Shown one piece after another: positions 1-64,000 of a DNA stretch of 64,000 nucleotides. Source of the stretch: a bacterium (lineage in GTDB: Bacteria; UBP6; JAFGXH01); contig JAMOQH010000179.1 of NCBI GenBank assembly GCA_027064085.1, positions 10,017 through 74,016 of the forward strand, given 5' to 3'. The number at the start of each line of letters is the position of its first letter. Position 1 is the first letter of the stretch. Position numbers and translations under genes: made by a program. Under the pieces are notes generated by a model. It worked only from the letters and a program-made list of their open reading frames with translations, had not been told where the DNA came from and did not search any database.

Positions 1-3000
1 ATAGCTCGATAATTAAAGGATATGCCTATGTTTTTAATAATAATGATGTAATAACAAAAGAAAATAGTTATATAATTGCTAAAAATTATGTAATTGATGA
101 AAACTATAGTTATGATAAAGGAACAGGATTATTAATTGATAATGATTGTATCTATGATGATACAAATGATTGTATTATTTCTGACGGCCAAATAAATAAT
201 ATTATAGAAAATCTTACTCCTTTTTACAATAGTTGGAAATTAAAGGAAACGATCAATAATAATTACACTGAATTAATAAGAAATATCAATATTACGACAC
301 TTAATATTATTTCTGATTCAGAAAATCCATTTAAAGGTACTTCTTCTGTTCCAAAAATACCTTATAATGCAATAAGGGTAGCATTAACTGCTAATATCCT
401 AAATAATTTAAATATTGCTTTTGAAAGAAGTGATATAAATGGGGGCGGAAATATATATATTAACAATAATTCTGGTGAAGAAACAGATTTTAGTTGTGAA
501 ATTTATAAGTTAATAGGACATGTTCCTTTTAATAATTTGTTTAATATGGATTTATGTGATTTAGAAAATACATTTAGTCACCCTGAAAATATACTTGGAG
601 TTGAAAAAAGGGTTTTATATCAAAAAGTAAAACCCAAAGACAACTCAAATTTTTATTTTGATGATACTACTAAAATAATTAAGGAAAAAGGGTATGAAAA
701 CTCCATTGATACTGAATTAGAAAATTCTAATCCAATAAATCAATCATTAATTTCTAAGTTAACTAATGAGTGGAGTGATGATTTAATTGTTAACACTAAT
801 ATTTTTACAAAAGCAACAAAGTTAAATATAAATACTTTTAGTTTCCTTACAAATAAAGATTATGCCAATCAAAATCTCTGGAAATTGGTTTCAATAATAA
901 TAAATAGAACATTTCAATTTTATGAAAAAAAAGCAAAGGCAAAGGCAAGAATTAAACAATTTATGGAACTTAAAAGTATTGGATTATTTTCAAATTATAG
1001 ATGGCAAGAACTTGGCTTTAATTCATATAAAAATAATGTTAAATCTGAAATAGAAGTAGATGATTTGCTTAGTCTTTATGATAACTTTTATGCACAGGAT
1101 TTAAATACGATAACAGGAGATAATTATAAAAGAATATTTACTGATTCTAAGTACAATATATTGTTTTTAGCTAATTTATTAAAAAAATTAAACTTAAAAA
1201 TGATTAATGGTAAGTTATATCATGATTATGATGCAGAATTTATAATCAATTTAATAAAAGTAGATAAAGAAAAAGGATATGAAAAGTATAGAGAAGAATT
1301 ATTGTTAGAAAAAGATGCTATACTTGTTAATTTTCATGGAAGCAATGAGGAGTTTTTAGTATTATTTTTTAAACTGCAAACCTTAAATAAGTTAATTGAA
1401 GTATTAAAAACAAATGGGTTTAAAAAAACAATTCCTAATTTCAAGTCATGGTTAGAATATCAAACTAGTAATGGCATATATAAAGATATATATAGTCAGT
1501 TTTCTCAGGAATATATTGATATTTTGGTTAAAGTATTAGATTCTCCTAAAGACGAATCTATTTCATCTTTTAGAGAAATATTAATTGATAGTTATGATAA
1601 TTTAGTTAAAGAAAGTAGAATTGAGGAAAATGGTAATTATGAAGAATTGAGTGAGATTTATTCTAAATTAGAGAATATCGAAATAATTACAAGTGATTAT
1701 AGTAATTTAGATAATGCTGAAGAAATAGAATCAAATAAGAGTGAATATTTTCTTAAAAATTTAATGAATTTAAGAGAAATAAGTCCCGTTTCTTTCCAAA
1801 ATATGGTATTAAGTACGAAAAATTTACTTTACAACAAAAATACAAATTTATATTTTATATATAAGCCTTATAAGGAAAATATAAATACTTTGAATGCTAA
1901 TGATGGCTTAAAGAGGCTATTAGTAAATAATATCATAATTACAGATAGTAATGAAGAGGTTTTTAATGATATTAGCTCTTATGCAAATTTTTCATATTAT
2001 TTATCAAGTATTTTAATTTCATCACATCATTCAATATATGAAATAGCTGGAGAAATTATTAAAAATTTAAGTTTTTCAGAAAAAGAAGGTGTAAATTTTG
2101 ATAAATGGGTTGACGCTTTAAATCAATATGGTATAACGACTGATGGTATTTGGAGCTTTTTTGGAGTTGACAGAGATTCTCTATTAACAGAAAAAGAAGA
2201 AAAAAATATAGAAGTAAATAAACTTATAAAAAATTATGATTCATTAAATTTTATTGTAAAAAAATATTTAGGTTTAGAAACATATTTATATTCTGAAAGC
2301 TACGATATAAGTTCCATGTTTTTTGACCCTATAACATCATTACTATTATCTAGAATCTTGGTGGAAAAAGGATATTATGTTGATAAAGATGAAAATGGAA
2401 ATGATGCAATTTTTGATATCAATGGAGAAATTATTTATTTGTCTTTGAAAGTTGATGATTTGATAAGAGAAGTTGGCGATAAATATAATTTATTTAATGA
2501 TGATTTTGCTAATCTATTTTCAAATACCTCCCTCAATGCTTATTTGGGTAATAAAAATAATAATTCAGCTGACTTAGATAGAATGATGGGGTTTATAAAA
2601 TATTCATATACAAAAGATATACGGACAGGAGAAAGAAATATTAGTTTTACTTTTGGAGTTGACAATATTAGTGATAAATATATCTGGAGTAGAATTACTG
2701 GAGGTATAGGAGGCCGAGCTGGATTTTGGTCAGCTTTTGCTAAAGTTTCAATGAAATTTGGTATTCCTGGTATTATTCTTGGATCTGTTGTTTCATATTT
2801 TGTAGGTGATTATATGGCTACTAGGCGAATAGAGAATGAAAGAAGAATCTTAAATGATTTGAGGATAAAACATAGCGGTTACAATATTATTGATGATGTC
2901 GAAAATGAAAAATATATTAGGGAAAAACATAATGATGGTTGTGAATTTGCTGTAATACAAGATATATTGCATGATATGACTGTTAAGTCTAAGGAAATAT

Positions 3001-3638
3001 ATGATAAAGATAGAAAAACTTTGATTGTAACTTATAGCTTATTACAAGACGCCAAAGATTTTTTGAAATTGGCAAATAATCCCAAATCCAAAAAAAAGTA
3101 TGAAGCAGATATTCAAGAGTTAGAGCAAAAGAAAACGGAATTAATTAAAAAAATAAATAAGGAAGAAAAAGTTTATAAAAGAAATGTACAAAAAGAAAGA
3201 ACTGCAGTTAATATAATCAAAAAAATAAAAGAAGAAGAAAAAGAAAAAAAAGAGAAATCAAAACCTAGTAAAATGTGTAGAGCGGATACTTATGATGAAA
3301 ATTGTGATTCTGGAGTTGGACCTTCAGGAGACCCTAGATTGATATTAATAAAAAAAGGCGGATTAGGGAAAAAACTTCTTGAGTTGGCAAATAGAAGAAT
3401 TGCTAATATACCGCATCAGGAATGTAATATAATAACAAGAACTTGTGGTAATACAATTGAAGTTACAGCAAATGAATTACAAAGAATGATTAAATCAATT
3501 GCGGATAAAGCAAGTAGTGATGATGGTAGTTGTGATTGGAGCCTATTAAATGGGTGTTCATATTTTGAGGGAGGTAATGGCGGAAATTCTAGTTATATCG
3601 ATTTATTATGGGATCCCGTTCCTCCATTTGTAGAATAA
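1..3638 (+). CDS. C-terminal part of a giant unrecognised protein (5'-truncated)
   Basis: The reading frame is open from base 3 to the stop at 3638, so at least 1211 residues are present and the gene begins before the window. The in-frame TTG at 537 is internal and should not be taken as the start. I recognise no family. The visible part is Asn/Lys/Glu/Ser-rich and mostly helical-looking. A glycine-rich hydrophobic stretch (about 2690-2815, containing GIPGIILGSVVSYFVGDYM) is followed by a lysine/glutamate-rich probable coiled coil (about 3040-3260) and a short cysteine-containing tail ending in WDPVPPFVE. The single hydrophobic segment inside a large polar protein could insert into membranes, as in some secreted effectors, but that is inference. 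A strong terminator follows the stop. Confidence 0.75.
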   Translation, partial: SSIIKGYAYVFNNNDVITKENSYIIAKNYVIDENYSYDKGTGLLIDNDCIYDDTNDCIISDGQINNIIENLTPFYNSWKLKETINNNYTELIRNINITTLNIISDSENPFKGTSSVPKIPYNAIRVALTANILNNLNIAFERSDINGGGNIYINNNSGEETDFSCEIYKLIGHVPFNNLFNMDLCDLENTFSHPENILGVEKRVLYQKVKPKDNSNFYFDDTTKIIKEKGYENSIDTELENSNPINQSLISKLTNEWSDDLIVNTNIFTKATKLNINTFSFLTNKDYANQNLWKLVSIIINRTFQFYEKKAKAKARIKQFMELKSIGLFSNYRWQELGFNSYKNNVKSEIEVDDLLSLYDNFYAQDLNTITGDNYKRIFTDSKYNILFLANLLKKLNLKMINGKLYHDYDAEFIINLIKVDKEKGYEKYREELLLEKDAILVNFHGSNEEFLVLFFKLQTLNKLIEVLKTNGFKKTIPNFKSWLEYQTSNGIYKDIYSQFSQEYIDILVKVLDSPKDESISSFREILIDSYDNLVKESRIEENGNYEELSEIYSKLENIEIITSDYSNLDNAEEIESNKSEYFLKNLMNLREISPVSFQNMVLSTKNLLYNKNTNLYFIYKPYKENINTLNANDGLKRLLVNNIIITDSNEEVFNDISSYANFSYYLSSILISSHHSIYEIAGEIIKNLSFSEKEGVNFDKWVDALNQYGITTDGIWSFFGVDRDSLLTEKEEKNIEVNKLIKNYDSLNFIVKKYLGLETYLYSESYDISSMFFDPITSLLLSRILVEKGYYVDKDENGNDAIFDINGEIIYLSLKVDDLIREVGDKYNLFNDDFANLFSNTSLNAYLGNKNNNSADLDRMMGFIKYSYTKDIRTGERNISFTFGVDNISDKYIWSRITGGIGGRAGFWSAFAKVSMKFGIPGIILGSVVSYFVGDYMATRRIENERRILNDLRIKHSGYNIIDDVENEKYIREKHNDGCEFAVIQDILHDMTVKSKEIYDKDRKTLIVTYSLLQDAKDFLKLANNPKSKKKYEADIQELEQKKTELIKKINKEEKVYKRNVQKERTAVNIIKKIKEEEKEKKEKSKPSKMCRADTYDENCDSGVGPSGDPRLILIKKGGLGKKLLELANRRIANIPHQECNIITRTCGNTIEVTANELQRMIKSIADKASSDDGSCDWSLLNGCSYFEGGNGGNSSYIDLLWDPVPPFVE

Positions 3639-3653
3639 TAAAAATTTTTATTT

Positions 3654-3676
3654 GGGCAGGACTTCCTGCCCTTTTT
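3654..3676 (+). terminator. Rho-independent terminator after the giant gene
   Basis: A perfect 7-bp G+C-rich stem (GGGCAGG / CCTGCCC) with a 4-base loop is followed by five T. It lies 15 bases after the stop of the giant gene and just before the Shine-Dalgarno of the next lipoprotein. That spacing suggests the lipoprotein is expressed either by read-through or from its own promoter inside the giant gene. Confidence 0.85.
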
Positions 3677-3688
3677 ACTGAGGTAAAC

Positions 3689-5224
3689 ATGAAAACAACC
3701 TATTTTCTTATATTTTTAACTATATTTTTAACTATATCTTGTGCAAAAGATAAAAAAGAAAACCCCGACAAAAAATGTAATGAAGGATTTACATATAGGA
3801 AAGATTGGGATAGTTGTATTGATATTAACGAGTGTAAAACAAATAATGGAGGTTGTGAACAAAATTGTACAAATAAAATTGGAGCTTTTGAGTGTAGTTG
3901 TAATGAAAAATTTGTTTTAAATGATGACGGAAAAACTTGTAGTGATGTAAACGATTGTAAAGAAAATAGTTGTAGAAATAATGGAAAATGTATTGATAAA
4001 TTAGATTTTTTTATTTGTGAATGTTTTAAAGGATACTCTGGAACTAATTGTGAAGAATGTGCAGAAGGATTTGAATTATATAATGATAAATGTTTACTTA
4101 AACCTAATAGTCTAGAATGGGGTAGTAAAGAATATGAAACTGATATTGCCGAAGATTTTGTAACTGATAGTAAAGGAAATATTTTTGTTATTGGTTATAC
4201 CTATGGGGAGTTCGATAATAATAATAATTTGGGTCAAGAAGATTTTTTTCTAAGTAAAATTAATAAAAATTTTGAAATACAATGGACTAAACAATTTGGT
4301 TCATCTGAAACTGAACAAAACACTTCAATTGCAATAGATAATGAGGATAATTTATACATTGCAGGAGTGACAAATGGATCTTACTTTGGAATTAGCAGTG
4401 GTAATAGAGATATTGCATTAACTAAAATAGATAGCAATGGTAATATTATTTGGAAAAATCAAGCAGGAAGTTCTGATGATGATGTTGTTTTTGATATCGC
4501 TTTAGATACTAATAAGAATATTTATATCGTTGGTTATAGATATAATGAACAACAAGAAGAAAAATTGTTATTTTTGAGAAAATTTAATAATTTTGGAGAT
4601 GAAGTTTGGACAAAAGAAGAAGATATTGATGGTACTGAATTTTCATATCACCTTGCAATAGATAGTGAAAATAATATTTATATAGGAACAACTACTTTAG
4701 GGAATCTAGATGATACTGAAAATTTAGGAAGTGCTGATTTACTTTTAATTAAATATGCCGCAAATGGTAATAGGTTATGGGACAAACAATGGGGAACTGA
4801 TAAATATGATGATATTTTAAATATTTTAATCAGCAATAATGAAATATATGTTACAGGGTTTATTAATGGGCACGAAAAACAATTTATGGGTGCAAGCGGA
4901 GATATCTTTTTAACTAAATTAGACGAAAACGGTAGCATTATATTTGATAAAACCTGGGCTACCGAAAATGATAAAAGAGGAACTGATATTATAATTTCTC
5001 CTGATAACAAAAATATTTATATCAGTGGATATACTTTAGGTGTGAACTCTGATATGGTATTAAAAAAAATAGATAATAATGGAGACTTAGTATTTAGTAA
5101 AAGATGGTTTAGTGGAAATCAAATGTTAGTTTCGTTACTATTCAGTAATGAAACTTTATATGCTTTAGGTGTGATTTATCATTCATCAGATTACAATCCC
5201 TTTTTATTAAAGTTTAATTTTTAG
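3689..5224 (+). CDS. Lipoprotein with EGF-like domains and an SBBP beta-propeller
   Basis: The protein is 511 residues. The start chosen is ATG 3689, with GAGG just upstream; it gives a clean lipoprotein signal (MKTTYFLIF...LTISC, lipobox Cys about residue 19). An in-frame upstream start at 3608 would sit inside the previous gene and the terminator. Residues about 28-130 form EGF-like modules, including calcium-binding-type DINEC and DVNDC starts and the C-x-C-x-G spacing of EGF folds. From about 135 to the end there are repeated units of the form D-x-x-x-N-x-Y-(I/V)-x-G with IxWxKQxG, characteristic of SBBP (beta-propeller repeat) proteins. It is likely an outer-membrane or surface lipoprotein that binds protein or polysaccharide; the ligand is unknown. 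Confidence 0.85.
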   Translation: MKTTYFLIFLTIFLTISCAKDKKENPDKKCNEGFTYRKDWDSCIDINECKTNNGGCEQNCTNKIGAFECSCNEKFVLNDDGKTCSDVNDCKENSCRNNGKCIDKLDFFICECFKGYSGTNCEECAEGFELYNDKCLLKPNSLEWGSKEYETDIAEDFVTDSKGNIFVIGYTYGEFDNNNNLGQEDFFLSKINKNFEIQWTKQFGSSETEQNTSIAIDNEDNLYIAGVTNGSYFGISSGNRDIALTKIDSNGNIIWKNQAGSSDDDVVFDIALDTNKNIYIVGYRYNEQQEEKLLFLRKFNNFGDEVWTKEEDIDGTEFSYHLAIDSENNIYIGTTTLGNLDDTENLGSADLLLIKYAANGNRLWDKQWGTDKYDDILNILISNNEIYVTGFINGHEKQFMGASGDIFLTKLDENGSIIFDKTWATENDKRGTDIIISPDNKNIYISGYTLGVNSDMVLKKIDNNGDLVFSKRWFSGNQMLVSLLFSNETLYALGVIYHSSDYNPFLLKFNF

Positions 5225-5233
5225 TAAAATCCG

Positions 5234-5572
5234 TTACAAAATTAAATACTTTTTTAACATTTCTACTTTCTTTTTACCTATTCCCTTAAATTTTTTAAAA
5301 TCTTTGAATGTTTTTATGTTTTTCTTGTTTTTATATATCTTTTTAGCTAATTTATGAGAAATATTAGGTAAATCGTCAATTTCTTTTAAAGTGATTTTAT
5401 TAAAATGATACTTTCCGGTGAAAATATACTCTTGAGATGAAATTTCTTTTGTTTCTAATGTTTTTGGGTATAAATTAAATAAATAAGCTATTGTTATTAG
5501 CACTAAAATTAAAATGGAGAGAATTAAATCTTTATGGGCAAACTTCTCTAACTCTTTGATGACATTTTTCAC
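5234..5572 (-). CDS. ComEA-like membrane-anchored helix-hairpin-helix protein
   Basis: The protein is 112 residues. It has a short cytoplasmic N-terminus, one transmembrane helix (about residues 16-34), then a C-terminal helix-hairpin-helix DNA-binding domain with ITLKEIDDLPNISHKLAKKI followed by FKGIGKKKVEMLKKYL. This is the architecture of ComEA, which binds incoming double-stranded DNA outside the inner membrane for uptake through ComEC; a ComEC gene is present at 54379-56679. The start is GTG 5572 with AGAGG four bases upstream. It overlaps the 3' end of the cytochrome gene by 41 bases, implying coupled translation. ComEA-type HhH proteins vary widely, so competence is an inference. Confidence 0.7.
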   Translation of the reverse strand: MKNVIKELEKFAHKDLILSILILVLITIAYLFNLYPKTLETKEISSQEYIFTGKYHFNKITLKEIDDLPNISHKLAKKIYKNKKNIKTFKDFKKFKGIGKKKVEMLKKYLIL

Positions 5573-6416
5573 AAGACCTCTTTTCTTTTACAGCTCTTTT
5601 ACATATATTTTTTACTCTTTTATGTGGGCTTTCATCTTTTTTATGGCAACTCAAACAATCGTTTTCTGTATGGCAACTGACACAATTGTTTATATTTTTA
5701 TATGCAGCATTTCCGTGATTCCAATTTTTAGGGTGAATTCTGTATTTTCTATTTTGTTTTTGTAAATCACTAGTATCAATTCCTGATTTTTGATGGCAAG
5801 CCTTACAGTATTTTTCTTGTTTATGACAACTTGAGCATGAATTTAGATTTTTTTCATATTTATGAATAGTAATATAGTCAAGTGGGTGAAACTTTTCAGT
5901 TGAATTGAACTTTGATGATGAATTATGGCACTTTAAACAATATGATTTTTGGTGACACTGTAAGCAATAATTTTCGTTAGTTACTATATGTTTAGTTTTA
6001 TAATTAAATTTATCGTGTGACAATGGTTTATAGATTTTATTTTTATAGTGAGTTATAAATTTTTTATTATATGTATGGCAAGTTGCACAATCAGGTTTAT
6101 TGCTATTCGTCTTTGGGTTATGACAGTTGTTACAAGTTTTCATTTTGGGTTTTGTTATCTTACTTGCATTAATTGTATGGCAATTACTGCAAGAGAGGAA
6201 TGTATGTAATTCGTGATTAAATTTAACTCCATTAGTACTTTTTAACTTAAAAACATATTTTTTATTATTATTTTTGTTCTGATGACACTTTTCACAAGTT
6301 TTTTTATTGGTTTGTAGTACCTTTTGAGCATCTTTTATATTATGGCAACTTATACAACTTATATTTTTATGCTCAAAGTGGCTAAATGTTAAAAATATTA
6401 ATAACCAAATATTCAT
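5532..6416 (-). CDS. Secreted dodecahaem (12 CXXCH) cytochrome c
   Basis: The protein is 294 residues with a short N-terminal hydrophobic export signal (MNIWLLIFLTF). I count 12 CXXCH haem c attachment motifs: CISCH, CEKCH, CSNCH, CNNCH, CATCH, CLQCH, CLKCH, CSSCH, CKACH, CVSCH, CLSCH and CEKCH. Extra histidines between them could be distal ligands. That is about one haem per 24 residues, typical of periplasmic or outer-surface multihaem cytochromes in anaerobic electron transfer. No cytochrome-maturation or porin gene lies nearby. The 3' end overlaps the ComEA-like gene, an odd pairing of an electron carrier with a DNA-binding protein. The electron partner is not evident. Confidence 0.88.
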   Translation of the reverse strand: MNIWLLIFLTFSHFEHKNISCISCHNIKDAQKVLQTNKKTCEKCHQNKNNNKKYVFKLKSTNGVKFNHELHTFLSCSNCHTINASKITKPKMKTCNNCHNPKTNSNKPDCATCHTYNKKFITHYKNKIYKPLSHDKFNYKTKHIVTNENYCLQCHQKSYCLKCHNSSSKFNSTEKFHPLDYITIHKYEKNLNSCSSCHKQEKYCKACHQKSGIDTSDLQKQNRKYRIHPKNWNHGNAAYKNINNCVSCHTENDCLSCHKKDESPHKRVKNICKRAVKEKRSCEKCHQRVREVCP

Positions 6417-6527
6417 ATACCCTCAAATAGTATACATTTAATATCATTATAGCATTTAATATTCAAGATAAATTAGAATAATCTTAGTTTTAATTAAAGA
6501 TAAATAAAATTTTAATTGATAAAATTT

Positions 6528-6546
6528 AAAAAATACGGTATTTTTT
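6528..6546. promoter_or_regulatory. Perfect inverted repeat overlapping a candidate promoter
   Basis: Nine-base arms AAAAAATAC and GTATTTTTT flank one central G. The site is in the divergent intergenic region between the cytochrome (minus) and the ankyrin lipoprotein (plus), 22 bases before ATG 6569. A candidate promoter, TTGATA (6516-6521), 17 bases, TATTTT (6539-6544), places the palindrome over the -10, as an operator would be. The arms are mostly A/T runs in an A+T-rich genome, so chance is possible. Confidence 0.35.
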
Positions 6547-6568
6547 ATTAAATATTTTGGTTTCTTTT

Positions 6569-7915
6569 ATGAAAAAATTTAAAATCATTATTTATTTATT
6601 GCTATTGCTAGAGTTAATGATATTAACTTCTTGCGTTTCTCAAAAGCCTAATTCTTATTTATGGAAAAAAGATTTTGATGGCCTAAAAAATAAAATCATT
6701 AAAAATCCTGATTTTGTTAAAAGGAAAGTTTGTAAGAATAGATATTGTTATTATTGGGACTATTACAGTTTGGTTGATTTACTATCTATGCATAACTTTA
6801 AAGGAGAGATTGAAGATGGAGATTTATTAAAATTTTTAATTCAAAATGGTGCAGAAATTGAAAATAAAGATTTTATGAAAACTTATTATGTAAATCCACT
6901 AAAAAGGGCATTAAGGGCTAAAAGAAATTATATAGCAAAAATATTAATTGAAGCTAGTGCGAATACAGAAGATGTTGATTATATGCAAAATTCGGCATTA
7001 ATGATAGCTGTTCAATTAAGAAATAATGAAGAGATTATTAAGTATTTAATAAGTAAAGGCAACAACTTAGATGCAACTAACAAAAGAGGATTTACCGCTC
7101 TAGAAAAGGCTGTTGCGTTAGATTCTAATGATAAAAATATAGAATTACTACTAAAAAATGGGGCTAATCATAACTTCAAACAAGATATTCAAGTTGATTC
7201 AAGATATTTAAGCAATTTAAAGCTTTTGTTAAAGTATAATATTTCAATAATCTTAAATAATAATTATGACTATACTAAAAATAGGAGTACTATTAATGAA
7301 ATAGTGAGAGCTTATGTCAAACCATTAAATGCAGATTTAACTCTTGAAGAAAGTGATTATCTAAGAACTATACACAAATTAATACTACTTGATGATTTTG
7401 CTATGACTGAAAAAGCAATTAATTTATGTTTAATAAAAGAGCAAAATTGTAAAAGCTTTTTAAGTTCTTATACTTATTTAGGTGTATCTCCACTTATGAT
7501 GGCTATTGAAAAAAATAATTATGAGTTATTGAAATTTTTACTTTGTAAAGGAGCTGATATAAATAAACAAAATAAATTAGGTATGACTGCTCTTCATATT
7601 GCTATTTTACTAGAAAAAAAAGATGCAATTAAAATTTTATTAGAACGCAATGCAAATACAGAATTAAAAGATATTAAAGGTAATACTGCAAAAGATTTAT
7701 ATAAGCAAGTATTTAAATCTTCATTACCTGAATATCCTAAATTAGAAATTAAATGTTCTGAACCAGCAAATGAAGTAACTCCAAATTTAAATAAAAATGA
7801 AAATCCTATAGAGTCAAAGCCTAAAAAAATAAATCCAAAAGAAATTAAGCCAAATAATAAAGATGAAAATGTTATTGATTTAACTACAAGTGATGTTGAA
7901 TCCCCAAAGTTATAA
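6569..7915 (+). CDS. Ankyrin-repeat lipoprotein
   Basis: The protein is 448 residues. ATG 6569 is chosen over an in-frame TTG at 6557 because it begins directly with a lipoprotein signal (MKKFKIII...LTSC). Ankyrin units are visible in the middle and C-terminal half: NSALMIAVQLRNNEEIIKYL, GFTALEKAVALDSNDKNIELL, SPLMMAIEKNNYELLKFLL and MTALHIAILLEKKDAIKILL. The last about 60 residues are a low-complexity Pro/Lys/Asn/Glu tail. It is probably a periplasmic or outer-membrane-anchored protein-binding scaffold. The partner is unknown and neighbouring genes give no clue. No strong Shine-Dalgarno is seen. Confidence 0.85.
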   Translation: MKKFKIIIYLLLLLELMILTSCVSQKPNSYLWKKDFDGLKNKIIKNPDFVKRKVCKNRYCYYWDYYSLVDLLSMHNFKGEIEDGDLLKFLIQNGAEIENKDFMKTYYVNPLKRALRAKRNYIAKILIEASANTEDVDYMQNSALMIAVQLRNNEEIIKYLISKGNNLDATNKRGFTALEKAVALDSNDKNIELLLKNGANHNFKQDIQVDSRYLSNLKLLLKYNISIILNNNYDYTKNRSTINEIVRAYVKPLNADLTLEESDYLRTIHKLILLDDFAMTEKAINLCLIKEQNCKSFLSSYTYLGVSPLMMAIEKNNYELLKFLLCKGADINKQNKLGMTALHIAILLEKKDAIKILLERNANTELKDIKGNTAKDLYKQVFKSSLPEYPKLEIKCSEPANEVTPNLNKNENPIESKPKKINPKEIKPNNKDENVIDLTTSDVESPKL

Positions 7916-7919
7916 TAAA

Positions 7920-8354
7920 TTATTCTTTACGAAATTCTCTATTGCTTACAATTTCATCTAATTCTTTTTTTTCATTGTACTTTTCAAGTTCTGTTTGAGT
8001 TTTAATGTGATTTTCTTCTAATTTTTCAAATTTTTTAAACTCTATTGTAGCATTTTTTATAATTATTTTTTGGCTTTCTATTTTTTTATCAATTTCTTGT
8101 ATATTATTTTTATTTTCCTTTATTTCATCAGAAACTATATTTAAATTATCATTGTATAAATTAACCAATGAAAGATTAAAATTATCATTGTATAATGCTC
8201 TTATTTTTGATTGTATGCCTATATATTGATTTTCTAATTCATTTATTTTCTGTAAAATACTTTTCTTTTCTTTTATCAACGTTGCTAATACTATTTCCTC
8301 TTTATCTTTTATGAGTTTTTTATATTTTTTTATTTCTTTGAATTGGAATGTCAT
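7920..8354 (-). CDS. FliJ-like coiled-coil protein
   Basis: The protein is 144 residues, almost entirely charged alpha-helical heptads. Length, N-terminal aromatic/basic start (MTFQFKEIKKYKK) and the conserved-looking end (EKKELDEIVSNREF, compare the ELDE-I-x-x-R-F end of FliJ) match FliJ, the flagellar export ATPase stalk and chaperone-escort protein. The start is ATG 8354 with AAGG upstream. It lies 7 bases downstream of a small flagellar-rod-like gene, which strengthens the flagellar reading. No other flagellar gene is in the window. Coiled coils are poorly diagnostic, so YscO-like or unrelated proteins remain possible. Confidence 0.5.
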   Translation of the reverse strand: MTFQFKEIKKYKKLIKDKEEIVLATLIKEKKSILQKINELENQYIGIQSKIRALYNDNFNLSLVNLYNDNLNIVSDEIKENKNNIQEIDKKIESQKIIIKNATIEFKKFEKLEENHIKTQTELEKYNEKKELDEIVSNREFRKE

Positions 8355-8361
8355 TATTACC

Positions 8362-8643
8362 TTAAGCTTTTGTATTTATAATCGTTCCGGTTAATTCATC
8401 GGATGTTTTTAGAACTTTGGCATTAGCTTTATAGCAAACTTCAGAAAGCTCCATTTTAAGAAATTCTTGAGTTAAATCTACTTCAGTGTTATTGGTTAAA
8501 GTTATTTTATCTTCTATATTTGTAATTAAATCGTCAGAGTTATTACTACTAGGTAAACCTAATTTAGAAATTTTATCTGCTGATTTATTAAAATCATTTG
8601 TAGATTTTTGTATTCCTTGAATAGAACTATTGATACTTAACAT
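8362..8643 (-). CDS. Small flagellar rod/hook-like protein (FlgC/FlgG-type termini only)
   Basis: The protein is 93 residues with a strong Shine-Dalgarno (AGGAGG) before ATG 8643. The N-terminus (MLSINSSIQGIQKSTNDFNKSADKI) resembles the amphipathic N-terminal helix of flagellar rod/hook proteins (usually SL-G-x-x-A-x-x-R...AxNIAN). The C-terminus VDLTQEFLKMELSEVCYKAN followed by AKVLKTSDELTGTIINTK matches the C-terminal rod/hook helix (VDLAxEMxxMIxAQRAYxANAKVIxTxDEMLxTL). The intervening rod core is reduced to about 30 residues. It could be a minimal axial or adaptor protein, or a relic; the intact frame and good translation signals argue against a pseudogene. Confidence 0.65.
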   Translation of the reverse strand: MLSINSSIQGIQKSTNDFNKSADKISKLGLPSSNNSDDLITNIEDKITLTNNTEVDLTQEFLKMELSEVCYKANAKVLKTSDELTGTIINTKA

Positions 8644-8661
8644 AATAACCTCCTCTATTAA

Positions 8662-8689
8662 ACTATAACTTATTTTTCATAAAATTCAA
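8662..8689 (-). promoter_or_regulatory. Candidate sigma-70 promoter for the FlgC-like/FliJ-like pair
   Basis: On the minus strand, TTGAAT (8689-8684) and TATAGT (8667-8662) are separated by 16 bases, about 20 bases upstream of ATG 8643. It is back to back with the promoter of the plus-strand lipoprotein gene. Confidence 0.4.
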
Positions 8690-8747
8690 TAAATTATTTT
8701 TATTTCTATTAAAAATATGAAATCTTTTCTTTTTTTGTAATATAAAC

Positions 8748-8776
8748 TTGACTAAGTTTATATGTAAAGTTATCAT
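8748..8776 (+). promoter_or_regulatory. Candidate sigma-70 promoter for the cysteine-rich lipoprotein
   Basis: TTGACT (8748-8753), a 17-base spacer and TATCAT (8771-8776) give a near-consensus promoter. Its expected transcript start is around 8783, only about 22 bases before ATG 8805, which has a strong AAGGAG. Confidence 0.55.
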
Positions 8777-8804
8777 TATAAAGTATTGTTTTAAGGAGTT
8801 GTGT

Positions 8805-11771
8805 ATGAATAAGTTAATTTTTTTCTTGTTTCTGTTGTTTTCGGTATTTTTTATTTCCTGCAGTGATGATCCGTCTGACCCCTGCGATAAATGTACTTCC
8901 GAGCAACGCTGTGCATCAGGAGTTTGTTTAAGTTATCATTGTTCGGCAGAGCATCCTAAAGGTGTTTGTAAAGCAGGAGAGCACTGTGATGGAACTCAAT
9001 GTGTTATATCTGTTTGTAGTGTAGAATATCCTAAAGGGCAATGTGCAAATGAAAATGAACACTGTGTAAGTGGTGTTTGTGAAGCTTATGAATGTAGTGC
9101 TGCTCATCCAAATGGAATATGCCCTAATGGTGAAGTTTGTTTGGCAAATCATCAATGCGGAGAAGTTGATTGTTCTGCAAATAATCCAAATGGGCAATGT
9201 CAAAATGGCTATGTTTGTACAAATGAAGGCAATTGTGAACCTCTTCCATGTAGTGTTCAAGCTCCAAATGGAAAATGTGAAAATATAAATCAAGAATGTG
9301 TAGCTGGAACTTGTTTAGATAAAGACAGATGTACAGAAGATAACCCTCATGGTAGCTGTGCTTTACATCAAAGGTGTGTAGAGGGAACTTGTAAAGATAT
9401 AGATTGTGGGCCTGGCAATCCAGATGGAGCATGTCCTGATGGTAAATATTGTGAAAGAGTTCTATCTTCTGGAGAGTGGACATACTCTTGTAAAGATGTA
9501 CCTCTTTCATGTACAGAAAATTCAGATTGTCCTGAAGAATATAAATGCGAAAGCGACAAATGTGTAGAGTATGTCTGCGACCCAGAATGTTCTCAATATC
9601 AAATTTGTAAATATGGTATTTGTCAAGATGATCCATTCTTTTGTAGTCCTGATAGTCAAAATGGTTGGTGTGAAGATGGTCTTGAATGTGTAGGTGGTTC
9701 TTGTCAAGTTCATGTTTTTAATCCTTGTGAAGGTGTTGATTGTGGTAACAATTATTGTATTGTAACAGATCCTAACAGTGATACTGGTTATGAATGTGTA
9801 ACAGAAAGCGAACTATGCTCTGAAAGTAATACAACTGGAAAGTGTAATGCTCCACAAGTTTGTAAAGATGGAGTTTGTTCAAATCCTAATCCTTGTGATA
9901 ACAAAACATGTAATGAGGGTGAAGTTTGTGACCCTACAGATGGAGCATGTGTTGAAAACTACTGTCAAGCACACCCTAACGCTTGTACTGAAGAACATAC
10001 TATGTGTGTAAATAAATTTGGAGATACAGATAAGTTTTTCTGTCCATGTGAATTAGGATATGAATATAGTTATACAGAACAGAAATGTAATTTAAGAAAT
10101 GATGCTTGTACGGGAAAAGATTGTGGTGAAGGTATCTGTATTACTGATGATTGGGCTTCTGATGGTTGGTATTGTGAATGTAACACAGGTATGGAATATC
10201 TTGATGAAAATGTTAAACATTTATGCATAGACCCTGCTACTTATGATTATTGTACTAGTTGGGATTGTGGAGTTGGTACTTGTCAAGAAGTTACTGAAGA
10301 TGATCATAAGTATGCAATATGTGATTGTCCCGATAATTTTATCTTTAAGTCTGAAGATAAAACTTGTGTTCCGGGTATAACATGTGGAAATACTATTTGT
10401 GATAACCCATTAAAGCAGTCTTGTGTAAATAATCAATTTTGTGAAGATCAGCTCTGTAGTGGAAACTTTCCTGAAGGAACATGTGGTAATGCTGAATCTT
10501 GTGTTCCATGTAATGAAACTGGTGACAATGATGGTTGTAATGGAGGTATGAAGTGTGAACTTACAGAAGAATGTAGTGCTTCTACTTCTGCTGGTTATTG
10601 TATGGATGGATATTCATGTAGAATGGGTATTTGTTGTAAAGGTGGAAATTGTACTACAACAGATGCAACTTTAAAGCATATTAATGAAACTTGTAATTTA
10701 GATACTAATAACTGTGTCAATGACGCAATTTGTGTTCCTACTCCAACAGGAGATGGCGTTTGTCATAAATTATGTGACCAAACTCAAGCAGACACTTGTA
10801 ATGTACTAAATACAGGAAATACAGTTTATCATTGTGTTGGTAGAAATGTGTTTGATGGAATAAACTATGATAGAATTGGAGTTTGTGCAGTTGATGATAA
10901 TTGTAATAAAACGAACAATGCTGGTTGTTATTCAAATCAGGTTTGTTTAAGTTTTAGAAGAACTAACTTTGATCAATGTTATGGATTTGATGAAAATGCT
11001 ACTCTTGGCTCATCTTGCTCAACAAGTACAGCTTCTATTGTTATAGATGACAATGGTCATACTAGACCTGGTTTTAATGTTGGATGTGGAGAAAATCTAT
11101 TATGTGTAGATGGAACTTGTGTGCCTAATTGTTCTAATAAACATAAATTTACTGATATTGATATTAATCTTTGTTATGATTCATTTACTCAGAATTATAA
11201 AACAGATAACCTTAAAGTAAAAGACCAAGATAATTTAACTTTTGAGTCTGTAAAAAAACATACTGATATTTCAACTTGTGACCCTAGTAATAATACATGT
11301 AGTAATGGAAATTCTTGTATTAAGGTACAAAACAATGACTCTGTAAATGCTTCATCTAAGGATATTGGTTTTTGTAGCCAAACTTGTAGTTTTGATTCGG
11401 TAAATTATAAATCAGAATGTGGAGGTAGCGATGTTTGTTTTAAATCAGGAAATAATTCTATTTGTTTAGCCGCATCTGATTGTAACCCTATTAATTCACA
11501 AGGCTGTGGTGAAAATGTTTGTTATCCTGTTACTTCAACTCTGAACTCTTGTATGACTCAAAGTGGTTTGGCACATATTGGTGAAGATTGTACTGGGATA
11601 TCATGTCAGCAAGGATTGTGTGTAAATGGAATATGTGCTTATCCTTGTAGTATTGGAGATGATTCATCATGTGATGCAAATGCAGGAGAAAGTTGTCAGT
11701 CTACAACTGATGCATATTTAAATAACAGTTCTCATTTTGGTTCTCCATCAACTTATGGAATTTGTCAATAA
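8805..11771 (+). CDS. Large cysteine-repeat lipoprotein
   Basis: The protein is 988 residues. Start ATG 8805 follows AAGGAG and gives a lipoprotein signal (MNKLIFFLFLLFSVFFISC); the frame is open further upstream, but 8748 lacks these signals. After the lipobox come tandem modules of about 35 residues of the pattern C-S-x-x-x-P-x-G-x-C-x-x-G-x-x-C-x-x-G-x-C (for example CSAEHPKGVCKAGEHC and CSAAHPNGICPNGEVC). EGF-like modules follow in the middle, and the last third is looser and Cys/Asn-rich. The same module occurs in the lipoprotein at 45281-46759. This is probably a disulfide-stabilised surface or stalk protein. No enzymatic motif is seen; the function is unknown. Confidence 0.85.
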   Translation: MNKLIFFLFLLFSVFFISCSDDPSDPCDKCTSEQRCASGVCLSYHCSAEHPKGVCKAGEHCDGTQCVISVCSVEYPKGQCANENEHCVSGVCEAYECSAAHPNGICPNGEVCLANHQCGEVDCSANNPNGQCQNGYVCTNEGNCEPLPCSVQAPNGKCENINQECVAGTCLDKDRCTEDNPHGSCALHQRCVEGTCKDIDCGPGNPDGACPDGKYCERVLSSGEWTYSCKDVPLSCTENSDCPEEYKCESDKCVEYVCDPECSQYQICKYGICQDDPFFCSPDSQNGWCEDGLECVGGSCQVHVFNPCEGVDCGNNYCIVTDPNSDTGYECVTESELCSESNTTGKCNAPQVCKDGVCSNPNPCDNKTCNEGEVCDPTDGACVENYCQAHPNACTEEHTMCVNKFGDTDKFFCPCELGYEYSYTEQKCNLRNDACTGKDCGEGICITDDWASDGWYCECNTGMEYLDENVKHLCIDPATYDYCTSWDCGVGTCQEVTEDDHKYAICDCPDNFIFKSEDKTCVPGITCGNTICDNPLKQSCVNNQFCEDQLCSGNFPEGTCGNAESCVPCNETGDNDGCNGGMKCELTEECSASTSAGYCMDGYSCRMGICCKGGNCTTTDATLKHINETCNLDTNNCVNDAICVPTPTGDGVCHKLCDQTQADTCNVLNTGNTVYHCVGRNVFDGINYDRIGVCAVDDNCNKTNNAGCYSNQVCLSFRRTNFDQCYGFDENATLGSSCSTSTASIVIDDNGHTRPGFNVGCGENLLCVDGTCVPNCSNKHKFTDIDINLCYDSFTQNYKTDNLKVKDQDNLTFESVKKHTDISTCDPSNNTCSNGNSCIKVQNNDSVNASSKDIGFCSQTCSFDSVNYKSECGGSDVCFKSGNNSICLAASDCNPINSQGCGENVCYPVTSTLNSCMTQSGLAHIGEDCTGISCQQGLCVNGICAYPCSIGDDSSCDANAGESCQSTTDAYLNNSSHFGSPSTYGICQ

Positions 11772-11783
11772 TTTAATATTATA

Positions 11784-11809
11784 AGGGGGTAAATTCCCCC
11801 TGTTCTTGT
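11784..11809 (+). terminator. Probable terminator after the large cysteine-repeat lipoprotein
   Basis: The stem AGGGGG / CCCCCT with a 6-base loop is followed by a T-rich but interrupted tract (TGTTCTTGT), 12 bases after the stop at 11771. It separates this gene from the PqqD-like operon. Confidence 0.6.
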
Positions 11810-11957
11810 AAATATTAAATAAATAAATCTTATAATTAATAGAATTGGTATAAATGAAATATTTATATTTTATTTATTTTGGAGAAAAATAAAAAAAAAC
11901 TAAATAATTAAAAACAAAAATCCGATTGAGCTAATATGAATTTTCTTGAATAATAAT

Positions 11958-11986
11958 TTGACAGAAATTTCATTAGGTGTTAAATT
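11958..11986 (+). promoter_or_regulatory. Candidate extended -10 promoter of the PqqD-like operon
   Basis: TTGACA (11958-11963), a 17-base spacer and TAAATT (11981-11986), with TG one base before the -10, form an extended -10 promoter. It lies 26 bases upstream of ATG 12013 and would drive the pqqD-like gene, the giant lipoprotein and probably the precursor peptide. Confidence 0.5.
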
Positions 11987-12012
11987 GTTGTATATATTTT
12001 AAGGTGCTATTT

Positions 12013-12273
12013 ATGATAAAATTAAACGATAAAGTTACATATAGAAAAATAGAAGATAGTATTTTAATTATTACTCCATGGGATAATGCAATGCATACCC
12101 TTGAGGATATAGGAAAACTAATTTTTGAGGCGTTAATTGATGCCAAAGAAAAAGGTGATATTTTACAAGAAATATTAGATAATTATGATGTAGAATTAGT
12201 AGAAGCTAAAAATGATTTAGAGCAATTTATTGATTCTTTAATTGAAAAAGAAATTTTTATAGAGGAGGAATAA
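12013..12273 (+). CDS. PqqD-like peptide-recognition protein (RRE)
   Basis: The protein is 86 residues. ATG 12013 has AAGGTG six bases upstream; an in-frame TTG at 11977 would add a Cys-containing stretch unlike the family. The sequence follows the PqqD fold: beta-hairpin (KVTYRKIEDSILIITP), then HTLEDIGKLIFEAL (compare Y-x-LN-x-x-G-x-x-IW), an acidic helix with YDV, and a C-terminal helix ending FIDSLIEKEIFI. PqqD-like proteins bind leader peptides of ribosomally made, modified peptides and present them to modifying enzymes; stand-alone ones are called B1 in lasso clusters. The stop overlaps the next ATG by one base (TAATG), so it is coupled to the large lipoprotein. The precursor-like peptide 5 kb downstream and the minus-strand gene set support this role. 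Confidence 0.85.
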   Translation: MIKLNDKVTYRKIEDSILIITPWDNAMHTLEDIGKLIFEALIDAKEKGDILQEILDNYDVELVEAKNDLEQFIDSLIEKEIFIEEE

Positions 12274-15200
12274 TGAATAAGTTGTTTATTTATTTTACAA
12301 CACTTATTGCATTTACATTTGTCATTACTAGTTGTAGTAGTGGAAGTAGTAATAGTTGTAAAACTAGCGAAGATTGTGATAATGGTGAAGTTTGTGTTAA
12401 TGAAGTTTGTAAAACGGATGAAACTAAAAGTAGTTTAAGTCTTATTGCTATTAATGATGGTGATTTTATTGATGGATATCGTTATGATGAAAATGGTACT
12501 CTTGATGGAGTACAATTAACTATAAACGCAAAAGCTACTAATTTTAAAGATGGTACAGACATAAGTCTAGAAATTGCTACTAATCCTAATAGTAAAGTTA
12601 CAGAGAAGTTAAAAGTTTTAGATGATGGGACTAGCATAGTTAGTTTTAGTGATTTCACTTTAAAAAATGGACAAAATATGCTTTTGTTATCAGGTAAAGA
12701 TAAATATGGCGAGTCTATTAATACAACAGTAACTATAACAGCTCAAGAACTTACTCTTGTAATAACTTCTCCAATAGAAGGAGAAACTCTTAAAGCTGCT
12801 GATGATCAAAATACTGAAGAATATTATATCCAAAAAGATGTTAAAGTAGATGTTAAGGGTTTAGTATCTGAAGATAATTTATTTGCGAAATTAGTTTTAT
12901 TTGACGGAGAGCAAGCAAAATTTTCTTATGTGGCAGAGCCTAAAGATGGTGTCGCAGTATTCGAAAATGTTGATTTTAGAGCTGGAAATTGGAAACTAGT
13001 TGCTTCTATTGATACAAGAGCCAATTCTACAGTTAGCTCTACACCTGTTAATGTTATAGCAGAATCAACAGGCGATTGTGTAGTTAAAGTCTTTCCTGAA
13101 AATGGAACAGTGATAAATCAAAAATATTTAAAGGAACATAATATTGGTATTGATAATAAAATTCCCTTGAAAGTTGAATCAAATTGCCCAGCTAATTTTA
13201 AAGTTAAATTTACTGTAAATAGTACTGAAATATACAATGGTATTCTTGTTCTTGATGGAGATAAAACTGTTGCAGAAACTTCATTTGCTTTTCCTGAAGA
13301 TATTGGTGGAGTAGGCTCTGAAGTAAGAGTAGACGTATCTGAAAATTTTGATGATACAAATGCTGATGGTGGTTTTATTGTTGCTACATATAATGTTGAC
13401 ACAATAGCACCTAACTTTGTTGAGGTAACAGAGCCTCTAGAAGATTCAATACTAAATACAGACACTGATTTAGATGGAGATGCAACAAATGGTATTCAAT
13501 TTTGGGTAAAAGGTAAAGTTGAAGGTTCTACTTCTAGTTTAAAAGTTTATATAGATGATTTAGAAAACCCTATTGGAGGAGTTCAAACTTATGATAATGC
13601 AATAGCACAAGATGGTACTTTTGATACTTCATTATTAGATAATAATCAATATACTAGTATTTCTGTTGGTGGAGAAAGAACAATTATATTTGAAGCGGTT
13701 GATGAACATGGAAATAAATCTACTTTTAACAGAAAAGTAAATGTAATGTTGTCTAACCCTAATGAATTGTCATTAAGTTTTAGTGATAATAAATTGTTAA
13801 ATCCAGATAATAAAATTAATATTAACACAGCTACAATTGGTGTTTTATTAAATAGGTTCTTAGAGGGTGTTTTGATTCTAAATGTAACCCTTAACGGAAA
13901 TAGTTATGATTATACAAATAGCGTTAATATTGATGACCCTACAAATTTATTGGGATATTTTTCTTTTACTGATTTGAGTGACGGTAGGTATATAATAACT
14001 CCTAAATTCAAGGATACCAATAACTTTAACTACACCGGTGTTAATGGATATTTAAATGTTAAAACAGCTATACCGGTTTTTAGTAATCTAAATATTGTTC
14101 AAGATACTGACAATAATAATATTTTAAACATGGCAAAAGATGCAAATGCAACTTTAGAAGGGTTTCAAACTGATATTACTATAGATACTGAAAATCTTTA
14201 TTTAGATGATTTAGATTGCGAAAATGAATCAGATAGGGTGAAAGCAACTTTATATAAAATAAGTGATAATGGTGATGTTTTAAGTGAATCAGCTAAAGTT
14301 GCTTGTGATGGTAAAGTGAAATTTACTAATGTTACATTACCTGAGGGTAATTATAAATTATTTATAAAAGTAACTGATGGTTTTGGTAATATTGGAACTT
14401 TTGAAACTAGTGCTTTAACAGTAGATATAACACCTCCGGATTTAAATACTTTATTTTTAACTGCAACAACAAATTCTAATGAAAAGCCTGTTACAACAGA
14501 CAGCTTGTTTTTATCTATAGATGATAAGGATAGTAATACCACAGGATTACAAAGTAATTTTAAGGCTTATTCTTTAGATTCTGTTTCAATTGAACTTAAA
14601 TTTGATTCAATCGACCAAACTGAAGATGTTGTTAATGGAGTAGTTGATTTTGGCGACTTAACATTACAGAATGGTGCAACTAGCATTGAATTAATCGCAA
14701 CAGATAATGTAGGTAATATAACAAACAAAGAAATAACCAATGTAGTTGTAGATACACTAGTGCCTTCTTTGGAACTTTCTATGTCAAAAACAACTATAGA
14801 TGATTCAGATGATGAAGATGATACAAGAGCAGGAATTCAATTTACGGTAACTATTAATAATATGCAAAATATTGAAGATGGACAAGTTATTTATATTCAA
14901 AAAAGTGTAGATGATGGTAATGGTAATATTACATGGAATAATGTAGCTCAAGTTCTTAAAGATGCGAATGATAGCAAAAATATTGTGATTACTCTTCCTC
15001 TTGGAACATATAAACTAAGAGCAATGGCTAGTGATGTTAATAACCAGGAAGGTTATTCTGCTGAAATTGATATGGATGTAACATCTTCTAATTGTGCTAT
15101 TGTTTCTGTGAAAAAAGGAAATTCTGAATTAGTTGCAGGTACAAACTTTTTTAATGCTAGCGATGTTGATGTAAATGGTAATGTTTCATTAATAATAACT

Positions 15201-17411
15201 TATACTGCATCATGTAATGTTTTAGGTGGAACAACTATTATAGCTAAGAAAAATGGTGCAAATGCAGCAAGTACTAATATAGATACAAGTTTAAGTTCAA
15301 CTTTGGATATTCCTTTTACTGATGGCGAAAATATTTCATTATTATTTGAAATTAATTCCACTCCTGTTGGTTCATCTTCTTTTACTATTAAGGTTGATAC
15401 TAGTGCTCCTGCAATATCAAGAGTATTTCCAACATTATCAAGTATTACTTATGTTAATGCTAATAATACATTAATTGGAACAACTGGTAATGAGGATAAA
15501 ATTGGCGATTTAAATGATGCTTTACAAAATGCACAATTATCATTAACTGTAAAGGTTGAAGGGGCAAAAAATGGTTCAATTGAGATGATTGCAAATGATG
15601 GAAGTAATGATGTGTCTATAGTAACCAAAAATAATATTGCCTCTAATGATGAAAATATTGTTTTAAGTGGAACAATTGCTGATAATAAAACTCACGATTT
15701 AAAATTTAAGGTTACAGATGAAGCTGGTAATACAGTAACCACTTTATTATATAATGCAGTTGTTGATGTTACCAATCCTGGTAATTTAGCAACTTTAGAT
15801 TATGATGGAATGAGCAATACCGAAAGAAGAAAAGCTGAACTTAATTTAACATGGAATCAATCATCTACTGATGATGTGAGTAAATATGTTATTAAATATT
15901 CAACAAGTTTGTTTGATGATACTAGTTTTGAAAATCTTGATGGAACAAATAATCAGGAAATTGTAATTAATTCACCTGATTTAACAACTGCAAATTATCA
16001 AAAACTAATAACCTCATTAATTTTTCAAAAGAACTATACTTTTGGGGTAAGAGCTTATGATGAAGTTGGAAATGCAAGTAATATTTTGATTCGTTCTACT
16101 GGAACTGATTTGAATTTATTATCAAAAACTTTAGATACATCAAGTTTTGATACTAATGATAGTATTTATAAGATAAAAGATGTTGGTGATATTAATGATG
16201 ATGGATATAATGATGTTGTTGTTACTCAATATGTTGCATCGGGTTGGGACGGTGTAATTTATATTTTTTATGGAACTGGAGATCCCGATACTATTGTATC
16301 TCCACAGATTATCGAAGGAGTTGATGGAAGTTATGAAGGGCTTGGTTCAAGTATTACTTCTGGAGATTTTAATGGAGATGGTAAAACCGATTTGCTTGTA
16401 GGTTCAATATGGGCGGATTATTATTATGATTCAGGAAAATATTGTTATGGAGGTGGAGTATATGTTTTCTATAATCAGGGAAATGGTACTCAGATTGATG
16501 CTTCAGATAAAACGTTAATAACAAACTCCAATCTTCATCCTGTTGCTAAATTAAGAGAGGAGGGGTCATATTACTATGGAAAACTTGGAAAGTCACTTTC
16601 AGCATTAGGCAAATTAAATGGAAGTGTTTATGATAGTTTTGTTTTAGGACAAAGTTTTTCATCAGATGGTGGACGAGCTTTTATAATAGAAGGTAGAGCT
16701 GGAAAGCCTTCATCAATAGATTTAGCTTCAGCATCTAATGTTGTGGAATTATCACATGATTTTGGAGTTAATAGTTATTTTGGAAACTCTGTTACAACTT
16801 TAGGTGATTTGAATAATGACAATATTGTTGATGTTGCTGTAAGTGACCCTGTAAATAAAAAAGTTGCTATTTATTATCTTGATAACAACATTTATAGTAA
16901 CACTACACTTATTGCAAAAGCTGATAATACGGGAGATGCAACAATTTTAGAAGCTACTGGAGAAAACTATGGTAGTGAAATTATTGGCGACATTGATTTA
17001 AATAATGATGGTTATAAGGATTTGGTCGTTTCTGGATTAACTACAGGTTTGTTCTTATATTATGGTACAAATACCGGATTAGCTTCTGATTCAACATTTT
17101 CAAAGATAAATATACCCTCAGGAGGGATTGAAAATCATCCTAGTTGGAATAATAATTTCTCTGTTGCAGATTTAGATAATGATAATAAGGACGATATAAT
17201 TGTTGGAGAAAATAAGAAATTAAATATTTACCTAAGTAGAGTTAATAACTTTACGAATACATCAACACCTGATACCATCTTGGGTGAGAGTGATTTTGCT
17301 GTGGCTATTACAGGTACATTAAAAGCTTCTTCTTTTGATGTAAATGATGATGGGCTTAAAGATTTGGTTATTTGTGATATGGGTAGTAAGAATTGTTTTA
17401 TTAAATATTAG
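12273..17411 (+). CDS. Giant lipoprotein with Ig-like, FN3 and FG-GAP domains
   Basis: The protein is 1712 residues with GAGGAGG before ATG 12273. A lipoprotein signal (MNKLFIYFTTLIAFTFVITSC) is followed by one short Cys module (CKTSEDCDNGEVC). From about 50 to 1170 there are repeated beta-sandwich, Ig-like modules with recurring phrases such as VDTIAPNF, VDITPPDL, VDTSAPAI and D-x-x-GN. A fibronectin type III-like domain lies near 1189-1272. From about 1300 to the end are FG-GAP/integrin-type propeller repeats with calcium loops (DINDDGYNDVVV, DFNGDGKTDLLVG, DLNNDNIVDVAV, DLDNDNKDDIIVG, DVNDDGLKDLVI). It is probably a long adhesin-like surface protein. It sits between the PqqD-like gene and the small peptide in one operon, so it may be a partner or carrier of the peptide system, which is inference. 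Confidence 0.88.
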   Translation: MNKLFIYFTTLIAFTFVITSCSSGSSNSCKTSEDCDNGEVCVNEVCKTDETKSSLSLIAINDGDFIDGYRYDENGTLDGVQLTINAKATNFKDGTDISLEIATNPNSKVTEKLKVLDDGTSIVSFSDFTLKNGQNMLLLSGKDKYGESINTTVTITAQELTLVITSPIEGETLKAADDQNTEEYYIQKDVKVDVKGLVSEDNLFAKLVLFDGEQAKFSYVAEPKDGVAVFENVDFRAGNWKLVASIDTRANSTVSSTPVNVIAESTGDCVVKVFPENGTVINQKYLKEHNIGIDNKIPLKVESNCPANFKVKFTVNSTEIYNGILVLDGDKTVAETSFAFPEDIGGVGSEVRVDVSENFDDTNADGGFIVATYNVDTIAPNFVEVTEPLEDSILNTDTDLDGDATNGIQFWVKGKVEGSTSSLKVYIDDLENPIGGVQTYDNAIAQDGTFDTSLLDNNQYTSISVGGERTIIFEAVDEHGNKSTFNRKVNVMLSNPNELSLSFSDNKLLNPDNKININTATIGVLLNRFLEGVLILNVTLNGNSYDYTNSVNIDDPTNLLGYFSFTDLSDGRYIITPKFKDTNNFNYTGVNGYLNVKTAIPVFSNLNIVQDTDNNNILNMAKDANATLEGFQTDITIDTENLYLDDLDCENESDRVKATLYKISDNGDVLSESAKVACDGKVKFTNVTLPEGNYKLFIKVTDGFGNIGTFETSALTVDITPPDLNTLFLTATTNSNEKPVTTDSLFLSIDDKDSNTTGLQSNFKAYSLDSVSIELKFDSIDQTEDVVNGVVDFGDLTLQNGATSIELIATDNVGNITNKEITNVVVDTLVPSLELSMSKTTIDDSDDEDDTRAGIQFTVTINNMQNIEDGQVIYIQKSVDDGNGNITWNNVAQVLKDANDSKNIVITLPLGTYKLRAMASDVNNQEGYSAEIDMDVTSSNCAIVSVKKGNSELVAGTNFFNASDVDVNGNVSLIITYTASCNVLGGTTIIAKKNGANAASTNIDTSLSSTLDIPFTDGENISLLFEINSTPVGSSSFTIKVDTSAPAISRVFPTLSSITYVNANNTLIGTTGNEDKIGDLNDALQNAQLSLTVKVEGAKNGSIEMIANDGSNDVSIVTKNNIASNDENIVLSGTIADNKTHDLKFKVTDEAGNTVTTLLYNAVVDVTNPGNLATLDYDGMSNTERRKAELNLTWNQSSTDDVSKYVIKYSTSLFDDTSFENLDGTNNQEIVINSPDLTTANYQKLITSLIFQKNYTFGVRAYDEVGNASNILIRSTGTDLNLLSKTLDTSSFDTNDSIYKIKDVGDINDDGYNDVVVTQYVASGWDGVIYIFYGTGDPDTIVSPQIIEGVDGSYEGLGSSITSGDFNGDGKTDLLVGSIWADYYYDSGKYCYGGGVYVFYNQGNGTQIDASDKTLITNSNLHPVAKLREEGSYYYGKLGKSLSALGKLNGSVYDSFVLGQSFSSDGGRAFIIEGRAGKPSSIDLASASNVVELSHDFGVNSYFGNSVTTLGDLNNDNIVDVAVSDPVNKKVAIYYLDNNIYSNTTLIAKADNTGDATILEATGENYGSEIIGDIDLNNDGYKDLVVSGLTTGLFLYYGTNTGLASDSTFSKINIPSGGIENHPSWNNNFSVADLDNDNKDDIIVGENKKLNIYLSRVNNFTNTSTPDTILGESDFAVAITGTLKASSFDVNDDGLKDLVICDMGSKNCFIKY

Positions 17412-17424
17412 TAAGGAGATGAAA

Positions 17425-17544
17425 ATGAAAAAAAAGTATATAAAACCAGTTTTAGAAACAGAAGAGATACTTGAAAGAGTTGTTTTGGGTTGTTCATTAC
17501 AAGAAGGAGCTTGTGACCCTAAAGCTGGTACTTCAACAAGTTAA
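17425..17544 (+). CDS. Putative RiPP precursor peptide with YxxPxL leader motif
   Basis: The peptide is 39 residues. ATG 17425 is six bases after AAGGAG; an ATG at 17419 abuts it and is too close. The leader begins with three lysines and YIKPVL, which fits the Y-x-x-P-x-L motif that lasso-type leaders use to bind PqqD-like B1 proteins, followed by ETEEILERVVLG. The probable core is CSLQEGACDPKAGTSTS, with two cysteines eight positions apart counted inclusively, one Glu, one Asp and a C-terminal serine. HPr-kinase-like enzymes in some lasso clusters (paeninodin type) phosphorylate a C-terminal serine, and such a kinase gene is at 18519-19319. The gene starts 13 bases after the giant lipoprotein stop and ends nine bases before the convergent minus-strand operon. 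Size and motif support a precursor; the peptide class is unknown. Confidence 0.7.
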   Translation: MKKKYIKPVLETEEILERVVLGCSLQEGACDPKAGTSTS

Positions 17545-17553
17545 AAGATGAAT

Positions 17554-18522
17554 TTAAATAAACCTCGCTAATTCTATTAAAAAACTCCCTTTATCATTAA
17601 TTGTTATTTTATTTAAAGAGTTATACAAAGAATGTTTTTTATTATAATGATAAACTGTAACAACATCTATAAAATATTCTGAATTCATATCAAGTTTTTT
17701 ATTAAATACAGAAAGTTTATCAAATGAGGTTAATATTTTAATCGTGTTTTTTAAAGTTTTTATTAACTTCATAAATGTATATGTATCAAGCATTTTGTTT
17801 GAAATATCTTCAAATAGTAATGTCAAATATATTAATGCAATCTTTTCTATGGGCTTTAACAATACATAAGGATTTTTATTAATAAGAAAAGTATTTTCAA
17901 ATCCTTTAATTAGATAATGATATCTAGGGAATTTATAGTTTTTTTGATAATAATTATTCCACATATTCCAATAGTAAAATATTTCATTTTGAGTTAATTT
18001 ATAATTTTCTTTAAAAAATTCTATTAAATTTATATGATTATAATAATATCCTTCATAATCGGATAAATCATCTCTTGGAGTATAATTATAAAAATCAAAA
18101 CTAATATTTTTAGTTTGTTCAAAAAAATTATTTGTAGTAATGGGAGTTTCTCCGCTATCAGTAATAGAACAATCATAAAAATTTATAGAAATAATATAAA
18201 TATCATTTATTCTACCTAGAATTCTGTATGGGAATATATTACAAATATCAGGTTTCGCATATTTGCCATTCTCAATCTCTATATGGCACTTTCCATCATT
18301 TCTTAATTGAGGGCATACTCCAAAATTTAGAATACTATGTTTTTCTTTAAAGCAACTACTATATTCTGATTTATATTTCTTATGAAGAAGGATTTTATCG
18401 TTTCTTGTACAACAATTTATTAAACAATTTTTACATGAATAATAGAAAAAAGAATCAGGAAATAAAAATTTAAATTTTCTACCATTATTCTCTATTATTT
18501 TAAGCTCTTCAAGTTTTTTCAT
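17554..18522 (-). CDS. Cysteine-cluster (YkgJ/FliB-like) protein of the RiPP-like locus
   Basis: The protein is 322 residues. Near the N-terminus is YSCKNCLINCC, then a Cys at about 55, CPQLRNDGKCHI and KPDICNIFPYRILG. This spacing (CxxCxxxCC ... CPxLxxxGxC ... Cxx(F)PY) is that of the YkgJ-type metal-binding cluster shared by FliB lysine N-methylases, where the cysteines hold an Fe-S centre. The C-terminal two thirds are Tyr/Asn/Phe-rich and helical, without a motif I recognise. It is the last gene of the minus-strand operon, its ATG overlapping the kinase stop by ATGA. It is a candidate peptide-modifying metalloenzyme, inferred from context. It could instead be an assembly factor. Confidence 0.7.
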   Translation of the reverse strand: MKKLEELKIIENNGRKFKFLFPDSFFYYSCKNCLINCCTRNDKILLHKKYKSEYSSCFKEKHSILNFGVCPQLRNDGKCHIEIENGKYAKPDICNIFPYRILGRINDIYIISINFYDCSITDSGETPITTNNFFEQTKNISFDFYNYTPRDDLSDYEGYYYNHINLIEFFKENYKLTQNEIFYYWNMWNNYYQKNYKFPRYHYLIKGFENTFLINKNPYVLLKPIEKIALIYLTLLFEDISNKMLDTYTFMKLIKTLKNTIKILTSFDKLSVFNKKLDMNSEYFIDVVTVYHYNKKHSLYNSLNKITINDKGSFLIELARFI

Positions 18523-19319
18523 AATATTATATCCTTAAGTGGTTCGTTTAGATTAAAGCTTAATTCATCTACCGTAACATTATTATAGATTTGATTGAGT
18601 ATATTTAATATCAAATTATAAGTATATTTATCTGTATTATTATATCCAAAGATTAATTTTAGGATTTCTTGATAAAATTTTTTTTTATCAATATTTTTTA
18701 AATAATAATTTGATTTTCTTTTTAAGATAAAAATTTTTTTTAATTCTTTTTTAGGTAAAAAGTTTACAATATGTTTGGGATTATAATTAAAAGGAGTAGG
18801 ATAAATATAAAATTTTTCATTTAATTTTCTTATAAGGGTAATTTCATCATGAAGGATGGTACAGCCTTCAGATTTTAGTTTTTTAGCAAATGTTGATTTA
18901 CCACTACCACTAATTCCACTTCCTACAATTCCATAATTATCATTTATAATAGAAGATGAATGTAGTAGTAATGCATTAAATTTAGGTAAAAAATTCAATA
19001 ATATTGTTTTTATAATTAAAAAAAAATTATTTGAATCTTTATGTATTAAAAAATTTGCAGTATTTTCAATATAATTAATTTCACCATGAATATCCCATTT
19101 TTTAATTATCATAATGTCATCATTTATATTGGTAATGAAATAATCCCATTTGCCATTAATAAGCTCGTAATCATCTATTTTTATAAGTTTAACAAAAATA
19201 TCATATTCTGAATTTTCTATAATAAAATCTTTTAATATTTGTTTCATTTTGTTATTAAATAATTGATAGTCAATTTCAAATGATATAATTATATTAGCAA
19301 TAGATACCTGAAAACTCAT
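18519..19319 (-). CDS. HPr kinase-like (HprK-related) kinase
   Basis: The protein is 266 residues. The N-terminal half is a divergent domain. A P-loop at about 134-146 (GSGISGSGKSTFAKKL) is followed by CTILHDEITLIRK and IYPTPFN, as in HPr-kinase-like proteins of natural-product clusters. In HprK the P-loop and the following acidic residues bind ATP and magnesium. Homologues in paeninodin-type lasso clusters phosphorylate the precursor's C-terminal serine; the peptide encoded at 17425-17544 ends in Ser. The ATG overlaps the upstream peptidase stop by four bases (ATGA) and its own stop overlaps the next gene the same way, so the genes are tightly coupled. No HPr or PTS gene is nearby. Confidence 0.82.
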   Translation of the reverse strand: MSFQVSIANIIISFEIDYQLFNNKMKQILKDFIIENSEYDIFVKLIKIDDYELINGKWDYFITNINDDIMIIKKWDIHGEINYIENTANFLIHKDSNNFFLIIKTILLNFLPKFNALLLHSSSIINDNYGIVGSGISGSGKSTFAKKLKSEGCTILHDEITLIRKLNEKFYIYPTPFNYNPKHIVNFLPKKELKKIFILKRKSNYYLKNIDKKKFYQEILKLIFGYNNTDKYTYNLILNILNQIYNNVTVDELSFNLNEPLKDIIL

Positions 19320-19747
19320 AATTTTTTTTTCCTTTTGATTATCATTTTTATAATAGGGTGAAATGGCAGTATGTAATAATAGTATATGTTTAATATGTGT
19401 GAATTAATTATTAAATTAAATTTATTTTTCTGTATTTTAAATAAAACACCAAAATAGTTATTTTCATTTATTTCATAAAAATCATTATTTACATTATTGT
19501 CACCTTTTGTTATTATTTTATTATTTTTAATTTTGATAATTCTGTGTAGTATAAAATCATTCTTTTTAAAAAGAATAATATCCCCTTGTTTTAATTTATT
19601 AATATTTTTATATTTTATAAATACTTTATCACCCTTAGATATTAGTGGCCACATTGAACCACCGGTAGTTACATCAGTAATAAATATATCTCCTTTTTTA
19701 AGAGATATTTTTAGTAATTCCTGTTTTATCTTATTTTTTTTAATGAT
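19316..19747 (-). CDS. S26/SipW-like signal peptidase with no canonical start codon
   Basis: The motif TTGGSMWPLISKGDKVFIK holds the catalytic serine (SMWP). GDIILFK, then FILHRIIKI and ITKGDNN, give a histidine in the position used by SipW/ER-type signal peptidases. A hydrophobic C-terminal segment precedes a basic tail. The first ATG in frame (19654) lies after the catalytic serine, so it cannot be the functional start. Upstream, the frame encodes ELLKISLKKGDIFITDV back to a stop at about 19760, with AGAGG at 19759-19755 but only ATC (19747), ATT (19744) or ATA (19729) as possible starts. The coordinate given assumes ATC. Alternatively an A8 slippery run (19741-19734) joins this domain to the preceding nucleotidyltransferase by -1 frameshift. 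It probably cleaves the leader or an exported partner. Confidence 0.72.
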   Translation of the reverse strand: MIKKNKIKQELLKISLKKGDIFITDVTTGGSMWPLISKGDKVFIKYKNINKLKQGDIILFKKNDFILHRIIKIKNNKIITKGDNNVNNDFYEINENNYFGVLFKIQKNKFNLIINSHILNIYYYYILPFHPIIKMIIKRKKKL

Positions 19748-20709
19748 TTTGTTACCTCTTTAATGCCATTATTCTTAATTTTTATAAATTTATCATTTAA
19801 AAACCTTTTGTAGTCATTTAAGTTGTCAAATGTATAGTAAAATAAAAAAATCTGATTAATTCTAAAATTATTAGTCATTATCATATTTTTTAAAATTAAT
19901 TTTTCGTAAGTTTTCAAATTGATTAAATTTATGGGTACTTTCTTTAAATCAAGTTCATTTATTAATATATAAAATATTAAATAACTAATTTTTTTTATTC
20001 TGAAAAGGTTTATCATTTTTAGGAGATAATTCCAATTAATATCCTCTTTTTTAATAATTAAATATAAATCTAGAAATTTTTTTTCTACATTGATAAAATA
20101 GTCATTGGATATCTGTATTATTAAAGCAATAAGCTGATGCTCGATACAGTTTTTTTCAAAAATAACAGAGTAATCAATATTAAATTTTGCTTTTTGAATA
20201 AAGGCTATATGTAAGTCTAAACTAAGTTCATGTCCTTTATATTCTATCAAAAACTCATTTTCATAAAAACGATACTTATTTTTATAAAAGGATTTATCTT
20301 TTTTATATTTTGTTATTTTAAAATTATTATCTATTAAATCTTTTACTCTGCTTAGTTGTTTTTCATCTATTAATAAATCAATATCAGATAGAAATCTTTG
20401 TGCAATATTTTCATATATGTTTTCGGCAGTAAATGCTCCTTTATAGAAAAGATAATTAAGTCTATTTTTATTTAAAAGTGTTTTTAGCTCCTTTTTAAAG
20501 TTTAAAAGTATGATGTTTTTATATAAATTTGCTCTATATTCTTGATTTATTTTTTTATTTTCTAATATTTTTTTATTTATGGGTAAAAAATAAAACGAAA
20601 CGCTTAATTTTTTGAATTGATAATATAAATCAGTTGTATAACCAATCTCCTTTTTTAAAACTTTTTTAAAATTACTATTTAAAATACCATTTTTTAAGTA
20701 AAATATAAT
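19726..20709 (-). CDS. Nucleotidyltransferase-family protein of the RiPP-like locus, unusual start
   Basis: About 327 residues in one frame. The family signature is FLSDIDLLID (acidic metal-binding pair) with a lysine-rich stretch and, further on, HELSLDLHIAF, as in the uncharacterised nucleotidyltransferase family (NTP_transf_5, PF14907) found in lasso and PqqD/HprK clusters. Starting at the first TTG (20250) would delete the catalytic DID and most of the domain. In the full frame there is no ATG, GTG or TTG after the stop at 20721-20719. A strong GAGGAG (20718-20713) is followed only by ATT (20709) or ATA (20706, 20712). Alternatively ATG 20728, five bases after the upstream gene's stop, joins this frame if the A6 run at 20695-20690 is read as A5. 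Its substrate is unknown; some cluster homologues act on the phosphorylated peptide. Confidence 0.72.
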   Translation of the reverse strand: MIFYLKNGILNSNFKKVLKKEIGYTTDLYYQFKKLSVSFYFLPINKKILENKKINQEYRANLYKNIILLNFKKELKTLLNKNRLNYLFYKGAFTAENIYENIAQRFLSDIDLLIDEKQLSRVKDLIDNNFKITKYKKDKSFYKNKYRFYENEFLIEYKGHELSLDLHIAFIQKAKFNIDYSVIFEKNCIEHQLIALIIQISNDYFINVEKKFLDLYLIIKKEDINWNYLLKMINLFRIKKISYLIFYILINELDLKKVPINLINLKTYEKLILKNMIMTNNFRINQIFLFYYTFDNLNDYKRFLNDKFIKIKNNGIKEVTKSLKKIR

Positions 20710-20732
20710 TATCTCCTCTTAAAAACATATAA

Positions 20733-22085
20733 CTACTTGTTTTGAGCTCTAAATAATTTTTCTAATCTATCATACACCTCAATAGCTTTTGCCCTAACTT
20801 TATAATTGAGCTTTTTATTTGTAGTTAATGAGTATAAAAACTTTCTGTTTTCTATGCTTAAATCTTCTATTTTATTTAATGTATCAAGTATTTTAACCTG
20901 TAATAAATCAGGACGAGCTAAAATATAGTCATCTGCACCTTTATTGGTTTGGCTAATTGTTGGACACATTATTTTGCTTTCATTGAAGAAATCTTCTTTA
21001 AGCATTTTTTGCCCAGTTAAAAGTTTTAATTTTGCAATACCGACAACAGCTAAACATTTATGCTCTAGTTTACCTTTTTTATAGAAATTTTGAAATAATT
21101 CTTCAACTTTTTTTCTTGCTTCTTTTGATGCAGGAGTAGTATTTGCCAGAATCCAAATCATTGTGGTGTAATCCTTGATATTATCTTTTTTATTTATCAT
21201 AGCATTAAAGCTTTCACGGCCATCAAATGCTGCAACTGTTAATAGACATTCTCTTGGGTAGTTTACTCTTTTACATTCTTTTTCTATTTCTTTTGCATAT
21301 TTAAAGTTTACAGAAAATAAATTTCTTTCAACTTTTATTTGTTCTGTTAATAATTTTAAATCATCACCTTCAGTAAATCTTTTTTTGGCTTCCTCTTCGG
21401 CATCTTTTATAGATAAGTCATAAATAGCAGAAACAGCATCTGCTACAACTTCAGGAGATTCAGAATTTAAATATTTTTCTATAAATGGAATATCTTTAAT
21501 ACTTCCTCTTTTTTTGATATACCATATACCCCATGATTTAACTTTATCATATTTTGTTGTTTCAACAGTTTTTTTTATTCTGTTTAACATTTCATTTCTG
21601 TATGTAGGGTCCTGAAGATGATATAAGGATTCTATTGCTTCAATTTGTTTTTTTTCATTATTATATTTTAATTGTGAAAATTTTAATCCTACTTTGTTGT
21701 AGAAATCAAATATATTATTACTAACTTTATTAAATGCAAAAATATTTGCTCCAATTATCAAAACAAGTATAATTCGGAATCTTAATTTATAATCTTTAAA
21801 ATCTTTTCTAGCAATTTGTTCTTCTTTAGTTAATCTTTGAATTAATATTTCTTCCTTTTTCCAATAAATGTCAAAAAATAAATCTCCAGTTAAAACAGCT
21901 TCAAAACCGCCTAATATAACTATAAGCAAAAACCAAAAGAGCATCATAAAGAAATAAATAGTGATACTTTGCTCTGATGATCTAATCATATTCGCCATAA
22001 AAACAGTATAAATACCTAAAATAATATTTAATATGATTATTGAGATTATGTTTTTAATTTTTGTTCCTAATAATTTATTTAGCAT
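20733..22085 (-). CDS. Membrane protein with HEAT-like helical repeats
   Basis: The protein is 450 residues. Three hydrophobic helices lie at about 11-32, 41-63 and 104-121, followed by a soluble helical domain with paired helices such as DIPFIEKYLNSESPEVVADA followed by VSAIYDLS, typical of HEAT/PBS repeats. I do not recognise a specific family. It may be a scaffold facing cytoplasm or periplasm. It shares the strand of the RiPP-like minus genes and ends five bases before ATG 20728, so co-transcription is likely, but uvrC lies close upstream too and membership of the peptide locus is uncertain. Confidence 0.7.
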   Translation of the reverse strand: MLNKLLGTKIKNIISIIILNIILGIYTVFMANMIRSSEQSITIYFFMMLFWFLLIVILGGFEAVLTGDLFFDIYWKKEEILIQRLTKEEQIARKDFKDYKLRFRIILVLIIGANIFAFNKVSNNIFDFYNKVGLKFSQLKYNNEKKQIEAIESLYHLQDPTYRNEMLNRIKKTVETTKYDKVKSWGIWYIKKRGSIKDIPFIEKYLNSESPEVVADAVSAIYDLSIKDAEEEAKKRFTEGDDLKLLTEQIKVERNLFSVNFKYAKEIEKECKRVNYPRECLLTVAAFDGRESFNAMINKKDNIKDYTTMIWILANTTPASKEARKKVEELFQNFYKKGKLEHKCLAVVGIAKLKLLTGQKMLKEDFFNESKIMCPTISQTNKGADDYILARPDLLQVKILDTLNKIEDLSIENRKFLYSLTTNKKLNYKVRAKAIEVYDRLEKLFRAQNK

Positions 22086-22152
22086 AAAATCCTCTTATAA
22101 TACTAACTGTAAATAAGATATATCATAATGAACATAAAAGCAATAATAAATT

Positions 22153-23997
22153 TTACAAGAAAAAATCAAAGACTTTTTTTGCAATCTCTTTATTTATACC
22201 CTTAACCTTTTTAAGGTCTTGTAAGCTTGCTTTTTTGATATTTTCTATACTTTTAAAATGTTTAAGTAAAATTTGTTTTCTTTTACTCCCTATACCGTCT
22301 ATTTTATTTAAAACTGATTGAATACCTGTTTTGGCTCTTAGTTTTCTGTGGTATTCAATTGCAAATCTGTGAGCTTCATCTCTTAATTTTACAAAAACAA
22401 CTATTTCAGGGCTATTTTGTTTTAGAATGATTGCTTCTTTATTTTTAACTTTAAAAACTCTTTCATAGTATTGGGCTTTGTCTTTATCATTTGATTTAAT
22501 TTTAGCTAAAGATAGTAAGTCAACTGTGTTTTCAACATTTAATTCTTCTAAAGCTTCATAAGCTGAATTTAGTTGTCCTTTTCCTCCATCTACTATAATT
22601 AAATCAGGAAGTAAATTTTCTTTAAGGCCAGATTTAATTCTTCTTGATATAACCTCTTTCATCGATGCATAATCATTTATGCCTTCAACTGTTTGTATTT
22701 TAAAATGTCTATAACCTTTTTTGTATGGCATTGCATTTCTAAATTCTACTTTTGAAGCAACAGGATTAGCTCCTTGAAAATTTGAATTATCAAAGCACTC
22801 TATTTTATTTGGTATATTTATTAAATTAAATGTGTTTTTAATTGTTTCAAGGAGGTTTTTATTTTTATTTTTTAGATAATATTCCTTTTCTAAACTTATT
22901 TGAGCATTTTTATTTGCCATTATCAATAAATCATTTAATTTTTGCATTTTTTTGTTGCTTTTAGGGTAGAAAAAATTAATTTCTTTATTACTTTCATTAT
23001 TAAAGTATGTATTAAATAATTCAAAATTAAAACTTTCTTCAGGTAATAAGACTTCTTGAGGGAAGGCTGTTCTTTTGGAGTAGTATTGCAATATTATAGA
23101 TTCTATCATTTCAATGCTAGGAAACTTGATATTATTAAAAATTTCTACTTTTTTATCTATTATTAAGCCATTTCGTAATATCAAAATTGAAATGCTCAAA
23201 CTATCATTTAAAACAGAATATCCTATTATATCTATATCTTTCTTATAATCAACTGAAGCTAAATGTACTCTTAAATAATATTTTAGCATCTTAATTTGGT
23301 CTCTTAGCTTTGCTGCTTTTTCAAATAATAAATTTTCACTAGCATTATACATTTCTATTTCTAATTCTTTGATTAGCTCATCACCTTGTCCAGATAAAAA
23401 TTTTTTAAGTTTACTTATTTCACTATTATAGCTATTTTCGGTAATTTCATTTATACAAGGTCCACTACATCTATGGATTTCATACTCTAAACAAGCTCTT
23501 TTACTTGATTTTAAAACAGAATCAGTACAAGTTCTTAATTTGAATAACCTATTTAGTGTAGAAACTAAATTTCTTACTCTACTCGACTGAAAAAACGGAC
23601 CTATATAAAAAGCTTTATCTTGTTTATTGTATGTTCTAACTAATTCCAGCATAGGAAAGTATGATTTTGTATCAAGTCTAATTAAAAGTTCTTGCTTGCC
23701 ATCTTTATATACTATATTAAATTTAGGTTTATGAAGTCTAATTAAAGTTGCTTCAAGTTTTAATGCTTCTTCTTCTGTGTTAGTAATAGTAACTTCAATA
23801 TCCGATAATATATCAGATAAAAACTTTATGAAACTTCTGTTGTCTCCTGATTTTTGAAAGTAATTTTTAACTCTTTTTTTTAAGTTTTTGGCCTTACCTA
23901 TATAAACAATTTTATTATCTATATCTTTCATGATATAACAGCCTGGTAATTCTGGAATTGTTTTTATAATTTTTTCATGATTAAAGAGAGTTGTCAT
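22153..23997 (-). CDS. uvrC: UvrABC excinuclease subunit C
   Basis: The protein is 614 residues, normal for UvrC. The N-terminal GIY-YIG nuclease (LPGCYIMKDIDNKIVYIGKA, about 17-40) makes the 3' incision. A cysteine-bearing region at about 153-178 (RTCTDSV ... CLEYEIHRCSGPC) precedes a UVR helix pair near 205-235 that binds UvrB. The RNase H-like C-terminal nuclease has CFDNSNFQGANPVAS and LIIVDGGKGQLNSA. Two helix-hairpin-helix motifs end the protein (IDGIGSKRKQILLKHF; LKKVKGINKEIAKKV). It acts in nucleotide excision repair. The ATG overlaps the upstream gene's stop (ATGA), so it is translated together with the DUF3857-like gene. Confidence 0.97.
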   Translation of the reverse strand: MTTLFNHEKIIKTIPELPGCYIMKDIDNKIVYIGKAKNLKKRVKNYFQKSGDNRSFIKFLSDILSDIEVTITNTEEEALKLEATLIRLHKPKFNIVYKDGKQELLIRLDTKSYFPMLELVRTYNKQDKAFYIGPFFQSSRVRNLVSTLNRLFKLRTCTDSVLKSSKRACLEYEIHRCSGPCINEITENSYNSEISKLKKFLSGQGDELIKELEIEMYNASENLLFEKAAKLRDQIKMLKYYLRVHLASVDYKKDIDIIGYSVLNDSLSISILILRNGLIIDKKVEIFNNIKFPSIEMIESIILQYYSKRTAFPQEVLLPEESFNFELFNTYFNNESNKEINFFYPKSNKKMQKLNDLLIMANKNAQISLEKEYYLKNKNKNLLETIKNTFNLINIPNKIECFDNSNFQGANPVASKVEFRNAMPYKKGYRHFKIQTVEGINDYASMKEVISRRIKSGLKENLLPDLIIVDGGKGQLNSAYEALEELNVENTVDLLSLAKIKSNDKDKAQYYERVFKVKNKEAIILKQNSPEIVVFVKLRDEAHRFAIEYHRKLRAKTGIQSVLNKIDGIGSKRKQILLKHFKSIENIKKASLQDLKKVKGINKEIAKKVFDFFL

Positions 23998-26522
23998 TTA
24001 TTTTTACCTTTAAGTAGAGTTACTTTTTGGTTTTTACGATATATTTGTATATTATCTAAGAGTAGTTTTCTTTTATGTATAAAGTTTTTTATGTTTATAT
24101 AAAAATTTTTATATCTATTTATTGCGATTACTTTTTTGGGTAAGTAAAATGAGTCTTTTATTTGTATTTTATTGGAGTTGGCTCCTATAAATTTATAATT
24201 TTTATCTAAGAGTTCTATGTTTAATTCAAAATCTTCTTGGTATGCTGATTTGATTTCTATAGGGTTTAATATTTTACTGTTGTATATATACTTTATTAAG
24301 TTAGGTGACTGATTAAAAAATGGAGAGAATAATTCTGAAAAATAGTTTTTAATTTTTAAAAATTCTTTATTTTCTAGTTCAAAATAGTCTAGTGGAGTTT
24401 TATTAATTCCTTTTATGTATATAGTCATATTATTTCTTGTTTTTTTTATTTCATAGTCGATTAGGGATGTATTTTTAATTTTGGTATTAACATATAATTC
24501 TAGTATTTTTGCTATAACTTCCTCATTTTTATATATTTTTAGCATATTTCTAAGGCCTGTTGTATAAAAATCATTTAAAGTTATATTCATTTCAAATTCG
24601 GCATAATCTAAATCTTTTAAAATTTTATAATTTATTACTACTTTATTATTTTTCACAAAGTTTTTTAATATTTTTTCATGTCTTTTATATAAATATGCTC
24701 CTTTGTTATCTATTGTTATATATTCTTTATTTTTTAAGAATCTAGGAATAACTCCAAAGCCCAAATAGGGAGTATTTAAGTCTAAGTATTGATTTTTGTA
24801 TTGAATGATGGGGTAGTTGAAGAGTTTATTGTTGTAAATATCATTTTTTATATGAAATATTAATAGTTTAGTATTTAATTTTTTTAATTTACTCCATCTG
24901 TAAAAAACTAAGGCTTTATTTTCTATCTTCTTAGAATATAGAAAATAATAAGCCTTTTTAATATCATTAATTTTATTTATTGAATCTGGTATTTCTAAAT
25001 ATGATAAATTTTTATAAAAATAGTACCATTTAAGCCCTGTAGGAGCTTTTATTGGCACATTTATAACATAATAAGGTAAGAAGTCTAAAGTATTGGCTTC
25101 AAAAGGCATTTTAAAATATGCTTTTATGTTTTTAGCTTGATTTTTGTTTATTAAATTATAATTATGACTATTTATTAGCTTGTATTTAATATTTTTACTA
25201 AATTTTATTGAAAAGCTTTGTATATTAAAATATTTTTCTGGTATGAAAATTATGTTCTTAATTTTTGATTTTGTATACAGCTCTATAAGCATATTATTTT
25301 CAATTTCTTTTAAGAAAATTTCATTTTCTGTAAACTTTGTTTCTAATGGAGTTTTTTTACCATTAATTATGGAATATACTCCTAAAATGTCTACAGAGCT
25401 AGGTATTCTAAAGTAGTCAATAAATTTAGTTGCATCTTTTACTGAAATTAAATAGTGGATATATTGATAGTATTTTCCTGCTTCTTTTTTTACTACAATA
25501 TTTTTTTCTATAATTTCGTTTTGCTGTATTTTTTGAGAGTGAGGCGTTGTTATAGGATAAGGCAACGCCTTATCCGTACTTAACGCCTTATTCACATATA
25601 AGATCTTTTCCTTGTTTTTACTAAAAGCAGGGATGTATTCTTTATAGAAGTCTTGTGTTTCTCTTTGAGAATAATAATTAATGCACCTTTTTGCCCATTT
25701 TGTTAGATATTTATAGGCTTCGTTAGGGAGGTTATTTAGTAAGTAGAAGTTATATAGTTTGTAGTTGGCTAAGGGTGTGTTTTCCTTTATTAATTCCTCT
25801 ATTTCTAATTTGTTATTGGGTAGGTATACTTCTTCGTTTTTAATATTCACGATTGTATTAACTTTTTGTACTGTTATTTCAGAAGCTAATTCTAATTGCC
25901 TATTGTTTTTGTTTTTTACATCACAAGATGCTCCTTTAATGTAAATTAGTCCATTTTTTTTATTATTTAGTTTTAGCGATAATTTGAAATATTTATTACT
26001 TCCTTTTATTATGAAGGCATTTCCATTTGTTTTTTTATTATTTATACAAGATGAGTCAGTTAAGTCATTGTAAAGATATACACTGTGCTTGTGCTTAAAT
26101 TTACAAGTTGTTTCTAGTATATAAAGACCCTTTTTAAGCTTTTGAGGCCTTTTAAATTTAATTAATGATGATTCATACTTATTTTTTAATAAATTAATAG
26201 GTAATTCTTCAAATAATTCAATATTTTTAAATTGATATATATTAAATTTATTTATTACTCCATATTTTTTATTTAATTTTTTAATTTTTTTATTGTTTCC
26301 TGAGTGTATATAAAATTCATTGAGTAATTTTATATATAGAGGTTCTGAATTTCTATTTATGTACTTCAAATTCTCTAATTTATTAATATATTCTTTTTCA
26401 TTTTTTATTAAAAATGGAGCTTGATAGTAGTAAAGTAAACTTTGATAGTCATTTTTTACAATATTTAAATCATCAGTAATTGTATTTTGAGCTGTAAGAA
26501 TTAAAAATATTAAAACTATCAT
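23994..26522 (-). CDS. Exported DUF3857/transglutaminase-like protein, apparently lacking a catalytic triad
   Basis: The protein is 842 residues. ATG 26522 starts a hydrophobic signal (MIVLIFLILTAQN); the frame is open further upstream only because it runs antisense through the tRNA. The middle (about 340-480) reads like DUF3857: ENGKYYQ-like EAGKYYQYIHYLISVKDA, then hydrophobic beta strands. Next comes a region resembling a degenerate transglutaminase core (ALVFYRWSKLKKLNTKLLIF ... YLDLNTPYLGFGVIP, compare LLRAxGIxA...WLDPTxxYxPFGxLP). The usual catalytic cysteine is not evident there. It is probably a periplasmic structural or peptide-binding relative. The Shine-Dalgarno is weak (CAGAG). 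Its stop overlaps uvrC. Confidence 0.6.
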   Translation of the reverse strand: MIVLIFLILTAQNTITDDLNIVKNDYQSLLYYYQAPFLIKNEKEYINKLENLKYINRNSEPLYIKLLNEFYIHSGNNKKIKKLNKKYGVINKFNIYQFKNIELFEELPINLLKNKYESSLIKFKRPQKLKKGLYILETTCKFKHKHSVYLYNDLTDSSCINNKKTNGNAFIIKGSNKYFKLSLKLNNKKNGLIYIKGASCDVKNKNNRQLELASEITVQKVNTIVNIKNEEVYLPNNKLEIEELIKENTPLANYKLYNFYLLNNLPNEAYKYLTKWAKRCINYYSQRETQDFYKEYIPAFSKNKEKILYVNKALSTDKALPYPITTPHSQKIQQNEIIEKNIVVKKEAGKYYQYIHYLISVKDATKFIDYFRIPSSVDILGVYSIINGKKTPLETKFTENEIFLKEIENNMLIELYTKSKIKNIIFIPEKYFNIQSFSIKFSKNIKYKLINSHNYNLINKNQAKNIKAYFKMPFEANTLDFLPYYVINVPIKAPTGLKWYYFYKNLSYLEIPDSINKINDIKKAYYFLYSKKIENKALVFYRWSKLKKLNTKLLIFHIKNDIYNNKLFNYPIIQYKNQYLDLNTPYLGFGVIPRFLKNKEYITIDNKGAYLYKRHEKILKNFVKNNKVVINYKILKDLDYAEFEMNITLNDFYTTGLRNMLKIYKNEEVIAKILELYVNTKIKNTSLIDYEIKKTRNNMTIYIKGINKTPLDYFELENKEFLKIKNYFSELFSPFFNQSPNLIKYIYNSKILNPIEIKSAYQEDFELNIELLDKNYKFIGANSNKIQIKDSFYLPKKVIAINRYKNFYINIKNFIHKRKLLLDNIQIYRKNQKVTLLKGKNK

Positions 26523-26558
26523 ATTTCTCTGTTTTACTAGGAGCTTAAATAATGAAAA

Positions 26559-26640
26559 TGCGAGAGGCGGGACTTGAACCCGCATGGCTCGCGCCACACG
26601 CCCCTTAAACGTGCGTGTCTACCGATTTCACCACTCTCGC
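26559..26640 (-). tRNA. tRNA-Leu, anticodon AAG by folding
   Basis: The 82-base gene folds as a class II tRNA: acceptor GCGAGAG/CTCTCGC, D-stem GTG/CAC with GG in the loop, long variable arm TGGC-GCGA-GCCA, T-arm GCGGG-TTCAAGT-CCCGC, discriminator A and no encoded CCA. The anticodon stem CACGT/GCGTG encloses TTAAGGG, placing A-A-G at 34-36 and G at 37. This matches leucine CUN tRNAs, where G36-G37 is typical. Reading TAA instead would require a stem with two mismatches. A34 is unusual among bacterial leucine tRNAs and implies TadA editing to inosine or unmodified A34 decoding. Confidence 0.93.
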
Positions 26641-26681
26641 ATGATTTATTACTAGTTTACCTGAGCAATAAATAGAAAGTA

Positions 26682-26710
26682 TTTATACAATAGAATTAAT
26701 AAATTGTCAA
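26682..26710 (-). promoter_or_regulatory. Consensus-like sigma-70 promoter of the tRNA
   Basis: On the minus strand, TTGACA (26710-26705), a 17-base spacer and TATAAA (26687-26682) lie about 42 bases upstream of the tRNA 5' end. Confidence 0.75.
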
Positions 26711-26780
26711 GAATTAAGCTTGAAAAATTTGCTAGAGATGGTTTTTTAGATGATTATTTGATTAAGTTTATAAAAAAATC

Positions 26781-26809
26781 TTGTAAAAAAATTTAAAATT
26801 TGTTATAAA
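26781..26809 (+). promoter_or_regulatory. Sigma-70 promoter of the yajC-secDF-recJ operon
   Basis: TTGTAA (26781-26786), 17 bases, TATAAA (26804-26809), with TG one base before the -10. The expected start is near 26816, about 37 bases before the TTG start of yajC. Confidence 0.65.
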
Positions 26810-26852
26810 AGCAGGCCGTGTTTATTTTGAAATACCCTTTTCGGAGGAAAAA

Positions 26853-27182
26853 TTGTTAGAATTTATTGATTTGATAGTAAAAGAGGGAGCTACTCCCACA
26901 CCACAAGGTAGTGCATTAGGTATGTTTATACCAATGATTGCTGTTTTTGTTATTTTTTATTTTTTACTTATAAGACCACAAAAAAAGCAACAAAAACAAC
27001 ATAGAGAAATGTTATTGACATTAAAAAAAGGAGATACTGTTATTACTAATAGTGGTATTTTAGGAGATATCTTTACTGTTGAAGAAAAATTCTTCGTGTT
27101 AAATATTGCAGAAAAGACAAAAATAAAAATATTAAAAACTCAAATTGCAACAAAATACTCAGAGGAGAGTAACAATGGATAA
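26853..27182 (+). CDS. yajC: Sec translocon accessory protein YajC
   Basis: The protein is 109 residues. TTG start 26853 with GGAGG five bases upstream. There is a periplasmic N-terminus, one transmembrane helix (about 22-42, FIPMIAVFVIFYFLLIRPQ) and then the conserved cytoplasmic IRPQKKQQKQHREML and LKKGDTVITNSGILGDI segment. YajC associates with SecDF and SecYEG at the inner membrane. It overlaps secD by eight bases, the usual gene order. Confidence 0.96.
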   Translation: MLEFIDLIVKEGATPTPQGSALGMFIPMIAVFVIFYFLLIRPQKKQQKQHREMLLTLKKGDTVITNSGILGDIFTVEEKFFVLNIAEKTKIKILKTQIATKYSEESNNG

Positions 27183-29004
27183 AAATTGGAAATTTAAAGT
27201 AATAATGACTGTATTATTGTCATTATACCTTGTTCTTTACACATTACCTACTTTTATTAGTGTTCCATCTTGGTACAAAACAGTTATAACTAGTAATAAG
27301 TTAAAATTAGGATTGGATTTAAAAGGTGGATTAAGTTTAGTTTATCAAGTAGAAGTTGATGATGCGATAATATCTAAATTGGATATGATTTCTGATGATA
27401 TTAATACTAAATTTGAAAAAAATAAAATAGAACTCAAAGAAATGGCTCACACTATTGAGAATACTCAAGCGGTTACATTTGTTTTAAAAGATGACTCAAA
27501 AGCAAAGGAAGCAAAAGAATTTGCTCTTGCAACAAATTCAGCTCTTGTTTTAAAAGAAAGTAAAGATAATAGATATACTTTTAAATTGGCTAAAAGAGAA
27601 ATTGTTTCTTTAAAAAAAGATGCTGTTAATAAAGCTATTGATACAATAAGAAGAAGAATTAATACTATGGGTATTGGAGAGCAGGAAGTTGTTAGGTTTG
27701 GTGATGAATCAATGTATTCAATTGAAGTTAGGCTTCCTGGTTTAAAAGAAGAGGACTTTAATAAAACTAAAGAAATAATATCTAAAACTGCTCAATTAGA
27801 GTTTAAAGTTGTTGATGATAATGATATTGACAAGAAAACCGGAAAACGAGCTAATATTATGCAGACTTTAGCTGATGCTAATAAAGACAAAATGCCTAAG
27901 GATATCACTTATGTAAAATCATCTTATTTAGTTGAAAAAACTGGAGAGCAAGTTTCTGATTTATATTTTAGAACTCCTGATGTTGTAGAAGCTAATAAAA
28001 AGAAGAGACAAGAGATTTTACATAATCAATTAAAAGAATTAAAAGATTTTGTAAAAACTTTGAATTTACCTTTTACTCATAAGTTTGGTTATTCATTAAG
28101 AACAGTAGGAACCGTTAATTATTATAGAACATACTTACTAAGAAAGAAAACGGTTTTAACTGGTGAGTATATTTCAGAAGTTCAATCTTTAGTTGATTCT
28201 AGAGATAACTCACCTTATGTAGCATTAAACTTTACTACAATAGGAGCTGAGATATTTGCAAAACTTACAGAAGAAAATAAACATAGAAGAATGGCTATTG
28301 TTTTAGATGATTTAGTTGATTCTGCTCCTATTATTCAAGATAAAATTGCTGGAGGTAGGGCAAGTATTACTTTAGGGGCAGGAACTTATCAAGAAAAGGT
28401 TAAAAAAGCAGAGATGTTAAAGGTTTTATTAAAGGCTGGTTCATTACCTGCTGCTTTAACAAAAGGTCAAGAAAGAAGAGTTGGTGCAACTTTAGGAGAA
28501 GCTTCAATCAGAGATGGTGAATTTTCAATGACTCTTGGAGCTATTTTTGTATTGTTATTCATGATGATATATTATAAAAAAGCTGGAATTATTGCAAATA
28601 TTGCTTTAACTTTAAATATTTTCTTTATTCTATCAACAATGATTTTTCTGGGTGCGGCTATGACATTGCCAGGTATTGCAGGTATTGTTTTAACTGTTGG
28701 TATGAGTGTTGATGCCAATGTTATTATATACGAAAGAATACGAGAGGAACTTGATGCGGGGAGGTTACCTATTTCTGCTGTTAAGTATGGATATGAAAAG
28801 GCATTTTCTGCAATTATTGATGCAAATATAACAACAATGATTGCTGCATTTTTATTATATCAATATGGTTCAGGTCCTGTTCAAGGTTTCGCTGTAACAT
28901 TGATTGTAGGTATACTATCTAGTATGTTTACTGCCATTGTTGTTACAAGAATGTTCTTTGATCATGTAACAGTTAATAAAAAAGTTGAAAGCTTAAGTAT
29001 ATAA
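27175..29004 (+). CDS. secD: Protein translocase subunit SecD
   Basis: The protein is 609 residues. Start ATG 27175, preceded by GAGGAG within yajC; the frame is open further upstream, but that extension lies inside yajC. An N-terminal transmembrane helix leads to KLGLDLKGGLSLVYQVEVD (the D1 motif), then a large periplasmic domain with NTIRRRINTMG-type sequence. A C-terminal RND-like bundle of five helices carries VGMSVDANVIIYERIREEL. SecD with SecF uses the proton gradient to help proteins leave the translocon on the periplasmic side. A long insert at about 240-330 is not in short SecD proteins. Confidence 0.96.
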   Translation: MDKNWKFKVIMTVLLSLYLVLYTLPTFISVPSWYKTVITSNKLKLGLDLKGGLSLVYQVEVDDAIISKLDMISDDINTKFEKNKIELKEMAHTIENTQAVTFVLKDDSKAKEAKEFALATNSALVLKESKDNRYTFKLAKREIVSLKKDAVNKAIDTIRRRINTMGIGEQEVVRFGDESMYSIEVRLPGLKEEDFNKTKEIISKTAQLEFKVVDDNDIDKKTGKRANIMQTLADANKDKMPKDITYVKSSYLVEKTGEQVSDLYFRTPDVVEANKKKRQEILHNQLKELKDFVKTLNLPFTHKFGYSLRTVGTVNYYRTYLLRKKTVLTGEYISEVQSLVDSRDNSPYVALNFTTIGAEIFAKLTEENKHRRMAIVLDDLVDSAPIIQDKIAGGRASITLGAGTYQEKVKKAEMLKVLLKAGSLPAALTKGQERRVGATLGEASIRDGEFSMTLGAIFVLLFMMIYYKKAGIIANIALTLNIFFILSTMIFLGAAMTLPGIAGIVLTVGMSVDANVIIYERIREELDAGRLPISAVKYGYEKAFSAIIDANITTMIAAFLLYQYGSGPVQGFAVTLIVGILSSMFTAIVVTRMFFDHVTVNKKVESLSI

Positions 29005-29015
29005 GGAGAGTAATA

Positions 29016-30452
29016 ATGATTAGAATAGTAAAAAAGGATATAAATGTTGATTTTGTATCTAAATATAAGTTGCTCATAAGTGTATCAGCTATTGTTGTTG
29101 CATTAAGTTTAGTATTGGTTGCAATATTTGGGTTAAATTTTGGTATTGACTTTAAGGGTGGTACTAATATCGTTTATGAGTTTGAAAAGACACCAGAAGT
29201 TAAAACTGTTAGAAAAATATTAAAAGATTCTGGCATTAAAGCTGTTGTTAGTTCTGTTGATAAAGAAATTTCTATTCAAATATCTCAAAGTATTTCTTTA
29301 TTTAGTAAAAAACAATTAGATGAAGTAAAAAATTATTTAAACACAGTGTATAAAGGTAAAAATCTAAAATCAATTAAGGACTATCAAAATAGAATAAGAT
29401 TAACTTTTTCAGCTCCTCAAAATGCAGATGAAATTTTGAAAACAGTAAAAGAATATAAAAATAAATTCACTGGAGATAAAAATAAATATAGGGTAAAAGG
29501 TATTAAGCATTTTGGTTCTGACGAAAAATCTAATGCTAAATTAAATACTCATAAATATGATATTTCATTTGAGCCTTTATCAGATTATGTTACCGAAATA
29601 ATAGAAGAAAAAACTAATTCAGGTGTATCAAAAAAAGAAGTAACTAGTTTTAAAAGTGATTTAGATTCTAAATTAAAATCAATAGGAATGATTAAGTCTA
29701 ATATCGCTTCTGATGGAAAAACATTTGTTGTTTCATTTGATAAAGATAAGACTAGTAAAGAAATAGAAAAAGCTTTAAGTCATGATAAGTATTTATTTAC
29801 AATAGAAAGATTAGAATTAGGTGAAAATGCTAAAACTTTTGATTATTCTATTAAGGTTTCAAAAATGAAAGTTGCTTCATTAGAGCAGGTTGGACCTAAA
29901 GTTGGTGCAAAGTTAAAGCAAGATGGTACTTTGGCAATGTTTTATGCATTGATAGCTATTTTTATCTATATTGCATTTAGATTTGATAGTAAGTTTTCAC
30001 CTGGAGCAGTAGTTGCTTTGGTTCATGATGTTTCTATTACATTAGGAATTTTTGCTTTAATGAGAATTGAATTTAACTTACCTGTTGTTGCAGCTCTTTT
30101 AACGTTGATTGGTTACTCCTTGAATGATACTATTGTTATCTTTGATAAAGTAAGAGAAGTAGCGGAGAATAATAAATTAAATAAAAAACATAAGCTTGAA
30201 ACAAAAGAAGTTATTAACAGAGCATTAAATTCTACCATGAGTAGAACATTACTTACATCATTAACAACATTGGGTGTTGTTATATCTATGCTTATTTTTG
30301 GTGGTGCAGGTCTTAGACCATTTGCCATTGCATTATTTATTGGTATCCTTGTAGGTACATATTCTTCATTATTTATTGCTACACCAATCTATCTATACTT
30401 AGAAAAAAAATCTAAAGAGAAATTAACTGAATTAGAAGAAACAGAAGCATAA
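29016..30452 (+). CDS. secF: Protein translocase subunit SecF (long form)
   Basis: The protein is 478 residues, against roughly 300-320 for many SecF proteins. Conserved parts are FGIDFKGGTNIVYEFE near the N-terminus and, in the transmembrane bundle, EQVGPKVGAKLKQDG, VVALVHDVSITLGIFAL and GYSLNDTIVIFDKVRE. The extra length is a periplasmic insert between the first helix and the bundle (about 95-265), rich in Lys/Ser/Asp. GGAGAG precedes the ATG at 29016. Its stop overlaps the recJ start by one base. Confidence 0.95.
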   Translation: MIRIVKKDINVDFVSKYKLLISVSAIVVALSLVLVAIFGLNFGIDFKGGTNIVYEFEKTPEVKTVRKILKDSGIKAVVSSVDKEISIQISQSISLFSKKQLDEVKNYLNTVYKGKNLKSIKDYQNRIRLTFSAPQNADEILKTVKEYKNKFTGDKNKYRVKGIKHFGSDEKSNAKLNTHKYDISFEPLSDYVTEIIEEKTNSGVSKKEVTSFKSDLDSKLKSIGMIKSNIASDGKTFVVSFDKDKTSKEIEKALSHDKYLFTIERLELGENAKTFDYSIKVSKMKVASLEQVGPKVGAKLKQDGTLAMFYALIAIFIYIAFRFDSKFSPGAVVALVHDVSITLGIFALMRIEFNLPVVAALLTLIGYSLNDTIVIFDKVREVAENNKLNKKHKLETKEVINRALNSTMSRTLLTSLTTLGVVISMLIFGGAGLRPFAIALFIGILVGTYSSLFIATPIYLYLEKKSKEKLTELEETEA

Positions 30453-32185
30453 TGTTTAAAAGAACCAAATGGATTCTACCTCAGTATAATACTGAACTAA
30501 TTGAAAACTTAAGTAAAACATTTAATATTTCAAAAATTGTGGCAAAAACCCTTTCTAATAGGGGAATAACTTCCATAGATGAAGCTGATAAGTTCCTAAA
30601 TATAAGCCTAAGTAATTTACATGACCCATATAAACTATTAAATATGAATGAAGCAGTTGATAGAATATTAGATGCTTTTAATAAAAACGAAGTGATTTAT
30701 GGGTTTGGGGATTATGATGTTGATGGTTTAACGTCATTATCTATTTTATATTTATTTTTAAGCAATGTTTATGATAAAAATAAAATATTTTATAAAGTTC
30801 CTAACAGGTATAGTTCTGGATATGGTTTAAATAATGACATAATTAAAGAGATTTATGATAATGGTGGAAACTTAATTATAACCGTTGATTGTGGTGTATC
30901 AAATTATAATGAAATAGCTTATGCAAATTCATTAGGTTTAGATGTAATTGTTGTTGATCATCATCAAGTTCCTACAATACTTCCAGAAGCGGTGTCTATT
31001 TTAAATCCATATTTAGATGGAGATAAGTTTCCGTTTAAAAATATGGCAGCAGTTGGAGTTACATTTAATTTGCTTATTGCACTAAGGAGTAAGCTAAGGG
31101 AGAATGGCTACTTTAAAGAAAAAGAAGAAATTGATTTAAGAAATTATTTAGATATTGTTGCAATTGGAACTGTTGCAGATATTGTTCCATTATTTGATGA
31201 AAATAGAATCTTTGTAAAAAAGGGTTTTGAACAGATGGCCAAAACACAAAATTTAGGTTTAAGAGCTTTAATGGAAGTATCTGGCGTTGAAGCCCCAATT
31301 GATTCAAATAAAATAAGTTTTAAAATTGCTCCAAGAATAAATGCTGCAGGAAGATTAAGTGATGCGACAAAAGTTGTTGATTTGCTTACTACTGATAGTC
31401 CTGAAGAAGCCAAAAGAATAGCTATGGAATTAGATGAGGAGAATAAAAAAAGACAAGAAATTGAAAGAGGCATTTATAATGAAATATTAAATTTGATAGA
31501 TAATAAAAAAAATCAAGATACTGCCATTATTGTTGCAAATGAATCCTGGAATCCTGGAGTTATTGGTATTGTTGCTTCTAAGCTAGTTGATAGATATAAT
31601 AGGCCAACTTTTTTATTTTCAGTAAGAGATGGTATTGGACGGGGGAGTTCTCGTTCTATTAATAATTTTGATTTACATAAAAATTTATCCAAATTTGAAG
31701 AGTTGTTTATTAACTATGGTGGGCATAAGTATGCTGCAGGTTTGTCAATAAAAATGGAATATTTTGAGGAATTTAAAACTAAAATGCAAAGGGAAGCAGA
31801 TATCTTTTTTAAAGATCCCGATAATTTAATACAAGAAATTGTTATTGATGATGTAATTAGTCCTCAAGATGTAACTATTTCAACATATAATGAGTTAAAA
31901 AAGCTTGCACCTTTTGGGCATAAAAATCCAGAACCGATACTAGGAATGAAACACTTATTTGTAGAAGATGCTAAAATAGTAAAAGATAAACATTTAAGAG
32001 CAAACCTTAGTTTAAGTAAAAAATATTTTCAAACAATAGGATTTAACTTATCACATTTAATTAAAGAAACTTCATCTTATGTTGATGTTATTTTTAGTTT
32101 AAATCTAAATGTTTGGAGAGGGTATTCTAAGTTACAATTAAATTTAAAGGATTTAAAAAAAGATGAAAAAGATAATTTTAAGTAA
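30452..32185 (+). CDS. recJ: Single-stranded-DNA exonuclease RecJ
   Basis: The protein is 577 residues, full length. The DHH phosphoesterase core has GFGDYDVDGLTSL (motif I), LIITVDCGVSNYNE, VIVVDHHQVP (DHH) and DIVAIGTVADIVP. The DHHA1 region has GRGSSRSI and YGGHKYAAGLS (GGH motif). A C-terminal OB-like domain includes APFGHKNPEP. RecJ degrades 5' ends of single-stranded DNA in recombination and repair with divalent metal. It is coupled to secF by TAATG. Confidence 0.96.
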   Translation: MFKRTKWILPQYNTELIENLSKTFNISKIVAKTLSNRGITSIDEADKFLNISLSNLHDPYKLLNMNEAVDRILDAFNKNEVIYGFGDYDVDGLTSLSILYLFLSNVYDKNKIFYKVPNRYSSGYGLNNDIIKEIYDNGGNLIITVDCGVSNYNEIAYANSLGLDVIVVDHHQVPTILPEAVSILNPYLDGDKFPFKNMAAVGVTFNLLIALRSKLRENGYFKEKEEIDLRNYLDIVAIGTVADIVPLFDENRIFVKKGFEQMAKTQNLGLRALMEVSGVEAPIDSNKISFKIAPRINAAGRLSDATKVVDLLTTDSPEEAKRIAMELDEENKKRQEIERGIYNEILNLIDNKKNQDTAIIVANESWNPGVIGIVASKLVDRYNRPTFLFSVRDGIGRGSSRSINNFDLHKNLSKFEELFINYGGHKYAAGLSIKMEYFEEFKTKMQREADIFFKDPDNLIQEIVIDDVISPQDVTISTYNELKKLAPFGHKNPEPILGMKHLFVEDAKIVKDKHLRANLSLSKKYFQTIGFNLSHLIKETSSYVDVIFSLNLNVWRGYSKLQLNLKDLKKDEKDNFK

Positions 32186-32939
32186 TATATTATTAGTATT
32201 GTTTTTTATTGGTTGTTCTTCTTCAAGTGTTGAATATACTCCAGCGGTTATATATTTAAAGGCTCCTGAGGCAGTTATTATTAATGGAAATAATAAAACA
32301 TATTTTGAATTTGCGGTATCAGATTTAAATGAACTTGAGGGGACGATTAACTTAATCGTAACAGATTCTTCGGGGAATAAACTTTTAGATAAAAAATTAG
32401 AGAAATTATTATTTTCTACAGATGGAACAGTTATTTCTTTTTATAGTGATAAAATTAATACTTCTGATAAATTAAATTTTAATTTTAAAGTCTGTAATAC
32501 CGAAAACTTATGTAGAGAACAGAGCTTTACTGGTATTGAGATTAATACAGCTAGTCAAAGTGATGAAATTGATATAAAGGGGAAACTTATTTCAGATAAT
32601 GATTCTTATGGTATCTCAATACATTTATCATCTATGATTAACAGTATTGCCTTAGATGATAATGGAAATTTTAGTATTGATAATATAAATAGTGGGAAAT
32701 ATGATTTATATACAAAAGGAAAGGAACTTAAAAATGGATTTTATAGGTACATTTATTTGAAATATATAAATTTTAATAAATCTACAAATATTTTCTTATA
32801 TATTCCTATTGATGAGAATGAAGAATATGATGAGCCATTAGTTAATTGTTCATATTCTTCAGGAAATAAAAATACTATTTATATGGTCTTTTTCATGATA
32901 TTTATGTTTGTAATATTGAGGAAAAACGAAAAAAGATAA
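32163..32939 (+). CDS. Lipoprotein with a C-terminal membrane anchor resembling MYXO-CTERM
   Basis: The protein is 258 residues and overlaps the recJ end by 23 bases. An N-terminal lipobox (LLVLFFIGCSSSS) is followed by beta-rich sequence with Ig/carboxypeptidase-regulatory-like features near 130-200 (GNFSIDNINSGKYDLYTKG). The last about 30 residues are Asn-Cys-Ser, a hydrophobic helix (TIYMVFFMIFMFVIL) and a basic tail (RKNEKR). A cysteine just before a terminal helix plus Arg/Lys tail is the layout of the MYXO-CTERM sorting signal. Having both a lipobox and such a tail is odd. The function is unknown. Confidence 0.75.
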   Translation: MKKIILSNILLVLFFIGCSSSSVEYTPAVIYLKAPEAVIINGNNKTYFEFAVSDLNELEGTINLIVTDSSGNKLLDKKLEKLLFSTDGTVISFYSDKINTSDKLNFNFKVCNTENLCREQSFTGIEINTASQSDEIDIKGKLISDNDSYGISIHLSSMINSIALDDNGNFSIDNINSGKYDLYTKGKELKNGFYRYIYLKYINFNKSTNIFLYIPIDENEEYDEPLVNCSYSSGNKNTIYMVFFMIFMFVILRKNEKR

Positions 32940-32957
32940 AAATTTATGTCTAAACAC

Positions 32958-32985
32958 TTGACAAAACAAAAAAATACAGTATATT
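32958..32985 (+). promoter_or_regulatory. Sigma-70 promoter of dnaG-rpoD
   Basis: TTGACA (32958-32963), 16 bases and TATATT (32980-32985) precede dnaG by about 84 bases. This is the only clear promoter before the macromolecular-synthesis operon. Confidence 0.65.
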
Positions 32986-33068
32986 ATATTAGCTTTTTTT
33001 TGGGAGTATTGTGAGTCTAGGAAAATTTGGTAATTTTGATTTAATCATTAATATTTAAAAGTGAAACA

Positions 33069-34898
33069 TTGAGATATAAAAAAGAATCTATTGAAAATTT
33101 ATTATCCATGCTTAATATTGTAGATATTGTTTCGGATAAATTAGAATTAAAAAAAAGTGGTGCAGGTTTTAAAGGTTTGTGCCCTTTTCATCATGAAAAG
33201 ACATCTTCTTTTGTTGTTAGCCCTAGTAAAAACATATATAAATGTTTTGGTTGTGGAGTTGGAGGGGATCCCTTAAGTTTTATCATGAACTATGAAAAAT
33301 TATCATATATTGAAGCTATTGAATATCTTGCTGATAGGTATCACTATGATCTTGAACGAGAAAATTCTAATAATAAGGAAAGAAATGATGAGTATGGAAT
33401 TTTATATAAAATATTAGAAGAGAGTCGAAAGTTTTTTATAAACCAATTAAACTTAGAGAGAAGTGCTTTAAACTTTTATTTAGAGAAAAGAAACCTTGAC
33501 GATTATTCTGTTAATGAATTTTCTATAGGTTTTGCTCCGGATTCATTTAATGCTCTTTATCATCATCTCAAAAGAATGAATTTTTCAGATGACATGCTGA
33601 TTGAGGCAGGTGTTGTTACTAAAGGGAGAAATAATAAACTTGTTGATAGGTTTATAAATAGATTAATTTTTCCTATTTTTAATGAAAGAGGAAGGCCTAT
33701 TGGTTTTGGAGGAAGGGTATTTAACGATTTGGATGCATCTAAATTTGGAAAATATATCAATTCAAAAGAAAGTAAAGTATATCATAAGTCTGAAGTTTTA
33801 TATGGTTTAAATTGGTCTAAACAAGAAATTAATTTAAAAAAAGAAGTCATTGTTGTTGAAGGATATTTAGATGTGATTGCTCTTTATAAATCGGGAGTTA
33901 AAAACATTGTATCTGCAAGTGGTACTGCATTTACGGATAAACAAGTTAAATTATTAAAAAAATATACTAATAAAATTATTTTATGTTTTGATGGAGATGC
34001 AGCCGGAGAAAAAGCTGCTGAAAGAATGATAGCACCTATAATAAAAAATGATATTAACTGTAATGTTGTTGCTCTTCCGTTGAATGAGGATCCTGATAGT
34101 TATGTAAATAAGTTAGGTAAAGATGTTTTTTTAGATTATATTAAAAATAATGAAGTTGATATTATTGATTTTTTTATAAATATAAATTTAAAAAAAGCTG
34201 TTTCTGAAAATGAAATTCTAAATAATCTTTTAGTGGTACTTTCTCCATTAGATGAAAATACGACAGTTTTTTTTATTTTAAAAAAATTATCTAAAAAATT
34301 TGAAATACCTCTTTCTACAATTACTAAGAGCTTTAGAGATATAAAAAATAAAAAAAACCTTAATAAAGATATAACTATCTCAAATTTATTAGCTCAAAAG
34401 AATAGTGATTCAAGCCGTCTTAGCAAGATAATAAAAGATCTTGAGAGAGAATTGTTGTTGATTTTTTTAGAATATCCTAAGTTTTTAGATATGGAAATAA
34501 TATATTTATTTAAGAACGAAGATACGAAAAAGGTTTTAAATTTATTATTAGAATATAATTACACCAAGGTTTTCATAAGTAAAGAAAACTTTTTAGATAG
34601 CCTTAGCTCTGAATTGTCTTTAAAACAAATTAATTATTTAAAGCTTACTAGACCTAAGTTTTTGGATGCTTTAGATGAAGAACGAATCAAGGATATTCTA
34701 AATGATTATCTTCGAAAACTTGACACTTTAAGAAATAAAAAGTACATAGAAGAAATAAAAAAAGAAATTATTAACATTAATGATTTCTTTGAGGAGTTAG
34801 ATAATGATGAGACTGAAAACCTTAAAAAAATAAAAAAAGCAGATATATCAGAGATAACTCATAAAATTAAACAAATAAAAAGCATTAATTATCTTTAG
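33069..34898 (+). CDS. dnaG: DNA primase DnaG
   Basis: The protein is 609 residues, of usual length. TTG start 33069. A zinc-binding domain ([11 protein letters not shown] ... [11 protein letters not shown]) recognises template, the catalytic core has [19 protein letters not shown] and the TOPRIM motif [17 protein letters not shown] with [13 protein letters not shown], and the C-terminal helical region would bind DnaB. It makes RNA primers at the replication fork. It is followed by rpoD with an eight-base gap, the classic primase/sigma operon; the bacterial rpsU gene that often precedes is absent here. Confidence 0.96.
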
Positions 34899-34906
34899 GA
34901 GGAGCA

Positions 34907-36610
34907 ATGAACAACCATAAATTTGGTTTTAGAGAAATGAATTTAGCTACTATAAGAAAAAATTCAGAAGTAGCATCAATGCTCATTAAAAAAGAAGATA
35001 TTCTAAAAAGTTTAGAAAAAGATAAGTCATTTGGAAGTGATTTAGACGACTCTAAATATGTAAAAACATCAGATCCTATCAGGCAATATTTAAAGAAAAT
35101 GGGGAATATTGAACTTTTAACAAGAGAGCAAGAAATTATAATTGCTAAAAAAATAGAAGAAGGGGAAATTAATATCATAAGAGCTTTAATGAAAACGGAT
35201 TTTATCATAAAAGAATTAGTAAATATTGTATTAAAACTTAAAAGTGGTAAATTAACAGTTAAGAATGTTTTAATGGATTGTGAAGATGTTGATATTGCTA
35301 ATGTAGACATTGAAAAAAAGAATAAACAAGTTTTTGATTTTGTTGATAAGTTTTTTGATTTATTTAAACAAGTTAAAATAAAGAAACAGTATGTTGAAGA
35401 TGAAAATATAAAAGAGAATACTGTTAAATATAATAATATAAAGAAAGAAGTTAATGGACATTATGAAGAAATGTTAAGATTATTTGTTGAAATGAAATTT
35501 TCTAAAAATACTATAAAAATAATGATATTAAAAATTAAAAACTTAAAACAACATATTGATAATGCTAGAAGAGATATCCTCAATGCAGTAAGTTTAATAG
35601 AGTTTAAGTCAATTCAATATGAAAATGGTATTACAAAGTATGTAAACTTAAATGAAAAAAAAGCAAATATACTTAATAAAGTAACAGAGTACTTATATAT
35701 TTTAAATAATAGAACAGATAATGATAATATTGATATTGATACCTTAGAATTAATGCATAAAACAATTAGGGCTGCTGAATTTATAACTAGTTCTCACATG
35801 ATGTTAAGAAGAATTTATATGAGCTCAAGAATGACTCCGGAGGCGTTGAGTAGGCTTTACAAAGAAGTGGAGAGAAGTGAAGAGATTACACAATCGGCAA
35901 AACAAGAATTGGTTCAGGCAAACTTAAGGTTAGTCGTTTCTATTGCAAAAAGGTATACTAACAGAGGATTACAGTTTTTAGACTTGGTACAGGAAGGAAA
36001 TATAGGTTTAATGAAGGCTGTTGATAAGTTTGAATATAGAAGAGGATTTAAATTTTCAACTTATGCTACTTGGTGGATTAGGCAAGCTATTACAAGAGCT
36101 ATTGCTGATCAAGCAAGAACAATTAGAATACCTGTTCATATGATAGAAACAATAAATAAATTAGCAAGAATTTCAAGAAATTTATTTCAAGAGTTTGGAA
36201 GAGATGCGTCTGCTGACGAAATTGCAGGAAAGATGACTGTTAATGTTGAAAAGGTTAGGAAAGTTTTAAAAATCAGTAAAGAACCGATTTCTTTAGAAAC
36301 ACCAATAAGCGAAGATGATGATAGTCATTTAGGTGATTTCATTGAGGATAAAAAAATTGGTTCTCCTTATGAAACAGTGCTTAGAAATGACCTCGAATCA
36401 AAGATTTCGGAAGTTTTGAGTGAATTATCAGCAAGAGAAGAGCAGGTTTTAAGAATGAGATTTGGAATTGGGGAAAAAACTGATCATACTCTTGAAGAAG
36501 TTGGTAAAAGTTTTGATGTTACAAGAGAAAGAATTAGGCAGATTGAGTTTAAAGCTATTGAAAAGCTTAGACACAAGAAAAGGTCAAAAGTTTTAGTTCC
36601 ATTTTCTTAG
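34907..36610 (+). CDS. rpoD: Primary RNA polymerase sigma factor (sigma-70, RpoD)
   Basis: The protein is 567 residues with GGAGG before ATG 34907. Region 1.2 is [22 protein letters not shown] non-conserved helical insert spans about 100-290. Region 2 has [20 protein letters not shown] and [20 protein letters not shown] (promoter melting and -10 recognition), region 3 has [13 protein letters not shown], and region 4.2 has [19 protein letters not shown] (helix-turn-helix for the -35). The N-terminal region 1.1 is short or divergent. TTGACA/TATAAT-like promoters across the window fit this factor. Confidence 0.97.
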
Positions 36611-36730
36611 GGCTACTACAACCATCTTATATAAATAGCTATTCTAATCTATTTTTATAAGCTGTTTTCCGTAGATTTTTAAGCCTTTTATAGAAAGTCT
36701 TAAAAATAAAAAAGAAATTAATTAAAAAAA

Positions 36731-36759
36731 TTGATAAATATGAAAAACTATTATATAAT
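36731..36759 (+). promoter_or_regulatory. Sigma-70 promoter of the PP2C/GGDEF gene group
   Basis: TTGATA (36731-36736), 17 bases and a perfect TATAAT (36754-36759) lie about 22 bases before ATG 36782 with its GGAGG. Confidence 0.7.
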
Positions 36760-36781
36760 TACCTAATTGCTAGGAGGTATT

Positions 36782-37552
36782 ATGAGAATTATTTCATCAG
36801 CTTTGACTGATGTTGGAAGAAAAAGAGACCACAATGAAGATAATTTCTATTTACATAAAGAGGAAAACCTTTTTTTAGTTGCTGATGGAATGGGTGGGCA
36901 TGCTTCTGGTGAAGTTGCTAGTAAAATTGTAGTGGAGACAATAAGAGATTTTTTTACAAGAACAAGTAAAGATCCTGATGCTACATGGGCATACAAAATG
37001 TATAAAGATAAAAAATACGAAGAAAATAGATTGATAGTGAGTATAGAAGAAGGTAATAAAAGAGTATATGAACACTCCATGAAAGTTTCCAAAGATAAAA
37101 AAAGAGGAATGGGAACTACAATTACTGCTGTTTTATTTGTTGAAGGAGGTGCGTATATTGGTTGGGTAGGGGATAGCCGAATATACCGAATTAGAAATAA
37201 TAAACTAGAACAAGTATCAGAAGACCATTCACTTCTAAATGAAATGATAAAAAAAAATAACATGACAGAAGAAGAAATTGAGAATTTTCCACATAAAAAT
37301 GTTATTTTAAGGGCAATTGGCCTTAAGCCAAGGGTTGAAGTTGATGTTAAATATTATCCTCTTCAAGATGGAGATATTTTTTTATTATGTAGTGATGGAT
37401 TATCTGGCGAGGTAGTTGATGATGAGATTGAAAGAATCATAATTGAGGCTGATGATCTAGATGATGCTAATAAAAAATTAATACAAGAAGCAAATAAAAA
37501 TGGTGGAAAGGATAATATTACTGCTGCATTAGCACAATATTTTGAAAATTAA
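36782..37552 (+). CDS. PP2C-family serine/threonine phosphatase
   Basis: The protein is 256 residues. ATG 36782 has GGAGG upstream. All PP2C metal-site motifs are present: RDHNEDNF, VADGMGGHASGE, GMGTTITAV, GWVGDSRIYRI, SEDHSLL, LRAIGL, LLCSDGLSGEV and GGKDNITAAL. It is a cytosolic Mn/Mg-dependent phosphatase of the PrpC/Stp type, which normally reverses Hanks-type kinase phosphorylation. No such kinase is in the window. It starts the block that continues with the TPR-like protein and two GGDEF genes. Confidence 0.95.
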   Translation: MRIISSALTDVGRKRDHNEDNFYLHKEENLFLVADGMGGHASGEVASKIVVETIRDFFTRTSKDPDATWAYKMYKDKKYEENRLIVSIEEGNKRVYEHSMKVSKDKKRGMGTTITAVLFVEGGAYIGWVGDSRIYRIRNNKLEQVSEDHSLLNEMIKKNNMTEEEIENFPHKNVILRAIGLKPRVEVDVKYYPLQDGDIFLLCSDGLSGEVVDDEIERIIIEADDLDDANKKLIQEANKNGGKDNITAALAQYFEN

Positions 37553-37563
37553 TGGAGATTTAG

Positions 37564-38379
37564 ATGAAAAGAATAATATCTTTAGTATTAATTATGAGTT
37601 TTATGAATACAAGTCTTTTATTTGCGAATGACTATTATAATAAAGCTAGAAGGCTTTATGATACTGTTGAATACAATGAAGCTTTAGAAGCTTTAGAAGA
37701 TGCAACTTCCCGAGAAGAGAATGATAAAAAAACATTAATAGAAATTTATTATTTAAAAGCTAAAATATATGCTATACTTGGAAAAGAGAAAGATGCTAAA
37801 AAACAATTTGTTAAATTATTGTTTTTGGACAATGAATATAAAATTTCAGAAGATGAATCGCCTAAGATAGTTAAATTTTTTAAAGAGACTAAAAAGAAGT
37901 TTATTGAATCCTTAACTGTTAAACTTAATACTCCTGAAATAATATTTGAAGCAGTTAGGAATGTTAAATATCAAAAAAGGGTAAAAATAAAAGCTATTAT
38001 TTCAAGTATGAATGAATCAAGAAATGCAAAAATATACTATAGAAGAATTGGAAGTTCTAAGTATCTCCAATCTGATATTTATCAATCAGAAGGAGACAAT
38101 TTTGAAGGCAATATTCCTTTACCTTTAAATATAGATAGAGATTTTGCTCTTGAATATTATATAGGGGTAGTTGATTTTTCTGGCAAAATGATAGCTCATT
38201 ATCCTTCAGCAGAAGAGCCTTTGATTTTATCAGTAACTTTAAGCAAAAAACAAGATAAAAAAAACTCTCCTGAAATATCAGATAATAGCTCAATATTAAA
38301 TGAATGGTGGTTTTGGACAGTAGTTGGTGTTGTTGTTATTGGAGCCGGTGCTGGAACTTATTTTGCAGTATCTAAATAA
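37564..38379 (+). CDS. Exported TPR-like protein with a C-terminal transmembrane helix
   Basis: The protein is 271 residues. A signal peptide (MKRIISLVLIMSFMNTSLLFA) is followed by helical TPR-like repeats (DYYNKARRLYDTVEYNEALE; EIYYLKAKIYAILGKEKDAK), a beta-rich middle (about 120-225) and a C-terminal helix (WWFWTVVGVVVIGAGAGTYF). This arrangement is common in myxobacterial-type envelope proteins that pair TPR with a terminal anchor. It lies 11 bases after the PP2C gene. The function is unknown. Confidence 0.75.
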   Translation: MKRIISLVLIMSFMNTSLLFANDYYNKARRLYDTVEYNEALEALEDATSREENDKKTLIEIYYLKAKIYAILGKEKDAKKQFVKLLFLDNEYKISEDESPKIVKFFKETKKKFIESLTVKLNTPEIIFEAVRNVKYQKRVKIKAIISSMNESRNAKIYYRRIGSSKYLQSDIYQSEGDNFEGNIPLPLNIDRDFALEYYIGVVDFSGKMIAHYPSAEEPLILSVTLSKKQDKKNSPEISDNSSILNEWWFWTVVGVVVIGAGAGTYFAVSK

Positions 38380-38383
38380 TAAT

Positions 38384-39574
38384 ATGTTTAAAAAACTTAA
38401 ACTAATTACTTTAATTTTAATAAAAATACTATATAGAAATGATTTAATAGATGATACTGATAAAAATACTTTAAAATTGATTTCTGAAAAAATTAAAAGT
38501 GCAACTACTGAGAAATCATTAAATAATATTTTAAAAGCTATTTTATTACTTGAACAAAGACTTTTAAATAATATTGAAACTCATTTAAATATGAAATTAG
38601 AAAATAAAGTTATTTATGAATTTATTAAAAAAATAAGTGTTTTAACGAAAAATAATAAATTTATTAAAAAAATAAATAAAATAAATGAAGAAAATATAAG
38701 TAATGATAATAAAGATTTATTGAGTTTATTTAAAGACTATACTGATTTTTTAGAAAAATATTTAGGTGATATAAATAAGCAAGAAATTAAATATAATGAA
38801 ATTTCAGAAGTTTTAAATTCTATGTTTGAAATAATTGCAAAGTTACCTAAAACAAATAATGATTTTAAGGATAAATTATTTGAATTAAAAGAAAAAATTG
38901 AACAGACAGATGATATAAAAAGTATTAAAAAATTAAAATCAACTCTTATGGTAATGATTGATGATATACAAATTGAAATATCAAGTTTTACTAAAAATAT
39001 TAATATAGTATTAGAAGAAAATCTCAAATATGCTAATTTAAAAATAAAAGCACTTGAAAATAAGGTAGATAAAGTTGTTAAAGATTCATATACTGATGCC
39101 TTAACTGGTGCGTTAAATAGAAAGTGGTTTAATGAAAATTTTAATGATTTCTTTTGGTTTGAAAAAAATAAGAATCATTTATTTGTGATTTTAGATATTG
39201 ATTATTTTAAAATGGTTAATGATACTTATGGTCATAAAGCCGGGGACATTGCTCTTAAAAAAGTTGTTAAAAGGTTTAAAAATGTTTTAAGAGGTAACAG
39301 AGAAGATAAGGTTATAAGATATGGTGGTGACGAATTTATAATTGTTTTAGTAGATGTTAGAGAAAATGATGTTTCATCTATTCTTAATAGGTTGCTAGAG
39401 TCTATAAATTCAAAAGTAATAAAAGCAGGTGATGATGCAATGAATCTTACTATTAGTATAGGGGCATCTATGTTTACTGAAGCTGACAAACCTGAAAAAC
39501 TTTTTGAATTAACCGATAAAAAATTATATATTTCAAAAGAAAATGGACGGAATCGTTTTACTAAGGATATTTAA
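38384..39574 (+). CDS. Diguanylate cyclase (GGDEF), altered inhibitory site
   Basis: The protein is 396 residues. ATG 38384 follows the previous stop by four bases; an upstream in-frame start at 38324 would overlap the TPR-like gene. The N-terminal about 230 residues are helical and predicted soluble, with no recognised sensor. The GGDEF domain starts at DALTGALNRKWF, has LFVILDIDYFKMVNDTYGHK and IRYGGDEFIIVL. The active site is intact, so it should make c-di-GMP from GTP. At the RxxD inhibitory site the sequence is NRED, so the arginine is replaced. It is paired with a second GGDEF gene two bases downstream. Confidence 0.9.
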   Translation: MFKKLKLITLILIKILYRNDLIDDTDKNTLKLISEKIKSATTEKSLNNILKAILLLEQRLLNNIETHLNMKLENKVIYEFIKKISVLTKNNKFIKKINKINEENISNDNKDLLSLFKDYTDFLEKYLGDINKQEIKYNEISEVLNSMFEIIAKLPKTNNDFKDKLFELKEKIEQTDDIKSIKKLKSTLMVMIDDIQIEISSFTKNINIVLEENLKYANLKIKALENKVDKVVKDSYTDALTGALNRKWFNENFNDFFWFEKNKNHLFVILDIDYFKMVNDTYGHKAGDIALKKVVKRFKNVLRGNREDKVIRYGGDEFIIVLVDVRENDVSSILNRLLESINSKVIKAGDDAMNLTISIGASMFTEADKPEKLFELTDKKLYISKENGRNRFTKDI

Positions 39575-39576
39575 TT

Positions 39577-40545
39577 ATGTTGCTTTCATACAATAAACTT
39601 TTTTACATTTCAAAAGATTTATTATCCACAATTGATTTAAATATTTTAATGAATAAGTTGAATAGTTTATTTTATAAGTATCTTGATGTGCATTCTTGGG
39701 CAATTGTAATTAAACCACTAAACACGCTTTATGTATTTCATAATAATAAACTATTTTTTCTTGATAGCTATAATAGAGATATTTTTGATTGGATAGAGTT
39801 TGAAGATATGTTTTATGATTTTAGTCAAGATACAGATGGTAAAATATCTGATTTACTAAAACAAATATCAATAAAATTAAAAAAGAAGTTTATTGATGTT
39901 TTAGACTATAAAGAAATTTATTTTGAAGATAAAGATTTATGTAAGATTGAGATATATAATAATCGTGACTTTAATTTTAGGAAAAATAAAGAATTTTTTG
40001 AAATAGTAAATTTATCTATTTTAAATGTTATAAAATATAAAAAGCTTATTGAATTAAATAAGCAAGATAGTTTAACGGGGTTATATAATTATAAAGAGTT
40101 TTTTAAAATATTAAATGATGAAATACTAATTTCTAAAAAAGAGGATAAAGAATTTTCAATTGTATTTATTGATATTGATGAATTTAAACAAGTTAATGAT
40201 ATTTACGGGCATCTAACTGGTAGTCAAATTTTAATAGAGTTTGGAAATATTCTATTGCAGGATATCAGGCATAAAGATTGTATTACAAGATATGGTGGTG
40301 ATGAGTATCTTATTTTGTTAAGGGATACAAATAAGAAAGAAGCAGTGAGTGTTTCTAAAAGGTTACTAACTTTAATTAGGAATAATAATTTTAGCAGTGA
40401 GAATAATGAAATTATTCATATCACTGCGTCAATGGGTATTGCAACTTTTCCTATAGATTCACAAAATAGTAAAGAATTAATAAATATTGCTGATGAAAAT
40501 ATGTATATTGTTAAAAAAGATAGTAAAAATGGAGTAAAATGGTGA
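39577..40545 (+). CDS. Diguanylate cyclase (GGDEY) with intact RxxD inhibitory site
   Basis: The protein is 322 residues. The N-terminal half (1-155) has a beta/alpha pattern that may be a GAF-like sensor (SWAIVIKPLNTLYVFHNNKL) but is divergent. The GGDEF domain begins at QDSLTGLYNYKEFF, has FSIVFIDIDEFKQVNDIYGH and TRYGGDEYLILL. The signature is GGDEY rather than GGDEF, a tolerated variant. RHKD upstream matches the RxxD product-inhibition site. Its stop lies inside the first codons of alaS (7-base overlap). Confidence 0.88.
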   Translation: MLLSYNKLFYISKDLLSTIDLNILMNKLNSLFYKYLDVHSWAIVIKPLNTLYVFHNNKLFFLDSYNRDIFDWIEFEDMFYDFSQDTDGKISDLLKQISIKLKKKFIDVLDYKEIYFEDKDLCKIEIYNNRDFNFRKNKEFFEIVNLSILNVIKYKKLIELNKQDSLTGLYNYKEFFKILNDEILISKKEDKEFSIVFIDIDEFKQVNDIYGHLTGSQILIEFGNILLQDIRHKDCITRYGGDEYLILLRDTNKKEAVSVSKRLLTLIRNNNFSSENNEIIHITASMGIATFPIDSQNSKELINIADENMYIVKKDSKNGVKW

Positions 40546-43205
40546 AAAGTTCTAATGAAATAAGAAACGATTTCTTAAAATATTTTAAAAGTAAAAAGCA
40601 TGAAATTATAAAAAGTTCTTCTTTGGTTCCTAATAATGATCCTACACTAATTTTTGTGAATGCAGGTATGGTTCCCTTTAAAGATATTTTTTTAGGTAAA
40701 GAAGAAAAAAATTATAAAAGAGCCACAAGTACTCAAAAATGTATGAGAGTTTCAGGTAAGCATAATGATTTAGAAAATGTAGGTAGAACGGCAAGGCATC
40801 ATACTTTTTTTGAAATGCTTGGAAATTTTTCTTTTGGAGATTATTTTAAAGAAGATGCTATTAAGTATGCTTGGGAATTCTTAACTGAAAAGATGGGGCT
40901 TGATATAAATAAATTATGGATAACTATCTATGATGATGATGATGATGCTTATAATATTTGGAAAAATGTAAAAAATGTAAAAGAAGAAAGAATAATAAGG
41001 CTTGGTGAAAAAGATAATTTTTGGTCTATGGGGGATATAGGCCCATGTGGTCCTTGTTCTGAAATACATATTGACCAAGGTGAACACATGAGTTGTGGTG
41101 ATAATTGTGGTCTTGGTACTTGTGATTGTGATAGATGGTTAGAAATTTGGAATTTAGTTTTTATGCAATATGATAGAGATGAAACAGGTAAATTAACTTT
41201 ACTTCCAAAACCTAGTATTGATACAGGAATGGGTCTTGAAAGGCTAACTGCAATTATTCAAGGTAAAGAAAGTAACTATGATACAGATTTATTTCTCCCT
41301 TTGTTGAATTATATATCTAACTTAGTGAAGAAAGAATATAACCCTAAAAGTCAATCAGAGGATAATGTAGCAATGAGAGTAATTGCAGACCATGCAAGGT
41401 CAACAGCGTTTTTAATGGCAGATGGGGTTATTCCTTCAAATGAAGCTAGGGGATATGTTCTTAGAAGGGTTATGAGACGAGCTATCCGTTTTGGTAAGAA
41501 ATTAGGTTTTAAAGATAATTTCTTGTATAAAGTTTGTTTAAAAGTTGTTGAAAATATGGGAGATGCTTATCCTGAATTGCTTCAAAATAAAGAAACAATA
41601 GAAAAAATAGTAATAAATGAAGAGACAAGATTTAGAAAAACTCTTGATAAAGGTGAAAAATTATTAAATTCCAAAATAGAAGAGTTATCTAAACAAAATT
41701 TAAATACAATAGATGGGGCCACTTTATTTTTGTTATATGATGCCTATGGTTTTCCTATTGATTTAAGTGAATTGATTGCTCAAGAAAAAGGATTTACTAT
41801 TGATGAAATAGGTTTTAAAAAAGCTTTAGCTGAACAAAAATCAAGAAGTAGGGCAAAACAAAAATTTATTCATAATAATAAAGAATTTAACAATATTTTA
41901 GATTCTTTGTATAAAAAGCATGGAAAAACTGAGTTTTTAGGTTATGATTTACTTAAGTCAGATGGAAAGCTATTATCTATTATTGCAGAAAATGATAAAG
42001 TAATAAAAGAAGCAGTTGCTGACGATGAAGCTAAATTTATTTTAATTTTTGATAAAACACCATTTTATGCAGAAAGTGGTGGACAAGTTTCTGATAAGGG
42101 ATATATTGAAGGCGATAATTATAAGGCTGAAATACTTGATATTCAAAAAACTGCTCAAGGAGTATTTTATCATACTGTAAGATTAACAAGAGGAATATTA
42201 AAATTAGATAATAGCTATAATCTAAGTGTTGATGAAAAAAATAGAGATAATATCACTAAAAATCACTCGGCGACACATTTACTTCAAGCTGGTTTAAGAG
42301 CTGTTGTCGGAGAACATGTTCATCAGGAAGGTTCTTTTGTTGATTCTGAAAAATTAAGATTTGACTTTAATCATTTTGAATCATTAACAGATGAACAAAT
42401 TCGTGATATTGAAATTTATGTTAATAAATTAATATTAGAAAATGAAAAAACTATTATTACTCAAATGAATATAGATGAAGCTAAAAACTCTGGAGCAACG
42501 GCTCTATTTAATGAAAAATATGGAGATATTGTTAGAACAGTTAAGCTAACAGACAAAAGTTTTGAATTATGTGGAGGGACTCATGTAAAAAGAACAGGAG
42601 ATATTGGGCCTTTTAAAATAATTTCTGAATCTTCTGTAGCTTCTGGAATAAGAAGAATTGAAGCAATTAGAGGAATGAAAGTTGTAAAGCTTATTCAGAG
42701 GCAACATAGTAATGAAAAAAGGATTATTACTAAATTAAAAGCCTCGAAAGGTTCTTTTTTAGAGAAATTAGACTATGTAATCAAAAAAAATAAAGAATTA
42801 GAAAGAGAAATTAATAGTTTAAAGCAAGAAATTAATCTTTTAAAACTTTCAGGTGGTACTTCTGATAAAAAAGATAATGTTTTAGAAATAAATGGTCATA
42901 GTATAATATTTAATGTAGTAGCTGATTTAAATCCCAAAGAGTTAAAAAGTCTTGGAGATAATTTAAAACAAAAAAATAAAAATGCAATAATATTGCTTTT
43001 ATCAAAATCGAAAAAAGGCTATATGATTGTTTTAATGAAAGGAGATTCTTTAAGTTTACATTGTGGAAAGATTCTTAAATCGCTTATGGCTGAAATAAAT
43101 GGCAGAGGTGGTGGAAAAGAAAATATGGCTCAGGGAGGAGCAACACTAGATTTTAGTCCAGAGCAAATTAAAGAAAAATTTATATCAATAATTGAGTCTT
43201 TATAA
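40539..43205 (+). CDS. alaS: Alanyl-tRNA synthetase
   Basis: The protein is 888 residues, normal length. Class II core: FFKSKKHEIIKSSSLVP-like start, TFFEMLGNFSFGDYFK, GPCGPCSEI and DTGMGLERL. The editing domain has HSATHLLQAGLR and the distal CGGTHVKRTGDIG, which clear Ser/Gly mischarging. The C-Ala region ends NGRGGGKENMAQGG. A CDCDRW segment after GPCGPCSEIHID could bind zinc. GGAG precedes ATG 40539 within the end of the GGDEF gene, so it is coupled to it. Confidence 0.97.
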   Translation: MVKSSNEIRNDFLKYFKSKKHEIIKSSSLVPNNDPTLIFVNAGMVPFKDIFLGKEEKNYKRATSTQKCMRVSGKHNDLENVGRTARHHTFFEMLGNFSFGDYFKEDAIKYAWEFLTEKMGLDINKLWITIYDDDDDAYNIWKNVKNVKEERIIRLGEKDNFWSMGDIGPCGPCSEIHIDQGEHMSCGDNCGLGTCDCDRWLEIWNLVFMQYDRDETGKLTLLPKPSIDTGMGLERLTAIIQGKESNYDTDLFLPLLNYISNLVKKEYNPKSQSEDNVAMRVIADHARSTAFLMADGVIPSNEARGYVLRRVMRRAIRFGKKLGFKDNFLYKVCLKVVENMGDAYPELLQNKETIEKIVINEETRFRKTLDKGEKLLNSKIEELSKQNLNTIDGATLFLLYDAYGFPIDLSELIAQEKGFTIDEIGFKKALAEQKSRSRAKQKFIHNNKEFNNILDSLYKKHGKTEFLGYDLLKSDGKLLSIIAENDKVIKEAVADDEAKFILIFDKTPFYAESGGQVSDKGYIEGDNYKAEILDIQKTAQGVFYHTVRLTRGILKLDNSYNLSVDEKNRDNITKNHSATHLLQAGLRAVVGEHVHQEGSFVDSEKLRFDFNHFESLTDEQIRDIEIYVNKLILENEKTIITQMNIDEAKNSGATALFNEKYGDIVRTVKLTDKSFELCGGTHVKRTGDIGPFKIISESSVASGIRRIEAIRGMKVVKLIQRQHSNEKRIITKLKASKGSFLEKLDYVIKKNKELEREINSLKQEINLLKLSGGTSDKKDNVLEINGHSIIFNVVADLNPKELKSLGDNLKQKNKNAIILLLSKSKKGYMIVLMKGDSLSLHCGKILKSLMAEINGRGGGKENMAQGGATLDFSPEQIKEKFISIIESL

Positions 43206-43217
43206 TAAAGGATAAAA

Positions 43218-43853
43218 TTGACAACTGATTATATTTTAACGGTTTTTATTACAATTTTTACTGTTGTTGACCCTCTTGGATTAATACCTGTTTTTATACC
43301 TATTGCAGAAAACTTTAACAAGAAAGACAGAAAAAGACTTATTTTTATGTCTTTTCTTATTGCAACAATTATTGCTAGTATATTTTTATTACTTGGAAAG
43401 AAGTTATTTGGATATTTAGGTATAGAATTTAATGCAATTTATATTGTAGGTGGGATTTTATTGTTTTTAATTGGTTTAGATATGATTTATGCTAGGCCAA
43501 GAAGAAGTAAATCCTCTCCAGAGGAAAAAGAAGATGCTATAGATGAAGAAGACTACAAAGAAGTTGCTGTTTTTCCTCTTGCTATCCCAATGTTGGCAGG
43601 GCCTGGAACAATTGCAACTTTAATTATGTTTTCATCAAAACACCATACTACTGCCAATTTGGTAATTGTATTTTTGGCTATGCTTTTTGCATTCTTATCT
43701 GCTGTAGTTGCAATGTTATTTTCTGATAAAGTATTGAAGGTTTTGGGAAGAACTGGAATTAATGTTTTAGACCGGGTAGTTGGTCTTATTTTATGTTCTT
43801 TGGCTATACAATTTATTATAAATGCTATTGTTAGCATAATAAGAGGGATTTAA
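43218..43853 (+). CDS. MarC family integral membrane protein
   Basis: The protein is 211 residues, TTG start 43218. It has six hydrophobic helices. The family motifs VDPLGLIPVFIPI, YIVGGILLFLIGLDMI, FPLAIPMLAGPGTIATLI and GLILCSLAIQFIINAI are clear. MarC/UPF0056 proteins are inner-membrane proteins of undefined transport role. It is 12 bases after alaS. Confidence 0.92.
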   Translation: MTTDYILTVFITIFTVVDPLGLIPVFIPIAENFNKKDRKRLIFMSFLIATIIASIFLLLGKKLFGYLGIEFNAIYIVGGILLFLIGLDMIYARPRRSKSSPEEKEDAIDEEDYKEVAVFPLAIPMLAGPGTIATLIMFSSKHHTTANLVIVFLAMLFAFLSAVVAMLFSDKVLKVLGRTGINVLDRVVGLILCSLAIQFIINAIVSIIRGI

Positions 43854-43990
43854 CGGTTTCTTTTATTAAATTTATGTAAAATTCAGAAAAAAATTTAAAA
43901 ATCCGATTAAAATAGACAAGTTAAGTTAATTATTTGACTATAATTCTTAATTTGTGCAATAATTTAATTGTTTTATTAGTAGGAGTGGAA

Positions 43991-45265
43991 ATGGCTATTG
44001 TTAGAAGTCATGGTGAAACCAATGTTGGGCGTAAAAGAAAGCACAATGAAGATAACTTTTTAATTGACAGTGATTTAAAATTATATATTGTTGCTGATGG
44101 AATGGGTGGTCATAATGCAGGTGAAGTTGCTAGTGAGTATACTATCAAAATAATTAGAAGAGAAGTTTTAAAAAATAAAGAAATTATTCTTAAAACAATT
44201 AAAGCTGAAAAGGCTGGTAATCAAGGAGAACCTGAAGAAGCAATTAGGCTTGTTGAACATGCTATTCAGACTGCTTGTTATGAAGTGTTTCATATGGCTC
44301 AGGCAAATGAATCAAGAAAAGGAATGGGGACAACGGTGGTTGTTTTATTGATTGTTGGAGATAGAGCTATTGTGGCTCATGTTGGTGATAGTAGGGTTTA
44401 TCTTGTAAGAAAAAATAAACTTCATCAAATAACAGAAGATCACTCTATGGTTCAAGAACAACTAAAACAAGGTAAAATAACAAAAGAAGAAGCAGAACAC
44501 TCTCCTTATAAAAATGTTATTACTAGAGCAATTGGTATTTATGAATATGTGCCACCAGATATTATTTATTTAGAATTAGCAAGAGAAGATAGGTTTATGT
44601 TATGTAGTGATGGTGTTTATCCTTATTTTTCAGAAGATGAATTACTGAAAACTTTAATAACCAAAAAACCCCTAGATCAAATTTCTAATTTTATGGTAAA
44701 CAAAGTTTTAAATGCTGGAGCACATGATAACTTAACGATTATTATTGCTGAAATAGTTAATATTAATACAAAAGTATCTCAAATGGAAATTTCTAGTAAG
44801 TTAGATATTCTTAAAAAGATTCCTTTGTTTCAATATTTAGGTTATAAAGAATTAGTAAAAACTTATAGTATTATTTCTACTAAAAAATATAATGCTGGAG
44901 ATATCATTATTCAGGAAGGTGATATAGGACAGGAGTTTTTTATATTATTTAAAGGTAAAGTTGCTGTTTTAAAAGGAGATGTTGAAGTCGCTCAATTAAA
45001 TCCTGGAAGTAATTTTGGGGAAATGGGGCTTGTTGATAATGCACCAAGGTCAGCAACTATTAAAGCTTTAGATACATGTTATCTAATGGTTGTTGAAAGA
45101 TCTAAGTTTTTTGAATTAATGAAAAAAGAGCCTAAGATTTCAGTTAAATTATTGTGGAGCTTCTTAAAGGTATTTTCTGCAAGATTAAGAGCAACCACTA
45201 ATGAATTATCTGAAGCTAAAAACACTAAAAAAGAAGATGATAATCTAGATCTTTTTGGTGAATAA
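43991..45265 (+). CDS. PP2C phosphatase fused to a cyclic-nucleotide-binding domain
   Basis: The protein is 424 residues. ATG 43991 with AGGAG five bases upstream; the in-frame start at 43934 is in a promoter-like region. Residues 1-245 are PP2C with KHNEDNF, VADGMGGHNAGE, GMGTTVVVL, AHVGDSRVYL, TEDHSMV, FMLCSDGVYP and AHDNLTIIIAE. Residues about 265-385 form a cNMP-binding fold with PLFQYLGYKELVKTYS, GDIIIQEGDIGQEFFIL and FGEMGLVDNAPRSATI, the last being the phosphate-binding cassette with its conserved Glu and Arg. The C-terminal helix is charged. The fusion suggests phosphatase activity controlled by cAMP or cGMP, or targeting through that domain. Confidence 0.93.
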   Translation: MAIVRSHGETNVGRKRKHNEDNFLIDSDLKLYIVADGMGGHNAGEVASEYTIKIIRREVLKNKEIILKTIKAEKAGNQGEPEEAIRLVEHAIQTACYEVFHMAQANESRKGMGTTVVVLLIVGDRAIVAHVGDSRVYLVRKNKLHQITEDHSMVQEQLKQGKITKEEAEHSPYKNVITRAIGIYEYVPPDIIYLELAREDRFMLCSDGVYPYFSEDELLKTLITKKPLDQISNFMVNKVLNAGAHDNLTIIIAEIVNINTKVSQMEISSKLDILKKIPLFQYLGYKELVKTYSIISTKKYNAGDIIIQEGDIGQEFFILFKGKVAVLKGDVEVAQLNPGSNFGEMGLVDNAPRSATIKALDTCYLMVVERSKFFELMKKEPKISVKLLWSFLKVFSARLRATTNELSEAKNTKKEDDNLDLFGE

Positions 45266-45280
45266 AGTCTAAGGAGTTAT

Positions 45281-46759
45281 ATGAAACTATCTATAAATGT
45301 AATACTCTTAATTTTTTTTTTTATAGGAATATCATCTTGTAATGAAAAGGAAAACCCTCCTAATGATACTTGTTCACCAAGCAATTTAAATGGTAAATGT
45401 GAAGATAATAAAACTTGTGTAAGAGGTAGCTGTATTTATGAATGCAATGATAATCTAGAGTGTCCTAAAAATTATCATTGTGATAATAATGTCTGTTATG
45501 ATACAACCAAACTATGTTCGCAAAATAATTATTTTGGTACTTGCTCTGAAAATAAAACCTGTGTAAAGGGTGTTTGCAGGAATTTAAATCCATGTTCTGC
45601 CTTAAATACAAATGGAATTTGTTCATCTGAAGATAGAATTTGTTATAATGGTATATGTGTTAATAATAATAATGAGTGTAAGCCTTGGAACACAAAGGGA
45701 GATTGTCCTGAAAATTATTATTGTGATAATGGAAATTGTGTTCATAATAAAGTAGAATACCCTTGTTCATTACAATATCCCGATGGGAACTGTTCTTCTA
45801 AATTTGATTCATGTATCAATGGGATTTGTATGGATACTGAATATGCATGTGGTAAAAGTGAAATCGGAATAGATTGTCCAGCAGGTCAGTCGTGTAGTTT
45901 AGGGAATTGTATTTTTGACAATGCTAAGCTTTGTTCTGTTGATTATCCCTTTGGTTATTGTGAAAATAGTAGAAAAAAGTGTTACGATGGCGTTTGTTAT
46001 GATTTAAAAAACTCATGTTCTACTATTGATAAATTTGGAAAATGTGAAGCAAATGAAATTTGTGATGATGGACTTTGTGTTCCTGTTTTAGTTGAATGCA
46101 ATGAAACAGTTTCTTGTCCTGATACTAATAGGCAAGAATGTAAAGAGAATAAATGTATTGATAAGCCTATTTTTTGTGAAGATGGTGCTTTAAATGGATT
46201 GTGTCCTGAGGGTAAAGCATGTGTTGATTCTGAATGTAAAGATATAACAGAAGATTGTTCTAGTAGTAATTTAACAGGAAAATGCAATGCGTTAAATTTA
46301 AAATGTATAAATGGAACTTGCCTTGATAGTTCACAAGAAGATATTTGCTCATCTTTTAATTTAAGTGGTAATTGTCCAAGTGGAATGATATGCAATAGTG
46401 GAATATGTACGGGTAATGTTAGTCAGGGAGAAATTGGTAATCCATGTGTTATTGATGCTCAATGTAAATCAGAACTATTATGTGAAAAAACATTTCTAGA
46501 TGGTTATTGTACAAAAGAATGTTCAGAAAGTACAGATTGTGATGAAAATTCATTGTGTTATATGCTTTCTGCTACCAAAGGATATTGTATGGCTAAATGT
46601 TCTGTCAATATACCGAATAGTTGTTCAAGAAATAATTTAGAAGATTATATTTGTTATCCTATAAATGGTAATGATGGTATTTGTTTATATGATTGCAAAT
46701 ATAATAATTGTTTTGAAACAAATAAAACTTGTAATCCTGTAACTGGAATTTGTCAATAA
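45281..46759 (+). CDS. Cysteine-repeat lipoprotein, related to the one at 8805-11771
   Basis: The protein is 492 residues, AAGGAG before ATG 45281. A lipoprotein signal (LIFFFIGISSC) is followed by about a dozen modules with C-S-x-x-x-x-x-G-x-C-x-x-x-x-x-C-x-x-G-x-C, for example CSPSNLNGKCEDNKTC and CSSFNLSGNCPSGMIC. The module and the terminal TGICQ / YGICQ ending are shared with the larger lipoprotein at 8805-11771, so they are paralogues. It is probably cotranscribed with the PP2C-cNMP gene (15-base gap). It looks like a structural or binding surface protein. Confidence 0.85.
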   Translation: MKLSINVILLIFFFIGISSCNEKENPPNDTCSPSNLNGKCEDNKTCVRGSCIYECNDNLECPKNYHCDNNVCYDTTKLCSQNNYFGTCSENKTCVKGVCRNLNPCSALNTNGICSSEDRICYNGICVNNNNECKPWNTKGDCPENYYCDNGNCVHNKVEYPCSLQYPDGNCSSKFDSCINGICMDTEYACGKSEIGIDCPAGQSCSLGNCIFDNAKLCSVDYPFGYCENSRKKCYDGVCYDLKNSCSTIDKFGKCEANEICDDGLCVPVLVECNETVSCPDTNRQECKENKCIDKPIFCEDGALNGLCPEGKACVDSECKDITEDCSSSNLTGKCNALNLKCINGTCLDSSQEDICSSFNLSGNCPSGMICNSGICTGNVSQGEIGNPCVIDAQCKSELLCEKTFLDGYCTKECSESTDCDENSLCYMLSATKGYCMAKCSVNIPNSCSRNNLEDYICYPINGNDGICLYDCKYNNCFETNKTCNPVTGICQ

Positions 46760-46762
46760 GAT

Positions 46763-46990
46763 TTATTTCTCTTCTTTTTTTACATAGAGTAATGTGTTTT
46801 CAAGTATTACAACATCTCCAGAATATACTTTTTTTCTTTTTCTAGTTTCAATTTCACTATTATATAGAACTTCTCCGTTTTCAATAAGCATTTTGGCTTC
46901 ACTTCCATCATTTACTAAACCTGCAAATTTTAATAACTTAAAGAGCTCTATGTACTCGCCTTTAATATTAATTTCTATTTTTTCTTTCAT
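46763..46990 (-). CDS. S4-domain RNA-binding protein (YbcJ-like)
   Basis: The protein is 75 residues with an S4 fold: EYIELFKLLKFAGLVNDGSE, AKMLIENGEVLYNSEIETRK and GDVVIL. Small single-domain S4 proteins of this kind (YbcJ/YaaA type) bind structured RNA, perhaps ribosomal. It is convergent with the lipoprotein gene, with only three bases between stops. Confidence 0.9.
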   Translation of the reverse strand: MKEKIEINIKGEYIELFKLLKFAGLVNDGSEAKMLIENGEVLYNSEIETRKRKKVYSGDVVILENTLLYVKKEEK

Positions 46991-47097
46991 ATTTTCTCCA
47001 ATTTGAATAAATATTTATTATAGTATAAATTCATATATTTATCTAATAAAATTTTTTTTATAAATAATTTCGATTTACTGAGTTTTCTAAAAGAATA

Positions 47098-47126
47098 TTG
47101 TAAAAATAAATAGAATCTGTTATAAT
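47098..47126 (+). promoter_or_regulatory. Sigma-70 promoter of the glp operon
   Basis: TTGTAA (47098-47103), 17 bases and perfect TATAAT (47121-47126) precede glpA by about 60 bases. Confidence 0.65.
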
Positions 47127-47185
47127 TTACACCCTTAGGATTTGTTGAAACAAGTCATAATTTAATTATAGAGATAAGGAATATA

Positions 47186-48841
47186 ATGCAAATTGATAAT
47201 GAATTTCTTAACTATGACCTAATTATAATAGGTGGTGGAATTAATGGTGCCGGTATAGCAAGAGATGCTGCATTAAGGGGTATAAAAACAATATTAATTG
47301 AACAGGAAGACATAGGAAGTGGAGCTACTGGTGCTTGTAGTGGTATGATCCATGGTGGTGCAAGATACTTGATTTCAGACAGGGAAGTAACAAAGTTATC
47401 ATCTATTGATAGTGGCTATATTCAATATATTGCTTCTCATTTAATATTTAGAATACCATTTATTCATCCAATCCCTAGCGATTATCCAAATGGAAAATTA
47501 TTTATTGAACAATTTGAAACATTTTTCTTTGCATATGACAAATTTCAACCTTACAAGAATGGTAAACAACATACTAGATTAACTCAAGAAGAGGTAAGTG
47601 AACTACATCCTGGAGTAACCAAAGACATACTTGGGGCAGTTACATTTGACGAATGGGGAGTTGATCCTTTTAGATTAGCACTATTAAATGCTATAAGTGC
47701 AAGTGAAAACGGTGCAACTGTTTTAACCCACACTAAAGTTATTGATATTATAAAAGAAAATGATAAAGTAAATGGTGTTAAGGTTTTTGATAAACAAAGT
47801 AAGAGAATATATGAAATAAAAGGAAAAGTTATTGTTAATGCTGTTGGGTCTTGGAGCAATATTTTTGCTAATAAATTTAACTTAACGATGAAAATTAGAC
47901 CAGCCAAGGGTATTCATCTCGTTATAGCTAGAAGACTTTCTAATTATGCTGTTGGTGTTTTTGCAATTGATAACAGAGTAATATTTATAATGCCACATAA
48001 AAATACAACAATAATTGGTACAACTGATGATGATTTTTATGGAGATCCAGGTGATATTCCCATTACCTCAGATGAAGTTAACTATCTATTAGATTCTATT
48101 GAAAAGATAATTCCAGATATAAAAAAACATAGGATAATAAGGGCTTTTGCTGGGGTAAGGCCAACTGTTTATAATGAATATATGATGGAAGATGATTTAT
48201 CCCGAGATCATTTAATTATTGACCATGAAGCTATTGATAATATTAAAAATATGTATAGTGTTATTGGAGGGAAATTAGCATCATTTCGATTTGTTAGTGA
48301 GGAGGTTGTTGATATTATATCTCAAAGATTATCTGTACATATAAGTTCAAAAACTTCACTAATTCCATTGCCAGGATCTGAAAGAAGTATTAATTTACAA
48401 GAGCTATCACACAAGTATAAATTATCATTATTTGTATTAAATAAACTATATAGTAAGTATGGTGATAGAATGTTGATTATTTTAAATATGATTAAGAGTG
48501 ATAATTCTTTAAAAGTTAATATATGTAAATGTGAATCTGTAAGTGAGGCCGAAATAAGATATGTTATTAAATACGAACTAGCTAGAACTTTAGATGATAT
48601 AAGAAGAAGAACTAGGTCTGGAATGGGGAGTTGTCAAGGTACTGGATGTACTTTAGCAATTTCTAGTATATTAAAGGATGAACTAAATTTAAGTTTTGAA
48701 GATGAAATGCTTGAAGTTAAGAGTTTTATTAAAGAAAGATATCATGGTAATAAGCCTATATTAAATAATAATATTTCTATACAACAAATAGAGTTAAATA
48801 TGGTAAATAATATGTTATTAACGGGATTAGATATTGATTAG
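47186..48841 (+). CDS. glpA: Anaerobic glycerol-3-phosphate dehydrogenase subunit A
   Basis: The protein is 551 residues. An N-terminal FAD dinucleotide fold (YDLIIIGGGINGAGIARDAA; GSGATGACSGMIHGGARYL) continues with FDEWGVDPFRLA, VNAVGSWSN and GGKLASFR of the GlpA/GlpD family. The C-terminal extension has CKCESVSEAEI and GMGSCQGTGC, the four-cysteine Bfd-like [2Fe-2S] site that distinguishes GlpA from GlpD. It oxidises glycerol-3-phosphate to dihydroxyacetone phosphate and passes electrons through GlpB and an Fe-S subunit to quinone. It is first in a glpA-glpB-Fe-S-rlmN group. Confidence 0.92.
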   Translation: MQIDNEFLNYDLIIIGGGINGAGIARDAALRGIKTILIEQEDIGSGATGACSGMIHGGARYLISDREVTKLSSIDSGYIQYIASHLIFRIPFIHPIPSDYPNGKLFIEQFETFFFAYDKFQPYKNGKQHTRLTQEEVSELHPGVTKDILGAVTFDEWGVDPFRLALLNAISASENGATVLTHTKVIDIIKENDKVNGVKVFDKQSKRIYEIKGKVIVNAVGSWSNIFANKFNLTMKIRPAKGIHLVIARRLSNYAVGVFAIDNRVIFIMPHKNTTIIGTTDDDFYGDPGDIPITSDEVNYLLDSIEKIIPDIKKHRIIRAFAGVRPTVYNEYMMEDDLSRDHLIIDHEAIDNIKNMYSVIGGKLASFRFVSEEVVDIISQRLSVHISSKTSLIPLPGSERSINLQELSHKYKLSLFVLNKLYSKYGDRMLIILNMIKSDNSLKVNICKCESVSEAEIRYVIKYELARTLDDIRRRTRSGMGSCQGTGCTLAISSILKDELNLSFEDEMLEVKSFIKERYHGNKPILNNNISIQQIELNMVNNMLLTGLDID

Positions 48842-48865
48842 ATATAAATAGAAATGAGAGTATAT

Positions 48866-50164
48866 ATGAAGGATAAAAAAGTTGTTGTAATTGGTGCGGG
48901 TATTGCAGGGATTACCGCAGTTATTAAATTAAAAGAGCTAGGTTATGAACCCATATTAATAACAAAAGGGGCGGGTTCTTCTGCAATGTTTTCAGGAAGT
49001 GTAGATATTGCATCATTAATTGAATCTAAACATTTAAAAGATATTAAAATCCCAGTAAAAGAACAAATAAAATTAGTACAAAATAGAAATTCTAATCATC
49101 CATATAATAAAATTACTAATGTCTTATCTGTTCTCACAGAGTCTATTAATTTAGTTAATGATAAATTAAATTTAAATTTTACTAAACTAAATTTAAATAG
49201 GCCAAATTATATTATTCCCACTCAAACAGGATATCTAAAAGAATCGGCTTTAATTAAAACGCATAGTCTTGGTTTTGATTTAGAAAAAATAATGGAAAGT
49301 AATGATAATTATGGTATTTTAAATTTTACATTATTTAATAACTTTTTTTATGAGAATTTATTACATAATTTAAATTTAATAAAAAAAGAACAAAATTCTA
49401 AATCAAATTTTTTTATTATAAATTTTGATTTTTTAAGAAGAAGCACTGATGTTAATTTGAGAAATTTTAATTTTGCGAATATTATAGAGGATAATAATTT
49501 ATATATAGAATTAATAAATAAAATATCGGAGATTATAAAGCCAGAAAAAATTAATAATATTATTTCACCAGCAATTTGGGGAATTGAAAAATATAATGAA
49601 ATCAATACTTTTCTCAATTCTAAATTTAATATCATAGAGACACTTTCTAGTACTCCTTCTATTGAGGGAATTAGATTACAAAAGAAGATTAACCAATATA
49701 TAAAAGATAACAATATTACTATTTTAAATGAAAAAGTTGTAAAATTTAAACATAAAAAGAGTAATGTTATAAGCATTACAACAAACAAAAATAATGAAAT
49801 TTATACTTCAGGTATTGTTTTAGCTACAGGTAAATTTATAGGTGGAGGAATTAATACTATAAATGGCTATTCTGAATCTATTTTTAATTTACCTTTGTTT
49901 TATAATGGAAAACCTTTATTTGAAAATTTTAAAGAGCCTATGTTTGAAAATGATTATTTTAAAAAACATCAAGCCTTTTCAATTGGCCTTAAAGTTAATG
50001 ATAGATTTCAAGCATTAGGTATTGATAATAAAGTGATTTATAAAAATTTATTTGTTGCAGGTAATATTATTGCCGATTATAATTATATAGCGAGAGAAGG
50101 TGGTTTTGGTGTTGCAATATCAACGGGGTATAAAGCTGCAAAATTACTCTCTCAAATTGTTTGA
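48866..50164 (+). CDS. glpB: Anaerobic glycerol-3-phosphate dehydrogenase subunit B
   Basis: The protein is 432 residues from ATG 48866 (GAGAG five bases upstream); ATG 48854 would add four residues. The N-terminal VVVIGAGIAGITAVIKL is a nucleotide-binding fold, followed by ITKGAGSSAMFSGSVDIASL as in GlpB. The C-terminus has YTSGIVLATGKFIGGG and LFVAGNIIADYN. GlpB is the FMN-containing subunit linking GlpA to the membrane subunit. It follows glpA by 24 bases. Confidence 0.88.
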   Translation: MKDKKVVVIGAGIAGITAVIKLKELGYEPILITKGAGSSAMFSGSVDIASLIESKHLKDIKIPVKEQIKLVQNRNSNHPYNKITNVLSVLTESINLVNDKLNLNFTKLNLNRPNYIIPTQTGYLKESALIKTHSLGFDLEKIMESNDNYGILNFTLFNNFFYENLLHNLNLIKKEQNSKSNFFIINFDFLRRSTDVNLRNFNFANIIEDNNLYIELINKISEIIKPEKINNIISPAIWGIEKYNEINTFLNSKFNIIETLSSTPSIEGIRLQKKINQYIKDNNITILNEKVVKFKHKKSNVISITTNKNNEIYTSGIVLATGKFIGGGINTINGYSESIFNLPLFYNGKPLFENFKEPMFENDYFKKHQAFSIGLKVNDRFQALGIDNKVIYKNLFVAGNIIADYNYIAREGGFGVAISTGYKAAKLLSQIV

Positions 50165-50169
50165 GGAAT

Positions 50170-50643
50170 ATGAATAGAAAAAAAATTAATGCATATTTTG
50201 TAATAGTAATATTATTTTTTAAGCATATAATAAGGAAATTTATTTTTAGACTTAAAAGAAATGATATTAATAAGTTTAAAGAAAACTATTATCCCGAATA
50301 TTTAATTGAGTTACCAATTGAATCTTATAAACAGCTCCCCGAATTAGAAAATTGTATAAATTGTTCGTTATGCGATGCATATTGTTCAAAATTAACAATA
50401 CTTCATAGAGATGGACTTCCAAAGCTTTCAGAAATGATACTTTCAAATTCATCTTCTTTAGAGGACTTTAGGTTTTCATATAATGAATTAGAAGTTTTTA
50501 ATGATTGTGATACTTGTTTTGCTCCATGCTTATCTGTATGCCCTAATGAATATCCAATTTTTGATTTAATAAAAATAATGAAAGCTTATAACACTGAACT
50601 AGCTGAAAAAATTGAGTTATTAGAGGAAAATAATGGAAATTAA
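50170..50643 (+). CDS. Short membrane-anchored ferredoxin-like subunit in the GlpC position
   Basis: The protein is 157 residues; ATG 50170 with GAGG upstream (in-frame TTG at 50161 overlaps the glpB stop). There is an N-terminal hydrophobic/basic segment (AYFVIVILFFKHIIRKFIF), then two 4Fe-4S motifs: CINCSLCDAYC and CDTCFAPCLSVCP. GlpC normally carries the two clusters plus two CCG domains (about 400 residues); here the CCG domains are missing. It probably transfers electrons from GlpAB to the membrane. It overlaps rlmN by 11 bases. Confidence 0.75.
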   Translation: MNRKKINAYFVIVILFFKHIIRKFIFRLKRNDINKFKENYYPEYLIELPIESYKQLPELENCINCSLCDAYCSKLTILHRDGLPKLSEMILSNSSSLEDFRFSYNELEVFNDCDTCFAPCLSVCPNEYPIFDLIKIMKAYNTELAEKIELLEENNGN

Positions 50644-51694
50644 AAATAAAGAAGAAAAAATAGATATAAAATCATTAACCTTAGAGGATATGAGGGCGTG
50701 GTTTATCGATATAAAAGAAAAGTCATTTCATGCAAATCAAGTTCATAGGTGGCTTTATGTTCAAAAAGTAAAATCATTTGATGAAATGACAAATCTATCA
50801 AAATCCTTAAGAGAAAAGTTAATTAAATATGCTTATATTAGTCAAATTGATGTTGATTTTATTGCTAGTTCAAAAGATGGTACAGTTAAAATAAGATATA
50901 AGTTAAATGATGGTGAGTTAATCGAATCAGTATTGATTCCTGATGGTAAAAGGCTTACTATTTGTATTTCATCACAAGTTGGTTGTGCTGTAGGTTGTGA
51001 ATTTTGCTTTACTGCTAAAATGGGAATAAGAAGAAATTTAACAACATCTGAAATTGTTAACCAAGTTTTAATTGCTTCTGAAATGGATAATGTTGAAATT
51101 ACTAATATTGTTTATATGGGTATGGGTGAACCTTTAAATAATTTTGATAATGTTGTAAAATCAGCTAAAATATTTTTAAGTGATAGGGGATTAAACTTTT
51201 CTAAAAGAAAAGTTGTAATATCAACAAGTGGCATATTAAATAATATTTTAAAATTGAGAGAAGAAGTACCAGTAAGACTAGCTTTATCTTTAAATTCATC
51301 TACAAATAAACAAAGAGATAGGTTAATTCCAATTAATAAAAAATGGAATATAGAATCCTTAATAGATGTATTAAAAAAGTTTCCTCTTGAGCCTAAAGAA
51401 AGTATAACGCTGGAATATGTAATAATTAAAAATATAAATGATACTCTTGAAGACGCTAAAAATGTGTTAAATATAGTGAAAAAAATAGGAATTAAAAATA
51501 TAAAAGTAAATGTTATTCCTTTCAATGAGCATGATGGTATTAATTTCTCTAGACCAAATGAAAAAAACATTGAAAAATTTCATACTTACTTGTTTGAAAA
51601 AGGAGTAGATGTTCTTTATAGAAAAAGTCGTGGTGATGATATTGGAGCTGCATGTGGTCAGTTAGTTGTTCCTGAGTTAGTTGTTAAATTATAA
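50633..51694 (+). CDS. rlmN: 23S rRNA/tRNA adenine-C2 methyltransferase RlmN
   Basis: The protein is 353 residues, standard length. Radical SAM motif CAVGCEFCFTAKMGIRRN (CxxxCxxC), NIVYMGMGEPLNNFDNVV, RKVVISTSGI, and the C-terminal GDDIGAACGQL holding the second catalytic cysteine. The N-terminal HANQVHRWLY and IDVDFIASSKDGTVK match RlmN. It methylates A2503 of 23S rRNA and A37 of some tRNAs. Its ATG lies within the end of the Fe-S gene. Confidence 0.97.
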   Translation: MEIKNKEEKIDIKSLTLEDMRAWFIDIKEKSFHANQVHRWLYVQKVKSFDEMTNLSKSLREKLIKYAYISQIDVDFIASSKDGTVKIRYKLNDGELIESVLIPDGKRLTICISSQVGCAVGCEFCFTAKMGIRRNLTTSEIVNQVLIASEMDNVEITNIVYMGMGEPLNNFDNVVKSAKIFLSDRGLNFSKRKVVISTSGILNNILKLREEVPVRLALSLNSSTNKQRDRLIPINKKWNIESLIDVLKKFPLEPKESITLEYVIIKNINDTLEDAKNVLNIVKKIGIKNIKVNVIPFNEHDGINFSRPNEKNIEKFHTYLFEKGVDVLYRKSRGDDIGAACGQLVVPELVVKL

Positions 51695-51771
51695 TTTTAA
51701 TAAAGTTGTGAAGTTGTTATTTCTAATTACTTATGTTAAAATAAATCTGTTTGTTTTTTTGTAGGATAAAT

Positions 51772-53235
51772 ATGAAATTTGTTAAATATTTTTTGTTTTT
51801 ATTAATGTTTTTAATTATTTATTCGTGTGGTAAGGATGAAGCTAAAAAAATAAAAAAATCTCCCGAATTTGAAAACCTATATAATAAAAAATTGAATGAA
51901 TTAAAGAAGAATCCACAGTTCCTTATTGATAATCTTGAATTATTATACCTAAAAAAGGGAGTATATAACAATGAAGCTAATCTTCTAATTGAAAAAATAC
52001 CTAAAAAATATAAAAGAATTATTGCAGTATTTAAATTAGTGTTTTCAATAGAAGAACCTAAAGAAATCCCTTTAGATAGAAGATTCTTATCTGTATTATT
52101 AAAGTTTCAAGATAATCAAAAAGTATTAGATTTTATTGCTAAAAATTATTATAAAGCAAAAGATAATTCTTCAATAAGGGCTTTTTATACTTTATATGCC
52201 TTAAATTATAATTTTACAGAAGAAGATTATGAAAATTATTTAAAAGTTGATAGTCTTTCAAAATTTATAAAATTAAATTTTATTTTACAAAAATTAGATT
52301 ATTGCAAAGATAATTCATGTAGTGAAAATATTAATGATAAAGAAAAGTTTTTAAATTTTTTAAAAAAAGAGTTATATCAATCTGAAACTAGAAATTATAA
52401 AAAAATAAAAAAGCTATATAAGGACTCTTTAACTTTAATAAAAAGATTAAAAAAAGAAGTAAAAAAAATTGCTAGAAGAAATAAAAAGTTAAAAAGAAGA
52501 CGACGACTTAAAGGTAAGTATGAGGAAGAGCTAAGTAATAAAATAGATGTATTAAATTTTTATAAAAAAGAATTAATACCTAAATTTAAATTATATTTAT
52601 ATTTTTATGGAAGGCAAAAAAGATTTCCTAGAAAAATAGATAAATTAATAGTTGTAGAAAATTTTTTGATAAATAATACAAAACCTAATAAGAAAATATT
52701 TTATTTTATATTTAATAATATAAAATATAAACATTTTTCATATAGAATTAATTTTTATAGATATTTAAAAAAAATAAAATTGAAATTAAGCAAAAGAGAG
52801 TTTAAAAAGCTTGAATCTCTTAGGTATTCAAAAGGATATGATCTTCTTAAGTATGGCTATTATAAGAGATATTTTCCTAAATTATTTAAAAAATTAAATG
52901 TAAAAAAATATTTAGATGTAAATTTTATATACATAATTGTAAAAGATTTTGATTGGTATTTTCTAGAAATACTTAGAAAAAATCCTAAAAATGTTAAAAA
53001 TTTGTCTTATTTTCAATATTATCCTGGCTTAATTATAGCTCAGAAAGATAAATTGTTTACACTATACACAAAAGATAAATTAGGACATTATAAGATATCA
53101 GGAAACGAATCATTGATATATAATCTTTTGAAGATATTGTTAAAAGCAGATGTTAAACTAACAAAAGAGCAAATAGATACTTTAGAACCAATAAAAGTTA
53201 TATATATAAAAGAAATATTAAAATTCTTTTTATGA
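51772..53235 (+). CDS. Lysine-rich helical lipoprotein, unrecognised
   Basis: The protein is 487 residues. ATG 51772 follows AGGA and gives a lipobox (FLIIYSCGKDEAKK); the in-frame start at 51751 is not needed. The rest is highly basic (Lys/Arg/Tyr/Phe-rich) with helical, TPR/HEAT-like texture and a dense basic patch near 225-260 (RRNKKLKRRRRLKGKYEEEL). No family recognised. The basic patch could bind lipid A, phospholipid or nucleic acid in the periplasm. It overlaps the glycosyltransferase start by four bases and precedes comEC in the same run. Confidence 0.7.
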   Translation: MKFVKYFLFLLMFLIIYSCGKDEAKKIKKSPEFENLYNKKLNELKKNPQFLIDNLELLYLKKGVYNNEANLLIEKIPKKYKRIIAVFKLVFSIEEPKEIPLDRRFLSVLLKFQDNQKVLDFIAKNYYKAKDNSSIRAFYTLYALNYNFTEEDYENYLKVDSLSKFIKLNFILQKLDYCKDNSCSENINDKEKFLNFLKKELYQSETRNYKKIKKLYKDSLTLIKRLKKEVKKIARRNKKLKRRRRLKGKYEEELSNKIDVLNFYKKELIPKFKLYLYFYGRQKRFPRKIDKLIVVENFLINNTKPNKKIFYFIFNNIKYKHFSYRINFYRYLKKIKLKLSKREFKKLESLRYSKGYDLLKYGYYKRYFPKLFKKLNVKKYLDVNFIYIIVKDFDWYFLEILRKNPKNVKNLSYFQYYPGLIIAQKDKLFTLYTKDKLGHYKISGNESLIYNLLKILLKADVKLTKEQIDTLEPIKVIYIKEILKFFL

Positions 53236-54392
53236 AAAAACAAGTAATAATAACAACATCATTTCCTAAAGATAAAAATGATTATAGTGGGTTATTTACA
53301 TATAGTTATTTAAAACTTAATAAATTAGATTCTGTAGTTATTGCACCTCATGCTTCTAAGTTAAAAGAATTTGAACAGTGGGATAATGTTAAAATCATAA
53401 GAGTAAAGTATGCTCCTGAAAAATTTGAAAAATTATTTTATAATTTAGGGGTACCTGATAACTTAAAAAATTCTTCTCTTTTATCAATATTTGCTATTCC
53501 TTGGTTAATAAAATCATCATTAATAGCTTATAATCAGTTAAATAAAGATGATATTTTAATTACTCACTGGGCGTTTCCAACGGGTATATCAGGCGCCTTT
53601 TTAAAATTTATAAAAAAAGATATCATACATATAAATATTATACACTCTGCAGGTATTACAATTTTAAAAAATAAGAAATTAAAATTTTTTACAAAATTTT
53701 TATATAAATATTCAGATAAATTACATTTTGTGAATACAGAGCATATAAAATGGTTTGAAGCTTTAATAAATAAAAAGTTAAATAAAGAAAAACTTATTTT
53801 AAAACCTATGCCTATTACTACTTGTATGAGTAAAACTATGGTTAATAATGTAGTAACTAATACTATGGAACAAAAAAAAGCTAATCCTATAATAGGAGAT
53901 AATAATATATTGTATCTAGGAAGAATTGTAAAAATAAAAGGCTTAGATTTAATGCTTGATGAGTTGAAATCAATAAAAAAAACAAATATCATAATTGCAG
54001 GTAATGGTAATTTAAAATCTGAACTTGAAAATAAATATGTTTATGCTAAATTTGTAGGTTCTGTATTTGGTAAAGAAAAGGAAAATTTATTAATTAAGTC
54101 TAATATTATGATTATTCCATCTATTTCTAATAATGGGCAGATAGAAGGTTTTCCTACTACTATCCTAGAAGGGGCGGTGAATAAAAATTTGTTAATAATT
54201 TCTAAGGAAGTAAAGGGTATTGATTACATATTTAAAGATAGAATCAATTGTTTGTACTATAATCCTTATAAAAAAGGTGAATTAAAGAAAATAATTCAAA
54301 CTCTTAATCAAAAAAAAATGGAAGCCATGATAGAATTAGGTTATAATAGTGCTTTGAATGTTTTAGAGAGTTATAATTTTGATTTTATATAA
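53232..54392 (+). CDS. GT4-type glycosyltransferase
   Basis: The protein is 386 residues. The N-terminal half has TSFPKDKNDYSGLFTYSYLK and ILITHWAFPTGISGA, and the C-terminal half has NILYLGRIVKIKGLDLMLD, IIIAGNGNLKSEL and EGFPTTILEGAVNK, the pattern of GT-B retaining transferases of family 4 (the EGFPTTILEG stretch carries the conserved E-x7-E). It is likely to add sugar to a surface polysaccharide or lipid. The acceptor is unknown and no other glycan gene is nearby. Confidence 0.88.
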   Translation: MKKQVIITTSFPKDKNDYSGLFTYSYLKLNKLDSVVIAPHASKLKEFEQWDNVKIIRVKYAPEKFEKLFYNLGVPDNLKNSSLLSIFAIPWLIKSSLIAYNQLNKDDILITHWAFPTGISGAFLKFIKKDIIHINIIHSAGITILKNKKLKFFTKFLYKYSDKLHFVNTEHIKWFEALINKKLNKEKLILKPMPITTCMSKTMVNNVVTNTMEQKKANPIIGDNNILYLGRIVKIKGLDLMLDELKSIKKTNIIIAGNGNLKSELENKYVYAKFVGSVFGKEKENLLIKSNIMIIPSISNNGQIEGFPTTILEGAVNKNLLIISKEVKGIDYIFKDRINCLYYNPYKKGELKKIIQTLNQKKMEAMIELGYNSALNVLESYNFDFI

Positions 54393-56679
54393 TCAAAACG
54401 AAAATAGAATTATATCATTTCCAATATTTATATTGTTTTTTGTAATTGGGCACTTTTTTTCAATATATTTTAATATTCATAATTTACTTCTTGTGCTTAT
54501 AATTATAATATTAAGTATAGTTAGGTTAAGAATTAGTTTTATTACTGTTTTTATAGCAAGTTTTTTAGGTATGTTTAATGCTAATTTATTTTTATCTCCG
54601 AGCTTGGATGACACTAAATTAGAAAAATATAACTTAGAAAATCTATATATTACAGTTGAAGGCATAATTGATAATAAAATTGATAGAAAATGGTCACAAA
54701 ATGGAGAAATTGATGTTAATTATATATTTATTAAACAAAAAAGATTAAATTTAACAGGGAAAATAAAATTTAAAAATAGTTCAAAAATAAAACTAAAAGA
54801 GGGTGATAAGGTTTTATTAAGAGCTAAGTTAGAAATACCAAATAAAATTAAAAATTATGGGGCATTTAATTATAAACTATACTTAAAAACTAAAAAAATT
54901 TATTATTTTATAAAAATAAAACGAGATAGGGATATAAAAATATTATCTAAAAATAATTTGAATTTTATTAATAAAATAAGATTAAGTTTTAAAAATAGAA
55001 TATTAAAATTTTCTAAAAACAAAGATATTAGTGGATTTTATTTATCTATATTATTGGGTAATAAATCATATTTAAATAAAGACTTAAAAGAAAATATGCT
55101 TTCTTTAGGTATAATTCACCTTTTAGCAATATCAGGATTTCACATTGCAATATTATTTTCTATAATTTATATTATAATTTTATTTTTACTAAAATTATCT
55201 ATAAAAATAATTGAAAAAATTGATGTGTTTAAAGTTTCTCTAATTATTTCTATTGTTTTTATAAATTTTTATTTAATTTTAATAAATTTTCAAACATCTG
55301 CTTCAAGAGCTGTTATTATGATTACTCTATTTTCATTATCAAAAATATTTGAAAGGAAATTTAATCCTATAAATATATTAGCATTATCTGCATTGATTAT
55401 TTTGTTGTTTAATAAATCTGCTTTTTTGAATATTGGATTTTATTTATCATTTTTAGCCGTATTATCTTTTTTAATACCAATAAAGATAATAAAATTATAT
55501 TTTAATAATCTAAAAAAATATCAAAAATTTATACTTGAGTATTTATTAGTAAATGTAACAATTTTTATAGTAACAATGCCAATATTATTATTTACTTTTT
55601 ATAAAGTATCACTTGGGCAAATTATCTTCAATTTTATATTTATTCCTATATTCTCTTTTATAATTTATCCAATAGCTTTATTTTCAGTATTTATCAAAAT
55701 AAATTTTTTAATTGATATAAATTATAATTTATTTAATAAATTAACTATTCTTTTATCTGGAAATTATTTCTTTATAGCTCCTATCAATTTAATTCAACTA
55801 ATATTGTCTTTTTTGATTATTTTTTCAATATTTTATTTATTAATAAAACTAAAAATCTATAAATATTCTATTATAATTATAGTAAGTTTATTGTTTTTAT
55901 ATTTTCTTATTATTTTATTTCCAATAAATAGAGAAAATAGGGGGCTAAATATTTATTTTATGTCTGTAGGAAATGGAGATGCAATTTTGATTACTAAAAA
56001 TGGCAAAAGTATTTTAATAGATGCAGGGTCAAAAATAAACGGAAATAATGGAAAAAGGGTAATAATACCTCATTTAGACTATTTTAATATAAAGAAAATT
56101 GATTATGCGATAATTACTCATTTAGATGAAGACCATTATGGAGGTTTTTGTGACTTAATTAAGGAAAATCGTATTAAGTCGGTGGTTTCATCTGTAAAAT
56201 TACCTACAGAATTAATTAATGATGATGTTAATTATATAAAAATAGATAAAATGGAGATAATTAATCTTTTTGATATTAAATTATATCTTTTTCCATCAAA
56301 TAATTTTGAAGAGGATAATAATAATTCAATTATTAGTTACTTTGAATATAAAAATTATAAATTTTTATTTACTGGTGATGCCGAACAAAAAAGAGAAAAA
56401 TTGTTTATGAAAAAGCACAAAAATATAAAAAATATAACAGTACTGAAACTTGGGCATCATGGAGCAAGAGCATCAAGTTCATTAAGCTTTTTAAAGCAGT
56501 TAAATCCTAAAATAGCAATAATTTCATGTGGAAAAAATAATAGATTTCATCATCCTCATAAAGAAACATTAAAAAGGCTAAATAAATTGAATATAAAGTC
56601 ATATAGAACAGATACTCAAGGTGAAATACTAATAAATATTTTTAATAAAATTAAAATAAATACATCATTAAATAGATGA
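54379..56679 (+). CDS. comEC: ComEC/Rec2 competence channel with metallo-beta-lactamase domain
   Basis: The protein is 766 residues, TTG start 54379 overlapping the glycosyltransferase by 14 bases. An N-terminal OB-like domain (about 90-195), then the competence domain with LLAISGFHIAILFSI and many transmembrane helices (about 215-515), end in a metallo-beta-lactamase domain. That domain has YFMSVGNGDAILI, AIITHLDEDHYGG (HxxDxH), FLFTGDAEQKREK and LKLGHHGARASSS. ComEC passes single-stranded DNA across the inner membrane. The ComEA-like gene is nearly 50 kb away at 5234-5572. Confidence 0.95.
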   Translation: MILYNQNENRIISFPIFILFFVIGHFFSIYFNIHNLLLVLIIIILSIVRLRISFITVFIASFLGMFNANLFLSPSLDDTKLEKYNLENLYITVEGIIDNKIDRKWSQNGEIDVNYIFIKQKRLNLTGKIKFKNSSKIKLKEGDKVLLRAKLEIPNKIKNYGAFNYKLYLKTKKIYYFIKIKRDRDIKILSKNNLNFINKIRLSFKNRILKFSKNKDISGFYLSILLGNKSYLNKDLKENMLSLGIIHLLAISGFHIAILFSIIYIIILFLLKLSIKIIEKIDVFKVSLIISIVFINFYLILINFQTSASRAVIMITLFSLSKIFERKFNPINILALSALIILLFNKSAFLNIGFYLSFLAVLSFLIPIKIIKLYFNNLKKYQKFILEYLLVNVTIFIVTMPILLFTFYKVSLGQIIFNFIFIPIFSFIIYPIALFSVFIKINFLIDINYNLFNKLTILLSGNYFFIAPINLIQLILSFLIIFSIFYLLIKLKIYKYSIIIIVSLLFLYFLIILFPINRENRGLNIYFMSVGNGDAILITKNGKSILIDAGSKINGNNGKRVIIPHLDYFNIKKIDYAIITHLDEDHYGGFCDLIKENRIKSVVSSVKLPTELINDDVNYIKIDKMEIINLFDIKLYLFPSNNFEEDNNNSIISYFEYKNYKFLFTGDAEQKREKLFMKKHKNIKNITVLKLGHHGARASSSLSFLKQLNPKIAIISCGKNNRFHHPHKETLKRLNKLNIKSYRTDTQGEILINIFNKIKINTSLNR

Positions 56680-56733
56680 AACTTGATTAAATTGAAATAA
56701 TAAGTTAGTATTAATTATCATAAAGGGGGACTA

Positions 56734-58791
56734 ATGAAACCTAAATATTTTATAATCTTAATTATGTTATTTGGAACTTTTATTTCTTGCAATAATGATG
56801 TTAATAAAACTGTTAATAAAAAGCCATGTGTAAAAACAGGTGTTTATTGCAGAGGTACTAAACTTTATACATGTCATAATGATTTTAATAATGAAGGTGT
56901 TGAAGAGATACTTGAAGAATGTGATAATGGACAGATTTGTTCTAATCAAGAGTGCATTACTGCAACATGTGATGAAATCATTAATTGTGTTGATGGTGAA
57001 AGAAGATGTAATGATGATAATTCTTATAAAATATGTGGAAATTATGATTCTGATACTTGTTTAGAATGGGATATTAGAAATTGTGGCGAAAATTTAATTT
57101 GTAACAATGGTTTATGTGTTCTAAGTGAAGAAAATCCCTGCAATTTAATAGATTGTCAAGAGCATTCTAGTTGTAAGGTCAATGTGAGTAATAAAGCTGA
57201 GTGTATTTGCGATCCTGGGTATGAGTTAAATTCTAATAATTTATGTGTTCCTGGCTGTACTCCTGATTGTGATGGCAAAGTGTGTGGAGATGATGGCTGT
57301 GATGGCTCTTGTGGAACTTGTGCTGACGGAACTTGTAATGCAAATGGGCAATGTGAAACAATTTGTACGCCTAATTGTGATGGTAACGAATGTGGAGATG
57401 ATGGTTGTGGTGGAAGTTGTGGGACTTGTCAACAATTAGGAACACACTGCTTTGAAAATCAATGTGTTTCAGATTGTGAAAACCCTAATCCGTGTACAGA
57501 AGAGAATAGAAATATTTGTGAGATGATAGGTAATGCAATTCAGTGTAAATGTAATAATGGATTTCATTTAAGTGATAATGCTTGTATAAAAGATATAGTT
57601 GATGATTGTACAAATGTTTCTTGTGGTGCAATGCAACATTGTGATTCTACTAATGGTGACTGTGTTGATAATACCAAAATGGTAAACTGTAATATTGTAA
57701 CACCTATGAATGGGATTACAGACAATGAAAACTTACAAGTAGAAATTACTTGGAGTGATGGGAACTGGAGTAGTCCAGAAGATTGCCCTTGGCACTGCAA
57801 TGATGGATATTATGAAAGTGGAAATGAATGTTTGGCTATAACTTGTGCTGCAAACCAACATTTAGAAGATAATACTTGTGTAAGCAATGAAAAAACTGTT
57901 CCTTGTAATGAAATTGACTATGGAATAGACAATGCTCATAACGATGTTAAAGATGTAACAATTACTTGGAATAATGGGTGGCAAGAAATTCCTGATTGTG
58001 AATGGATTTGTGATGATGAATATCATGAATATACAGACCCGAATTCACTTATATCATTTTGTGTTTCAGATACACAAGTTGTAAATTGCCAAGTAAGTGA
58101 AGATTTACCAGATAATGCAATAGAAGAAACAGGTGTGACAGTTACTCAAACATGGATATATGATGATGAAAACAGTGATGAAGGTTATTGGTATACTCCA
58201 TACTGTGAGTGGCATTGTGATGAAACCAATAGTTGTTTAAGTAGTGATGAAACATCTTGTATTACAAAAGAAAATATAGATGAATGTGATGGAGAAGATA
58301 ATAATTGTGATGGCGTTGTTGATAATCTTGCTAATGGCCCAGAAAACTCTTCTTGTAATGTTGGAAATTTTTGTTTTGGAAGAGTATATAATGGACATCA
58401 CTATATTTTTTGTAATGCTCTTCTTAAAAAATGGAGTGAAGCAGAAGCGAATTGTGTAAGTCGTAATGCACATTTAGTTTCTATTGACTCAGAGGATGAA
58501 AATGAGTTTATAGAAGAAAATATTGATGATAGATATTGGATTGGCTATTATCAGAATGAAAACGGAGGTAGTGCTCCATGGTATTGGAGCAATAATAGTA
58601 CTAGTACATACACTAATTGGAACGATGGAGAGCCTAATAATTATTGTTTAGAAAAGGAATGGAGTTGGAGTAAATTTAAAAATGTTTGCGTAAAATGGGA
58701 AAATTGTGCTGAAACTTATAGTGATGGTAATTGGAATGATGCAGATTGTGATTCAAGCAGAAGATTTATTTGTGAAAAGCCACTACCTTAA
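56734..58791 (+). CDS. Lipoprotein with EGF-like repeats, MopE motif and C-type lectin domain
   Basis: The protein is 685 residues. Lipobox FGTFISCNND. Next are cysteine modules, an EGF-like unit and a tandem of CTPDCDGKVCGDDGCDGSCG and CTPNCDGNECGDDGCGGSCG at about 174 and 211, then further EGF-like modules. DECDGEDNNCDGVVDN near 513-528 matches the MopE-type metal-binding motif. The last about 135 residues are a C-type lectin fold: KWSEAEANCVSRNAHLVSI, YWIGYYQ, WNDGEPNNYC and NWNDADCDSSRRFICE, including EPN and WND calcium/sugar-site residues. It is likely a surface protein binding glycans. The stop is shared head-on with the RCC1 lipoprotein. Confidence 0.9.
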   Translation: MKPKYFIILIMLFGTFISCNNDVNKTVNKKPCVKTGVYCRGTKLYTCHNDFNNEGVEEILEECDNGQICSNQECITATCDEIINCVDGERRCNDDNSYKICGNYDSDTCLEWDIRNCGENLICNNGLCVLSEENPCNLIDCQEHSSCKVNVSNKAECICDPGYELNSNNLCVPGCTPDCDGKVCGDDGCDGSCGTCADGTCNANGQCETICTPNCDGNECGDDGCGGSCGTCQQLGTHCFENQCVSDCENPNPCTEENRNICEMIGNAIQCKCNNGFHLSDNACIKDIVDDCTNVSCGAMQHCDSTNGDCVDNTKMVNCNIVTPMNGITDNENLQVEITWSDGNWSSPEDCPWHCNDGYYESGNECLAITCAANQHLEDNTCVSNEKTVPCNEIDYGIDNAHNDVKDVTITWNNGWQEIPDCEWICDDEYHEYTDPNSLISFCVSDTQVVNCQVSEDLPDNAIEETGVTVTQTWIYDDENSDEGYWYTPYCEWHCDETNSCLSSDETSCITKENIDECDGEDNNCDGVVDNLANGPENSSCNVGNFCFGRVYNGHHYIFCNALLKKWSEAEANCVSRNAHLVSIDSEDENEFIEENIDDRYWIGYYQNENGGSAPWYWSNNSTSTYTNWNDGEPNNYCLEKEWSWSKFKNVCVKWENCAETYSDGNWNDADCDSSRRFICEKPLP

Positions 58792-60605
58792 AAACCTAGT
58801 ACATCAACAACCGTTGTAGAGTTTTTTATAATTTCATTGTCAATTCCTAATTCCCCTCTGATATTACTGCCCCAACATTTGATTTTTGTATCAACTATTG
58901 CACAATTATGATTAGTTCCTAGTGAATATTGGCTTAAATTATCTAAATTTATTATTTCTGTCATTGTATAGGTTTTTTCTATTATATTTATATCTCCTAA
59001 TTCACCAAATAAATTCCTCCCTAAACAATATAATTTACTGTCTTTTATGCCACAAGTTTGAGTTCCCCCTAACTGAATATTAGTATATCCAGTTAGTTGA
59101 GGTGATAATGGAGGAATTATTTGGTTATCTGTATTTTCAACAGCAAGCTGATACATAGAACTTTCACCCCAAAAGTACAAATCATTACCTTTTAAACCCA
59201 AGGTGAAATTACCACCTAAAATTAAATCGTCTACACTATTAAAAATTTCCCTATTTTCATCTCTAGCAAGTTGAGTAATGTTTATAGCTTGAATTTCTTT
59301 TGCATCTCTACAATTTTCAGTTCTACAACTTGGATAATTATGCCAATCTTTATTGTTTCCTAATTGACCATTGCTATTGCTACCCCAACACCAAATATCG
59401 CCATTTGTTTGTTGTAAGCAGTTATGTAAACCTCCAACACCAATAAAAGAAATATCTTCTAGTGGAGTTAGTGTGAAATCCTTTACTATGTAAACAGGTT
59501 TATTTTTATTAATTAATTCTCGGTTTCCTAGTTGAGCGTATAAATTCATACCCCAACATTTTACTTTGCCATCGGCTAGTAATGCACAATTATGATATGC
59601 TCCTGCTTTTAAAGAAATTACATTAGCTAAGTCTTTAACTGTAACAGGAGAATTGCTATTTTCAAAATTACCATTACCAAGTTGTCCATACTGATTATTT
59701 CCCCAGCATTTTACTGTTTTATCTTCTAATAATGCACATGCATGTTCGTTTCCGGTAATAATATCTGTTGCATTATCGATATCTGAAACTGCTGTTAAAT
59801 TAAAATTGCTGATATTATTGGTTGTTCCATTTCCAAGTTGTCCTAATTTATTATCTCCAAAACAAACTATTGTTTTGTCACTAAGAAGTGAACATGTAAA
59901 ATAATTACCAACACTAACTTTTATTGGGTCTGCAAGGCATAAATCATTATAATCATGATATCCAGTATTACATTGGCAATGACTTTCTGTTACTCCATCT
60001 GCAATACAAATGCCATTATTGCAAGTGATATTTTCACAGGGGCTAACACATTCATATTGAGAATTACCATAATAATTATTTGCACAATTACAAACGGCAA
60101 TTCCTGTACTGTCATCACAAGAAGTTGCATTTACTCCACAATTATTTACTGAATTACAATCAGGTTCACAAGTTAAATTGTCGTCATTGTCTTGATAACC
60201 TAAATCGCAATTGCAAATTGCTACATTTATTGCAATTTGGCAAGTTCCGTGATTTGAACAAGTAATTCCTGTACAATCAGCAGGAATGGTAGTGCATTTA
60301 TGATTTATACAGTTTTCTCCAATATTACAGTCGTTATTATCATTGCAGGCACCCTGTCTTAATACACAGTTTTCATTTTGGTATTCTTCCCATGAATTAC
60401 AAGGATTATTAACACATTGATTGGTATTTGTATCGCATATTTCAGATTGTTGGCATTCAGAAGCATTATAACATGCTCCTTCCATTAAAATACATTCTTC
60501 TTTTTTACAAATTTCAAAGTTCGTACAAGAATCATCACAATTATTACCTGTATTATTGCTACAGGAAATAGTTAAAAATATAAAAAAAATATAAAAATAT
60601 TTCAT
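58788..60605 (-). CDS. Lipoprotein with EGF-like and RCC1-repeat propeller
   Basis: The protein is 605 residues with AAGGAGG before ATG 60605. Lipobox FIFLTISCSNN. Residues 20-110 have cysteine modules like those of the neighbouring lipoproteins (CNDNNDCNIGENC). About 112-235 is EGF-like (CSNHGTCQIAINVAICNC). From about 240 RCC1 repeats follow, such as FTCSLLSDKTIVCFGDNKLG and HACALLEDKTVKCWGNNQYG, giving a seven-bladed-type propeller with conserved CWG. It is probably extracellular and binds protein or ligand. Its stop and that of the convergent lectin lipoprotein share TTAA at 58788-58791. Confidence 0.9.
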   Translation of the reverse strand: MKYFYIFFIFLTISCSNNTGNNCDDSCTNFEICKKEECILMEGACYNASECQQSEICDTNTNQCVNNPCNSWEEYQNENCVLRQGACNDNNDCNIGENCINHKCTTIPADCTGITCSNHGTCQIAINVAICNCDLGYQDNDDNLTCEPDCNSVNNCGVNATSCDDSTGIAVCNCANNYYGNSQYECVSPCENITCNNGICIADGVTESHCQCNTGYHDYNDLCLADPIKVSVGNYFTCSLLSDKTIVCFGDNKLGQLGNGTTNNISNFNLTAVSDIDNATDIITGNEHACALLEDKTVKCWGNNQYGQLGNGNFENSNSPVTVKDLANVISLKAGAYHNCALLADGKVKCWGMNLYAQLGNRELINKNKPVYIVKDFTLTPLEDISFIGVGGLHNCLQQTNGDIWCWGSNSNGQLGNNKDWHNYPSCRTENCRDAKEIQAINITQLARDENREIFNSVDDLILGGNFTLGLKGNDLYFWGESSMYQLAVENTDNQIIPPLSPQLTGYTNIQLGGTQTCGIKDSKLYCLGRNLFGELGDINIIEKTYTMTEIINLDNLSQYSLGTNHNCAIVDTKIKCWGSNIRGELGIDNEIIKNSTTVVDVLGF

Positions 60606-60784
60606 TTATCCTCCTTAGTATTATTAATATCGGCTTTAGAAGGAGTTTCTTAAAATTATCTATGTATTTTATCACATTTTAAAACGAAAACAAGCATTGG
60701 TTGAGTTTTGCTTAGAAAACAATTTATTGGTTGATAAGCCTCAATTATTCTTATAAATATTAAATTTTGTAATATAATTATAGA

Positions 60785-62779
60785 TTATATACTATCAAGA
60801 ATTTTTCTTAAATCTTTAATTTGTATTGGCTTTTGTAAGCTAGCATAATGTGACTTTGGAGTTGAATCATCTTTTACATTACTGCCCCAACCCGTAACTA
60901 CAATTATCTTTATTTCTTTAGAAAAGTCTTCTTTTATTTTTTTAATTAGTTGCCATCCATTCATATTTGGCATGCCTATGTCTGTAATAAGTAAATCATA
61001 GGGATTTTCCTTTAATAAAGAAAGTGCTTCAATACCATCTTTTGCTGTTTTACCGGTATGTCCCATTAAATTTATATATTTTTTAGCAATATCTCTAATC
61101 ATTTCCTCATCATCAACCCATAGAATATTAAGCTTTCTTGTTTTTTTAGGTTTTTGATTTGTTGAAAAGTTATCTCTTTTAGTTATTTTTGTTTTTTCTT
61201 CATTAGTGGGAATAGGGATAGTTATTTTTATTGATGTACCTTTATTGCTTGTATCAAGAATTTCAATATTTCCCTTGTGCTCTTTTATGATACTATAAGA
61301 TCCACTCATGCCAAGGCCTCTGCCTAATTCAAATCCTTTTGTTGTATAGAATGGCTGAAAAACCTTGTTTTTAATTTTATTTGACATGCCGGTTCCGGTA
61401 TCTTTAACAAGAATTTCAATATTATTATCTGTTTTTGATGTAGTAAAAATAATTTCTCCTCCTTTAGGCATTGCTTCAATACTATTCTTTAGTATGTTGT
61501 ATATAACAGAACGCAATTCTCCTCTATCACCTAAAACTTTAGGAACTTTATTATAACTTTTAGTAATATTGATTAAAATTCCTTTTTTTTCGGCCTCATC
61601 TTTCCATATTGGACGAGATTGAATTATTACATCGTTAATTAAATTTTCTATATTTAATAAGGAATAATTATTATTTTCTTTTTTCTTTTTAAATCTTCTT
61701 ACTATTTTTACTCTTTCTGCAGCATCAAGAGTTGCTTGCTTTATAGTTTTTAATATTTTGAAGTTTTTATCAGAGTTATTCTGATCATAAATAATTAATT
61801 CTAAATTTCCAAGTATTGTTTGTAAAGAATTATTGAAATCATGGGCAACAGAGCTTGCCATTTCACCAAGAGCATTTAAGCTATGGTTTCTAGTTCTAGC
61901 TTCTTCAATTTTATTCTTTTCTGTTATATCTCTTAAGGTAAGTAAATAATGTATTTTATTATTTTTAATAGGTAATTTTTTGTAATTTATGATAACATCT
62001 TTTTGATTATTTTTAAATGTTTCTATTGTTGAATAAAATTCTCCAGTTTCATTTCCATTCCACAAATTTATTAGACCCTTTTTAAAGGTTTTAAATAGTG
62101 ATTTTATAAAAACTTTATTAGTAGTTGAGAGTAACTCCTTTTTTGTTTCTGCCTCATATAGATCCAATGCAGCTTTATTTAAGTCAATGACTTTTACTAA
62201 TTTAGTAAATTTGATTAGCTCTTTAGGGTTTTTATTTAAAAAAACTTCTAAATTTTTAATTTTTTTCTCTTTTAGTTCATCAAAATATTTAAAAACTAAT
62301 GTATAATCTTTATGCCAAGTTGCTACTGGAGCATTTTCAAAGATCATTTTAAATTTTTCTCGACTCTCTTTTAAATCCCCTTCAACTTGTTTTTTTTCTG
62401 TAATATCTTTAATTATATGTATTAGATAAGGATGAGTACCTTCTACTAAAATTGTTTTTACCTTTAGAATTAATTTATTTCCATTTTTATGCTTTGAAGT
62501 CATCTCAAAACTAATTTTTTTTTCTTTAAAAAGGGTTTCTTTTCTCTGATGAATAATTTCTGTTTTATCCTTTTTTATATTTTCTGCATGAAAATCTAAT
62601 ATATGTTTATTTAATAATTCTTTTTTTGTGTATCCAAAAATTTTTACTGTAGCGGAATTAACTTCTATTATTTTAGATATATTTTGATTTATATCAATAG
62701 TTGTAATTGCAATTGCTTCTTCAATGATTTCAAATATTTTTTTAAATTTTATATTTTCTTTTAAATTTTTCTTTGTCAC
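60785..62779 (-). CDS. PAS-containing hybrid histidine kinase with C-terminal receiver
   Basis: The protein is 664 residues, GTG start 62779 with AGAGG. There are no transmembrane segments. Two PAS-like domains (about 10-135 and 145-290) lead to a HisKA helix with ASSVAHDFNNSLQTILGNLE (His about 313), a HATPase domain with GELRSVIYNILKNSIEAMPK, DTGTGMS and FELGRGLGMSGSYSII, and a receiver (about 548-664) with LWVDDEEMIRD and the phospho-acceptor in DLLITDIGMPNMNG (Asp about 598). This is a soluble NtrB-like hybrid kinase. Its signal and output are unknown; the CRP-like regulator upstream on the same strand may be linked. Confidence 0.93.
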   Translation of the reverse strand: MTKKNLKENIKFKKIFEIIEEAIAITTIDINQNISKIIEVNSATVKIFGYTKKELLNKHILDFHAENIKKDKTEIIHQRKETLFKEKKISFEMTSKHKNGNKLILKVKTILVEGTHPYLIHIIKDITEKKQVEGDLKESREKFKMIFENAPVATWHKDYTLVFKYFDELKEKKIKNLEVFLNKNPKELIKFTKLVKVIDLNKAALDLYEAETKKELLSTTNKVFIKSLFKTFKKGLINLWNGNETGEFYSTIETFKNNQKDVIINYKKLPIKNNKIHYLLTLRDITEKNKIEEARTRNHSLNALGEMASSVAHDFNNSLQTILGNLELIIYDQNNSDKNFKILKTIKQATLDAAERVKIVRRFKKKKENNNYSLLNIENLINDVIIQSRPIWKDEAEKKGILINITKSYNKVPKVLGDRGELRSVIYNILKNSIEAMPKGGEIIFTTSKTDNNIEILVKDTGTGMSNKIKNKVFQPFYTTKGFELGRGLGMSGSYSIIKEHKGNIEILDTSNKGTSIKITIPIPTNEEKTKITKRDNFSTNQKPKKTRKLNILWVDDEEMIRDIAKKYINLMGHTGKTAKDGIEALSLLKENPYDLLITDIGMPNMNGWQLIKKIKEDFSKEIKIIVVTGWGSNVKDDSTPKSHYASLQKPIQIKDLRKILDSI

Positions 62780-62926
62780 AAGAACCTCTGATTTCTAAAC
62801 TAGTAATTATACTAACTGAAAAGTCTTGTCTTATCAAGCTTTTTAAGGTTTTTGTATGATATTATTTTTATATTTAATGATCTTTTTTATTGTAAGTGTT
62901 GAAGATTTAAAAGCATGTATAATTTA

Positions 62927-63607
62927 TTATTTATTTATTTCATAAAAGCTTTCAATGATTTTTTCATTTTTTATTAAATATTTTCCCCTTGATAACTTTT
63001 CAATATCATCGTTTTTTATAAATTCATTTAATGTTCTTGATAAAGAAGGACGAGGAATATCAAAATATCTTGCTAATTCTTCTAGGGATTTATCAAATTT
63101 AATGATCATTGTTTCTTGATTTATGTGTTCTTGTAGGTAATCTAGTATTTTTTTTCTGATTGTATTATTTGTAAATCCTTTCCAAAGTTTTTGAGATAAT
63201 ATTTGAGCTTTATTACTGATAATATTTAGATAGTTATTTAAAACAATAGGATTTTCCTGAATTATTGTAAAAATTGATTTTTTGCTAATGTACAGTATTA
63301 AACTTTCATCAACTGATTTTACATCAACAGGAAACTTATTGTTGTTGCCAAATAAAAAAGAAGGTGCAATGGTGCTATATTTGGATAATACTATTACATT
63401 TTTTATTTTACCAGTATTATTTGATATTAGAGTTTGTATTTCTCCTTCTAGTATAATCATTACAAACTTGGTTTTATCTTCTCTATATGCTATGTAATTA
63501 TTTTTATAAAACTTTTTAGTAAAATGTTCTTTTTTATCTAGTAATTTTTCTATTTCTTTTATGTTTAATCCTTTAAATAATACTGTTTTATCAATATTTT
63601 TATACAT
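62927..63607 (-). CDS. CRP/FNR-family transcription regulator
   Basis: The protein is 226 residues. The N-terminal cNMP-binding-like fold (LFKGLNIKEIEKLLDKKEH; FVMIILEGEIQTLI) lacks a clear PRS-type cassette for cAMP. A C-terminal winged helix (about 150-215) has RKKILDYLQEH and FDKSLEELARYFDIPRPSLS followed by RTLNEFI. No FNR-type cysteine set is seen. It probably senses a small effector other than cAMP. Confidence 0.9.
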   Translation of the reverse strand: MYKNIDKTVLFKGLNIKEIEKLLDKKEHFTKKFYKNNYIAYREDKTKFVMIILEGEIQTLISNNTGKIKNVIVLSKYSTIAPSFLFGNNNKFPVDVKSVDESLILYISKKSIFTIIQENPIVLNNYLNIISNKAQILSQKLWKGFTNNTIRKKILDYLQEHINQETMIIKFDKSLEELARYFDIPRPSLSRTLNEFIKNDDIEKLSRGKYLIKNEKIIESFYEINK

Positions 63608-63774
63608 TTTAGGTGATATCCTTTAATATAATAAAAAATATTATATCATATCAATTATGAATGTCGCAAGTACTCTTAAATAATTTCAGTAATTTTTAAT
63701 AAAATTATATTTTTTTATTTTCTCCAAAATTTAAACTTAGGTTAAATTTTCAAGTGAAGACCTTGGGCTGAACG

Positions 63775-63799
63775 AAAAAAGGGGCTAAAAAGCCCCTTT
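63775..63799 (-). terminator. Rho-independent terminator of the 2-oxoacid oxidoreductase gene
   Basis: On the minus strand, nine-base arms AAAGGGGCT/AGCCCCTTT with a 4-base loop, followed by TTTTTT overlapping the arm. It lies 22 bases after the stop at 63822. Confidence 0.85.
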
Positions 63800-63821
63800 A
63801 AAATTATATACTACAACGATA

Positions 63822-64000
63822 TTAATACTTAAATTGCTCGTAAATATCTTCTAAAGTATTTTTACCTGCAGCTTGTGCTTGTTTTTTAATATTAGCAGTT
63901 CCATCACTGTAAGTAGGTCTAATTTCTTTATAATAAACACCAATTGGAATAATTCCATTTTCTTGAGGCATTGCAAGTTTATAAGCTTCAATTTTATCAG
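63822..64000 (-). CDS. C-terminus of probable 2-oxoacid:ferredoxin oxidoreductase beta subunit (partial)
   Basis: The reading frame enters from beyond the window edge and ends at TAA 63824-63822. The visible about 59 residues include EAYKLAMPQENGIIPIGVYY followed by KEIRPTYSDG. The P-I-G-V-x-Y-x-E-x-R-P-T-Y block is typical of the C-terminus of the thiamine-pyrophosphate beta subunit of pyruvate- or 2-oxoglutarate:ferredoxin oxidoreductases. That fits an anaerobic or microaerobic carbon metabolism. The substrate cannot be told from this fragment. Confidence 0.65.
   Translation of the reverse strand, partial: DKIEAYKLAMPQENGIIPIGVYYKEIRPTYSDGTANIKKQAQAAGKNTLEDIYEQFKY

Follow-up and report, generated by a model that had tools for sequence, protein, structure and literature searches.

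An LPP-like RiPP locus possibly partnered with a giant surface lipoprotein in an uncultured bacterial phylum

The product of the locus described here is very probably a small peptide that undergoes chemical modification. The locus is best accounted for as a RiPP pathway that probably works in the manner of the Linear Polyphosphorylated Peptide (LPP) pathway and that has a phylum-specific surface lipoprotein as its constant partner. The locus lies in a 64,000-nucleotide stretch of DNA, called the window here, from a MAG of 3.65 Mb in 195 contigs that is 94.7% complete (G000) and is one of 28 genomes sampled from an uncultured and little-known phylum. All seven genes listed in the original prediction were found (Table 1). 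The PqqD, lipoprotein and peptide genes form a plus-strand unit, and a minus-strand unit consisting of the NTP_transf_5, S26, HprK-like and CX2CX3CC genes converges on it; the ATGA overlaps that had been described are present at the S26/HprK and HprK/CX2CX3CC junctions.

Table 1. Genes of the locus, with positions in the window and the evidence for each assignment.
Feature	Position	Strand	Evidence
PqqD-like RiPP recognition element (RRE), 86 aa	12013..12273	+	PF05402 E 1.2e-9
Giant lipoprotein, 1712 aa	12273..17411	+	Lipobox ITSC, Ig-like modules, C-terminal FG-GAP repeats
Predicted precursor peptide MKKKYIKPVLETEEILERVVLGCSLQEGACDPKAGTSTS, 39 aa	17425..17544	+	Alignment and profile search
Divergent FliB/CxxCxxCC-superfamily protein (putative), 322 aa	17554..18522	-	hhalign; CX2CX3CC and GKCHI..AKPDICNIFPY motif
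HprK-like kinase, 266 aa	18519..19319	-	TIGR04355 35 bits; alignment
Archaeal-type signal peptidase I (S26)	19316..19747	-	TIGR02228 71.5 bits
NTP_transf_5 nucleotidyltransferase, ~326 aa	19726..20706	-	PF14907 73.5 bits

The peptide gene starts 13 nt past the stop codon of the lipoprotein gene and has an AAGGAG ribosome site ahead of it. A small gene occupies the same place in related genomes, so the 39-residue frame did not arise by chance. The peptide profile matched 14 of the 28 phylum genomes at E <= 2e-9, followed by a gap to 0.03, and the peptide of a fifteenth genome was recognised by eye; these E-values are not independent because the alignment already contained most of the sequences that were later scored, those in G016 and G017 and the second copies in G014 and G024 being finds of the profile itself. 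The second G024 match is uncertain, lying at a contig end where it overlaps the start of an S26 frame. Across 15 aligned peptides Y5, P8 and C30 are invariant, the leader has the consensus KxYxKPxIxEExxIERKxLxA, and the cores are variable with at least one Cys in each. The leaders of the g3 genomes are identical and their cores are only about 40% identical, which is the pattern expected of RiPP precursors. The leader is predicted to run to about G22 and the core to begin at about C23; all three peptides from the window's own family end in Ser. Beyond the phylum the profile found a match in just one of roughly 360 genomes (G130), where several peptide copies stand side by side, one group of them adjoining a PQQ-type beta-propeller gene.

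That the peptide is a RiPP precursor with its own RRE is highly likely. The original prediction had singled out the 86-residue protein as a candidate RRE and this was borne out, both by its PF05402 match and by its similarity to characterised RREs. As a single sequence it matched the lasso RREs TbiB1 (3.5e-4) and TfuB1 (2.4e-3), and its family profile, when compared with solved structures, matched TbiB1 (1.9e-8), LppB (9x8z; 1.5e-5) and PbaB1 (9x90; 4e-5). The LPP and lasso RREs to which the profile is related bind YxxP leaders (PMC13381572). An AlphaFold2 single-sequence model (pLDDT 70) gave no meaningful PDB match with Foldseek/VIA-align and was not used as evidence.

A giant Ig/FG-GAP lipoprotein gene comes directly after the PqqD gene in 15 genomes, as established by PqqD search and inspection of neighbourhoods (G000-G003, G008, G010, G013, G014, G015, G017, G019, G020, G022, G024 and G026), and 15 genomes have the 3' end of the lipoprotein gene on the contig, every one of them with a KxYxKP peptide immediately behind it (G000-G003, G008, G010, G013, G014, G016, G017, G019, G022, G024, G025 and G026). 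The complete trio is found on a single contig in 12 genomes. Relatives do carry the small peptide, and its linkage to the lipoprotein, for which the original prediction had looked to genome neighbourhoods, is conserved in the phylum. The window's lipoprotein matches PF13517 (2e-15) and PF01839 (1e-9); its same-family orthologues are 2377-2378 aa long and match it at 35-36% over about 1250 aa, and complete lipoproteins in relatives measure 1.6-2.7 thousand aa. The lipoproteins have no leader-like YxKP motif and so are not obvious RRE substrates. We tentatively suggest that the lipoprotein could be a partner or display platform of the peptide product.

The minus-strand unit supplies candidate enzymes. 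The HprK-like protein has TIGR04355 as its best match, at 35 bits against a cut-off of 200, and the HprK-related models score well below their cut-offs; in the phylum alignment H120, the P-loop GxGKST (G140-K141, T143) and D158 are invariant, and the profile matches the PEPCK/HPr kinase P-loop fold. A search of genome contigs with the HprK alignment matched only the two same-family genomes, JAFGXH01 and DYRY01. Of the 15 genomes, 13 have an HprK-like gene at the peptide locus, and the kinase is likely to act on the peptide. The S26 protein exceeds the TIGR02228 cut-off of 51.85 (E 7e-20), and S33, H70, D85 and D91 (alignment numbering) are invariant. LppS of the LPP pathway uses Ser/His/Asp (PMC13381572), to which the Ser/His/Asp of the window's enzyme corresponds, and we regard S26 as the probable leader peptidase. 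The nucleotidyltransferase (PF14907, 2.7e-20) has D108, D110 and D164 invariant in an alignment of same-family orthologues. PF14907 is found in 15 of 15 peptide genomes versus two of the 13 others (Fisher p 3.6e-6, kinship ignored); the two are G012 and G020, and G020 has PqqD and a truncated lipoprotein gene. Such near-perfect co-occurrence, despite the PF14907 gene being mostly unlinked to the peptide locus, is evidence that NTP_transf_5 belongs to the pathway.

In both the nucleotidyltransferase and the S26 gene, the part ahead of the conserved region is free of ATG, GTG and TTG starts. S26 has a single ATG (19654), one codon past the catalytic Ser; translation must therefore begin at a non-canonical codon, and an ATG-based annotation would remove the active site. 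Candidate starts are ATC at 19747 or ATT at 19744, behind AAAGAGGT, for S26, and ATA at 20706 or a neighbour, behind AAGAGGAG, for the nucleotidyltransferase. Two genes that lack canonical starts could be poorly expressed or decaying, and this counts against our preferred explanation, as does the absence of S26 from the vicinity of the g3 peptides. In G001 and G002, which belong to the same family as the window genome, PqqD-lipoprotein-peptide, nucleotidyltransferase-S26 and HprK are on three separate contigs. The window brings the same set of parts together at one place, and this is good evidence for their working together.

The CX2CX3CC protein is less easily placed. It has no curated match to PF03692 (Pfam) or NF038110 (NCBIfam), and the label of FliB-like protein that it had been given is therefore not one that these collections provide. 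Profile-profile comparison does support the label: against 12 FliB-like proteins hhalign returned a probability of 94.4 (E 8.5e-8), compared with at most 8.1 for Cys-preserving shuffles; two other proteins from the window scored 0.1%. The protein has the same CX2CX3CC and downstream G-C-I..AKP..C..FPY motif as FliB/PF03692 CxxCxxCC proteins, in the same order; it differs from them in being 322 aa long, in scoring below every curated cut-off and in having no visible flagellin link. We read it, from these sequence features, as a probable distant Fe-S relative of FliB, a [4Fe-4S] SAM-dependent lysine methylase (PMC8598068). Searches with the protein gave no match in the PDB and no relatives on the genome contigs, NF038110 gave no match in its own genome, and an AlphaFold2 single-sequence model (pLDDT 35) was not used as evidence. 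Within the phylum the gene occurs in the window genome only, and the sole sensible match beyond it is a FliB-type protein in G162. It is outside the conserved system; the original prediction had listed it as a member of the locus. Its place in the operon makes it a possible, if somewhat doubtful, tailoring enzyme for the peptide. In six relatives (G010, G013, G014, G017, G019 and G024) a radical SAM gene accompanies S26 at the peptide locus (PF04055 8.5e-25 in G010); the window locus encodes no radical SAM enzyme.

The closest known counterpart is the LPP pathway, LppA/B/K/S/N/D, which was published in May 2026 and stated to be restricted to Bacillota (Popov et al. 2026; PMC13381572). LPP loci and the window have in common a discrete RRE, which is of PqqD type, an archaeal-type S26 peptidase, an HprK-like kinase and an NTP transferase (PF14907 in the window, with LppN compared by description), together with a YxxPx[VIL] leader, a variable core and the lack of both a cyclase and a B2 protein. 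The window differs in phylum, in the giant lipoprotein between RRE and precursor, in its additional FliB-like gene and in the frequent scattering of the genes among relatives. Because the ORFs of the window locus include no MsbA-type transporter, and because the LPP leader motif YxxPxVLxHQxIxFETxxS is matched only in its YxxPx[VIL] part, HQxIxFETxxS being absent, we call the locus LPP-like rather than a member of the LPPs; nor does the window's peptide family conserve the Ser3 of LPP cores. Besides the phylum of the window, a complete 3.9-Mb genome (L064) has a run of genes in the order S26, PqqD (PF05402, 3.5e-13), PF14907 (6.5e-37), ABC transporter and HprK, with Wza/Wzc-type neighbours. The SynChlorMet, GeoRSP and unnamed L037-L050 cassettes likewise have PqqD, an HprK-like protein, S26 and a nucleotidyltransferase; the window has a FliB-like protein where these cassettes have radical SAM. 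Some radical SAM/PqqD cassettes include small Y-x-x-P peptides, and there are relatives in the window's own phylum that have a radical SAM gene. Our literature search found no report combining PqqD, HPr kinase, radical SAM and nucleotidyltransferase and none on SynChlorMet, and the RRE genome-mining literature that we examined mentions no such system. The claim of a distinct peptide-modification system holds with regard to the RRE, the precursor of its own, the missing lasso cyclase and the tie to the lipoprotein; it goes too far in that the cyclase-free combination is already known as the LPP gene set and that radical-SAM-bearing loci are common in the relatives. What is new is the phylum-wide trio, the co-occurrence with PF14907, the gathering of the modules and the FliB-like protein in the place of radical SAM.

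Other readings of the locus share parts of this evidence. The trio might represent a separate RiPP class in which the peptide, once phosphorylated or nucleotidylated, is either linked to the surface beta-propeller lipoprotein or displayed on it and Fe-S tailoring enzymes are interchangeable, but we consider this rather unlikely; the enzymes concerned would be radical SAM in the relatives and the FliB-type protein at the window. It is more improbable that the system is at heart a radical SAM RiPP pathway acting on Cys, with thioether or another Cys modification as in the f2 and f3 relatives, in which kinase and nucleotidyltransferase are secondary and the window's FliB-like Fe-S protein has taken over the radical SAM step. 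The Cys in every core, the radical SAM gene that stands with S26 and HprK in six relatives and the nature of FliB as a [4Fe-4S] SAM enzyme (PMC8598068) are all consistent with such a pathway; however, 13 of 15 genomes have HprK at the locus and six have radical SAM, which the window, G001, G002 and the g3 genomes do not encode at their peptide loci.

A role for the peptide as a small partner of the lipoprotein in regulation or assembly, rather than as a secreted, modified product, with PqqD and HprK regulating lipoprotein export or display, would suit the strict order of PqqD, lipoprotein and peptide with short gaps and the persistence of the trio at loci lacking S26 and radical SAM. We think it very unlikely, given that a conserved leader, a variable core and YxxP are traits of RiPP precursors and that the similar peptides beyond the phylum are multi-copy, one being beside another beta-propeller protein. 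Least probable is a lasso pathway with its cyclase and B2 genes at another place in the genome. The PqqD protein is nearest to lasso RREs, HprK and NTP transferase genes accompany the clusters of paeninodin-type phosphorylated lasso peptides, in which a PqqD-like B1 is also found and which the three same-family peptides resemble in their C-terminal Ser, and the genome has several asparagine-synthetase-like genes. PF00733 is on other contigs only, however, with no such gene near the locus, and PF13471 (B2) is missing from the genome at E <= 0.1, in keeping with the original prediction, which had noted lasso cyclase and B2 as absent from the window. Moreover, the leader motif is YxxP and not WxxP, the locus has S26, a different type of leader peptidase, the cores have no consistent ring Asp/Glu and the peptide loci of relatives have no cyclase. 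The lasso pathway is largely refuted, within the limits set by a genome that is 94.7% complete.

Under the LPP-like reading that we prefer, and provided that the locus is expressed, the 39-residue precursor would bind the PqqD protein through its YIKP leader and be presented to the HprK-like kinase. The kinase would phosphorylate a serine, in the window's family most likely the C-terminal Ser, a phosphosite that we guess at from three sequences, and NTP_transf_5 would then modify the phosphorylated residue. The FliB-like protein, standing where six relatives have a radical SAM enzyme, might add a [4Fe-4S]/SAM-dependent change, for which Lys methylation or Cys modification would fit. Cleavage by S26 near G22/C23 would free a core of about 17 residues, and the linear product would be exported by a route not encoded at the locus and would act at, or be bound by, the giant Ig/FG-GAP lipoprotein, whose gene lies between those of PqqD and the precursor.

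An LPP-like gene set is now seen in a phylum other than Bacillota. Its tie to one surface lipoprotein leads to a concrete hypothesis on the place of action of such peptides. If it is confirmed that a FliB-type protein has replaced a radical SAM enzyme, the FliB/CxxCxxCC superfamily would join the tailoring enzymes of RiPP pathways.

The S26, PqqD, NTP_transf_5, MsbA-type ABC transporter and HprK genes that lie consecutively in locus L064, next to exopolysaccharide genes, are an LPP-type (Linear Polyphosphorylated Peptides) cassette outside Bacillota. The complete genome that carries them, G089, looks like Bacteroidota; no YxxP peptide was found within the L064 stretch. Three loci of G130, from outside the window genome's phylum (L169, L173 and L174), encode small peptides, two or three per group, with a nearly identical leader, MKxYxKPxIxSExxxEKTALxC, and a conserved core, YEGC..LGRGK; a PQQ-type beta-propeller protein adjoins one group. 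Also outside the phylum, L046, L048 and L049 hold radical SAM/HprK/S26 cassettes whose Cys-Gly-rich precursors have a KxYxxPxI-type leader followed by repeated CENGNN/CEPGSG units.

Within the phylum, the gene that follows HprK in genus g3 encodes, at the same position in 4 genomes, a polytopic membrane protein that contains a domain resembling spermidine synthase (PF01564 score slightly below the cut-off).

Coordinates of the features discussed
Feature	Location	Position	Strand
LPP-type gene row	L064 (G089)	2858-7273	
Other PqqD, ATP-grasp enzyme, PLP-type decarboxylase/racemase	L003 (G000:C10)	8833-11508	
Counterpart locus	L100 (G001:C204)	7826-10588	
g3 membrane protein	L055	6171-8567	
g3 membrane protein	L059	11860-14259	
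g3 membrane protein	L090	9644-12040	
g3 membrane protein	L166	4267-5421	
NTase gene, frame intact, no ATG/GTG/TTG start	window	19726-20718	minus
S26 gene, frame intact, no ATG/GTG/TTG start	window	19316-19761	minus
294-aa protein, many CxxCH motifs	window	5532-6416	minus
Large lipoprotein, repeated Cys modules	window	8748-11771	
Large lipoprotein, repeated Cys modules	window	45281-46759	
Large lipoprotein, repeated Cys modules	window	56734-58791	
Large lipoprotein, repeated Cys modules	window	58788-60605	

The window's neighbouring NTase and S26 genes have ATA/ATT/ATC codons with good Shine-Dalgarno sites upstream; either rare start codons are in use or the genes are in early decay.

The PLP-type enzyme beside the other PqqD of the window genome, G000, begins with MKERYESPIITKNISGFSNKFG, and that of G001, from the same family, with MKKKYERPVLIKNLNGFSNKFG; in both, a RiPP-leader-like YxxP motif is fused to an enzyme. 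The adjoining PqqD possibly recruits this fusion.

The 294-residue CxxCH protein is probably a multihaem cytochrome, and the large Cys-rich lipoproteins apparently represent a style of surface protein specific to this lineage.
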